DNA of 38,406 nt. Origin: Geobacteraceae bacterium GWC2_55_20. Lineage in GTDB: Bacteria > Desulfobacterota > Desulfuromonadia > Geobacterales > Pseudopelobacteraceae. Location: contig MGZK01000027.1 of NCBI GenBank assembly GCA_001802125.1, positions 1-38,406 of the forward strand, in the 5' to 3' direction. The notes under the pieces are model-generated. The model was given only the letters and a program-made list of their open reading frames with translations, had not been told where the DNA came from and searched no databases. A program made the translations under genes and the position numbers. Below, piece by piece: positions 1 to 38,406 of this stretch; positions within the stretch are counted from its first letter, which is position 1; every line of letters begins with the position of its first letter.

Positions 1-41
1 AGGTATAGTGTTTCTACCATATTAACCGAAAAAAACCACCA

Positions 42-57
42 TTCGAGTTTACTCGAA
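42..57. promoter_or_regulatory. Perfect inverted repeat upstream of hcp (candidate operator)
   Basis: The sequence TTCGAGT-TT-ACTCGAA has perfect 7-bp arms and a 2-bp centre, and ends 28 bp before the hcp start codon. A possible -10 element (TATAGT) lies at 4-9, so the palindrome would fall just downstream of transcription initiation, where a repressor could act. It does not match the HcpR consensus I recall (TTGAC....GTCAA) or an FNR site. An Rrf2-type or other nitrosative-stress regulator is possible. The regulator identity is inference only. Confidence 0.45.
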
Positions 58-85
58 CAAACTGAAGAAAAGGGAGGAAATACAG

Positions 86-1687
86 ATGAGCATGTTTTGT
101 AATCAATGCGAGCAGGCAGCAAACGGAGTCGGTTGCAACATTTCCGGTGTATGCGGTAAAAGCCCGCAGGTAGCGTCACTGCAGGATCACCTGCTGTACG
201 GTCTGAAAAGCCTGGCACTGTATGCCGACAAACTGGGGCGCAACGCCGAGATCGATCGTTTCACGATCGAGGGGCTCTTCACCACCGTTACCAACGTGGA
301 TTTCGATGCCCGTCACATCGGCGGGGTCATCAAACGCTGCTACGAACTGAAAGAGAAGGCCAAAGCCGCAGCCGGCGCAAATCTCTCCGGTCCGGCGGCC
401 GACTGGAAACCGGCTGACGATCTGGACGGCATGGTCAGGCAAGCCGAGGCTTACGGCATCAACGGCCAGCACGTTAACGAAGACATCCGTTCCGTGATCG
501 AGATCCTGATGTACGGCCTCAAGGGGATGGCGGCCTACATGGATCACGCCATGATCCTGGGGCGCAGCGACGACGAGGTGCTTGCCTTCGTGCAGAAGGC
601 GCTGGCGGCAACCACCGACGCCAACCTGGGGCTGATGGATTTTGTCGGCCTGGCAATGGAGTGCGGCAAGCACAACCTGACCGTGATGGGTCTTTTGAAT
701 GCGGCTCATACCGATACCTACGGCCATCCGGTTCCGACTCCGGTCCAGCTGGGCACCAAGGCCGGCAAGGCCATCCTGGTGACCGGCCACGACCTGAAGA
801 TGCTGGAGGAACTGCTCAAACAGACCGAAGGCAAGGGCATCAACATCTACACCCACGGAGAGATGCTGCCGGCCCACGGTTATCCCGGCCTGAAGAAGTA
901 CTCGCACCTGGTCGGCAATTTCGGCGGCGCCTGGCAGGATCAGGCCAAGGAGTTCGTTAACTTCCCCGGCGCGATCATCTTTAACACCAACTGTATCCAG
1001 AAGCCGTCTGACAGCTACAAGGACCGCCTCTACACCTGGGGCCTGGTGGGCTGGCCGGATGTCAAGCACGTCGATGGCTGGGATTTCAGCGAAGTTATCA
1101 ACAAGGCTCTTGAACTGCCCGGTCTGCCGGAAAATCCGGGCCAGGAAATCCTGACCGGGTTCGGCCACAATGCGGTGCTGGGTGTGGCCGACAAGATCAT
1201 TGCCGCGGTCAAGTCCGGCGCGATCAAGCACTTCTTCCTGATCGGCGGCTGCGACGGCGCCAAATCTGGACGTAACTACTACACCGAGTTTGCCGAGAAA
1301 CTTCCACAGGATACGGTGATTCTGACTTTGGCCTGCGGCAAGTACCGCTTCAACAAACTGGAGTTCGGCGACATCGGCGGCATTCCGCGCCTGCTGGACG
1401 TCGGCCAGTGCAACGACGCCTATTCGGCCATCCAGATCGCGGTGGCCCTGGCGGGCGCTTTCGAGTGCGGAGTCAACGACCTGCCGCTCTCGATGATCCT
1501 CTCCTGGTACGAGCAGAAGGCGGTCGTGATCCTGTTGACACTGCTGCACCTGGGCATCAAGAACATCAAGCTGGGACCGACACTGCCGGCTTTCATCACC
1601 CCCAACGTGCTCAACTTCCTGGTTGAGAACTTCAACATCGCCCCGATCACCACGGTCGAAGCCGATATGAAGGCGATTCTCGGATAG
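86..1687 (+). CDS. hcp: Hybrid cluster protein / hydroxylamine reductase (class I)
   Basis: Hcp is a cytoplasmic Fe-S enzyme with a [4Fe-4S] cluster and a hybrid Fe-S-O cluster. It reduces hydroxylamine in vitro and is thought to act as a nitric oxide reductase or S-nitrosylase in nitrosative stress. The 533 residues are full length. The N-terminal cysteines C5, C8, C17 and C23 have the C-x2-C-x8-C-x5-C spacing of the class I (Desulfovibrio-like) group, not the wider spacing of the E. coli type. Hybrid-cluster motifs are visible further on, such as FNTNCIQKP, GGCDGAKSGRNYY and LACGKYRFNK. The ATG at 86 is preceded by GGGAGG at good spacing. No hcr-type reductase gene follows: a strong terminator begins 24 bp after the stop, so the gene is monocistronic. 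The palindrome at 42-57 is the likely control site. Confidence 0.97.
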   Translation: MSMFCNQCEQAANGVGCNISGVCGKSPQVASLQDHLLYGLKSLALYADKLGRNAEIDRFTIEGLFTTVTNVDFDARHIGGVIKRCYELKEKAKAAAGANLSGPAADWKPADDLDGMVRQAEAYGINGQHVNEDIRSVIEILMYGLKGMAAYMDHAMILGRSDDEVLAFVQKALAATTDANLGLMDFVGLAMECGKHNLTVMGLLNAAHTDTYGHPVPTPVQLGTKAGKAILVTGHDLKMLEELLKQTEGKGINIYTHGEMLPAHGYPGLKKYSHLVGNFGGAWQDQAKEFVNFPGAIIFNTNCIQKPSDSYKDRLYTWGLVGWPDVKHVDGWDFSEVINKALELPGLPENPGQEILTGFGHNAVLGVADKIIAAVKSGAIKHFFLIGGCDGAKSGRNYYTEFAEKLPQDTVILTLACGKYRFNKLEFGDIGGIPRLLDVGQCNDAYSAIQIAVALAGAFECGVNDLPLSMILSWYEQKAVVILLTLLHLGIKNIKLGPTLPAFITPNVLNFLVENFNIAPITTVEADMKAILG

Positions 1688-1710
1688 TTTTCTGTAATTT
1701 GTGGAAATAA

Positions 1711-1743
1711 AAAGGCGTGGAGCTTCGGCTCCGCGCCTTTTTT
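1711..1743 (+). terminator. Intrinsic terminator of hcp
   Basis: Stem AAAGGCGTGGAGC / GCTCCGCGCCTTT (13 bp with one G-T pair) closed by a TTCG tetraloop, followed by a T-run ending at 1743. It begins 24 bp after the hcp stop. Confidence 0.93.
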
Positions 1744-1880
1744 GCTTATAAGTGAAGATAAATTGTGGCACGGGTAGCGAGGGGTGGTGTATAAAGTATC
1801 AGAAGATTAGATGGTTTGAATCGCATCATACCATCCACTTGTAAGAGAGTAGGATGAGGCCAACCGCGAAAGGGGACGAC

Positions 1881-2150
1881 ATGCCAATCATCAGTATGTT
1901 TTACGGGATCATCGTCTATATGTATGCACTGGACAACCGTCAGCATCATCAAGCGCACATTCATGTGGAATACCAGGGTGCGGAGGCTGTTATCGCCATA
2001 CCCAGCGGAGAGATCCTCGCCGGAGAAATGCCGACAAATAAAATGAAACTTCTCCAAGCATGGATTGAAATTCATCATGAAGAGTTGCTGGCTGATTGGG
2101 CTATTGCCATAAAGGGTGGCGAAATCTTCCGGATCGAACCTCTTCACTAA
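1881..2150 (+). CDS. DUF4160 domain protein
   Basis: An 89-residue protein that matches the DUF4160 family along its length. The N-terminus MPIISMFYGIIVYMY is the family signature, followed by a histidine-rich strand (HHQAHIHVEY) and a C-terminal LLADW...GGEIFRIEPL. DUF4160 has no proven biochemical role. Such genes are often small, horizontally mobile and paired with DUF2442, as here, and a toxin-antitoxin-like role has been suggested for such pairs but is not established. The start at 1881 is preferred over an in-frame ATG at 1854 because AAAGGGG lies just upstream and because family members start with MP-I-S-FYG. The DUF2442 gene begins 11 bp after the stop, so the two are probably cotranscribed. 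A short inverted repeat (GATGGT/ACCATC, 1810-1835) lies upstream. Confidence 0.85.
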   Translation: MPIISMFYGIIVYMYALDNRQHHQAHIHVEYQGAEAVIAIPSGEILAGEMPTNKMKLLQAWIEIHHEELLADWAIAIKGGEIFRIEPLH

Positions 2151-2161
2151 CGGAGATTCTT

Positions 2162-2446
2162 ATGAATCCACGCGTAAAGCATGTGCAACCCCTGGAGAAT
2201 TTTAGGCTTCGTCTTACCTTTGCCAACGGAGAAAAGCGACTATTTGACGTATCGCCCTATCTCGCCTATCCCGCTTTCAAGCGCCTGGTCAATCCGGCTT
2301 TTTTCTCGCTGGGCCATGCCGACCATGGGACTGTTGTCTGGCCGGATAACATAGATTTATGCCCGGACACACTCTATCTGGACAGCGTGAGAGAGAAACA
2401 GGAAGACTATTCGGTTGATTCACTGGATAAGGCTGAGGGCAGTTAG
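2162..2446 (+). CDS. DUF2442 domain protein
   Basis: A 94-residue protein that fits the DUF2442 family: an N-terminal strand pattern NPRVKHVQPLENFRL, then LTFANGEKRLFDV, and the hallmark VVWPDNIDLCPDTLYLDS near residues 60-77. In some toxin-antitoxin-like operons DUF2442 is the smaller partner. Its function is unknown, though a short DNA-binding or antitoxin-like role is often guessed. The ATG at 2162 is preceded by CGGAG and sits 11 bp after the DUF4160 stop. A longer in-frame extension to 2096 would overlap the DUF4160 coding sequence and lacks family similarity. The C-terminal tail after residue 78 (acidic, QEDYSVDSLDKAEGS) is longer than the domain core. Confidence 0.83.
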   Translation: MNPRVKHVQPLENFRLRLTFANGEKRLFDVSPYLAYPAFKRLVNPAFFSLGHADHGTVVWPDNIDLCPDTLYLDSVREKQEDYSVDSLDKAEGS

Positions 2447-2626
2447 TCGTGAAGCACGAGATGAAATTTTCAGGCCACGGGTTGGGCATGGCTTGTTGTT
2501 TGATATGTGGGGAGCGGAGATGGAATGGTGGCTCGGACGGCTGGTGTGGTGTATGGAAGTGGTTGAAACTTACGGCTTATTTTAAATGGCTAACACGCAT
2601 TTAACCCGATAATTTTATAATGAATC

Positions 2627-2648
2627 ACCCCGCCGCAAGCAGCGGGGT
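2627..2648. repeat. REP-like GC-rich hairpin
   Basis: ACCCCGC / GCGGGGT arms around an 8-nt loop, embedded in AT-rich DNA and followed by ATCT. It resembles the hairpin at 28274-28297, which is also followed by ATCT, so both are probably members of a dispersed REP-type family. A perfect TATAAT lies at 2616-2621, immediately upstream, with no convincing -35. Confidence 0.5.
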
Positions 2649-2675
2649 ATCTGTAACCTTAGTTGATGTTTGAAT

Positions 2676-2689
2676 CGCCCCAAGGGGCG
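2676..2689. repeat. Short GC palindrome (CGCCCC-AA-GGGGCG)
   Basis: A perfect 6-bp inverted repeat with a 2-bp centre, 28 bp after the REP-like hairpin and 38 bp before the start of the large STAND-type gene. It could be a second REP half or an operator for that gene. Nothing decides between these. Confidence 0.35.
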
Positions 2690-2726
2690 GGGAATTTACC
2701 AAAAGAGTTCATTGACTGAGGACAGT

Positions 2727-5700
2727 ATGTCTGAACGTGATTTTCCTTTTATCCCACAAGATGTCGCTGATGTGGATACAGCAGCAGACGGCATTCCCGT
2801 AGAACTTCTGGGAGATCCAAAAAGACAGGCTGTACATTCTATTTCAGGGGGTGTTTATCAAGCTTGGTGCTCAATTGACGCATGGTTGCGATTAACTAGC
2901 GCTGACGAAGTAATATATTTGGAAGGAGCTGAAGACTTCGATCTCATCAGGAAAGATGGCGCGGTCGCCGTTCAGGTCAAGCGTAATTCAGATCCAATCT
3001 CACTGGCTTATGGAAAGGCTCGTGATGCTTTGGAGAATTTCTGGTCCCTTGTCAGTAAGGATCGTTCCAGACACGTTGCGTTCCAATATTTGACTACAAG
3101 CACCATTGCAATGGAGAAAGACGCGAGCTTTGATGGCCTTAGCGGAATTGAAGCATGGCGGGTCGCACGTACCAGTCTTGACATGACCGCAAAACTGGTA
3201 ACGTTCTTGGTAGGAAAGCTGGATGCTCATAGTCCATTACGCTCGTTTTTAGCTACGTCAACAACTGAGGAAGTTCAGCAACAGCTCATTCAACGGGTAC
3301 ACTGGCTTACAGACCAGCCTGACATTGACGTAGTTAAACAAAGCGTTGATGATCGGATCACTGTCTTCTTACGAGGCCAGCGGCAATCTGTTCGCCTCGC
3401 GCCAAAAGTTCAAAAACATCTCTGGTCTCGTTTTTGGGAAATAATAATTGAGAAAGTGTCTGCCAATCGGTGTCTCACACTCGCAGAATTGCTTCGGCAA
3501 GTGGAAGAAGCAACAACTGCGTACCTTCCCTTGCCCGTGGACCAACTGCCAGATTTACTCGCGAACGCAAATCCAGGATTAGGGTTACTCAATCTATTGC
3601 TCGAAAAGACGCCTAAGCCACCAGAACCACTTCTGAGTAGGCCAGCGCTTACTCAGCAATTGGAGAACTTAGTCATACAACGCCGAGTAGTACTCCTGAC
3701 TGGGACTGTCCACAAAGGTAAGTCAACCATTGCACAATTGGTTGCGTCAACTTTATGCCCTGATGCTTGGTGGGTGAACCTGACGGGACGAAGACTTGAT
3801 CAAGTAGATAATCTCTTTCTTGCGTTGGCTGGTCGGATCGAAAACGGTGATTGCCCCGGCCTGGTAATCATCGACGATCTCAATATCAGTCCGAACGCCC
3901 ACCGCGTGTATCGAGACTCTCTTTCGCTAGTGTTGCATAGAGCAGGTACTTCAGGGTATGGCGTCCTGCTTACTTCGCAGGAAGTATCAAGTGAATTGAT
4001 CTCCACATCGAATTTTAAGAACATCGAGATTCTTGATGTGCCCGAACTGAGCACTGACGAAGTGCAGATTCTGTGCGTTGAGCACGGCTGCGCTGTTGAA
4101 CTTGCTAGTATTTGGGCCTCCTTGGTTTGGGTGTGGACAAAAGGACACCCGAAGCTAGTCCAGGTACGAATTGCCGAGTTAGTTGCTCGCGGGTGGCCAT
4201 CCCCAAGTTCAACAGACATGATGCAACAGTCATCTGCTGTGGTTTCAGAGCGTCATGTGGCCCGACGCCTGCTAAGTGAGTCTGTATCAACAACCACAGC
4301 GGAATTTGTCTACACTGTATCTGAGAGTTCCGTGCCATTAGCTCGCTCGGTTGGGATTCAATTGGCGGAATCTATCGATGGACTGTCGAATGCGGGTGAC
4401 GTTCTCGATAGTCTTATTGGAAAATGGTTTGAGCGGCTGGACGGGAATAGGTTTCGAACTACCTCGTTATTGCATGGCGCAGCGTCGGAGGTCTGGTCCC
4501 AAGAGAAACGAAAGCTTGCGCATATACGGCTGCACGACGCCATCCTCGCTAAGAAAAACCTGGACCCGGCAGAAGCAGCGTCCCTCCTTTTCCATGCCTT
4601 TATCGCTGGAGATCGAAAGCGGCTGGCACTTACAGCATTACGGTTGCAAATGATCAAGGGGCATGAGGCAAAACGCGAGGTTGAGAGGCAGCTCTTGTGG
4701 CTTCCACTTGTTGCACTTGAACCGGGACAATCCATTACGAATGAGCCCTTTGCAGCAGCCACTCTTAGAGGATTGCAGTTTCGTGTGGCTTCGACGCTAG
4801 ACGCAGACAGCTTGCCACAGATATGCGAGCGATGGGTTGAAGAAACCGAACTTATAACGCATCCTGAGGCAAAAGCTGCTTCGCAGGCAATGATGTGGTT
4901 TTCTATTGGTTCTGCAGAATGTACTAATGTACCTCTCTTGTCCCGTCTTGAGGCAATTATGGGTATTTCAACACTCAGTGGTGAATTGCAGGAACTCGAA
5001 GCCGAAAGTACAAGAAAATTCTTCAATCACCTTGATTCCGAGAATTATCTCCCCCCAGATGGGACTTTAACCCAGATCATGTTGTTAAGCGCAGTTCGAT
5101 GTGTACGCGACACAAAGTCTCTTTTGCAGCTTGTGCAATGGCTGGATCAAATCGCAACGGATGATATGCGACGAGATTTCGATTCCATGCTGGAGTGGCC
5201 ACTGGTGCAAGGTCTTGGTGCCTTCGTGCATAGCGCATGGGCTGCCAAACATGAAGAAACCACTGCATGGGAGCCATGGTTGCAACTTTTCGCAGAGTTG
5301 GATGACTATGCCAAACGACGTGGTTCTTCAAGATTAGGCAGGGAGGCAGCGAAAGCTAAAGCAATCATTTTGACTGAATACCTTGACCGCAGCCAAGAAG
5401 CTTTAGATGCCCTCAAACAAGCTGAATTGTCATTTGGATCTTCCTCAATCCTTGTTGAACAAAGGGCCAACGTACTTTTTCAGGTGAAGAACGATGAAAA
5501 AGTTCTTGATATTTGGAACGAGCTAACGAGAGATTCGAGTAATAAGATTGTACTTGATCCGTTTGCCTGCAGGCGAGCGGCCATGAGTGCTGCCCGCCTG
5601 AAACGTTGGAGCGAGGCGGAGCAAATTTTTTGCGACAGTGCTAACTCCATCGAGCCAGGGACCTTCGAAGTAACAAAGTTTGGCCTGAAAGTGGACGGCG

Positions 5701-6788
5701 CACTCACAGCCTCTTTGGGTGGTCGCCAAGCTTCTGCCGCAAGGTTATTGGGTGAGGCGGTATTAGCTCTACCAGAGGAAGCAAGCAACGAAGGCGATGA
5801 TCGATGGGAGGCTGTACAGCGAGTTGCATCTGAAGTTTGTGGAATAATTGAAAGTGCGTTAAAGGACGAAAAGGACGCTGAGATAAAGTTTGAGCCTGGG
5901 TACGCGAGCTCACCTGACCGAAAAGTTTCCAAGGTTGAAGCTGGCCAAATAGCAAGAAGTAAGATGATTCGGGCAAGAATTTTGAAGCTCAACGCCATGC
6001 TCGGCTTGGACTTGCCTCATCTCGATGATGAGCTGAAAATACTCGCGGCATCAAGATACTTTCTTGTACGCTTGTATGCTGTGCAAGCTCAACTTGCACA
6101 GGCTTTTCGTTCTGGTGCAGGTGTTGAATTTATCGAGTGTCTACTTGCTTTTGACGCTACGGTTGACAGCGTTTCACGTAGGGATCGTGGAAAGTCTTTA
6201 TTGATTCCTGATGACGGAGTTGAACAAGAAAAACCATCCGCACCCGAACGATGGTTCGGATTTCTAGCTGCTGGCATCTGCTGTGCTGGCCATGACCTTG
6301 CAGCTAACTTGCCGATTTGGCTTGATGTATGTCAACGAAAGCTTGATCCAAATGCTCCGTTGACGATTGCCGTTCAGCAAATTATTAATGGGGCCACGCT
6401 AGCTTCGCATGAACTGGAATATGCAGTCATGAGCCCATCGAATCCTGTTCCGCTACGTTGTGGAGCTGCGGCAAGACTTTTGATGGAACCTCTCACGCCA
6501 GACAAAGTGTTATCCCTTCAATGTCTGCTTACTTCTGCATTAGTTAACGATGATAGTTATGCTTTCCAGGGACTCTTCAATCACCATGTCGCACGGCGTT
6601 TTTCCGAAATTTGGAGGGCCTATTCACAAAGTCCGTTCCTATTCTATTCACCGCGTACATCGATACCTGAGCTTATAAGCACGTTGAATGATGTTGAGCA
6701 TGAGAACGGCACGTTGCGAACCTTACTTTTGAGGGCGTCGAAATGCCTACACAAACCCCTTGGAAATTTCATGGTTCGTGTCTGGTAA
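2727..6788 (+). CDS. Avs/STAND-like NTPase with N-terminal Cap4/DUF4297-type nuclease domain (putative anti-phage)
   Basis: A protein of 1353 residues. Residues about 38-130 carry a pattern typical of Cap4/DUF4297 PD-(D/E)XK endonucleases: GGVYQAW, acidic residues E66, E69, D70 and D72, then QVK at 83-85. A P-loop NTPase follows, with Walker A GTVHKGKST (326-334), Walker B GLVIIDDLN (378-386) and a later GVLLTSQE segment resembling a STAND sensor strand. The remaining 900 residues are Leu/Ala-rich and helical, consistent with TPR-like sensor repeats. This order (nuclease effector, STAND NTPase, long sensor) is that of antiviral Avs proteins, which oligomerise on binding phage proteins and then cleave DNA. 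The ATG at 2727 follows GAGGA; an in-frame ATG at 2670 lies within a palindrome region. Base and codon use is more AT-rich than in neighbouring housekeeping genes. Family-level assignment is inference; the subfamily is not recognised. Confidence 0.72.
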   Translation: MSERDFPFIPQDVADVDTAADGIPVELLGDPKRQAVHSISGGVYQAWCSIDAWLRLTSADEVIYLEGAEDFDLIRKDGAVAVQVKRNSDPISLAYGKARDALENFWSLVSKDRSRHVAFQYLTTSTIAMEKDASFDGLSGIEAWRVARTSLDMTAKLVTFLVGKLDAHSPLRSFLATSTTEEVQQQLIQRVHWLTDQPDIDVVKQSVDDRITVFLRGQRQSVRLAPKVQKHLWSRFWEIIIEKVSANRCLTLAELLRQVEEATTAYLPLPVDQLPDLLANANPGLGLLNLLLEKTPKPPEPLLSRPALTQQLENLVIQRRVVLLTGTVHKGKSTIAQLVASTLCPDAWWVNLTGRRLDQVDNLFLALAGRIENGDCPGLVIIDDLNISPNAHRVYRDSLSLVLHRAGTSGYGVLLTSQEVSSELISTSNFKNIEILDVPELSTDEVQILCVEHGCAVELASIWASLVWVWTKGHPKLVQVRIAELVARGWPSPSSTDMMQQSSAVVSERHVARRLLSESVSTTTAEFVYTVSESSVPLARSVGIQLAESIDGLSNAGDVLDSLIGKWFERLDGNRFRTTSLLHGAASEVWSQEKRKLAHIRLHDAILAKKNLDPAEAASLLFHAFIAGDRKRLALTALRLQMIKGHEAKREVERQLLWLPLVALEPGQSITNEPFAAATLRGLQFRVASTLDADSLPQICERWVEETELITHPEAKAASQAMMWFSIGSAECTNVPLLSRLEAIMGISTLSGELQELEAESTRKFFNHLDSENYLPPDGTLTQIMLLSAVRCVRDTKSLLQLVQWLDQIATDDMRRDFDSMLEWPLVQGLGAFVHSAWAAKHEETTAWEPWLQLFAELDDYAKRRGSSRLGREAAKAKAIILTEYLDRSQEALDALKQAELSFGSSSILVEQRANVLFQVKNDEKVLDIWNELTRDSSNKIVLDPFACRRAAMSAARLKRWSEAEQIFCDSANSIEPGTFEVTKFGLKVDGALTASLGGRQASAARLLGEAVLALPEEASNEGDDRWEAVQRVASEVCGIIESALKDEKDAEIKFEPGYASSPDRKVSKVEAGQIARSKMIRARILKLNAMLGLDLPHLDDELKILAASRYFLVRLYAVQAQLAQAFRSGAGVEFIECLLAFDATVDSVSRRDRGKSLLIPDDGVEQEKPSAPERWFGFLAAGICCAGHDLAANLPIWLDVCQRKLDPNAPLTIAVQQIINGATLASHELEYAVMSPSNPVPLRCGAAARLLMEPLTPDKVLSLQCLLTSALVNDDSYAFQGLFNHHVARRFSEIWRAYSQSPFLFYSPRTSIPELISTLNDVEHENGTLRTLLLRASKCLHKPLGNFMVRVW

Positions 6789-6922
6789 ATTCAGTTAAAC
6801 TAAAGAAATGTCTATGGAGTCTGTCCTTAAAATTGATAATTTCTCGTAGGTAAACCCTCTCCTCTGGTGGGATTCCAGAGTTTGACAGCGGATAGCTATT
6901 CGAAAAACACAAGGAGACAGCC

Positions 6923-7256
6923 ATGCTCCAGATAACAGACAAACTTCTCAAGGAAATGACAGAAACATCGTGCGGGGAGTAATCCCAGCAAGATAATTCT
7001 CTTTGGCTCATACGCGCGGGGAACTGCGCGGCCTGATTCTGACCTGGTTTTTTTGGTTGTCGAGGATGGCCCGCTCAATGCCCGACGGAGCAGGGAATCC
7101 GAGATGGTGAAGCTTTGGGAAGTCTGCTTCGATTACAACATCCCGCTTGATTTTCTGATGTACTTTCCTGAGGAGATCGATCAGTGGAAGGATGTGCGGA
7201 ATCATGTGATCGCCCATGTTCTCAAGGACGGAAATGTACTCAATGGACGCAGCTGA
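6923..7256 (+). pseudogene. Frameshifted MNT-type nucleotidyltransferase remnant
   Basis: A gene start is clear: AAGGAG at 6911 and ATG at 6923, reading MLQITDKLLKEMTET. The frame stops at TAA (6980-6982). Another frame then reads PSKIILFGSYARGTARPDSD, the signature of minimal nucleotidyltransferases (MntA/HEPN-MNT antitoxin type), and runs to the stop at 7254-7256. The two frames differ by one base. Two single-base losses between 6965 and 6985 would restore the family pattern ET-IVRGVN-PSKII. The second catalytic aspartate expected after DSDL is a valine (codon GTT), so the gene is decayed in two ways. In intact systems the MNT protein modifies a HEPN toxin. A short in-frame start at 7241 (MDAADQERQFLKTRSE) may be the stub of that partner, cut off by the convergent rluA-like gene. 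Confidence 0.75.
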
Positions 7257-7297
7257 TCAGGAACGCCAGTTTCTGAAAACCAGGTCTGAACTCAAGA

Positions 7298-8179
7298 TCA
7301 CCACAACAGTTCACGTCCCGAGACGTACTCCCGCAGTCTGCCGCTGAGCGGGTCCCGGAACTGCACGGATTTGGCTACAAGCTGCAATGGTGTCTCAAAG
7401 TTGTCGGCGCTTTCCGGCTGCAGTTGCGGATAGTAGCGGTCGTTCAGGATTCCGCAGCCGATTCCGCTCATATGAACCCGCAACTGGTGGGTCTTGCCGG
7501 TGATCGGCCGCAAAACGAAGCAGCCTTTGCCGTCTTTCACATCCACCAGCCTGATCGTGGAGCGGGCATTGGTTTCACCCGCGACGCTCTGCATGCGGAA
7601 CCAGGGCTCTCCCCGTACGATTCTGTCCTCAATGGTCCATGAGGTCTTGCCATCAACCGGCAGGTTGGCCGAAATCGCCAGATAGCTCTTTTCAACCCGG
7701 CCATTCATGAAAAGCTCTCCGTATCGGCCGCGTGTCTCCTTGTTGACTGAGAACAGGACGATTCCGGCGGTTTCACGGTCGATACGGTGGAGCGGCGCCA
7801 GATCAGGGATTCCGGTGGTTATCCTCAGGCGATTCAGCAGGCACTCGTCAACATAGCGGCCACCCGGTGTTACCGGCAGGAAGTGCGGCTTGCAGGCGAC
7901 CAGGATCTGGTCGTCCCGGTGGAGTATCTCTTCCGCGAAAGGGATGTGCGGCTCGTCGTTGACCTCACGAAAATAGAAGATCCGCATTTGCGGGACATAC
8001 TCGGTGTCCGGCGTTATCGGGAGCATACGGTCGTCGTGCACCTTTCCTTCCCCAATGCGTTTTTCCCAGGCATCCCGGGTAATAGCCGGAAACCTGCTGC
8101 TCAAAAAACAGAGAATCGAGGGGTAGGGTTTATTGATTTTCGGTAGTGTAACCACGGATGGATAGTTTGATGTCCCCAT
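7298..8179 (-). CDS. RluA-family pseudouridine synthase
   Basis: A 293-residue enzyme that isomerises uridine to pseudouridine in rRNA or tRNA. The catalytic motif HRIDRETAG is at 131-139, with D134 as the nucleophile (HRLDRxTSG in the family), and the downstream GKTHQLRVHM motif near residue 228 is intact. The N-terminal 75 residues include RFPAITRDAWEKRIGEGKVHDD, a short S4-like RNA-binding segment. The protein is most like the RluA-like group that keeps this segment; the exact target base cannot be read from sequence. The ATG at 8177-8179 (minus strand) is preceded by AGGA at good spacing. The gene converges on the decayed MNT gene with a 41-bp gap and is divergent from the small exported-protein gene at 8346. 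Confidence 0.92.
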   Translation of the reverse strand: MGTSNYPSVVTLPKINKPYPSILCFLSSRFPAITRDAWEKRIGEGKVHDDRMLPITPDTEYVPQMRIFYFREVNDEPHIPFAEEILHRDDQILVACKPHFLPVTPGGRYVDECLLNRLRITTGIPDLAPLHRIDRETAGIVLFSVNKETRGRYGELFMNGRVEKSYLAISANLPVDGKTSWTIEDRIVRGEPWFRMQSVAGETNARSTIRLVDVKDGKGCFVLRPITGKTHQLRVHMSGIGCGILNDRYYPQLQPESADNFETPLQLVAKSVQFRDPLSGRLREYVSGRELLW

Positions 8180-8297
8180 ATTGCTTTTCCTGTTTGAATT
8201 AAGTATTTTAAACGTCAGGTTGTTGTCTGGAACGGGGCAGAATAAAGATCCTGCCCTGTTCCGGTCAAATTCATATTGACTTATCTATCTTCCATCA

Positions 8298-8326
8298 TTG
8301 ACAATTTAGCAATAATTCTTTAGCAT
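8298..8326 (+). promoter_or_regulatory. Sigma-70 promoter (TTGACA-17-TAGCAT)
   Basis: The -35 TTGACA is at 8298-8303 and the -10 TAGCAT at 8321-8326, separated by exactly 17 bp. Transcription would begin near 8333, leaving a leader of only about 12-25 nt before the first possible start codons (8346 or 8358) of the small exported protein. Confidence 0.7.
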
Positions 8327-8345
8327 TCAACTACACTACTTATTC

Positions 8346-8690
8346 ATGCGAATTTCAATGCGATACATAGCTGCCACGATACTGCTGATTATCAGTTTAG
8401 TCATGCCGCTTGCCTGCGATGCTGCCCGCCTGCTGGATATGGTAGGCTCCGTAAAGGTCGCGCATTCACAGATTCCCTCCGACGACGGTGATGATGAGCG
8501 CCACTGCCCGGAGTGTCCTCCCGGCCACCACTGCGAAAGTGACTGTTGTTCAAACTTTGCGCCCCTGTTTCAAAGTTCGTTTCCTGATTATATCCCCATG
8601 CCTGGTTTTCTGCATTTCTCCACAATAAACAGTAAACCGACGCAGGTCTATTTTTCCATTTTTGTTCCTCCGCAGAATTTTGTCGCCTGA
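8346..8690 (+). CDS. Small exported Cys/His-rich hypothetical protein
   Basis: Not recognised beyond a loose resemblance to small secreted proteins found near metal-efflux genes. The 114 residues begin with a signal peptide (positive N-terminus, then a hydrophobic stretch from about residue 7 to 22, ending near ACDAA). The mature part holds a compact cluster of potential metal ligands, HCPECPPGHHCESDCCS (about residues 53-69), followed by a proline- and phenylalanine-rich tail ending FVPPQNFVA. A metal- or heme-related role is a guess. No good ribosome site precedes either ATG (8346 or 8358), but a consensus promoter lies immediately upstream, which suggests a nearly leaderless transcript and supports this being a real gene. 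The next gene, ccsB, begins about 100 bp downstream. Confidence 0.6.
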   Translation: MRISMRYIAATILLIISLVMPLACDAARLLDMVGSVKVAHSQIPSDDGDDERHCPECPPGHHCESDCCSNFAPLFQSSFPDYIPMPGFLHFSTINSKPTQVYFSIFVPPQNFVA

Positions 8691-8735
8691 TGCCCCGAAT
8701 CCGTTCTATGTCCTTAAGCTTAGAGGGCTGAACTT

Positions 8736-8752
8736 CGCAACCATGGGTTGCG
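8736..8752. repeat. Hairpin CGCAACC-ATG-GGTTGCG upstream of ccsB
   Basis: Perfect 7-bp arms around a 3-nt loop, centred about 45 bp before the ccsB start codon. No T-run follows, so it is not a simple terminator. It could be an operator or an mRNA structure; there is no evidence for either. Confidence 0.35.
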
Positions 8753-8788
8753 AGCCGAACCTTGCGACTAAAAAAGGAGTTTGAAAAA

Positions 8789-10171
8789 GTGACAAACAAT
8801 AAGCGCGATTTTTTACAATCTCTCTGGGATTTTTTCTGTTCACTCAAGCTGACCATGTCTCTGTTGATTGGCTTGGCTCTGATCTCGATCATCGGCACGA
8901 TTATTCCCCAAGGCAGCCTGCCGCCGGAGTATGTGCAGGCGATCAGTCCGGCCAAGCTCAAGCTTTACAAAACACTGGGCTTTTTTGACATGTACCACTC
9001 CTGGTGGTTCATTCTGCTGCTCTATCTGCTGACCGTCAACCTGGTGGCCTGCTCCATCAAGCGTCTCCCGCATATTTGGAAGACGATCACCAATCCGGTG
9101 ACGATCTTCAACAGTGCCCTGGAAAAATCCCTCTCCGGAGTGACAGAGTTTCCCCATACCGGTGAACCTGCCGTGGTGAAGGAGAGGGTTGCCGCTTTTC
9201 TGAAGATCGAATTTGCCGAACCGGTGGTGACCGAGTCCGGCGGTGACTGGCACCTGTTTGCCCAGAAAACTCCCTGGTGCCGTCTGGCGGTCTATTGCGT
9301 CCACCTGAGCGTCATCATCATTTTCATCGGAGCCATAATCGGGTCGGTCTTCGGTTACAAGGGCTTTGTCAACATCATGGAAGGGGAATCGGTCTCCAAG
9401 GTGATGTCCCGCTCTAACGAGGAGATCGACCTGGGCTTCTCACTGCGTTGCGAGCAGTTCAGCGTGGCCCATTACGCCAGCGGCGCGCCAAAGGAGTTCA
9501 AGAGCATCCTGACCGTGCTGGAAAACGGCCGGCCGGTGCCGGATTACACCAACGCCCGTGTGATCGTAAACGATCCTTTGACCTATAAGGGGATTACCTT
9601 CTACCAATCCAGTTACGGCAATGCCGGCAACTACTTCTTCACCGTCAGCGATCTGAGCGGTAAGAATCCGGTTCCCCTGACAATCGAAGGCAAATCGTCG
9701 GTAACTTTGCCCGACGGCAGCAGCCTGCATGTGATCGAGGCGACCAGGGACGTTGCGGAATTCGCTCCGGGGCTGTCCGGTCCGGCTGCACAGGTGGAGT
9801 TGCATGCCGCCAACGGTAAAAGCGAAAGCTTCGTGGTTTATGCCAACCACCCCGAGTTGAACATCCAGCATGCGCAACAGCATGGCGGCGGACCGGTAAT
9901 CCACTACAAGGGCGCTCAGGAGCGGATGTACACCGGTCTGCAGGTGGCCAAGGACCCCGGTGTCGAAGTGGTCTGGCTGGGATGCCTGTTGATGGTGATC
10001 GGCATCTACGCCGCTTTCTTCATGTCGCACCGACGTGTCTGGGTGCGGATTCAAAATGGTGTTGTCACGATCGGAGGCAACGCCAGTAAAAACCAGGCCG
10101 GTTTCCAGCTCTGTCTTGACCGGCTGGCGAGCAAACTTAAAACAGACCTTTCCGGGGAGGAAAAACCATGA
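8789..10171 (+). CDS. ccsB: Cytochrome c biogenesis protein ResB/Ccs1 (System II)
   Basis: The ResB component of System II cytochrome c maturation, which with CcsA forms the membrane complex that exports heme and attaches it to CxxCH motifs outside the membrane. Of its 460 residues, the N-terminal part has the family pattern LTMSLLIGLALISIIGTIIP, a second membrane segment near WWFILLLYLLTVNLVACSI, a third around VHLSVIIIFIGAIIGSVFGY, a large periplasmic domain, and a final segment near VWLGCLLMVIGIYAAFF. The periplasmic part includes VNDPLTYKGITFYQSSYG, typical of the family. I place the start at the GTG at 8789, nine bases after AAGGAG, rather than an in-frame ATG at 8762 that would put the ribosome site inside the gene. 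It overlaps ccsA by four bases (ATGA), which implies translational coupling. Confidence 0.95.
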   Translation: MTNNKRDFLQSLWDFFCSLKLTMSLLIGLALISIIGTIIPQGSLPPEYVQAISPAKLKLYKTLGFFDMYHSWWFILLLYLLTVNLVACSIKRLPHIWKTITNPVTIFNSALEKSLSGVTEFPHTGEPAVVKERVAAFLKIEFAEPVVTESGGDWHLFAQKTPWCRLAVYCVHLSVIIIFIGAIIGSVFGYKGFVNIMEGESVSKVMSRSNEEIDLGFSLRCEQFSVAHYASGAPKEFKSILTVLENGRPVPDYTNARVIVNDPLTYKGITFYQSSYGNAGNYFFTVSDLSGKNPVPLTIEGKSSVTLPDGSSLHVIEATRDVAEFAPGLSGPAAQVELHAANGKSESFVVYANHPELNIQHAQQHGGGPVIHYKGAQERMYTGLQVAKDPGVEVVWLGCLLMVIGIYAAFFMSHRRVWVRIQNGVVTIGGNASKNQAGFQLCLDRLASKLKTDLSGEEKP

Positions 10172-11019
10172 CCAGTTCGCTTTTGTTTAATGTAACAACT
10201 TTTGCCTATTTGATTTCGATGCTGCTGTTTTTCGCATTTCTGGCCAGCCGTGCCAAAGCTCTTGGCACTGCCGGGATGATTGCCGCCTATGTCGGGCTCC
10301 TGGCCCAGACCGTCGCAATCGCGCTGCGCTGGAAGGAATCCTACGACATGGGCGTGGGGCATGCGCCGCTCTCCAACCTGTACGAGTCGGTGGTGTTCTT
10401 CGCCTGGACCATCGTGCTGATCTACGCCCTGCTTGATATCAAATACAAATACCGGGTGATCGGCGCCTTCGTGATGCCATTTGCGCTGCTGGGCATGGCC
10501 TGGGCGCAGCTGGGGCTGAACACCGGTATCGAGCCGCTGGTGCCGGCGCTGCAGAGCAACTGGCTGCTCTATCACGTCATCACCTGCTTCCTCGGTTATG
10601 CCGCCTTTGCGGTGGCCTGCGGCATCTCGATCATGTACCTGATCAAGGCCGCTTTTGAAACCGGCGGCAACGGCAGTTCCGGTGGCGTAATCGCCATGTT
10701 CCCGCCGATCAAGGTTCTGGACGACCTGAACTATCGCGCGATCATGGTCGGCTTTCCGCTGTTGACGCTCGGCATCATCACCGGGGCGGCCTGGGCCAAC
10801 TACGCCTGGGGCACCTACTGGAGCTGGGACCCCAAGGAAACCTGGTCGCTGATCGTCTGGTTCGTATATGCCGCTTTCCTTCATGCCCGCATCACCAAGG
10901 GCTGGGTCGGCAAACGGGCCGCCTGGCTCTCGATTGTCGGCTTTGCGGCCACGATCTTCTGCTATCTGGGAGTCAACCTGTTTCTGTCCGGTCTGCACAG
11001 TTATGGAGGCGGAAAATAA
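10168..11019 (+). CDS. ccsA: Cytochrome c biogenesis protein CcsA/ResC (System II)
   Basis: A heme-handling membrane protein of the CcsA/CcmC/CcmF superfamily. The 283 residues contain about eight hydrophobic segments and the tryptophan-rich WWD heme-binding motif WGTYWSWDPKETWSL (near residues 214-228). Histidines that may be heme ligands flank the motif, for example in YHVITCFLGY and FLHARITKGWVG. The start codon overlaps the ccsB stop and follows GGGGAGGAA. Together ccsB-ccsA make the complete System II pair expected in multiheme-cytochrome-rich Geobacter-type organisms. The gene ends just before a new promoter and riboswitch, so the next gene is separately controlled. Confidence 0.95.
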   Translation: MTSSLLFNVTTFAYLISMLLFFAFLASRAKALGTAGMIAAYVGLLAQTVAIALRWKESYDMGVGHAPLSNLYESVVFFAWTIVLIYALLDIKYKYRVIGAFVMPFALLGMAWAQLGLNTGIEPLVPALQSNWLLYHVITCFLGYAAFAVACGISIMYLIKAAFETGGNGSSGGVIAMFPPIKVLDDLNYRAIMVGFPLLTLGIITGAAWANYAWGTYWSWDPKETWSLIVWFVYAAFLHARITKGWVGKRAAWLSIVGFAATIFCYLGVNLFLSGLHSYGGGK

Positions 11020-11026
11020 AATGCCC

Positions 11027-11055
11027 TTGACAAACCCGGCAACGCTGATTACATT
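11027..11055 (+). promoter_or_regulatory. Sigma-70 promoter of the Mn-riboswitch transcript
   Basis: The -35 TTGACA (11027-11032) and -10 TACATT (11050-11055) are separated by 17 bp. Transcription would start near 11062, directly before the conserved riboswitch core. Confidence 0.75.
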
Positions 11056-11061
11056 AGCTAT

Positions 11062-11166
11062 CAGTAAAGGGGAGTAGCTATCAGCCGGAGACATGGCTGA
11101 CCCCATGCCCGTCAACACAGTCGCAAGACTCGGGCTGGGACGATAATAATCGCAAGCAAGACCTTT
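11062..11166 (+). ncRNA. yybP-ykoY (Mn2+) riboswitch aptamer
   Basis: The hallmark blocks of the yybP-ykoY class are present in order: AAAGGGGAGTAGC near 11066, a GCCGGAGACATGGC hairpin, a CCCGTCAACACAGTCGCAAGACTCGGGC arm, and the closing GCAAGACCTT near 11156. This class senses Mn2+ and normally switches on Mn exporters such as MntP, TerC/Alx proteins, GDT1 and P-type ATPases. Here it is followed by an intrinsic terminator and then htpX, an RHH protein and a TerC protein. Assignment is by motif recall; a covariance-model scan would settle it. Confidence 0.9.
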
Positions 11167-11206
11167 ATCCAATGCGTATCACGCCGTGGGTAAAGGTCTT
11201 TTTTAT
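11158..11206 (+). terminator. Riboswitch expression platform: intrinsic terminator
   Basis: AAGACCTTTATCC (11158-11170) pairs with GGGTAAAGGTCTT (11188-11200) over 13 bp with one wobble, followed by a T-run to 11204. The 5' arm shares the AAGACCTT bases with the 3' end of the aptamer, so aptamer folding and terminator folding compete. That is the expected on-switch layout: Mn2+ binding would favour readthrough into htpX and downstream genes. Confidence 0.88.
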
Positions 11207-11246
11207 TACCCCGGCGAAGCAAATAAATCGTCGGAGGTATATAGTC

Positions 11247-12113
11247 ATGATGAACCGCTTCAAAACAACAATTCTTCTTTCCCTGCTTACCATTCTGCTG
11301 GTCTCGATGGGTGGAGCTATCGGCGGCCAGGGGGGCATGATCATCGCCTTCGGTATGGCGGCCGTGATGAACTTCGGCTCCTACTGGTTTTCCGACAAGA
11401 TCGTCCTCAAGATGTACAACGCCCAGGAAATTACCCGCGAGGTTCATCCGTCTTTCTACGGCATGGTCGAGCGTCTGGCCGGTCGGGCCGGGCTGCCGAT
11501 GCCCAAGGTCTACATCATTCCGGACGATTCCCCCAACGCCTTTGCCACCGGCCGTAACCCGGAACATGCCGCCGTGGCCGCCACCGAAGGCATCCTGCGC
11601 ATTCTCACGCCGGATGAGCTGGAAGGGGTCATGGCCCACGAACTGGCCCATGTCAAAAATCGCGATATACTGATCTCTACCATTGCCGCCACCTTTGCCG
11701 GCGCCATCTCGATGATCGGCAACATGTTGCAGTGGGGCGCGATGTTCGGAGCCGGCCGGGGAGATGACGAAGATGGCGGCGGAGTCGGCGGGCTGATCGG
11801 AACGCTGGCCATGGCGATCGTTGCCCCGATTGCCGCGATGCTGATCCAGATGGCTGTGTCCCGCTCCCGTGAATACCTGGCGGATGCCTCCGGGGCCGAG
11901 ATCTGCGGGCGGCCGCTGGCACTGGCTGGCGCGCTACGCAAGCTGCACAACGCATCACAGGCAATTCCACTTCACGATGCCAGGCCGGCCACGGCGCATA
12001 TGTTCATCGTCAATCCGTTGACCGGCGGCGGCATGATGTCGCTGTTTTCGACTCATCCGCCGATGGAAGAGCGTATCGCGAGACTGGAATCACTGGCAAA
12101 TCAACAACACTGA
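11247..12113 (+). CDS. htpX: HtpX-like membrane zinc metalloprotease (M48B)
   Basis: A membrane-bound protease that degrades misfolded or damaged membrane proteins, usually in partnership with FtsH. The 288 residues start with two hydrophobic segments (about 7-25 and 29-48), then the zinc site HELAH at 131-135 followed by VKNRD, two more membrane segments, and the conserved [13 protein letters not shown] region that supplies the third zinc ligand. I chose ATG at 11247 because CGGAGGT precedes it; an upstream in-frame ATG at 11172 lies inside the terminator stem. The gene is directly under the Mn2+ riboswitch, which is an unusual target. The RHH gene follows after 57 bp, and the TerC gene after that, without an obvious terminator. 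Confidence 0.95.
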
Positions 12114-12170
12114 CAGATCAACCACAACCGCGGAACCGCAATGTTCCGGCACACAACAGAGGAGGAAGCA

Positions 12171-12392
12171 ATGCCTTACACAAGAAACAATCTTTCCAGG
12201 GAATCAAAATCATCCAAAAAGAAACGCAACAGAATTGAACCGATGCAGAATGTTATTTCAATGCGCATCAACGACAATGAAAAGAAGACGCTGGAAAAGC
12301 TGACAAAAACCACATCCAAAAGCATCTCCGAAATCATGAGAGAAGCGATTGACCTGTGGTGTTCCAAAAGACGCAATTTATGCATGGATTGA
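12171..12392 (+). CDS. Small ribbon-helix-helix (CopG-like) protein
   Basis: A 73-residue protein with a strongly basic N-terminal tail (SKSSKKKRNR) and then a ribbon-helix-helix core: a strand VISMRIND at about 28-35, helix NEKKTLEKLTKTTS, turn and helix SISEIMREAIDLW. RHH dimers bind DNA by the beta ribbon. No toxin partner lies next to it; it sits between htpX and a terC-family gene with short gaps (57 and 39 bp), so it may be a regulator carried in the same operon. The ATG at 12171 follows GGAGGAA; an earlier in-frame ATG at 12141 has no ribosome site. Its AT-rich, Lys-rich composition differs from its neighbours. The function beyond DNA binding is not known. Confidence 0.8.
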   Translation: MPYTRNNLSRESKSSKKKRNRIEPMQNVISMRINDNEKKTLEKLTKTTSKSISEIMREAIDLWCSKRRNLCMD

Positions 12393-12431
12393 TATTCTGA
12401 ACTAATTTTATAAATCCGGGAGGCAGTAACA

Positions 12432-13193
12432 ATGGATTGGTTGACGGACCCGCAGGTTTGGATGGCGCTGGTAACACTGACCGCGCTGGAAATCGTACTG
12501 GGAATTGACAATATAATTTTTATCTCGATTCAGGCCGGGAAACTGCCTGTTCACCAGCAGGAGAAAGCCCGACTGGTCGGTCTCGGGTTGGCCATGTTCA
12601 TCCGTATCGCGCTGCTGTTCTCGCTGACCTGGCTGATGGGGTTGACGGCACCGCTCTTTACGGTGCTTGGCAACGATATTTCCGGACGCGATCTGATCCT
12701 GCTTTCGGGCGGCCTGTTCCTGATCTGGAAGAGTACCATGGAGATCCACGAGAAGCTGGAAGGTGATGAAGGGCATGTTGTCGCCGGCGCCGGAGCAACC
12801 TTCGGAGCCGTCATCGTCCAGATTTTGCTGCTGGACATTGTTTTTTCACTCGACTCGATTATCACCGCGCTGGGAATGGCCAGTCAGCTGCTCGTGATGG
12901 TGACGGCCGTCGTTATCGCGGTCGGATTCATGATGGTCTTTTCAGGCAAGATCAGCGCTTTCGTGGAAAAACACCCGACCATCAAGATGCTGGCGCTCAG
13001 TTTCCTGCTGCTGATCGGCGTGGCGCTGATCGGTGACGGGCTCGACATGCACATCCCCAAGGGGTACATCTATTTTGCGATGGCCTTTTCGGTGATGGTC
13101 GAGATGCTCAACCTGCGCATGCGACGAGGCACACCGGTCAAGCTTCACAACCAGTATGTGGAAACGGATATTGAAGGAACTACAAATCCGTAG
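12432..13193 (+). CDS. TerC-family integral membrane protein (YgdQ-like), putative Mn2+ exporter
   Basis: A 253-residue membrane protein very close in pattern to E. coli YgdQ: MDWLTDPQVWMALVTLTALE, then EIVLGIDNIIFIS with the acidic E and D that are conserved in the TerC/LysE superfamily, and a second half with LLLDIVFSLDSIITALG. About seven hydrophobic segments are seen. TerC-family proteins export Mn2+, some loading secreted enzymes. The position two genes downstream of an Mn2+ riboswitch supports that role here. The ATG at 12432 follows GGGAGG at 12418-12423. The C-terminus after the last membrane segment is short and hydrophilic, and no CBS domain is attached, unlike larger relatives such as YoaE. 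Confidence 0.92.
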   Translation: MDWLTDPQVWMALVTLTALEIVLGIDNIIFISIQAGKLPVHQQEKARLVGLGLAMFIRIALLFSLTWLMGLTAPLFTVLGNDISGRDLILLSGGLFLIWKSTMEIHEKLEGDEGHVVAGAGATFGAVIVQILLLDIVFSLDSIITALGMASQLLVMVTAVVIAVGFMMVFSGKISAFVEKHPTIKMLALSFLLLIGVALIGDGLDMHIPKGYIYFAMAFSVMVEMLNLRMRRGTPVKLHNQYVETDIEGTTNP

Positions 13194-13234
13194 GTTCCGG
13201 ACTTGCCGGAGATGATGGAAGCGAGGAGATCAAA

Positions 13235-13669
13235 TTGAAAAATCGAGTTGTCAAAGTATTCACGATCATGGCGGCGGTACTGTTTCTGAGCATCAGCGTG
13301 CTGGAACTCAACGCCGATGCCAGGGTCGGCGGCAGCCGTTCCATGGGCAGCCGCGGTTCGCGCAGCTATTCCAGGCCGGCCAGTCCCACATATCAGACCA
13401 GTCAGCCCCGGCAGACCACACCGGCGCCCGGCGCCTTCCAGCAGCAGGCCGGCGGTGGTTTCATGAGAAGCATGGCCGGCGGGATCATGGGCGGCATGCT
13501 GGGCAGCATGCTGTTCAGCGGTATTGCCGGCGCCGGAGCAGGCGGCATGGGAGGCGGTGGCGGAATCGGCCTGTTTGAGATTGCCCTGCTGGCCGGGCTC
13601 GGCTACCTGATTTACCGCTTTATCAAGAAAAAACGGGCCGACAACTCTTCCACCCCTTATAACCGTTGA
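13235..13669 (+). CDS. Exported Gly-rich, single-span membrane protein (Tim44-like N-terminal region only)
   Basis: A 144-residue protein with a signal peptide (residues 1 to about 29, ending NADA), then RVGGSRSMGSRGSRSYSRP, a Pro/Gln-rich linker, a Gly/Met-rich hydrophobic stretch from about residue 76 to 110, and a membrane segment (FEIALLAGLGYLIYRFI) followed by KKKR. The start of the mature part looks like that of bacterial Tim44-domain proteins, but the C-terminal Tim44 import domain is absent, so this is either a shortened relative or a separate small family. The start codon is TTG at 13235, preceded by GAGGAG at ideal spacing. Its gene lies 41 bp after the TerC gene and 80 bp before UPF0182, with a REP-like hairpin in the latter gap. 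Confidence 0.7.
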   Translation: MKNRVVKVFTIMAAVLFLSISVLELNADARVGGSRSMGSRGSRSYSRPASPTYQTSQPRQTTPAPGAFQQQAGGGFMRSMAGGIMGGMLGSMLFSGIAGAGAGGMGGGGGIGLFEIALLAGLGYLIYRFIKKKRADNSSTPYNR

Positions 13670-13681
13670 GCTGTGAAATTC

Positions 13682-13701
13682 CTCCCCCTTGAATGGGGGA
13701 G
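13682..13701. repeat. REP-like hairpin CTCCCCC-TTGAAT-GGGGGAG
   Basis: Perfect 7-bp arms with a 6-nt loop in the gap between the Gly-rich protein gene and the UPF0182 gene. There is no T-run. It resembles the CCCCCTCCC hairpin at 27034-27056 and is probably of the same dispersed kind. Confidence 0.5.
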
Positions 13702-13749
13702 TTCATGAAGCGCAAATGATTATGGATGTGAACAACAGAGGGATACAGC

Positions 13750-16422
13750 ATGCTTAAGAACAAGTTCATTCTGATACTGATCATTGTTTCCGTGATTTTC
13801 CCGCTGCTTTCGTACCTGTTGAATTTTTACACCGATTGGCTGTTTTTCGTGGAGACCGGTTTCTCATCGGTGTTTACCACAACGGTTTATTCACAGACAA
13901 TCGCAGGGGTGTTCTTCGCCGTTCTGCTGTTCGGTTTTGCGCTGATCAACCTGCGGGTTGCCGGCAGAGCAGCGTTTCCCTACGCCGGAATGTTCATCGA
14001 AGCCGGCAGTATCAGGCTGCCTCGGGGCGAGGCCCAGCGCTTTGTCAGGCCGCTGGGTCTCCTGGCCTGTGTCGCCCTGGCCCTGTTTGCCGGCCAGTGG
14101 GGTGCGATGCGCTGGGAAGAACTGTTGCTTTTCACCAACAGGGTCACTGTAGGTACGGTTGATCCGGTTATCGGAAAGGATATTGGTTTCTACCTGTTCA
14201 GCCTGCCGTTCCTGGAAATGCTCAAGGCTTTCGCCAGCTTCCTGCTGCTGTCAACCACGGTCATGACCGCTGTCGTGTACTATGTCCGGGGTGGCATCGC
14301 CCTGACCGAACGCGGCGCCGCGGTTGATGAGAAAGTCCGCCGGCATCTGGCGATTCTGGCCGGGCTCTTCGCCTGCGCGATCGCAGCCGGCTTCTACCTG
14401 GACGGCTTCAGGCTGCTGTATTCCAACAACAACGCCTTTTATGGCGCGGGCTATGTTGATGTCAACTCGCGACTTTTGACCTACCGGGCGCTTACCTTCC
14501 TGACGCCTGTTGCCGGCGCGCTGCTGGCGATCGGAATCTGGAAAGGTTCCTGGCGGCTGGCGCTGTTGCCGCCGGTTATCGTGGTCGCTTCATACATGAT
14601 CGGTATCCGGGTCTATCCAGGGGTGCTGCAGAAATTCAAGGTTGCGCCCAACGAGTTGGCGCTGGAAATGCCCTATATTGAAAACAATCTCAAGTTTACC
14701 CGTTTCGGCTACGATCTGGACAAGATTGAAACGGTGCCTTTTGATGTGGACACCAGGCTATCTGCCGCCGATATAGCCAACAACGATGCCACCATCAAGA
14801 ACATCCGGCTCTGGGATCATGCGCCGCTGCTCAAAACCTACAGCCAGTTGCAGCAGATCCGGACCTATTACAAGTTTTTCGATGTGGATAATGACCGCTA
14901 CAAGGTCAACGGCCAGTATACCCAGGTGATGCTTTCGCCGCGCGAAATGTCCTACGCCGACCTTCCCAGCAAGAACTGGATCAACGAACGCCTGATCTTT
15001 ACCCACGGCAACGGCATCACCTTCGGGCCGGTCAGCAGGATCAGCAAGGAAGGGCTTCCGGAGTTTTTCGTCAAGGACATTCCGGCCGTCAGCCTGGCTG
15101 ACATCAAGGTCACCCGGCCCGAAATCTATTTCGGTGAACTCTCCAACGACTATGTGGTCGTCGGGACCAAGGTCCCGGAATTCAGCTATCCGACCGCTAC
15201 CGGCAATATCAATACCACCTATGCCGGAAAAGGCGGGGTGCCGATCGATTCCCTGTTTAAAAAGTCGCTCTTTGCCGCCAGATTCAAAACGGAAAAGATC
15301 CTGCTCTCTTCGGATATCACCAAAGAGAGTCGCATCATCTACAACCGCAATATCAGCGAGCGGGTCAAGGTGATCGCACCCTTTCTCCGTTTCGACGGCG
15401 ATCCCTACATGGTGGTGGACGAAAAGGGCCGGCTGAAATGGATCGTAGATGCCTACACATATTCGAACCGGTTACCCTACTCAAAGCCGCTCCTGGGCGG
15501 TATCAACTATATGCGCAATTCGGTCAAGGCGGTTGTGGATGCCTACGACGGTTCGGTCGACTTTTACATCAGTGACCCGAACGATGTGCTGGTGAAGGTC
15601 TATGCCCGCATGTTCCCGGACCTGTTCAAACCGCTGAGCGCCATGCCGGAAGATCTGCGCAGGCATGTCCGTTACCCGCACCAGTTCCTGCAGCTACAGG
15701 CTGCCATGTTTGCCGCCTACCACATGACCGATCCCAAGGTTTTCTACAACAAGGAGAACCTCTGGCAGGTTCCGGCCCTGGGCGAAAAGCCGATGGAACC
15801 CTACTACACGATCATGAAGCTGCCCGGTGAAAAGGTGGAGGAGTACATACTGCTGCTGCCGTTTACCCCTTCCAAACGGGATAACCTGGCGGCCTGGCTG
15901 ACGGCCCGCTGCGATGGAGAAAACTACGGTAAAATCCGGGCCTATACCTTCCCGCGTGACCGCTTGATCTACGGCCCCAAGCAGATCGACGCCCGCATCA
16001 ACCAGGATTCCTTCATCTCCCAGCAGCTGACACTCTGGAGCCAGCGCGGTTCCGAGGTCATCCGTGGCAGCCTGCTGGTAATTCCGATCGAAAAATCGCT
16101 GCTCTACGTCCAGCCGCTGTTTCTTGCCGCCGACAAGGCCGGCCTGCCGGAACTGAAACGGGTGATTGTCGCTTTCGGGGATCAGGTGGTGATGGAGGAA
16201 AACCTGGAACTGGCGCTGCAGCGACTCTTTGGTGGCAAAAAAACGGTTGCCGCCGCCACCGTGGCGGTGGCAACGGATTCGAAAACGCCGCCGGCGTCAC
16301 TGGCCAGGGAGGCGATGAGCATCTATGAAAAAGCCATGACCCTGCAGCGTCAGGGCAACTGGGCCGGATACGGCGAGGAGTTGCGCAAGCTGGAGCAGGT
16401 GCTGAAACAACTGTCACGCTAG
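13750..16422 (+). CDS. UPF0182 (COG1615) large membrane protein
   Basis: An 890-residue protein that matches UPF0182 by its N-terminus (segment LLNFYTDWLFFVETGFSSVF) and overall layout: about seven membrane segments in the first 310 residues, then a large soluble domain that is probably extracytoplasmic. Recognisable family features in the soluble part include YIENNLKFTRFGYDLDKI, the NIRLWDHAPLL stretch and ELSNDYVVVGTKVPEFSYP. The function of UPF0182 is unknown. The ATG at 13750 follows GAGGG. An Ala/Val-rich linker near residues 838-852 separates the core from a C-terminal helical tail (AREAMSIYEKAMTLQRQGNW) that is the usual end of the family. It sits amid ion-transport genes, all in the same direction. 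Confidence 0.93.
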   Translation: MLKNKFILILIIVSVIFPLLSYLLNFYTDWLFFVETGFSSVFTTTVYSQTIAGVFFAVLLFGFALINLRVAGRAAFPYAGMFIEAGSIRLPRGEAQRFVRPLGLLACVALALFAGQWGAMRWEELLLFTNRVTVGTVDPVIGKDIGFYLFSLPFLEMLKAFASFLLLSTTVMTAVVYYVRGGIALTERGAAVDEKVRRHLAILAGLFACAIAAGFYLDGFRLLYSNNNAFYGAGYVDVNSRLLTYRALTFLTPVAGALLAIGIWKGSWRLALLPPVIVVASYMIGIRVYPGVLQKFKVAPNELALEMPYIENNLKFTRFGYDLDKIETVPFDVDTRLSAADIANNDATIKNIRLWDHAPLLKTYSQLQQIRTYYKFFDVDNDRYKVNGQYTQVMLSPREMSYADLPSKNWINERLIFTHGNGITFGPVSRISKEGLPEFFVKDIPAVSLADIKVTRPEIYFGELSNDYVVVGTKVPEFSYPTATGNINTTYAGKGGVPIDSLFKKSLFAARFKTEKILLSSDITKESRIIYNRNISERVKVIAPFLRFDGDPYMVVDEKGRLKWIVDAYTYSNRLPYSKPLLGGINYMRNSVKAVVDAYDGSVDFYISDPNDVLVKVYARMFPDLFKPLSAMPEDLRRHVRYPHQFLQLQAAMFAAYHMTDPKVFYNKENLWQVPALGEKPMEPYYTIMKLPGEKVEEYILLLPFTPSKRDNLAAWLTARCDGENYGKIRAYTFPRDRLIYGPKQIDARINQDSFISQQLTLWSQRGSEVIRGSLLVIPIEKSLLYVQPLFLAADKAGLPELKRVIVAFGDQVVMEENLELALQRLFGGKKTVAAATVAVATDSKTPPASLAREAMSIYEKAMTLQRQGNWAGYGEELRKLEQVLKQLSR

Positions 16423-16472
16423 ATGTTATTTGTTCTGCTAATGTCGAAGATGGACTGAAAGGGGGAATCCTG

Positions 16473-16964
16473 ATGTGCTACCGAAACCTGTTCATGATGT
16501 CAATCCCGGTTGTGCTGCTCTCTCTGCTGTGTTTGACCCTTCCGGATAAATCCTGGGCGTCAGAGTCCGGAATCCGCCTGTCAAAGGGGCAGACCGTTTA
16601 CGTGCCGGCCTATTCCAACGTATTTACCGGGCCAAAGAAGCTCCCCTTCCAGCTGGCCACGACATTGAGCGTGCGCAGCACGGACCTGTCAGCCGTCATC
16701 AGGATCACGTCGATTGACTATTACGATACCAATGGCCGGATGATCCGGCGCTACCTGGACAAGCCGCTCAACCTGGGGCCTTTGGCCTCCACCTTCGTCC
16801 ATATCGAGGAAAAAGATGTCAGTGGCGGCTTCGGAGCCAACTTCATCGTCAGGTGGAACTCCGACAGGGTCGTCAATACCCCGATCATCGAGTGCGTGAT
16901 GATCGGCGCCACTTCAGGGCAGGGTATCTCCTTCGTCAGCCCCGGCCAGGAGATCAGGGAGTAG
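16473..16964 (+). CDS. DUF3124 exported protein
   Basis: A 163-residue protein with an N-terminal signal or lipoprotein-like sequence (hydrophobic to about residue 28, with SWAS before the mature part). The mature region follows DUF3124: GQTVYVPAYSNVFTG, then LSVRSTDLSAVIRITSIDYYDTNG and a later GGFGANFIVRWNS. The function is unknown; the fold is probably a beta-sandwich in the periplasm. It is preceded by GGGGGAAT before the ATG at 16473. The antiporter gene begins 4 bp after the stop, so the two are almost certainly cotranscribed, and this protein might be an accessory to transport, though nothing in the sequence proves it. Confidence 0.88.
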   Translation: MCYRNLFMMSIPVVLLSLLCLTLPDKSWASESGIRLSKGQTVYVPAYSNVFTGPKKLPFQLATTLSVRSTDLSAVIRITSIDYYDTNGRMIRRYLDKPLNLGPLASTFVHIEEKDVSGGFGANFIVRWNSDRVVNTPIIECVMIGATSGQGISFVSPGQEIRE

Positions 16965-16968
16965 CTTG

Positions 16969-18954
16969 ATGCCGTATGAAGCGCTCAAAGACATAGAGAT
17001 CCTCTTTGGCCTGGCGCTGGTGACGGTGGTACTGTTCCGACGTTTGAAATTTCCTTCCATCATCGGATTTCTGGTTACCGGCATCCTGGCCGGACCGCAT
17101 GCGCTGGCCTTCATCAAGAACACCCACCAGGTTGAGCAGATGGCGGAAATCGGGGTGGTGCTGCTGCTGTTCACGATCGGCATTGAACTGTCGCTGAAGG
17201 AGTTGATGCGGATCAAGCACCTGGTGCTGTGGGGGGGCGGACTGCAGGTCCTGGTTACGATCCTGGCGGTGGCCGCTGTCGGCGCGGTTTTCGGTTTTCC
17301 GCTCAACCAGGCGGTTTTTTTCGGTTTCCTGGTGGCGCTTTCCAGTACCGCGATCCTGATGAAGCTGCTGATCGATTCTGGCCAGGCCGACGCTCCCCAC
17401 GGCAAGATGGCGATGGGCATCCTGATCTTCCAGGATCTGTGCATCGTGCCGCTGATGCTGCTGACTCCGCTTCTGGCGGGGGGCGGCGATGGTATCCGTG
17501 GTGTCCTGGTCATCGGCGGCAAAGCGGCCGCAGTGGTCCTGGCGGCCCATTACGGCGCGCGCTTCCTGGTGCCGTGGATCTTCAAACAGGTGGTCAAGAC
17601 CAGGAGCAGGGAACTCTTCATCCTGACGATCATCTTCATCGGGCTGGGTACGGCCTGGCTGACCGCCATGGCCGGTCTGTCGCTGGCGCTGGGCGCATTC
17701 ATTGCCGGTCTGGCGATCTCCGAGTCCGAATACAGCCACCAGGCCTTGAGCGACATCATCCCCTTCCGGGAAGCTTTCATGAGCCTGTTCTTCATCTCGG
17801 TGGGAATGCTGCTGGACCCGGCCATACTGGTCAGGTATCCGCTACTGACAGCTTCGCTGGTGCTGACGATCGTGCTGATAAAGACGCTGATAACCACCGG
17901 CGCGGCCCTGACGCTGGGGGTGCCGATGCGGATCGCGATCATCGCGGCGCTCTCCCTGGCTCAGATTGGCGAGTTCTCTTTCGTTTTCTCCCAGGCCGGT
18001 GTCAAATTCGGACTGCTTACTCCGGAATATTACCAGATATTCCTGGCGGCTTCGATTGCGACGATGGGCTTGACTCCGGTCTGTCTCAAATTTGCCTCGC
18101 CACTGGCGGATCGGATCGTTGCCTGGCTGCCGCACAAACTGACCCGCGGCAGGGGGGTGTTGTCGCAACATGAGAAACCGGTGCTTTTGAACGACCATGT
18201 CATCATCGTGGGTTACGGTATTAACGGCAAGAACCTGGCCCGGGTGCTGAAAAACCTGAAAATCCAGCATATCGTGATTGAAACCAATCCCTTTACCGTG
18301 AAAAAAGAGGGCAAAAAGGGACAGCAGATCATGTTTGGAGACGCCTCCAAGCTGGAAGTGCTGGAACATGCACAGATTGCCAAAGCCCGCGGCATGGTGG
18401 TAGCGATTTCGGATGCAGCCGCCAGCAGGAGGGTGGCATCACTTGCCCGCCAGCTGAACCCTGCGCTGCACATCATTGTCAGAACCCGTTATCTGCTGGA
18501 GGTCGAGCCGCTTTACAAGCTGGGTGTCAACGAGGTCATACCGGAGGAGTTCGAAACTTCGATCGAGATTCTCTCGCGCGTGCTGCGGAATTACATGGTG
18601 CCCCATTCCGACATAGAGCGCTGCATCGCCGAGGTGCGCAGCGACGGCTACGACATGCTGCGCTCCATGAGCAGGCGCCACAGTCATGCTGTAGGCATCA
18701 GCGGGTATCTGTCGGGGGCCGAAATCGCCACCTACCGGGTTAAAGCGAAATCGCCGCTGGAGGGAGAGGGATTGCGGGAAGGCACCATCAGAAAGATGTC
18801 CGGCGCCACTGTGCTGGTCATCAAGCGGGGTGAAGAGGTGGTTCCGAATCCCGATCCGGTCTGGGAACTGCAGGTTGACGATATCCTGCTGCTGCTGGGG
18901 ACGCCCGAACAGCTGGCGGTGGCGGGCAGGCTGTTCGAACCGTCGGTTGCTTAG
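16969..18954 (+). CDS. CPA2-family K+(Na+)/H+ antiporter with RCK domains (KefB/YbaL-like)
   Basis: A monovalent cation:proton antiporter of 661 residues. Residues 1 to about 385 form roughly 12 membrane segments with CPA2 hallmarks: FPSIIGFLVTGILAGP, the core EIGVVLLLFTIGIELS, the FQDLCIVPLMLL segment and LAQIGEFSFVF. At about 407 an RCK_N (TrkA-N) nucleotide-binding domain starts, with HVIIVGYGINGKNLARVL carrying the GxGxxG pattern and VIETNP after the second strand. An RCK_C (TrkA-C) domain at about 575-655 ends LLLLGTPEQL. Such proteins are gated by NAD(H) or glutathione adducts. The ATG at 16969 is taken rather than the adjoining TTG at 16966; GGGAG lies upstream. No KefG-type ancillary gene is next to it. 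Confidence 0.93.
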   Translation: MPYEALKDIEILFGLALVTVVLFRRLKFPSIIGFLVTGILAGPHALAFIKNTHQVEQMAEIGVVLLLFTIGIELSLKELMRIKHLVLWGGGLQVLVTILAVAAVGAVFGFPLNQAVFFGFLVALSSTAILMKLLIDSGQADAPHGKMAMGILIFQDLCIVPLMLLTPLLAGGGDGIRGVLVIGGKAAAVVLAAHYGARFLVPWIFKQVVKTRSRELFILTIIFIGLGTAWLTAMAGLSLALGAFIAGLAISESEYSHQALSDIIPFREAFMSLFFISVGMLLDPAILVRYPLLTASLVLTIVLIKTLITTGAALTLGVPMRIAIIAALSLAQIGEFSFVFSQAGVKFGLLTPEYYQIFLAASIATMGLTPVCLKFASPLADRIVAWLPHKLTRGRGVLSQHEKPVLLNDHVIIVGYGINGKNLARVLKNLKIQHIVIETNPFTVKKEGKKGQQIMFGDASKLEVLEHAQIAKARGMVVAISDAAASRRVASLARQLNPALHIIVRTRYLLEVEPLYKLGVNEVIPEEFETSIEILSRVLRNYMVPHSDIERCIAEVRSDGYDMLRSMSRRHSHAVGISGYLSGAEIATYRVKAKSPLEGEGLREGTIRKMSGATVLVIKRGEEVVPNPDPVWELQVDDILLLLGTPEQLAVAGRLFEPSVA

Positions 18955-19009
18955 GGCAGTTTCAGGATGCGCTTATGGAAAGAAGTCTGCTTTTGCGAGG
19001 GGATCTGAC

Positions 19010-19252
19010 GTGCATCATATTGTTCTCAAGACGATCGGGCAGGCAAAGCGCCTGATAGTAATAGTGGTGGGTTTCACGGTCCTGGCCGCCGGGGTGGCGA
19101 TGATCGCGCTTCCGGGACCGGCGGTTGTGGTTATCCCGGTTGGCCTGGCGATCCTGGCCACCGAATTCATCTGGGCCAGGAAACTGCTGGGCAAGGTAAA
19201 AGAGCGCATCGAGAGTATCAGGAAAGGAAACGGATGTCAGAACAATCAATGA
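19010..19252 (+). CDS. PGPGW-family small membrane protein
   Basis: An 80-residue protein with two hydrophobic segments (about 14-32 and 36-52) around the loop ALPGPAVVVIP, the signature for which PGPGW proteins are named, and a basic C-terminus (KLLGKVKERIESIRKG). The function is unknown. The start is set at GTG 19010, seven bases after GAGGGG; a longer reading frame to 18830 would run into the antiporter gene. The last 19 bases overlap the downstream TerC gene in another frame, a sign of translational coupling. Confidence 0.82.
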   Translation: MHHIVLKTIGQAKRLIVIVVGFTVLAAGVAMIALPGPAVVVIPVGLAILATEFIWARKLLGKVKERIESIRKGNGCQNNQ

Positions 19253-20178
19253 TGTGGGGCGCCTTCGGGGTGTTGATGATCATCATGCTGGCCATCGATT
19301 TGGGCATGAACCGCAAAGCCCACGAGGTCTCATTCCGCCAGGCGCTGACCTGGAGCGTAATCTGGGTCTCGCTGGCGCTGGCCTTCAATGCAGGCATCTA
19401 TGTCTTTCTGGGGCAAACCAAGGCGCTGGAGTTTTTTACCGGCTATATCATCGAAAAATCACTGTCGGTGGACAACCTGTTTGTGTTCATCATGATCTTC
19501 GGCTATTTCAAGATCCGTGGGGAGCATCAGGCCCGCGTGCTGAAATGGGGCATCATCGGCGCGTTGGTGCTGCGGGCGCTGTTCATCTTCACCGGTATCG
19601 AGCTGCTGAAGAACTTTCACTGGTTGTTCTACCTGTTCGGAACACTGCTGCTGTTTACCGCCTGGAAAATGGCCTTTGGCGAAGAGGGTGAGGTACATCC
19701 GGACAACAACCTGCTGGTCAGGCTGGCCCGACGTCTGTTCCCGTTAACGAAACGGGTTCGGGGAGACTGGTTCTTTACCCGCCGCAAGGGGCTGTTGGTT
19801 GCCAGCCCGCTGTTTCTGACGCTGGTGATGGTGGAGAGCAGCGACGTACTGTTTGCAATCGATTCGATTCCTGCCATCTTTGCTGTAACCCTGGATCCGT
19901 TCATCGTCTTTACCTCCAATATCTTCGCCATCATGGGGCTGAGGGCGCTCTACTTCCTGCTGGCCAGCGTGATGGGGATGTTCGTCTACCTGAAACTGGG
20001 AATTTCCTTCATCCTGGCCTTCGTGGGGGGCAAGATGATCGCAGGCGCCATAGGATTCCAGATCCCGATTCACATCTCGCTGGCGGTCATATTTGCCAGC
20101 CTGACCCTGGCGGTAGTCGCCTCGCTGACCATCGGAAAGAAACACCCGCAACATGCCGTTCCGGTTGAACATAATTAA
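19234..20178 (+). CDS. TerC/Alx-family membrane protein, putative Mn2+ exporter
   Basis: A 314-residue membrane protein with about nine hydrophobic segments. Family motifs are present in both halves: FFTGYIIEKSLSVDNLFVF in the first, with the acidic E and D, and LTLVMVESSDVLFAIDSIPA in the second. This long form matches E. coli Alx, which exports Mn2+ and is itself controlled by a yybP-ykoY riboswitch in E. coli. No riboswitch precedes this copy; control may come by readthrough from the riboswitch at 11062, about 8 kb upstream, or from a closer promoter not recognised. It starts inside the PGPGW gene (19-bp overlap). It is the second TerC-family paralogue in the window, distinct from the short YgdQ-like one. 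Confidence 0.93.
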   Translation: MSEQSMMWGAFGVLMIIMLAIDLGMNRKAHEVSFRQALTWSVIWVSLALAFNAGIYVFLGQTKALEFFTGYIIEKSLSVDNLFVFIMIFGYFKIRGEHQARVLKWGIIGALVLRALFIFTGIELLKNFHWLFYLFGTLLLFTAWKMAFGEEGEVHPDNNLLVRLARRLFPLTKRVRGDWFFTRRKGLLVASPLFLTLVMVESSDVLFAIDSIPAIFAVTLDPFIVFTSNIFAIMGLRALYFLLASVMGMFVYLKLGISFILAFVGGKMIAGAIGFQIPIHISLAVIFASLTLAVVASLTIGKKHPQHAVPVEHN

Positions 20179-20221
20179 TTTTAAACACCACACCACTAAA
20201 CACCATACCAGGAGGAATTTC

Positions 20222-20509
20222 ATGAAATGTCCCGTATGCCCAACCGTAAACCTTGTCATGTCGGAACGTCAGGGAGTAGAGATAGACTACTGTCCGGAAT
20301 GCCGTGGTGTCTGGCTTGATCGGGGAGAGCTGGACAAAATCATCGAGCGCTCCGCTTCGCAGGAGTTGACGCCTCCTCCCCAGCCCCAATACGCCCCCCA
20401 GCAGCCGCAATACGCGCCACACCAGAGCAGCCATGCTCCAGGCCACGGTCATGGTCATGGTCAGAAACCGTACAGGAAGAAATCATTCCTGGAAGAGCTG
20501 TTTGACTGA
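20222..20509 (+). CDS. TFIIB-type zinc-ribbon protein
   Basis: A 95-residue protein. Residues 1-42 form a zf-TFIIB ribbon: MKCPVC at the start, then YCPECRGVWLDRGELDKI, giving two CxxC knuckles. The rest is low-complexity: Pro/Gln-rich repeats (PQPQYAPQQPQYAP), then a histidine/glycine run (HAPGHGHGHGQ) that could bind metal, and a short basic-to-acidic tail ending LEELFD. Small proteins of this type are widespread; a role is not established. The ATG at 20222 follows AGGAGGAA. It lies 43 bp after the Alx-like gene and 66 bp before the MreB-like gene. The His-rich tail is notable given the metal-transport context. Confidence 0.85.
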   Translation: MKCPVCPTVNLVMSERQGVEIDYCPECRGVWLDRGELDKIIERSASQELTPPPQPQYAPQQPQYAPHQSSHAPGHGHGHGQKPYRKKSFLEELFD

Positions 20510-20575
20510 TTTAACCGGTTTACAAATGGTCAAGAGGTGATACTCGTGACTGGCTGGACAGTATAAGGAACTGCT

Positions 20576-21421
20576 ATGTCGTTAATATCGCAGCACGCAT
20601 TCTGGAGGCAGAACCTGGCTCTGGATGTCGGCACGGCAACCATACGGATGGGTACGGGAATGCACCGCATGATTGAGCAGCCTGCGGCCATCGCTACTAA
20701 ACGGGCGCTGTGCGGAGGTGTCGTGGTAGACGGCGAAGCGCTGGTTGCGATCCTGAAACCATTGCTGGCACAGGGGCGGGTGTTCGGTATAGTCAAGCCG
20801 CGTGTACTGGCCTGCGCACCCAGCGATGTGAATCTTTCGGAACGGGAACTGCTGGTGGATTCGATAATATGTTCCGGGGCTTCATCGGTGGTTGTCATTC
20901 CGGAACCTCTTGCCGCTGCAATCGGTTCCGGAATCGACGTTTCGTCCCCCTATGCCCAGATGGTAATCGATATCGGAGAAGGCGTTACCGATTGCGCGGT
21001 GATTCAATCCAGTAAAATCCGCACAACCTGTGCCGTCAGGATCGGCTGCGCAATGCTGCGCCGGGATCTGGTAAAAGCCGCGGAGCGTGACAGAAACAGC
21101 ACCATTTCTGATGAGGATGCCGAGAGAATTCTGCGGACGGATGGCGTTGCCCATTTAGCGGCCAGCTGTAAACTTCCTGCAGTTGAAAAGCTGATAGACA
21201 CCGTAAATACCTTCTTGCTGGATCTGCCGCACAGCCTTGGGTGCGAACTCATCGAAAGCGGAATCTGGTTGACCGGCGGAGGGGCCTTGATTCCGGGAAT
21301 GCGTGAAAGGCTGGAGGAACAGACCGGCATCAGCGTTAGCGTTGCGGAAAACCCCCGGTCCGCGGTAGTGGAGGGTGCGCGTGTTATTCTTCCGGTTGTC
21401 ACCGCCCTTAACCAATGGTGA
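20576..21421 (+). CDS. Short MreB/Mbl-like actin-fold protein
   Basis: A 281-residue actin/Hsp70-fold protein that resembles MreB but is about 60 residues shorter. Nucleotide-site motifs are visible: phosphate-1 LALDVGTATIRM (about 13-24), the connect region PEPLAAAIGSG, phosphate-2 MVIDIGEGVTDCAVI, and the adenosine motif GIWLTGGGALIPGM. The segments that carry MreB protofilament contacts and the amphipathic membrane helix are shortened or changed, and IGERTAE is replaced by ISDEDAERIL. It is therefore unlikely to be the main cell-shape protein; no mreC/mreD or rod genes follow. It sits between a zinc-ribbon gene and a Mn exporter gene. Its role is unknown. The ATG at 20576 has only a weak ribosome site nearby. 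Confidence 0.82.
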   Translation: MSLISQHAFWRQNLALDVGTATIRMGTGMHRMIEQPAAIATKRALCGGVVVDGEALVAILKPLLAQGRVFGIVKPRVLACAPSDVNLSERELLVDSIICSGASSVVVIPEPLAAAIGSGIDVSSPYAQMVIDIGEGVTDCAVIQSSKIRTTCAVRIGCAMLRRDLVKAAERDRNSTISDEDAERILRTDGVAHLAASCKLPAVEKLIDTVNTFLLDLPHSLGCELIESGIWLTGGGALIPGMRERLEEQTGISVSVAENPRSAVVEGARVILPVVTALNQW

Positions 21422-21437
21422 CGGAAATACCGTCAAG

Positions 21438-21459
21438 CTTTGAACGCATCGTTCAAGCG
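21438..21459. repeat. Hairpin upstream of the GDT1-type gene
   Basis: TGAACG-CAT-CGTTCA (21441-21455) has perfect 6-bp arms, extendable with a bulged T to GCTT...AAGC. It lies 29 bp before the start of the UPF0016 gene, in a 62-bp gap. No aptamer-like sequence was seen. It may be an operator or a weak attenuator. Confidence 0.35.
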
Positions 21460-21483
21460 TAAAATAAAGTCATAGGAAACTAA

Positions 21484-22074
21484 ATGGAACAAGCCATATT
21501 TTTCAGCACCTTCGGATTGATCTTTCTGGCGGAACTGGGCGACAAGACCCAGCTGACCGCGATGGCCCTGGCGCTGCGCTATCCCTGGCAGCGGATCTTT
21601 GTGGGCATTGCGGCCGCCTTTGTCGTGCTGAATCTGGCCGCAGTAGCGGTGGGCAAAGTTTTGTTCCTGCTGCTGCCGATCTTCTGGGTGACGCTGGTCT
21701 CGGCGCTGCTATTTCTGTATTTCGGCTACAGCACGCTGCGGCACGCCTGCGACAGCGGCGATGATGAAGATGGCCCCCCACCCACGGCGGCCACGGCGGC
21801 CCGTACCGCCTTCATCATGATCTTCATGGCGGAACTGGGCGACAAGACCCAGCTGGTAACCGCCAGCCAGGCGGCCCGCCATTCGAACAGCGTCATGGGG
21901 ATGGTCATGGTCTTCTGCTCTTCCACGCTGGCTCTGTGGTGTGTCTCGCTTCTGGGGATTTTTGCCGGCAAACAGCTGGTGCGCTTTATTCCGATCTGTT
22001 GGATTCATCGCACGGCAGGATTCATGTTCCTGGTTTTCGGGGTCGCGGCGTTGTGGAAGCTTAAGGGGATGTGA
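21484..22074 (+). CDS. GDT1/TMEM165 (UPF0016) family Mn2+ exporter
   Basis: A 196-residue membrane protein with two homologous halves, each bearing the family signature: AELGDKTQLTAMALA near residues 16-30 and AELGDKTQLVTASQAA near 116-131 (consensus E-x-G-D-K-T/S). The acidic residues line the cation path. Bacterial members export manganese; eukaryotic relatives transport Ca2+/Mn2+ in the Golgi. A short acidic linker (DSGDDEDGPPP) joins the halves on the presumed cytoplasmic side. Together with the two TerC-family genes this makes three putative Mn2+ efflux proteins in 10 kb. The ATG at 21484 follows AGGAAA. A terminator lies 47 bp downstream. Confidence 0.93.
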   Translation: MEQAIFFSTFGLIFLAELGDKTQLTAMALALRYPWQRIFVGIAAAFVVLNLAAVAVGKVLFLLLPIFWVTLVSALLFLYFGYSTLRHACDSGDDEDGPPPTAATAARTAFIMIFMAELGDKTQLVTASQAARHSNSVMGMVMVFCSSTLALWCVSLLGIFAGKQLVRFIPICWIHRTAGFMFLVFGVAALWKLKGM

Positions 22075-22121
22075 TCGGTCGCTTCAGACGGAAAACGCTT
22101 GATGTGTGATTTCCACACTGA

Positions 22122-22148
22122 AGCTCCAGAGCATACTCGGGGCTTTTT
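22122..22148 (+). terminator. Intrinsic terminator after the GDT1-type gene
   Basis: AGCTCCAGAG pairs with CTCGGGGCT around a CATA loop (nine pairs, one bulged A, one wobble), followed by five T. It sits 47 bp after the GDT1-type stop and closes the long plus-strand gene run that begins at the riboswitch. Confidence 0.75.
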
Positions 22149-22235
22149 GTGTTTCTGGTATGCAAAAATCTGAATGGATTGGAAGTTTCAGCAGAATGTC
22201 GTGCAGCACTAAGAAAAGCTGACGGAGGATGACTC

Positions 22236-23555
22236 GTGGAATCCATAGCAGTTGAGCTCATGGTAGTTTTTCTGTTGATCCTGGCGAATGGTTTTTTTTC
22301 AGGATCCGAACTCGCTATAATTTCGGCCCGTAAAAGCACTATTGCCCGTCTGATTGCTGAGGGAAACACCCAGGCAATGATGGTGGAAAAACTCCAGAAA
22401 GACCCACACCGCTTCCTGGCAACGGTGCAGATCGGGGTTACCGTAGTTGGATCGTTGGCCTCGGCAGTAGGTGGCGCGACGGCGGTGGAATATCTCAAGC
22501 CGCAGCTTGATTCAGCACCTTATGCATGGATGCGTGAAGCCGGTGAGCCGATCTCGATCGGTATCGTAGTTGCCCTGGTTTCCTATTTTTCACTTATTCT
22601 CGGGGAACTTGCACCAAAAACCATCGGACTTCAGTTCGCGGACCGGATGTCCCTGATTGTTGCCAAACCGATTAACGCATTGGCCACGATCGGCGGGGTG
22701 GCGGTGACATTTTTAACTCTTTCGAATCGGGCGGTGCTGGCTATGTTTGGCGTCAAGCCAACCAGCGCTCAGGAGTTTGTCACAAGGGAAGAAGTTCTCC
22801 ATACCGTTACCGAAGGTGTCGGAGCCGGAGCATTGAGCGAGCACGAACAAAAGGTGATCGAAAATATGCTGGATTTCAGCCGTACCCAAGTCAGCGAAGT
22901 CATGGTTACGCGACTCAGGATGATCCTCCTGGATATTGATTCGCCAAAGGATGTATTCATGCAGGTTGTACGTGATAATATGTACACCCGCTATCCGGTC
23001 TACCAAAACGATCGTGACAATATCGTTGGATTTATCCACAGCAAGGACCTGTTTCTGCACCCATTTATCGATAAGCCTGAATTCAAACTGTGCCAGATTA
23101 TGCGCACACCGATGTTCGTTCCGGAGAACAAGCGGGCCAGTGATTTGCTTCGTGAGATGCAGCATAAGAGGATGCAAATGGCGTTTGTCGTGGATGAGTA
23201 TGGCAGCATCAGCGGCTTGGTGACCACTGAAGACCTGTTGGAGGAGCTGGTCGGAGAAATCGAGGATGAGCATGATATCGGTGATCTGCGCCGGGCGGAA
23301 CGTCTCCCGGATGGAAGTATGCTGGTCGATGGGCTCATTTCGTTGAATGATCTGGAAGAACTGCTCGATATGAAGTTTGAAGAAGATTTACCCTATGATA
23401 CTCTGGCTGGCCTGATACTGAATGAAGTTGGAAGATTCCCTAGGAAAGGGGAAAAAATCGAGTGGAACAATCTGAAATTTATCTGTGAAGAGATCACGCC
23501 GACGTCCATCGTCAAAGTCAGGATTTTCAGGGAAGAGTTCTCTCTGGAAAAGTAG
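22236..23555 (+). CDS. CNNM/CorC (HlyC) family protein: DUF21-CBS-CBS-CorC_HlyC
   Basis: A 439-residue protein. The N-terminal DUF21 membrane domain (about 1-190) has the family pattern LANGFFSGSELAIISARKS, LATVQIGVTVVGSLASAVGG and LILGELAPKTIGLQ. A tandem CBS pair follows (about 210-335; VSEVMVTRLRMILLD and FVVDEYGSISGLVT), then a small CorC_HlyC domain (about 350-435; DGLISLNDLEELL). Such proteins take part in Mg2+ (and perhaps Co2+) efflux or transport, with the CBS pair binding ATP-Mg2+. The old name hemolysin is misleading. The start is GTG at 22236, preceded by GGAGG. It begins a separate unit after the terminator at 22122-22148. Confidence 0.94.
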   Translation: MESIAVELMVVFLLILANGFFSGSELAIISARKSTIARLIAEGNTQAMMVEKLQKDPHRFLATVQIGVTVVGSLASAVGGATAVEYLKPQLDSAPYAWMREAGEPISIGIVVALVSYFSLILGELAPKTIGLQFADRMSLIVAKPINALATIGGVAVTFLTLSNRAVLAMFGVKPTSAQEFVTREEVLHTVTEGVGAGALSEHEQKVIENMLDFSRTQVSEVMVTRLRMILLDIDSPKDVFMQVVRDNMYTRYPVYQNDRDNIVGFIHSKDLFLHPFIDKPEFKLCQIMRTPMFVPENKRASDLLREMQHKRMQMAFVVDEYGSISGLVTTEDLLEELVGEIEDEHDIGDLRRAERLPDGSMLVDGLISLNDLEELLDMKFEEDLPYDTLAGLILNEVGRFPRKGEKIEWNNLKFICEEITPTSIVKVRIFREEFSLEK

Positions 23556-23730
23556 AAATTCCGTAATTGATGCCCCGGTCTTCCGTTTACGGTGCGGCAA
23601 TCCCTAAAACTGATCTGTTTTGCAGTTATGTTATATTTATCTAAAAAAATTTGTGCTATTGACCTCAGTAAATGCATCAAACCGACAGGACCAGACAGTT
23701 TTCAACTTACCAATGAAAGCGATACAACCC

Positions 23731-25377
23731 ATGAACAAAACCACCTACGTAATCGGCCACCGAAATCCCGACACCGATTCGATCGCATCGGCGATCGGCT
23801 ATGCCGCTCTGAAACAGAAGCTAGGCGATCCGGACGTGATTGCAGCTATGGCCGGCGCACCCAATCCTCAGACCCTCTATATCCTAGATCGCCTCGGAAT
23901 ACCGGAGCCACTGTTTCTGGCCGATGTCCATCCCAAGGTTCGCGACATAATCAATGCGCGAGCCATCACGATCGGCCAGCGGGCCTCGGCCTACGAAGCG
24001 CTGGAGTTGTTCAACAAGAGCGGCGTGCGGGTTCTGCCGGTGATATGTGATGATCAGAAACCGTGCGGCGCGCTTTCACTGCGGCGGCTATCCGAAAGCT
24101 ACATGCTTCCCTGCCAGGAAAAACTGCGGCAGGTGATGACCAGTCTGCCGAGCCTGGCCAGGACCCTGTCGGGCCGGTTCGAGACCGGTGGGGACGGCAA
24201 TGATCCGGTTACGCTGAAACTCTTTATCGGCGCCATGCTGGAGGAGTCCTTTACCAGCCGGATCGAGGGGCACGACCCGCGCGAACTGTTGATCATGACC
24301 GGTAACCGCCGTACCATCCAGCAGGCGGCAATCGAGCGGGGTGTGCGGGTGCTGGTGGTGACCGGCGGGCACCCCCTGGAAGCGGGACTGAATGAACTGG
24401 CGCTAGAGAAAGGTGTCAACGTGCTGTTGACACCGCATGACACCGCCACCGCCGCCTGGCTGGCGCGACTTTCCACGCCGGTTTCGTTTCTGGCGGAGTG
24501 TACGTTTTCAACGATCGGGGTCGGCGAGTCACTGGCCGCCCTGCGCCAGAAGCTGATGGCATCCAGTGAACCGGCGATACTGGCTCTGGAGGAGGATGGC
24601 ACACTGGCCGGTGTCGCAACCAAATCCTCGTTGCTTTCGCCGATTCCCTACAGCCTGATACTGGTGGACCACAACGAACTGGGGCAGGCTGTTCCGGGTG
24701 CGGAACAGGTCGAAATCAGCGAGGTCATCGACCACCACAAGCTTGGCAACAGCCACTCAAATCTGCCGATCGCATTCACCACCTCGCCGGTCGGCAGCAC
24801 CTGTACCCTGGTGACGTGGCGCTACCGTGATTGCAGCGTCGAGCCGGACCCGACAATTGCGGCGCTGCTTCTGGCTGGGATCCTGTCCGATACGGTCATC
24901 CTGAAGTCGCCCACCACCACCGAAAGTGACCGCCGGGCGGTTGCCTGGCTGGAACAACTGGCAGGAGTCATCGCAACCGATTTCGGACGCGATATTTTTG
25001 CCGCCTGCAGTTCTCTGAAAAACTACGGCACGGTTGAGCGGGTCGTGGCGGCAGATTTCAAACTTTTCAAGCAGGAATCACATACAATCGGCGTTGGACA
25101 GGTGGAGGTGGTCGGCTTCGACGAATTTTACGGCATGAAAGACGATCTGCTATCGGCCCTGGCGGAGGTAAAACGGCGCGACAATCTCTTCATCGCCGGC
25201 CTGATGGTAACGGATATCACGACCGAAACCACGCTGTTCCTGGTGGAGGGGCATACCCGCATCGCTCATGTGATGGAATATCCGCAGCTTGAGCCGCACC
25301 TGTATGAACTTAAGAACGTGATGTCGCGCAAGAAGCAGATGGTGCCACACCTGTTGAAAGTCCTGGCCAGGGTCTGA
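23731..25377 (+). CDS. ppaC: Mn-dependent inorganic pyrophosphatase, family II, CBS-DRTGG type
   Basis: Hydrolyses PPi to phosphate. Family II enzymes use Mn2+ or Co2+ and belong to the DHH superfamily. The 548 residues show: the N-terminal DHH part with GHRNPDTDS (H10, D14, D16); a CBS domain around INARAITIGQRASAYEALEL; a DRTGG domain (MTGNRRTIQQAAIERGVR to LLTPHDTATAAW); a second CBS (FSTIGVGESLAAL); then VDHNELGQ and VIDHHKLGN (the DHH motif), and a DHHA2 C-terminal domain ending with the substrate-binding RKKQMVPHL. The regulatory insert confers control by adenine nucleotides, with AMP/ADP inhibition in studied relatives. The ATG at 23731 is chosen because the family begins just before IGHRNPD; no strong ribosome site exists there, and an in-frame ATG at 23713 is the alternative. 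Confidence 0.94.
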   Translation: MNKTTYVIGHRNPDTDSIASAIGYAALKQKLGDPDVIAAMAGAPNPQTLYILDRLGIPEPLFLADVHPKVRDIINARAITIGQRASAYEALELFNKSGVRVLPVICDDQKPCGALSLRRLSESYMLPCQEKLRQVMTSLPSLARTLSGRFETGGDGNDPVTLKLFIGAMLEESFTSRIEGHDPRELLIMTGNRRTIQQAAIERGVRVLVVTGGHPLEAGLNELALEKGVNVLLTPHDTATAAWLARLSTPVSFLAECTFSTIGVGESLAALRQKLMASSEPAILALEEDGTLAGVATKSSLLSPIPYSLILVDHNELGQAVPGAEQVEISEVIDHHKLGNSHSNLPIAFTTSPVGSTCTLVTWRYRDCSVEPDPTIAALLLAGILSDTVILKSPTTTESDRRAVAWLEQLAGVIATDFGRDIFAACSSLKNYGTVERVVAADFKLFKQESHTIGVGQVEVVGFDEFYGMKDDLLSALAEVKRRDNLFIAGLMVTDITTETTLFLVEGHTRIAHVMEYPQLEPHLYELKNVMSRKKQMVPHLLKVLARV

Positions 25378-25492
25378 AAAATGCCGGACATGGGGAATAT
25401 TATATAACCTGCTGATTACTTTGCATTCCAGATGTTAATGTGCTAAACGATCAAGATTCTCGAAATGTCAAACGGCGTGGGACAGGTGCAGG

Positions 25493-26788
25493 ATGCCGCT
25501 TAAAACAGTTCAAAATATGCTTTCCAGATACAGGCTTGGGGACGAGACCGGCCACAGGCAGGATACGCCGCGTCATGAGCAGGCGGAATCTGTTGCGCAG
25601 AAACAGTGCCTGGCGGAACTGCATCTCTATTTGAACCGGCTTGATCCCGCCGAAATTGCATCGATTCTGGACGAGTTGCCCCCCGAGGATCTGTTTTTGG
25701 CGTGGGGACAGATCGACGACAGCCACGCCGACGACATTCTGGACGAAGTCAGCGATGCCACTCGCGACACGCTGGCTACCCGCAGCAGCTACCTGGGCGC
25801 CGCATGCGTCGTGAACGCCTTTGAGCTGTCGAATGGCCGCTTGAGCCAGACCACGATCGAATCGGTCGAGGACCTGGAAGGAATCAAGCCGATCTGGGTC
25901 GATCTGGTGGGTACGACAAAAGCCGACCGACGTAAGATCGGTCAATTTTTTGGACTGGAATTGCCCGATCCGGAGGATCTGACCGACATCGAAACCAGCG
26001 CCCGTTTCTATGTGGAGGAAAACGGCGAGATTCACCTGCACTCCGACTTCCTGCTCGATCGCGAGGGGAGTTCCCGCAACGTGGCGGTGGCCTTCATCCT
26101 CTACCGTGACATCCTCTTTTCTGTACGCGAAGAAGAACTGCCGGTTTTCCGTCTGCAGCGTCTGCGCGCCAGGATACAGGCCGGTTCCGTCTCCGACGGC
26201 ATGGACATGCTGCTGGACCTCTATGCCGCCGATGCCGAGTATTCGGCCGACTCTCTGGAGGAAATCTACACCGCGCTGGGCGAAGTCGGCAAGAAGGTGC
26301 TCAGTGAAAAAATGACCGACGAAGAGGCGGCCCAGACCCTGGCCGACATTGCCGAGGAGGAGGACCTGAACGGCCGCGTTCGTCGCAATGTACTGGATAC
26401 CCGTCGCGCCCTGACCTTCCTGATCCGCAGAAAACTGCTCTCAGTGCCGCAGCTGGAAGATTCGCAGCAGATTCTGCGCGACATCGAATCTCTGGACGGC
26501 CACACCTCTTTCCTGTTCGACAAGATCAACTTCCTGATGGATGCCACGGTCGGTTTCATCAACATCAACCAGAACCGTGTCATCTACCGTCTGACCATTC
26601 TCAGCGTGATCTTCATGCCTCTCAACGTGATTGCCGGCATCGGCGGCATGTCCGAGTTTTCGATGATGACCAGGAATATCCCCTGGCCTCTTTCGTACGC
26701 CATATTTACGGTCGGAATGTTCATCGTCGCCTGGATCACCTATGTGATTCTCAAGTTCTACGAGAACCGCCATAAACCGCGAAAATGA
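25493..26788 (+). CDS. CorA-family divalent-cation transporter with MgtE_N-like N-terminal extension and GMS signature
   Basis: A 431-residue CorA-like protein. Residues about 43-95 (LHLYLNRLDPAEIASILDEL and onward to SDATRDTLATR) resemble the helical MgtE_N domain of another Mg2+ channel family, an unusual head for a CorA. The CorA cytoplasmic domain follows (about 130-360, with SDFLLDREGSSRNVAV and a long helix ending NFLMDATVGFININQNRV). Two C-terminal membrane segments are separated by the loop IAGIGGMSEFSMM. The strictly conserved GMN selectivity signature is GMS (385-387), and the following MPEL is also changed. Cation specificity is therefore uncertain; Mg2+, Co2+, Zn2+ or Mn2+ are possible. 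The C-terminus ends KFYENRHKPRK, as in the family. No strong ribosome site is present; GCAGG lies just before ATG at 25493. Confidence 0.88.
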   Translation: MPLKTVQNMLSRYRLGDETGHRQDTPRHEQAESVAQKQCLAELHLYLNRLDPAEIASILDELPPEDLFLAWGQIDDSHADDILDEVSDATRDTLATRSSYLGAACVVNAFELSNGRLSQTTIESVEDLEGIKPIWVDLVGTTKADRRKIGQFFGLELPDPEDLTDIETSARFYVEENGEIHLHSDFLLDREGSSRNVAVAFILYRDILFSVREEELPVFRLQRLRARIQAGSVSDGMDMLLDLYAADAEYSADSLEEIYTALGEVGKKVLSEKMTDEEAAQTLADIAEEEDLNGRVRRNVLDTRRALTFLIRRKLLSVPQLEDSQQILRDIESLDGHTSFLFDKINFLMDATVGFININQNRVIYRLTILSVIFMPLNVIAGIGGMSEFSMMTRNIPWPLSYAIFTVGMFIVAWITYVILKFYENRHKPRK

Positions 26789-26913
26789 TGGTCATGGCAC
26801 CGATTTTGCCTGGTCCGGACGGATTTGTTTCCAACTGATAAAATCACTTTGTAGAAAGCATTTGAATTGCTGAGACCTAGAAAACTCCAAGGAAGTCAAT
26901 AAAGTTATTGCGG

Positions 26914-26938
26914 GAGCGACAGCGATGTCGCTCTTTTT
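26914..26938 (+). terminator. Intrinsic terminator
   Basis: GAGCGACA-GCGA-TGTCGCTC is a perfect 8-bp stem with a tetraloop followed by five T. It lies about 125 bp after the corA-like stop and 65 bp before the small gene at 27003, separating the two. Confidence 0.9.
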
Positions 26939-27002
26939 GTTTGTGTGGCATTTAATTCGGTGTTTTGGTATAACTTTTGTCGATTTTAAGGGAGCTACAC
27001 AC

Positions 27003-27167
27003 ATGACATCAGCAATCAAAGACAACCGCTCAACCCCCTCCCGTCAAGGGAGGGGGAGCGAAACCCAAACCGACATTCCAGCCCTGGAAGCCGAAATCGA
27101 TCGCCTCGTCTACGCCCTTTGCGCCCTGACGGATGAGGGAATTTCTGTGGTGGAGGATAAGAAATGA
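27003..27167 (+). pseudogene. Remnant: C-terminus of a restriction/methylase-type protein
   Basis: A 54-residue reading frame. Residues about 25-54 (IPALEAEIDRLVYALCALTD and GISVVEDKK) match the conserved end of large Type IIG/Eco57I- or BREX-like DNA methyltransferases, which often finish with EIDRLVYALYGLT-EEI-VVE. The catalytic parts are missing. The first part encodes a REP-like hairpin (CCCCCTCCC/GGGAGGGGG) in frame, so this may be a fossil fused to a repeat. It may also be a translated leader: its stop overlaps the start of the DUF1016 gene (ATGA), so reading it could couple translation to that gene. An ATG at 27003 lies after AAGGGAG. Confidence 0.6.
27034..27056. repeat. REP-like hairpin CCCCCTCCC-GTCAA-GGGAGGGGG
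   Basis: Perfect 9-bp arms with a 5-nt loop, located inside the reading frame of the methylase-tail remnant. It resembles the hairpin at 13682-13701. Confidence 0.6.
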
Positions 27168-28201
27168 AAAGTATCCTGCCTGCGGAATACTCAACCTTTC
27201 TTCTGGAACTAAAGGAACGGATTCACAAGGCACAGTACGCCGCTCTGAAGGCGGTCAACAAGGAGCTGATTGCCCTATACTGGGACATCGGCAAATCCAT
27301 TGTCAGCAGACAGGATCAGCTTGGCTGGGGAAAAGCCGTTGTAGAAACGGTTGCCAGGGATTTACAGAACGAATTTCCGGGAATGCAGGGTTTTTCCGCC
27401 CGAAACCTCTGGAATATGCGGAACCTTTATCTGGCATACAGGGACAATCAAAAACTGCAACCATTGGCTGCAGAAATCAGCTGGACGAAAAATGTCATCA
27501 TAATGGAACGCTGTAAGGACGAACTGCAACGAGAATTCTATATCAAGGTGACAAAGAAATTCGGCTGGACCAAAGATGTTCTCATCAACCAGATTGAGGC
27601 CGGAGCCTTTGAACGGTTTATGGCGAATCAAACCAACTTTGACAAAGCAGTGCCGGGAAAATATCGCCATCAGGCAAAACTGGCGGTTAAAGATGAATAC
27701 ACCTTCGACTTTCTGGAGATGGCCGAAGAACACTCGGAAAAGGAGCTTGAACGAGCACTGGTGGATAATGTCCGAAAATTCCTGGTCGAGATGGGCGGCT
27801 ACTTTACCTTTGTCGGCAATCAGTATCGGCTGGAAATTGACGGATCAGAGTTTTTCATAGACCTGTTGCTGTATCACAGGCAGTTACGCTGCCTTGTGGC
27901 GATCGAACTGAAAATCGGAGCGTTCAAGCCGGAATATGCAGGCAAGATGCAGTTTTATCTTTCAGCACTCAACGACACAGTTCGTTTGCCTGATGAAGAA
28001 CCTTCTATCGGCATAATACTTTGTAAGGAGAAAAGCAGGACATTTGTCGAATACGCCTTGCGGGACAGCAAAAAACCGATCGGCGTTTCGACGTATAAGC
28101 TGTCAAACAAGTTACCGAGAGAGTTGAAAAAATATTTTCCGTCCACGGAAGAGATGAGCAAACGGCTGGAGGGGCTTTCTGGTAACCAGGAAGATACCTG
28201 A
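27164..28201 (+). CDS. DUF1016/YhcG family PDDEXK nuclease protein
   Basis: A 345-residue YhcG-type protein. The N-terminal DUF1016_N domain (about 1-150) contains NKELIALYWDIGKSIVSRQ, the GFSARNLWNMRNLY segment and ISWTKNVIIMERCKD. The C-terminal domain (about 170-330) is a PD-(D/E)XK nuclease with FVGNQYRLEIDGSEFFIDLL, then LRCLVAIELKIGAFKPEYAG, so D-(E)xK residues are present (E..D..ELK). YhcG-type proteins are often encoded with restriction-modification systems and are candidate defense nucleases; a Holliday-junction-like role has been suggested. Here the upstream neighbour is only the tail of a methylase-like protein, overlapping by four bases. The flanking REP-like hairpins and the absence of a complete partner suggest a remnant of a larger island. 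The reading frame itself is intact. Confidence 0.9.
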   Translation: MKSILPAEYSTFLLELKERIHKAQYAALKAVNKELIALYWDIGKSIVSRQDQLGWGKAVVETVARDLQNEFPGMQGFSARNLWNMRNLYLAYRDNQKLQPLAAEISWTKNVIIMERCKDELQREFYIKVTKKFGWTKDVLINQIEAGAFERFMANQTNFDKAVPGKYRHQAKLAVKDEYTFDFLEMAEEHSEKELERALVDNVRKFLVEMGGYFTFVGNQYRLEIDGSEFFIDLLLYHRQLRCLVAIELKIGAFKPEYAGKMQFYLSALNDTVRLPDEEPSIGIILCKEKSRTFVEYALRDSKKPIGVSTYKLSNKLPRELKKYFPSTEEMSKRLEGLSGNQEDT

Positions 28202-28214
28202 TGCAGAAACAGCT

Positions 28215-28237
28215 GAAGCCGCTTTGAGGGCGGCTTC
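28215..28237 (+). terminator. Possible terminator hairpin after DUF1016 gene
   Basis: GAAGCCGC-TTTGAGG-GCGGCTTC forms a perfect 8-bp stem 13 bp after the stop codon. Only scattered T follow (GTTACTACTTC), so it is a weak intrinsic terminator at best. Confidence 0.5.
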
Positions 28238-28273
28238 GTTACTACTTCTACGCATGGTGGAAAAGCTGAAATG

Positions 28274-28297
28274 ATGCCCCCGCCGTAACGGGGGCAT
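28274..28297. repeat. REP-like hairpin ATGCCCCCG-CCGTAA-CGGGGGCAT
   Basis: Perfect 9-bp arms, 6-nt loop, followed by ATCT as is the hairpin at 2627-2648. It lies between the convergent DUF1016 gene and the feo operon, and might also terminate the minus-strand operon. Confidence 0.55.
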
Positions 28298-28385
28298 ATC
28301 TCCTTCCGCACTTGGCGGATGAGGAAATCGTCATGGTGAAGGGCAATAGCGTGCTGCGGGAAGAATACTCAGCCCCGGATTCAGA

Positions 28386-28514
28386 TCATTTTTTATCGCA
28401 AAAGCCACTCTCGCATCCCCGGCAATGCCCCTTCTTTTTCCAGAGCGAATGGTAGAGCAGCCAGAAGGCTCCCGCCAGTATCAGCGTTGCCAGAATGCCA
28501 TCGAAGACTCCCAT
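28386..28514 (-). CDS. FeoB-associated Cys-rich membrane protein
   Basis: A 42-residue gene read on the minus strand. The protein starts MGVFDGILATLILAGAFWLL, a single membrane segment, followed by a basic stretch (WKKKG) and a cysteine cluster C31-x2-C34-x4-C39 ending FCDKK. This is the layout of the small FeoB-associated Cys-rich proteins (Pfam 12669 as recalled), which accompany feoAB and may take the place of FeoC as Fe-S or Fe2+ partner. The ATG lies one base after the feoB stop (TAACATG) and has GGGAGGG before it, overlapping the end of feoB. It is the last gene of the iron operon. Confidence 0.88.
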   Translation of the reverse strand: MGVFDGILATLILAGAFWLLYHSLWKKKGHCRGCESGFCDKK

Positions 28515-28515
28515 G

Positions 28516-30750
28516 TTACCCTCCCAGTCCCAGGAGGTTTCCCCCCTGGTAGATGATCATTGCCACTGTCCAGGCCAGTATGGTCTGGTAGGCGAATCCG
28601 ACTCCAACCCATTTCCAGGTACCGAACTCCTGATGCATGGCGGCCAGCACGATCATGCAGGGCATGTAAAGCAGTACGAAGGCCATGAAGGCAACGGATG
28701 AAAGCGGCGTGAAACCGGCCATGATGGCCTGCTTGAGTGCGGATTGATCCTCCTCTTTTTCCGCTTCTGCGGGCATGAACAGTAGTGTGCTGACCGCCGT
28801 TTTAACTGCCGCCCCGAATGAAACCACGATCTCCCGCAAGTCTTCGCCCAGGGTCGGGACTTCCTTATTTTCTCCATCCTTGTGCTTGGGACTGTAGATC
28901 TCACCCATCGTGCCGACCACGATTTCCTTGGCGATCACTCCGGTGATCAGCGCCGAGGCAGCTTCCCAAGTGCCGAACCCCAGCGGCGTCAGGGCCGGAG
29001 CCATAACCTGTCCGGCCTGTCCCAGGTAGGAATCTTTTTTGTGTTCCACCCCCCAGGGGAGGTTGAGCATGAACCAGACCAGGATCGAGACCGCAAAAAT
29101 GTAGGTGCCGGCCTTGAACAGGAAGTGCTTGCCCTTCTCCCAGGTGTGCAGGCAGAGACTGGTGAAGGAAGGCATCCGGTAGGGGGGCAGCTCCATGATG
29201 AACATGGGCGCGTCGCCCCGGAACAGAGTTTTTTTGAATACATAGCCCATCACAATCGCCAGCAGGATGCCCAGGATGTACAGCGACCAGATGACGGTGG
29301 CGGAGTTGTCCGGGAAAAAGGCGCCAATAAAGAGCACATAGACCGGCAGGCGCGCTCCGCAGGACATGAGCGGGATCAGCAGCGCGGTCAGGATCTTGTC
29401 CCTGGGATTTTCCAGGGTGCGGGTGGCGTAGATGCCGGGCACGTTGCAGCCGAAACCCAGCAGCATCGGGATGAAGGACTTGCCGTGCAGGCCGATGGCA
29501 TGCATGGCCCGGTCCATCACGAAAGCCGCCCGGGCCATGTAGCCGCTCCCTTCCAGGAAGGTGATGAAGAACATCATGGCGAAGATGACCGGTACGAAGA
29601 CCAGCACGAAGCCGACCCCGGCGATGATTCCATCGTTGACCAGCGAAACGGTCCAGTCCGGTGCGCCGACCCCTCCCAGCAGGGCCGCTGCCCAGCGCTT
29701 GAAGGGGCCTTCAATCATGGTTCCGATCCATTCGCCGAAGGGAGCCGACAGGTCGAAGGTCAGCTTGAACAGCAGCCACATGGCGGCCATGAAGACCGGG
29801 ATGCCGAGAAAACGGTTCAGCACGATCCGGTCGATCTTCTCGGTCAGTTCGGTGTTGCGCTGTTGCGGTTTATGCTGTACCTCACGGCAGAGTCCGCTGG
29901 CCTGGGCGTAGCGCGCATCAGCCAGAACCCCCTCGATGTCGTCGCCATGGGCCCGTTTCAGATGGTGCAGCGCTTCGTTCAGCAGTGTATTGTCCAAGCA
30001 GCCGATCTCGTCGTGCAGATGGCCGTCGCCCTCCATCAGCTTCAGCAGCAGCCAGCGCTGCGGATATCTCTCCAGCAGGGCCGGATAGTTTTTCTGCAAC
30101 GCCTCCGTCATGAAACCAGCGGCGGTTTCGATATTCTCGCCATAATTCAGCCGGCGCGGTGCATGGCGGCTCAGGTTGCCGGCCGTCGCCAGCACGCTTT
30201 TCAACAGTTCGTCCAGGCCGCTTTTCCGTGTGGCCGAGGTGGGGACAACCGTGATGCCGAGCATCTTCTCGATCCCCTCCAGGTCGAATTTGTAGCCTTT
30301 GGCCTGAGCCTCGTCATAAATGTTGAGCGCCATCACGATCGGGATGCCCAGCTCCAACAGCTGGACCGTCAGGTACAGGTTGCGCTCCAGATTGGTGGCA
30401 TCCACGACGTTGACGATCAGGTCGGGGCGATCATGGAGCAGGTAGTCGCGAGCGATGATCTCCTCCTGGGAGTAGGGGGAGAGGGAGTAGGTGCCGGGTA
30501 GGTCCACCAGTTTGATCCGGCTTCCGCCAAACTCGAAGAGCGCCTCTTTCTTCTCCACCGTGACCCCGGCCCAGTTGCCGACATGCAGCCGTGTTCCGGC
30601 AATGGCGTTGATCAGGGTCGATTTACCCGCGTTGGGGTTGCCGGCTACCGCCACGGTGATCGTGCGCTTCTCGACCGGGCGGAGCCTGTCTTTGCGCACG
30701 GCGCTGCTCTCCTGTTCCGAGTCGTGTATTTTGTTTGGTTGTGTACTCAT
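28516..30750 (-). CDS. feoB: Ferrous iron transport protein B
   Basis: The main Fe2+ uptake permease of anaerobes, a 744-residue inner-membrane protein with a cytoplasmic G domain. G1 GNPNAGKS (37-44), G3 DLPG (83-86) and G4 NIYD are seen, then a helical GDI-like domain, then the transport core with two Gate motifs; LLGFGCNVPGI and LMSCGARLPVYVLF contain cysteines implicated in iron passage. The N-terminal 28 residues before KRTITVAVAGNP are a hydrophilic extension. I set the start at ATG 30750 because GGAGG lies just upstream and because it overlaps the feoA stop by four bases; a longer reading frame to 30810 would run back into feoA. The gene continues directly into the small Cys-rich protein gene. 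Confidence 0.97.
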   Translation of the reverse strand: MSTQPNKIHDSEQESSAVRKDRLRPVEKRTITVAVAGNPNAGKSTLINAIAGTRLHVGNWAGVTVEKKEALFEFGGSRIKLVDLPGTYSLSPYSQEEIIARDYLLHDRPDLIVNVVDATNLERNLYLTVQLLELGIPIVMALNIYDEAQAKGYKFDLEGIEKMLGITVVPTSATRKSGLDELLKSVLATAGNLSRHAPRRLNYGENIETAAGFMTEALQKNYPALLERYPQRWLLLKLMEGDGHLHDEIGCLDNTLLNEALHHLKRAHGDDIEGVLADARYAQASGLCREVQHKPQQRNTELTEKIDRIVLNRFLGIPVFMAAMWLLFKLTFDLSAPFGEWIGTMIEGPFKRWAAALLGGVGAPDWTVSLVNDGIIAGVGFVLVFVPVIFAMMFFITFLEGSGYMARAAFVMDRAMHAIGLHGKSFIPMLLGFGCNVPGIYATRTLENPRDKILTALLIPLMSCGARLPVYVLFIGAFFPDNSATVIWSLYILGILLAIVMGYVFKKTLFRGDAPMFIMELPPYRMPSFTSLCLHTWEKGKHFLFKAGTYIFAVSILVWFMLNLPWGVEHKKDSYLGQAGQVMAPALTPLGFGTWEAASALITGVIAKEIVVGTMGEIYSPKHKDGENKEVPTLGEDLREIVVSFGAAVKTAVSTLLFMPAEAEKEEDQSALKQAIMAGFTPLSSVAFMAFVLLYMPCMIVLAAMHQEFGTWKWVGVGFAYQTILAWTVAMIIYQGGNLLGLGG

Positions 30751-30974
30751 TCCGCCTCCTCCAGGCTGATTCCCTCGGCCTCTTTCTTGCGCAGCGAGAG
30801 ATTGTAGCATTTGATACTAACCTCGATCGGATCTCCCAGGGGGGCGATCTTCAGCACTTTGACCTCAACCCCTGCCAGAACTCCCATGTCCATTAGTCTG
30901 CGCCGCAAAGGTCCGATGGTTCCTATGGCGGAGATTGTGCCCTTTTCCCCCGGTTTAAGCTGTGCCAGATTCAT
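30747..30974 (-). CDS. feoA: Ferrous iron transport protein A
   Basis: A 75-residue SH3-like FeoA protein, which binds the FeoB G domain and is required for Fe2+ uptake. The family pattern is complete: LAQLKPGEKGTISAI, then LRRRLMDMGVLAGVEVKVL and GDPIEVSIKCYNLSLRKKEA. The start follows GAGGAGA. The gene overlaps the upstream FeoA-like gene by 20 bases and the downstream feoB by four, so the three are translationally coupled. Confidence 0.95.
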   Translation of the reverse strand: MNLAQLKPGEKGTISAIGTIGPLRRRLMDMGVLAGVEVKVLKIAPLGDPIEVSIKCYNLSLRKKEAEGISLEEAE

Positions 30975-31260
30975 CTGTTGTTCTCCTCACCATTATTTTC
31001 ATTGCCATGCGTCGATCTATTGCGATGCGCGCGTCATCCACCAGCAACAGCAGCAGGTTGCCGTCGTTTTTCAGCATCTCGACCCGTTTGCCGGCCCTGA
31101 GTCCCATCTCCTCGGCCCGGGTCGTGCTGTGCTGTTTGCCACCACGGGCGTGCCCGAGTTTGTGTTTGTCGTCGTGACAATCACCACCGCATCCGCCGCA
31201 ATGCCTGACTTCAACGATTTCGCACCTTTCGCCGCAGCTTACCAATCCAAGTGTCATCAT
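30955..31260 (-). CDS. FeoA-domain protein with Cys/His-rich insertion
   Basis: A 101-residue second FeoA-like protein. The FeoA fold is split: LGLVSCGERCEIVEVR at the start, and EEMGLRAGKRVEMLKNDGNL with IAIDRRMAMKIMVRR at the end. Between them lies an insertion of about 25 residues rich in likely metal ligands (HCGGCGGDCHDDKHKLGH). This suggests a metal-sensing or iron-delivery variant rather than the plain FeoA partner, which is encoded next. Two adjacent start codons exist (31260 and 31257); GGGAGA lies upstream of both. The end overlaps the feoA start by 20 bases. The function of the insertion is not known. Confidence 0.88.
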   Translation of the reverse strand: MMTLGLVSCGERCEIVEVRHCGGCGGDCHDDKHKLGHARGGKQHSTTRAEEMGLRAGKRVEMLKNDGNLLLLLVDDARIAIDRRMAMKIMVRRTTDESGTA

Positions 31261-31279
31261 CAGTTCTCCCGTGTTGATT

Positions 31280-32083
31280 TTAATACTTCAGTACGATCCC
31301 GTAGATGGCCGTCAAATCGTCTTCCGGTCTGGTCAGGCCAAGCTTAACCCCGACATTTACATCCAGATGATCGTTGATTTCGTAACGTATTCCGGTCAGG
31401 GCGCAGGCCGACAGCTGACTGGTGGATTTGTCAGCCGTGCCGGCCAGTCCGAAGTCGGCCACGGCAAACAACCCCTTTGCCACTTCCATCTCACCGGCGA
31501 GGGAGCCGGACCAGATATCGCTGCGCGTTCCCTCTCTGAGTTCGGCCGTGCGGTAATCGTGATGCTGGTATCCCAAGTTGGCGTGCAGGGCGTACCTGCC
31601 ATCTTCGAATTCCCTGGTTGCGATCAGGGTTCCGCTGAACTGCCAGCGCCCTTCGGAAAGCCCTGCGCTGTATCTGCCGGTTGGGATGATGACGGTCGGC
31701 TTGATGGCGAAGCTGATGCCGGCCAGATCGGCCAGGGCGTATTTGATTTCGAGAGTCATATCGCCCAAGCCGTCGCTGCGGCCGACCAGCTGGTCGTCTT
31801 CCCTGACCCGTTCGCTGATGTTGTACGGGAGCGCCACGGAGATCCCCAGATTCTTGTACAATCCGGTAGCGACTTTCAATTCGGCAGCCGATCGATTGCA
31901 CCTGGTGGTAACACCGAAAGCCGTCTCGCTGTCATCGCTGTAAGAGCCGTTCAGCTCGATCTCGATTTTGCCGACCTCCACCGTACCGGTGTCATCGGTG
32001 GCCAGTGGCGGCCCGGCCAGGGCAGAGCCGGCGATTATCATTGAAAGCGAAAGCGCAATAGTAGTGGTACGCAGCACAGCCAT
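31280..32083 (-). CDS. Outer-membrane beta-barrel protein (MetA-pathway phenol-degradation/transporter-like)
   Basis: A 267-residue exported protein with a signal peptide (residues 1-23, ending GSALA) followed by GPPLATDDTGTVEVGKIEIE and alternating short beta strands to a terminal aromatic (YGIVLKY), the usual mark of an outer-membrane barrel. The opening PLATDDTGT pattern is common in the Phenol_MetA_deg-like transporter family. The substrate is unknown; its place in an iron operon suggests iron or heme passage or an accessory role, but that is inference. The start is at 32083, seven bases after AAGGAG; an ATG at 32089 would be too close to it. The gene follows hemP and precedes the FeoA-like gene. 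Confidence 0.85.
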   Translation of the reverse strand: MAVLRTTTIALSLSMIIAGSALAGPPLATDDTGTVEVGKIEIELNGSYSDDSETAFGVTTRCNRSAAELKVATGLYKNLGISVALPYNISERVREDDQLVGRSDGLGDMTLEIKYALADLAGISFAIKPTVIIPTGRYSAGLSEGRWQFSGTLIATREFEDGRYALHANLGYQHHDYRTAELREGTRSDIWSGSLAGEMEVAKGLFAVADFGLAGTADKSTSQLSACALTGIRYEINDHLDVNVGVKLGLTRPEDDLTAIYGIVLKY

Positions 32084-32167
32084 GAACATTCTCCTTTTGT
32101 GTGAGTAGTGTTTCTGGCTGGCTGCGTGGTGGGGGGAGCACCTGTGGCTGGCTGATGGTTGTTGTAG

Positions 32168-32293
32168 TTACTTCGTGAGTATCAGTTTGTTGTTTTTAGT
32201 TATTCGGAGTCGGTATGGCAATCCATCATGCATGATAACAATCTCGTGGGAACCGCCAAAGAGTTCCTTGCTTGCTATAGTGTTATGTGCCAT
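32168..32293 (-). CDS. hemP: Hemin uptake protein HemP
   Basis: A 41-residue protein matching HemP: SKELFGGSHEIVIMHDG followed by YRLRITKNNKLILTK, the family core (S-x-x-LF-x-G ... YRLR-T-x-x-KLILTK). HemP-like proteins are found in heme/iron uptake operons and in some bacteria act as activators of heme-receptor transcription. The ATG at 32293 has only a weak ribosome site; a longer reading frame to 32359 would overlap the cytochrome gene and has no family match. It lies 22 bp after the cytochrome gene. Confidence 0.9.
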   Translation of the reverse strand: MAHNTIASKELFGGSHEIVIMHDGLPYRLRITKNNKLILTK

Positions 32294-32315
32294 TGGAGAA
32301 TTATCCCGTCTTCTG

Positions 32316-32762
32316 TCAGTATTTAACCTTGAGATTATTAAGTTCGCTCTTGGAAACATCGCTCCACTTTTTCAGATTCCAGTTGCCAACCCACTGCTTG
32401 AAAATAGCAAGATTGGCCTGCCGTTCCCGTTCGTCGGAACCCAAGTGCAGGTACATATTGCCAGGTTTCCCATCTATTGAACCCGTGCCGTCATCCAGTC
32501 TTCTCATCAGTGCCCCGGAGTTGGGCCAGCCGACGAACGGCAGCAGGTGGCTGTAGGTTTCCATCCTCATGCCGATTCCCTTCTTAAGCCAGGCCGCCTT
32601 ATCCTTCTTGAAATCTGCGTATTCAGGCGCAGCGCTGCCATGGCAGGCGATACAGTGTTTTTCAAATACGTGACTGATTGTACCGCTCCATGTGATTTCA
32701 TCGGCCTGTACCGGGATTGCCGCCAGTGCGGCAAGGGCTGCTGCTGCGAAAACGTTTTTCAT
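32316..32762 (-). CDS. Exported monoheme c-type cytochrome
   Basis: A 148-residue protein with a signal peptide (1-20, ending PVQA) and one heme-binding site CIACH (about residues 37-41) in VFEKHCIACHGSAAPEYADF. Several methionines further on (GIGMRM, GALMRR) could be the sixth iron ligand. The form resembles small periplasmic cytochromes of unknown partner in Geobacter-like genomes. The start overlaps the DUF3793 stop (ATGA) and is preceded by AAGGAG. A strong Fur-like sequence lies about 50 bp upstream, inside the end of the DUF3793 gene. Its place in an iron operon suggests a role in iron redox chemistry during uptake, for example keeping iron ferrous; this is inference. Confidence 0.9.
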   Translation of the reverse strand: MKNVFAAAALAALAAIPVQADEITWSGTISHVFEKHCIACHGSAAPEYADFKKDKAAWLKKGIGMRMETYSHLLPFVGWPNSGALMRRLDDGTGSIDGKPGNMYLHLGSDERERQANLAIFKQWVGNWNLKKWSDVSKSELNNLKVKY

Positions 32763-33514
32763 GATTGCATCTCCTTTGTTGGATGTTGACGGCTAATGCT
32801 GCTTGCCTGGATATTGATAGTCATTATCATGTGATTGGCAAAAAAAGGGTGCTTTGAATAATCCTGTTCCAGCGCTGTGCTGGTCCCGGTTGCCAGGATT
32901 GCGGCCATCCTTTGGCGGCAGCAGCGGTATTGCTCGGCCAGGGCGAGACTTCGTTCCGGGTTGCCGTAAATCTTCCAGGGGCCCTGACAGGAAAAGGGGA
33001 GTTTGACCAGTCCCATGAATGCTGCGACATCCTTGGCCGGATAACCGATAAAGAGGCCAATCTCATGGGGAAAGGAATCATTTCCGGCAATGCGGTTACT
33101 CAACTCGTCTACAAGTGTTGTGCACGATGCGCCGGCTTCGTATCCGGCTTTGTGCAGCAGGGTGCGGATGCCGCCATGGGCCAGATGGCGCTCGAGGTGG
33201 TCATGGTTGTAGCATAACAGCAGTACAGCTTGTGGCCTGTTCTGCAGTATTACCAAGGTGAGATCGGAAAGGCGGTGTGCAAGATCCTCGTGATGAAGCT
33301 GCCAAAGCTGGTATATATTCCGCCCGCAGGGACGGGTGCGATTGACGAGGGAGATCAAACTGGCAGGTTTGACCCCGGCCAGTACCGCGGAACATTCAAG
33401 CACCAGATGTGCGGTCAGACAGTCAAGAGGGTCTTTAAAATTTTCGAGCATATTCCGTGAAAAATGCTGAAAAGACTGATTGTGTTTAAAGGGTTCTGGG
33501 TCTGGTAAAAGCAT
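32759..33514 (-). CDS. DUF3793 family protein
   Basis: A 251-residue protein of the DUF3793 family, typical of anaerobes: LECSAVLAGVKPASLISL near the start, then QAVLLLCYNHDHLERHL, a middle FPHEIGLFIGYPAKDVAAFM and a late KIYGNPERSLALAEQYR. Its function is unknown; it often lies by iron, heme or flavodoxin genes. The reading frame can be extended to a GTG at 33628, but a consensus promoter (-35 33572-33577, -10 33549-33554) and a Fur-like box fall within that extension, so I place the start at ATG 33514, preceded by GTGGGGG. This gene is first in the iron operon. Its stop overlaps the cytochrome start by four bases. Confidence 0.82.
   Translation of the reverse strand: MLLPDPEPFKHNQSFQHFSRNMLENFKDPLDCLTAHLVLECSAVLAGVKPASLISLVNRTRPCGRNIYQLWQLHHEDLAHRLSDLTLVILQNRPQAVLLLCYNHDHLERHLAHGGIRTLLHKAGYEAGASCTTLVDELSNRIAGNDSFPHEIGLFIGYPAKDVAAFMGLVKLPFSCQGPWKIYGNPERSLALAEQYRCCRQRMAAILATGTSTALEQDYSKHPFFANHMIMTINIQASSISRQHPTKEMQS
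32810..32828. promoter_or_regulatory. Fur box within the 3' end of the DUF3793 gene
   Basis: GATATTGATAGTCATTATC matches the 19-bp Fur consensus GATAATGATAATCATTATC at 17 positions. It lies 48 bp upstream of the cytochrome c start, inside coding sequence, and so may mark an internal iron-controlled promoter for the cytochrome-hemP-feo part of the operon. Confidence 0.75.
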
Positions 33515-33531
33515 GAGCCCCCACTCGCAAT

Positions 33532-33550
33532 GAAATTGATTTTTGTTATC
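33532..33550. promoter_or_regulatory. Fur-like box overlapping the iron-operon promoter
   Basis: Read on the plus strand, GAAATTGATTTTTGTTATC matches 13 of 19 bases of the Fur consensus and carries the inverted ATTGAT/ATCAAT pair. It overlaps the -10 element and likely start of transcription of the operon, the usual place for Fur repression. Confidence 0.55.
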
Positions 33551-33577
33551 AATAAAGCAGGGTGGATAAAATGTCAA
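33549..33577 (-). promoter_or_regulatory. Sigma-70 promoter of the iron/heme operon
   Basis: On the minus strand TTGACA (33577-33572) and TATTGA (33554-33549) are separated by 17 bp. The transcript would start near 33542 and give a leader of about 28 nt before ATG 33514. Confidence 0.72.
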
Positions 33578-33773
33578 CCCGTTTTGTAATGAGACGCAGT
33601 ATTGTTTCTTGCAGATCGGTATAGCCACATGTCTCTTGGTCGGTATAAACAGGTGCTTCTAAAGCAGCGCGACAATCCATTCACCGCTTGTAACCGAGCC
33701 TGCTTATGGTACGCTAACAATAGATGAAACCAGTATGGAGCAGCGTCGCAGGATCAGGGGCAAGGTTGGCTTT

Positions 33774-34595
33774 ATGGAAATTTTTACCTTCAATGCATTT
33801 GCCTTTGCCGGAGAGCTGGATCTGAACCGCCTGGCGGGCAAGCTCGGCATCACCCGTAAATACCGTTGGGAAGAGCCGATGAAGCTCAGTCCGCTGACAT
33901 TTTCGTTGGCGGCTGCGGACGATGTTGAACTGGTCTACCTGTACTACTTCGGTGGAGTGGTCTTCATAAATTGTTCCGGCGATATCATTGCCCGCTTTCT
34001 GGACGGCATGCCGACCTACGCCGATTATCTAAAAGGACAGCCCCAGTTGCCGTACCGCGAGGAATACCGTCTGGAAATCGACCCGTCCCGCGGTCCGGCC
34101 ATCACCAACGACAGTGCTGTGATGCCGGGTTTCAACCTGGCTTTCATGGATATCATCTGTTTCGTGATTGCCAAGTCGGTGGCGCTGGAGCGGATCGAGG
34201 AGCGGGTCGATGTGGTTTTCGACGAGGTGGAGGTGTTGATCGCCAATCTGGGCAAGGGGACGCTGGAACTGCCCGACCGGGACATGGCCCGGTTGGCATC
34301 ATCGATCCTGAGCTTCAAGTTTACATCGATTGCCCATATCATGGTGCTGGACAAGCCGGATATCACCTGGGACAATCCGGAGGCGGACCGGCTCTATCTG
34401 ACCATGGCCGGACTGTTCGAGCTGAACCAGCGCTACCAGGAAATCAAGCACAAGTCGGAAACGCTGCTGGACATGACCGATGTCTTCAGCAGCCTCTCCC
34501 ATGCCCGCCGTTCGGCCCGCCTGGAATGGATCATCATTGTGCTGATCGCGATTGAAATCGTGCTCTACGTGCTGGAGATGTATCGCGGACATTGA
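33774..34595 (+). CDS. RMD1/DUF155 family protein
   Basis: A 273-residue protein matching the RMD1/YagE (DUF155) family: an N-terminal FTFNAFAFAGELDLNRLAGKL, a middle VYLYYFGGVVFINCSGD, ALERIEERVDVVFDEVE, and a C-terminal helical region ending in one membrane segment (IIIVLIAIEIVLYVLEMY). Yeast relatives are mitochondrial inner-membrane proteins involved in translation and meiotic division; the bacterial role is unknown. The ATG at 33774 fits the family N-terminus better than an in-frame ATG at 33735; CAAGG is the only ribosome-like sequence nearby. It is divergent from the iron operon, with the promoter region between them, and converges on two small minus-strand genes. Confidence 0.9.
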   Translation: MEIFTFNAFAFAGELDLNRLAGKLGITRKYRWEEPMKLSPLTFSLAAADDVELVYLYYFGGVVFINCSGDIIARFLDGMPTYADYLKGQPQLPYREEYRLEIDPSRGPAITNDSAVMPGFNLAFMDIICFVIAKSVALERIEERVDVVFDEVEVLIANLGKGTLELPDRDMARLASSILSFKFTSIAHIMVLDKPDITWDNPEADRLYLTMAGLFELNQRYQEIKHKSETLLDMTDVFSSLSHARRSARLEWIIIVLIAIEIVLYVLEMYRGH

Positions 34596-34756
34596 TGATT
34601 TGAATCAAAAGTTCCGTCGTAACGCTGCTCTTGAGGAGAAGTCCGGCAGGAATCACGCAACATGCGCAATTTATCTATCTGCAGGTCCAGTTCGGCCAGG
34701 CCGCTTTGCAACGGCTGCAGATACCATCGGGCCATGGATTCCAGCCAATCGCGCAT
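34565..34756 (-). CDS. Small helical hypothetical protein
   Basis: A 63-residue reading frame starting MRDWLESMARWYLQPLQSG, with a coiled-coil-like SGLAELDLQIDKLRMLRDSC and a hydrophilic tail ending QCPRYISST. No family was recognised. Support comes from position: its ATG lies two bases after the stop of the zinc-ribbon gene upstream, as in an operon, and the composition (Trp/Leu amphipathic helix) is protein-like. Against it, the ribosome site is weak (AGGG, rather distant) and its last 31 bases overlap the end of the RMD1 gene on the other strand. Confidence 0.42.
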   Translation of the reverse strand: MRDWLESMARWYLQPLQSGLAELDLQIDKLRMLRDSCRTSPQEQRYDGTFDSNHQCPRYISST

Positions 34757-34758
34757 GG

Positions 34759-34941
34759 CTAGCACAACCCTGCCGCAATGACGCCGTTGACGATGACACC
34801 GCTCATATGGGGTGTTGTCATCGGCCGGTGGCAGGCGCCGCAGTAGGTTCCGTCCTGCAGTTTCACCCATGGCACCAGATTCTCTGTGTCGCACCAGTCG
34901 CAGCACCAGAAGTAATAATCCTCATTGATCCTGATTTTCAT
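34759..34941 (-). CDS. Small zinc-ribbon-like protein
   Basis: A 60-residue protein with a CxxC pair in FWCCDWCDTENL and a second CxxC in YCGACHRPM, the spacing of a small zinc ribbon, followed by a hydrophobic tail MSGVIVNGVIAAGLC. Not recognised further. The ATG at 34941 follows GGAGAAGAA at a somewhat long distance; an in-frame GTG at 34974 is an alternative. It is divergent from phoB and is followed after two bases by a second small gene. A heme-binding reading is unlikely: CGACH fits CxxCH formally, but no signal peptide is present. Confidence 0.55.
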   Translation of the reverse strand: MKIRINEDYYFWCCDWCDTENLVPWVKLQDGTYCGACHRPMTTPHMSGVIVNGVIAAGLC

Positions 34942-35087
34942 GTCCTGTTCTTCTCCGTTCAAGTTTTTGGTCACTATAAGCGATCACTGTTACAATCTTG
35001 TGGAGATAGAATAAATTTTATGTAAAATCCCACTTGGTTGCTTGACTCTGTTATTTCTACAAAAAAGTCATCAATCCGACACATGGC

Positions 35088-35107
35088 TGTAACATTTGTA
35101 TGTTACA
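35088..35107. promoter_or_regulatory. Palindromic TGTAACAT site upstream of phoB (candidate Pho box)
   Basis: TGTAACAT-TTGT-ATGTTACA is a perfect inverted repeat ending 44 bp before phoB. The half-site is the same as in the direct-repeat Pho box before pstS, and an 11-bp phased CTTGTCA follows at 35109. It is probably for PhoB autoregulation. Confidence 0.6.
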
Positions 35108-35151
35108 ACTTGTCAAAATAACACCAGTCAGATTACCTGCGGGAGCCTGCC

Positions 35152-35829
35152 GTGAAAAAAGTAATGATCATTGAGGATGAAAAAGATCTGGCCGGGCTGT
35201 TGGCCTTCAACCTTGAAAAAGAGGGTTATGCAGCGCACTGCGTCCATGACGGCAAGCAGGGTTTTGAGCTGGCCGCTTCCGAACTGCCGGACCTGATCCT
35301 GCTGGATCTGATGCTGCCCGGTTTGCTGGGGACGGAAGTCTGCAAGGCGCTCAGAAAAGATCCTCGTACCGCCCGGATCCCGATAATCATGATTACCGCC
35401 AAGGGGGACGAGATCGACCGGGTGGTCGGTTTTGAAGTGGGGGCCGATGACTACATCGTCAAGCCCTTCTCGATGCGGGAGGTGATGTTGCGGATCAAAT
35501 CGCTGATGAGACGTTTTGAGCACGAAGCGGCTCCGCCGGCACTGTTCTCAATCGGCGAGATCGTCATCGACAAGCAGCGCCACCTTGTAACCAGTGCCGG
35601 AACCGAGATCGAGCTGACCAGCACCGAATTCAAGCTGCTGCTCTACCTGGCCGAGAAAAAAGGACGCGTACACAGCAGGGAGAAGCTGCTGCAGGATGTC
35701 TGGAGCTATAACAACGCCGGTGACACCCGGACCGTAGATACCCATGTGACCCGTCTGCGCGGCAAGTTGGGAGCCCCCGGGGATATAATCAAAACCGTAC
35801 GTGGCTTCGGCTACAAGATCGAGGAGTAA
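35152..35829 (+). CDS. phoB: Phosphate regulon response regulator PhoB
   Basis: A 225-residue OmpR/PhoB-type response regulator that activates phosphate-starvation genes. The receiver domain (1-120) has the acidic pocket E8-D9, phosphoacceptor D52 in LLDLMLPG, a conserved T/S in IIMITAKGD, and K in VKPFSMRE. The C-terminal winged helix (about 130-225) contains ELTSTEFKLLLYLAEK and DTRTVDTHVTRLRGKLG, with the end VRGFGYKIEE. The start is GTG at 35152, with GGGAG upstream. The phoR gene follows four bases after the stop. The name PhoB rather than another paralogue rests on the adjacent PhoR-type kinase, the Pho boxes and pstS just downstream. Confidence 0.93.
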   Translation: MKKVMIIEDEKDLAGLLAFNLEKEGYAAHCVHDGKQGFELAASELPDLILLDLMLPGLLGTEVCKALRKDPRTARIPIIMITAKGDEIDRVVGFEVGADDYIVKPFSMREVMLRIKSLMRRFEHEAAPPALFSIGEIVIDKQRHLVTSAGTEIELTSTEFKLLLYLAEKKGRVHSREKLLQDVWSYNNAGDTRTVDTHVTRLRGKLGAPGDIIKTVRGFGYKIEE

Positions 35830-35833
35830 GTTC

Positions 35834-37591
35834 ATGGGATTCCGTACCAAGCTGATGCTGTCCTACATCTTTCTGATAGTGCTGATCACGGGAAGTTTCT
35901 ATTTTTACATAGGCCATGTGCTGCAGAAGGAGATGATCGAGGAGAGCCGGGCCAATCTGGCCAATCAGGCCCAGCTGGCGCGTCTGCTGGTCATCAGCAA
36001 CAATGGGGTTCAGCCTCCGCAGCAGCTGGCGGAGACCGTCGGGACCGTTATCAAGGCCAGGGTTACCCTGATTGCTCCAAACGGAACCGTCATCGGCGAT
36101 TCAGATGTGGGCAAGGCCCGTCTGGGCCAGCTTGAGAACCATCTCCAGCGTCCCGAGGTGCAGGATGCCATAAAGAATGGGACGGGAAGTGCGCTGCGCT
36201 ATTCCGACACATTGCGCATATCGATGCTTTATCTGGCCATGAGTTATGGCAGCGGCACTCCCGAAGGGGTAATCCGTCTGGCGATGCCGCTGGAATACCT
36301 GGCCTCCACCCGCAGCACGCTGCATGGAGTGGTTGGCGGCGCGGCGCTGGTGACGGTGCTGATCGCATTGCTGTTCAGCGGTATCCTCTCCAACCTGACC
36401 TCGCGCCCGCTTCGTGACATGGCTGAGGCTGCCGCCAGTATCGGTCAGGGGGGCAGGGGGGCCAGGATCAAGGTAACTTCCAGGGATGAAATCGGCAAGC
36501 TGGCCGGAGTGATGAACGAGATGTCGGAGCGGATCGAAGAACAGGTTCAACGCCTCTCGGCTGAAAAACAGCGTCTGGACACCATTCTGAGCAGCATGGG
36601 TGAGGGAATCATGGTTACGGCGCCAGATGGCGTGATAACCCTGGTCAATCCTGCTTTTCGCCGTCTCTTCTCGATCTCCGGCGATGTGGAAGGCAAGAAA
36701 CTGGTGGAAATCTCACGTCATCCAGATCTGCTGGAAGCTTTCAAAGAGCTTGGCAAGCCGGATGTGGACGAACTGCTCCGGGAAATATCGATCCAGCCGA
36801 ACGATTGCACTCTTTTCACACACTGGGTTCCGCTGAATGTCAGCGGCGTCAGGCAGGGCATTGTCGCGGTGTTTCACGATATCAGTGATCTGAAAAAAGT
36901 GGAAAACATGCGGCGTGACTTTGTCGCCAACGTGTCCCACGAGCTTAGAACCCCGGTGACGATCATCAAGGGATACGCCGAAACCCTTCTGGATGGCGCA
37001 TTGGAATCGGATCCCGTCCGGGCTCGCCGTTTCGTCGAGATCATTGCCAGTCATTCGGAACGTCTCACTAATCTGATCAACGATATCCTGACCCTGTCGC
37101 ATCTGGAAACCAAGGAGGCGCTGATGGAACTGTTTCCGCTGGATGTCCACGGAACGATTTCCAAGGCCTGCATGCTGCTGCGGGAAAGCGCGGATCAGAA
37201 GAGAATCTTGATCGTCAACGAATCTGACGGCTGTAAGCTGCCGCGGGTGTTGGCCGATCAGGGGCGTCTTGAGCAGGTGCTGGTCAACCTGCTGGAGAAT
37301 GCCATCAAGTATACGCCGGAAAACGGCACCGTGCGGCTGTTTACCGAGGACATTGGCGAGTTTGTCAGGGTCTCGGTCGCTGATACCGGTATCGGCATTC
37401 CCTTCAAGGATCTGTCGCGCATCTTCGAGCGTTTTTACCGGGTTGACGAAGCCCGGACGCGCGAACAGGGCGGCACCGGTCTAGGTCTGGCGATTGTGAA
37501 GCATATCGTGCAGTTGCATGGAGGCGATGTGTCCGTGTCAAGTGAAGCGGGTCATGGTTCGCTCTTCTCGTTCACATTGAGGAAAGCGTAA
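35834..37591 (+). CDS. phoR: Phosphate regulon sensor kinase PhoR
   Basis: A 585-residue membrane histidine kinase. The first membrane segment is at about 6-27 (LMLSYIFLIVLITGSFYFYI), then a periplasmic domain of about 130 residues, a second segment near 160-185, a HAMP domain (LTSRPLRDMAEAAASIGQGG) and a PAS domain (about 245-340, LDTILSSMGEGIMVTAPDG). HisKA follows with FVANVSHELRTPVTIIKGY, where H369 is the phosphorylation site, then HATPase with the N box NLLENAIKYTPENG, G1 VADTGIGIP, F box IFERFYRVDEAR and G2 GGTGLGLAIVKHIV. The periplasmic domain is larger than in E. coli PhoR, as in Gram-positive PhoR-like kinases. ATG 35834 follows GAGGAGTAAG, overlapping the phoB stop. Confidence 0.93.
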   Translation: MGFRTKLMLSYIFLIVLITGSFYFYIGHVLQKEMIEESRANLANQAQLARLLVISNNGVQPPQQLAETVGTVIKARVTLIAPNGTVIGDSDVGKARLGQLENHLQRPEVQDAIKNGTGSALRYSDTLRISMLYLAMSYGSGTPEGVIRLAMPLEYLASTRSTLHGVVGGAALVTVLIALLFSGILSNLTSRPLRDMAEAAASIGQGGRGARIKVTSRDEIGKLAGVMNEMSERIEEQVQRLSAEKQRLDTILSSMGEGIMVTAPDGVITLVNPAFRRLFSISGDVEGKKLVEISRHPDLLEAFKELGKPDVDELLREISIQPNDCTLFTHWVPLNVSGVRQGIVAVFHDISDLKKVENMRRDFVANVSHELRTPVTIIKGYAETLLDGALESDPVRARRFVEIIASHSERLTNLINDILTLSHLETKEALMELFPLDVHGTISKACMLLRESADQKRILIVNESDGCKLPRVLADQGRLEQVLVNLLENAIKYTPENGTVRLFTEDIGEFVRVSVADTGIGIPFKDLSRIFERFYRVDEARTREQGGTGLGLAIVKHIVQLHGGDVSVSSEAGHGSLFSFTLRKA

Positions 37592-37698
37592 CTTTTGTAA
37601 CCGGCGGACGGGATAAAGCGGAGCATGTTCCGTCTGCAGGATGGAACGATCTTTTGCGGTTAGCTTTTTCCGGTGATATGGCGTGGTGTAAAATGAAC

Positions 37699-37748
37699 GG
37701 CGCTTTGACGGCGGGAAGCAATATCCATCCTGTCGCTTCAAAAGCGCC
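37699..37748. ncRNA. Long imperfect hairpin between phoR and pstS
   Basis: GGCGCTTTGA-CGGCGGGA pairs with TCCTGTCG-CTTCAAAAGCGCC, giving about 18 pairs with two wobbles, a small internal offset and an 11-nt loop. There is no T-run after it. It could be a transcript end, an attenuator or part of a small RNA; there is no family match. Confidence 0.4.
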
Positions 37749-37902
37749 GTAGCCGTTTACTGCCTGAAATACAGTTTGCCATCAAGGGTCCTGGCGCTGA
37801 AAGAGCGTTAAAGAGCCGGAATAAACTGGCATTTGTGTCTTGCCATCGCGATCCATTGCCAGTTCAGAAATTCCCGCCACATTTAACCCATCTTTTTCCT
37901 CA

Positions 37903-37936
37903 CTGTAACATTACTGTAACATTGATCTGCTAGAGT
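37903..37936 (+). promoter_or_regulatory. Pho box and -10 element of pstS
   Basis: Two direct repeats, CTGTAACATTA (37903-37913) and CTGTAACATTG (37914-37924), with the 11-bp period of PhoB sites, stand in place of a -35 box. TAGAGT at 37931-37936 is a likely -10. The layout is typical of PhoB-activated promoters. Confidence 0.82.
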
Positions 37937-37977
37937 GTTTTCAAATTGTAACGTATTCAGCAAGGAGGAACACTCAC

Positions 37978-38406
37978 ATGTTCAAGAAGTCAATTTTGAC
38001 CGCTGCGCTGCTGCTGGTCACCGTCGTTGCGGCCCAGGCCGCCCCCACCAAAGTCGATCCCAAAATCAAGAAGTACGCACCCGCTGCCGGAGTGGCCGGC
38101 AACCTGAGCAGCATCGGTTCCGACACCCTCAACAACCTGATGACCTACTGGGCCGAAGGCTTCAAAAAGAAATACCCCAACGTCAACATCCAGATTGAAG
38201 GCAAGGGCTCCAGCACCGCTCCTCCCGCCCTGATTTCCGCCACCGCGCAACTGGGGCCCATGTCGCGCGAGATGAAGAGTTCCGAGATCGAGCAGTTTGA
38301 GAAGAAGTTCGGTTTCAAACCGACCAAGATCGGCGTGGCGCTGGATTCGCTGGCGGTATACGTCAACAAGGACAACCCGGTCAAGAGCCTCTCGCTGGAC
38401 GAAGTT
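37978..38406 (+). CDS. pstS: Phosphate ABC transporter substrate-binding protein PstS (5' part)
   Basis: The first 143 codons are in the window. The signal peptide runs to about residue 21 (LLLVTVVAAQA). The mature part has the PstS-like phosphate-site pattern GVAGNLSSIGSDTLNNLM, FKKKYPNVNIQIEGKGSSTAPPAL, then a motif QLGPMSREM and IGVALDSLAVYVN. It binds phosphate outside the inner membrane and passes it to PstCAB. The start at 37978 is preceded by AAGGAGGAA and a Pho box upstream. It is partial because the window ends, not because of damage. Confidence 0.95.
   Translation, partial: MFKKSILTAALLLVTVVAAQAAPTKVDPKIKKYAPAAGVAGNLSSIGSDTLNNLMTYWAEGFKKKYPNVNIQIEGKGSSTAPPALISATAQLGPMSREMKSSEIEQFEKKFGFKPTKIGVALDSLAVYVNKDNPVKSLSLDEV

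What the first reader, a model, noticed from the sequence alone, without database searches (positions are those of the whole stretch)
25493..26788. CorA-like protein with an MgtE_N-like head and GMS in place of GMN
Seen: residues 43-95 look like the MgtE N-domain, and the selectivity signature at 385-387 is GMS with the following MPEL also altered. Known: GMN is nearly invariant in CorA and needed for Mg2+ transport. Inference: the fusion may sense intracellular cations by a different route, and the channel may have changed selectivity or be a regulator.
Basis: partly seen in the sequence, partly recalled or inferred. Interest (0 to 1): 0.62.

Follow-up and report, generated by a model that had tools for sequence, protein, structure and literature searches.

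The report
CorA magnesium channel with rebuilt filter
This gene makes a bacterial metal-ion channel of the CorA type that carries a piece of an unrelated magnesium channel as its front end and has a different, strictly conserved selectivity filter (GMS-E instead of GMN), and gene-control clues suggest that it still imports magnesium.

Summary
The ORF at 25493-26788 (431 aa) is a CorA protein with an MgtE-derived head (residues 1-98) and GMS at 385-387. It is not an error or decay: of 91 headed relatives whose filter could be read, 86 have GMS (in all 86 as GGMSE) and 5 have GMN; all 23 full-length hits of a plain protein search in 98 related genomes have GMS. Co-changes are concerted (TmCorA Thr305->Asn, Tyr before GMN->Gly, Asn314->Ser, +Glu, MPEL lost), and the pore is the most constrained part (dN/dS 0.02-0.09). 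The cytosolic domain is E. coli-CorA-like. Trees of cytosolic and pore segments conflict (AU p 0.0002 and 0.018): the same body occurs with GMS-E or GMN pores, so pores were exchanged at least twice. In three Geobacterales genomes the only M-box Mg2+ riboswitch lies upstream of this gene; 12 of 14 other M-box loci read have an Nramp-related Mg2+ transporter instead. In Chromatium okenii it was the only Mg2+ importer found. Best reading: an Mg2+-importing CorA with an alternative filter and an MgtE-type sensor. The head fusion was in print (Knoop 2005, via a review); I found no mention of the GMS filter, but key papers are not held. Transport is untested.

The parts
25493..26788 (+). CorA-GMS gene, 431 aa plus stop
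   Evidence: Pfam CorA 128.3 bits
25493..25786 (+). MgtE-derived head, residues 1-98 (N-terminal extension plus first half of the MgtE_N domain)
   Evidence: hhalign 99.5 probability to MgtE; Pfam MgtE_N 50-99; fold alignment to 8gpv Z 10.8, in agreement but not decisive
25811..26557 (+). E. coli-type CorA cytosolic domain and stalk helix, about residues 107-355
   Evidence: 5n77 E 1.3e-53, Z 30.2, rmsd 1.8 over 256 residues
26573..26575 (+). Asn361, counterpart of TmCorA Asn288, kept
   Evidence: N in 86 of 86 GMS members, 5 of 5 headed GMN, 45 of 45 bare GMN
26624..26626 (+). Asn378, counterpart of TmCorA Thr305 (inner polar ring)
   Evidence: N in 86 of 86 GMS; T in 5 of 5 headed GMN and 14 of 14 E. 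coli-type; T20, S9, A2 in 31 Tm-type
26642..26656 (+). Filter GGMSE, residues 384-388 (YGMN-F in ordinary CorA)
   Evidence: each residue 86 of 86
26657..26671 (+). Loop FSMMT (residues 389-393) in place of the FxxMP start of FxxMPEL

Best explanation
A CorA-superfamily channel, presumably pentameric, that lets Mg2+ (and probably other divalent ions, as other CorA do) into the cell. The filter is rebuilt: a Ser387 ring with an adjacent Glu388 ring at the mouth and an Asn378 ring one step inside, instead of an Asn ring at the mouth and a Thr ring inside. The E. coli-type cytosolic domain gates it as in other CorA, and a half MgtE_N domain fused in front adds a second cytoplasmic sensing or gating element. 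Shown by computation: architecture, invariant filter, purifying selection, repeated exchange of pore segments, an M-box upstream in three relatives. Inferred: that it conducts, that Mg2+ is the main substrate, that the M-box acts on this gene, that the head senses Mg2+, the pentamer, and the role of each ring.
For: CorA fold over 103-426 and Pfam CorA in 86 of 86 members. Kept Asn361, Pro376 and Gly382, and invariant GGMSE. dN/dS against four close relatives: pore 0.02-0.09, head 0.14-0.25 in three of four (the fourth not computable). The pore segment of GMS proteins is one starred clade (100/100) while the cytosolic tree needs 4 changes of that label; forcing all GMN proteins together on the cytosolic segment is rejected (p-AU 0.000175), and forcing all headed proteins together on the pore segment is rejected (p-AU 0.0176). 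Identity switches partner near residue 350. An M-box lies upstream on the same strand in G015, G068 and G073, each genome's only M-box match; these three lack the NrmT orthologue. mgtE lies divergent beside the gene in L014 and L042 and one gene away in L035. In G110 (Chromatium okenii) and the MAGs G105, G108 and G116: no other CorA, no MgtE, no ATPase over the MgtA model's cut-off and no NrmT-query match at E<=1e-10.
Against: No transport data. The M-box precedes the gene in only 3 of 23 Geobacterales carriers; in 11 it lies elsewhere and 9 (the window's genome included) have none at the filters used, and it lies 406-470 nt before the start. The terminator-like stem after it in G073 is no more than shuffles give (1 found, mean 1.0). 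A second CorA coexists in 22 of 23 carriers, so it is usually an additional system. Absence of other importers rests on model searches in genomes of unknown completeness; G105 has P-type ATPase matches below the cut-off (376 bits against 610.75). The window's own neighbourhood suggests other metals such as Mn2+. Literature holds GMN important: a GMN-to-AAA change reduced growth of yeast relying on Mrs2 (passages).
Confidence: 0.6

Rival explanations
1. A CorA channel whose rebuilt filter has changed selectivity towards a transition metal (Mn2+, Co2+, Ni2+ or Fe2+), working beside an ordinary Mg2+ CorA.
For: Both polar rings differ at positions that matter for selectivity (Thr305 and Asn314 of TmCorA; T305S abolished Co2+ transport, passages). 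A second CorA coexists in 22 of 23 Geobacterales carriers. The window neighbours are metal-linked: two TerC, GDT1, CNNM/CorC, a CBS-DRTGG-DHH-DHHA2 protein (family-II pyrophosphatase by recall), FeoB.
Against: That block recurs, in part, only in the two nearest relatives (L113, L114); the pyrophosphatase alone is adjacent in L121 and about 8 kb away in L131. An M-box lies upstream in three genomes. It was the only Mg2+ importer found in four genomes.
Confidence: 0.25
2. A non-conducting or weakly conducting regulator, for example a subunit that mixes with ordinary CorA.
For: Loss of the Asn thought essential; a mixed CorA123 complex is mentioned for Cupriavidus metallidurans (passage).
Against: The pore is the most constrained part. 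The other CorA of the five carriers read is TmCorA-like in pore and cytosolic part. Exchange of whole pores on the same body. Genomes where it is the only CorA hit: 9 of 45 and 1 of 23.
Confidence: 0.08
3. An Mg2+ release valve or exporter rather than an importer.
For: A review passage mentions CorA-linked efflux.
Against: M-box leaders mostly work by forming a terminator when Mg2+ is high (passages), so expression would rise when Mg2+ is scarce.
Confidence: 0.05
4. Sequencing error or decaying gene.
For: None found.
Against: GMS in 86 of 91 headed relatives with a readable filter, in 23 of 23 full-length hits of an unbaited search, and dN/dS 0.05-0.12 over the whole gene.
Confidence: 0.01

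Closest known systems
E. coli CorA (cytosolic domain 5n77)
   Same: Cytosolic domain: 40% identity, Z 30.2
   Different: The 14 bare E. coli-type relatives here (picked by their PPT phrase) all have YGMNF, mostly followed by MPEL, and no MgtE head
TmCorA (Thermotoga maritima)
   Same: Whole CorA fold, Z 20-22; TM1 phrase FMPLxxIAGIxGM
   Different: Thr305, Tyr, Asn314 and MPEL replaced; head added
Long CorA homologues of Dechloromonas and Magnetospirillum with an MgtE-like N-terminus (Knoop 2005, cited in PMC9276622; passages read; the 2005 paper is not held)
   Same: Probably this very family: our loci L030, L037 and L046, titled Magnetospirillum or Paramagnetospirillum, carry head plus GMS
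   Different: Whether the GMS filter was noted there could not be checked
MgtE (PF01769 with MgtE_N and CBS)
   Same: Its first ~100 residues are homologous to the head
   Different: No MgtE membrane domain, no CBS, only half of MgtE_N
ZntB and other GxN variants (GVN, GIN recalled; for Met/Val/Ile at x)
   Same: Variation in the filter triad
   Different: They keep the Asn; here the Asn itself is lost

Membership tests
CorA / 2-TM-GxN superfamily | CorA domain homology | tested here: met
   Pfam CorA 128.3 bits, 86 of 86 members
CorA / 2-TM-GxN superfamily | CorA fold with stalk helix and two C-terminal membrane helices | tested here: met
   Predicted monomer aligns over 103-426 to MjCorA and TmCorA, Z 20-23
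CorA / 2-TM-GxN superfamily | GxN signature | tested here: not met
   GMS, invariant in 86 members; related by homology and fold, not by the motif
CorA / 2-TM-GxN superfamily | MPEL after the motif (core CorA only) | tested here: not met
   MMTR in the window; T at the Pro position in 85 of 86
CorA / 2-TM-GxN superfamily | homopentamer, Mg2+ transport | not testable with these tools
   monomer model only; no assay
NCBIfam TIGR00383 corA equivalog | score over 200.75 bits | tested here: not met
   143.5 bits
MgtE | MgtE membrane domain PF01769 | tested here: not met
   absent from Pfam results at E<=10
MgtE_N domain | Pfam MgtE_N over cut-off | tested here: met
   28.9 against 25.9 bits, half-length; 60 of 86 members at E<=1e-3

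The most novel reading that the evidence does not exclude
A second natural solution to Mg2+ selection in CorA: a Ser ring with an adjoining Glu ring and an inner Asn ring replace the 'essential' Asn of GMN, perhaps by holding a more dehydrated ion with carboxylates. Evolution has swapped this pore against the GMN pore on the same sensor body, so the pore is a plug-in unit. The MgtE_N module would then serve as an Mg2+ sensor shared by unrelated Mg2+ transporters (MgtE, CorA, and, as a separate protein, NrmT operons).
Probability: 0.4. Interest if true: 0.8.

Novelty: new variant of a known kind. Interest (0 to 1): 0.62.

Why it matters
GMN is taught as the near-invariant Mg2+ filter of CorA/Mrs2/Alr1. 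A family found in alpha-, beta- and gammaproteobacteria and in Geobacterales and Desulfobacteraceae (record titles) that lost the Asn yet keeps the pore under strong selection, in three genomes with an Mg2+ riboswitch upstream, gives a natural experiment on what the filter needs. Natural chimeras (same head and body, GMS-E or GMN pore) give matched pairs that isolate the filter's effect.

Tried and rejected
Conserved gene neighbourhood: the window's metal-linked block (TerC, GDT1, CNNM, pyrophosphatase) recurs in part beside the gene only in the two nearest relatives; the pyrophosphatase alone in L121 (adjacent) and L131 (about 8 kb off). Pfam of 109 flanking ORFs showed no common partner (at most 4 of 109 for one family, CBS; 2 of 109 for MgtE). 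Those ORFs came from a crude longest-ORF caller, one per side; 109 of its 167 were sent: all of the L113-L132 set and some others were left out to stay under the size limit.

Mn riboswitch: no Rfam match in the window. A c-di-GMP-I match about 900 nt upstream in L089 was judged not linked.

Foldseek with the head alone gave no E<=0.001; an MgtE domain was first by rank only. Head homology rests.

GMS without head: a pore-only query matched 2 of 274 class genomes, the centre genome itself (G104) and G379, both with ORFs over 450 aa. I saw no headless GMS protein, but sampling is thin. Of the 46 genomes with a match, 23 are full-length GMS and 1 a fragment; of the other 22 weaker hits (25-38% identity) I read six loci (L107-L112), all GMN.

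G003 at first looked like a genome with this as its only importer, but it has NrmT, so it is not used as evidence. G137 was dropped likewise (32% Nramp match).

Papers: no hit for GMS with CorA and GMN motif, MgtE_N/CorA/fusion or an M-box tandem in Geobacter; led only to the review that cites Knoop; others (one plant paper; two papers, listing seen only; one, listing seen only) gave nothing on the point in the listings. Papers were read as passages only; Palombo 2013 and Knoop 2005 are not held.

Full report
WHAT IS THERE. The ORF 25493-26788 encodes 431 residues. Pfam gives CorA at 134-420 and, over its cut-off, MgtE_N at 50-99 covering only the first half of that profile. NCBIfam's corA equivalog model scores 143.5, below its cut-off of 200.75. 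The closest solved structure is the cytosolic domain of E. coli CorA (5n77, E 1.3e-53, residues 107-364). An AlphaFold monomer model (mean pLDDT 81.4, pTM 0.62) aligns to 5n77 with Z 30.2, to MjCorA and TmCorA with Z 20-23, and at residues 1-102 to an MgtE cytoplasmic domain with Z 10.8, rmsd 1.6 over 77 residues. The last value alone is not decisive: the tool warns that helical bundles reach such Z by chance, and unrelated helical chains stand beside it. The head folded alone gave no significant Foldseek E-value, though MgtE and flagellar FliG-type chains were among the top rows.

THE HEAD. A profile of 80 heads against 7 MgtE proteins from the carriers' genomes gave probability 99.5 and E 2.4e-23, window residues 1-98 to MgtE 11-109. 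The match includes the N-terminal extension before the Pfam domain and stops halfway through MgtE_N. In L014 and L042 an mgtE gene sits divergent beside the CorA gene, and in L035 one gene away. The head thus descends from, or shares ancestry with, the start of a proteobacterial MgtE.

THE FILTER. I aligned 137 distinct CorA proteins: 86 have head and GMS, 5 have head and GMN, 45 have GMN without head, and 1 headed protein (L072) is cut off before the filter. Among the 86, residues 384-388 are GGMSE without exception, position 378 (TmCorA Thr305) is always Asn, Asn361 (TmCorA Asn288) is always kept, and MPEL is replaced. Bias: 65 of the 86 come from a search in which GMSEFSMM was one of six bait peptides (best 80 of 587 kept). 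The search of 98 related genomes used the whole protein and gave 23 full-length hits (58-100% identity), all GMS. Nei-Gojobori dN/dS against four close relatives is 0.05-0.12 for the whole gene, 0.02-0.09 for the pore and 0.14-0.25 for the head (one head value not computable). Asn at the Thr305 position is not unique to the family: another CorA in the L012 genome (L194) reads PLN...FGMN.

WHY THOSE POSITIONS MATTER. [quoted passage not shown] In CtMrs2 the GMN Asn and loop Glu residues bind Mg2+, and a GMN triple-Ala change reduced growth of yeast (PMC11919701, passages). The present family changes both rings and puts an acidic residue next to the filter. How this acts is inference.

PORE EXCHANGE. 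Five headed proteins carry an ordinary E. coli-type pore: L057, L059 and L060 (Methylococcaceae, two titled as Methylomonas strains) and L068 and L070 (Accumulibacter MAGs). Sliding identity switches near residue 350: L070 is 50-100% identical to the GMS protein L012 in 20-residue windows from residue 50 to 350, then 60, 42, 15 and 14%; against the ordinary CorA L077 those last four windows are 100, 95, 60 and 50%. With 25 of 86 GMS (hand-picked for spread), 5 headed GMN and 14 of 45 bare GMN proteins (the 31 TmCorA-type left out), the cytosolic tree needs 4 changes of the GMS label while the pore tree needs 1 (support 100/100). Holding all GMN proteins together on the cytosolic segment is rejected (p-AU 0.000175), and holding all headed proteins together on the pore segment is rejected (p-AU 0.0176). 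Nine bare beta/gamma CorA (Pandoraea, Duganella and others) also fall inside the GMS set on the cytosolic tree. The groups were named after a first tree, so the p-values are somewhat favourable, and the pore tree has only 68 columns. At least two exchanges are needed; the direction is not settled.

GENOME CONTEXT. In 98 genomes around and including the window's, 23 have the full gene (one more fragment in G086). Of these 22 have a second CorA and none has MgtE. Among 45 further carriers (45 of the 65 GMS loci were sent), 9 have it as the only CorA hit, and 5 of those lack MgtE. Of these five, G105, G108, G110 (Chromatium okenii) and G116 have no match to NrmT and G137 has a 32% one. None of 12 genomes tested has an ATPase over the MgtA model's cut-off (2 of 14 control genomes do); G110 has no match at all, G105 has matches below the cut-off. 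Completeness of these genomes is not given.

RIBOSWITCH. An M-box Mg2+ riboswitch (135-141 bits, cut-off 44) lies on the same strand upstream of the gene in G073, G015 and G068 (3 of 20 loci scanned), 406-470 nt before the start, and is each genome's only M-box match. A terminator-like stem follows it in G073, but the scan finds as many in shuffles. M-boxes occur in 69 of 98 genomes. In 12 of 14 other M-box loci that I fetched the downstream genes include a 431-470 aa ORF with the NrmT start; the other two lead an Nramp-like and, by eye, a P-type ATPase gene. One NrmT pair was scanned: PRC + MgtE_N + CBS, then Nramp. NrmT is a demonstrated Mg2+ importer in Clostridium and M-boxes almost always precede Mg2+ transport genes (PMC4072509, passages). 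Twelve of 23 carriers have the NrmT orthologue (82% identity or more; two of them partial); the three with the M-box before CorA-GMS do not. So CorA-GMS stands where NrmT stands elsewhere. No M-box was found in the 50 genomes of the other set, and 9 of 23 carriers, the window's genome among them, have none (strict filters).

CONCLUSION. By homology and fold it is a CorA; by the motif that names the 2-TM-GxN group it is not. It most likely works as a divalent-cation importer with Mg2+ as main substrate. The regulator reading is weak. Changed selectivity remains open and is the main rival, helped by the window's own metal-linked neighbours, which however do not travel with the gene. The fusion was noted in 2005 (via PMC9276622). 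The invariant GMS-E filter, the pore exchange and the M-box link I did not find in the searches named (listings, not full texts), within an open-access library that lacks the two key papers.

Noticed in passing
L220:1244-1404 (+), also L221, L222, L217, L214, L204, L205 and 20 more genomes: A conserved ~150-nt element (GGTGGTGGTT..TTGGACAGTCATAGTAGCG..CCCATCCCGTTC..CAAAGC..GCTTTG) in 27 of 98 genomes; 28 of 30 matches lie 56-70 nt after an M-box on the same strand. No Rfam family at gathering and none sensible at E<=5. Indels are not in threes, so it is probably RNA, not coding; covariation is weak (2 of 20 pairs with a double change). It precedes CorA-GMS (3 genomes), Nramp-like (G026, G071, G078) and, by eye, P-type ATPase (G094) genes; no match in the window and 24 other loci tested. 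Candidate new leader RNA in tandem with the Mg2+ riboswitch.
   Followed up: partly
L206-L219: In most of the Geobacterales M-box loci read, the leader precedes an Nramp-related transporter, in several with a gene for a PRC + MgtE_N + CBS soluble protein between: MgtE_N as a separate partner of another Mg2+ importer.
   Followed up: partly
window 12432-25377: Two TerC, a Na/H-exchanger-TrkA protein, an MreB-like, GDT1, CNNM/CorC and a CBS/DRTGG/DHH/DHHA2 protein precede the gene: a metal-linked block shared in part with the two nearest relatives only.
   Followed up: partly
L189, L190, L191 (genome G111): Three CorA-GMS paralogues in one Rhodocyclales genome, one (L189) with a differing head start.
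   Followed up: no
L089:3693-3766 (-): c-di-GMP-I riboswitch about 900 nt upstream of CorA-GMS in G041.
   Followed up: no
L194: A CorA with PLN..IFGMN: Asn at the Thr305 position together with normal GMN.
   Followed up: no
window 27164-28198: YhcG/DUF1016 nuclease-like gene directly after CorA-GMS; no match to it in the relatives' stretches compared.
   Followed up: no
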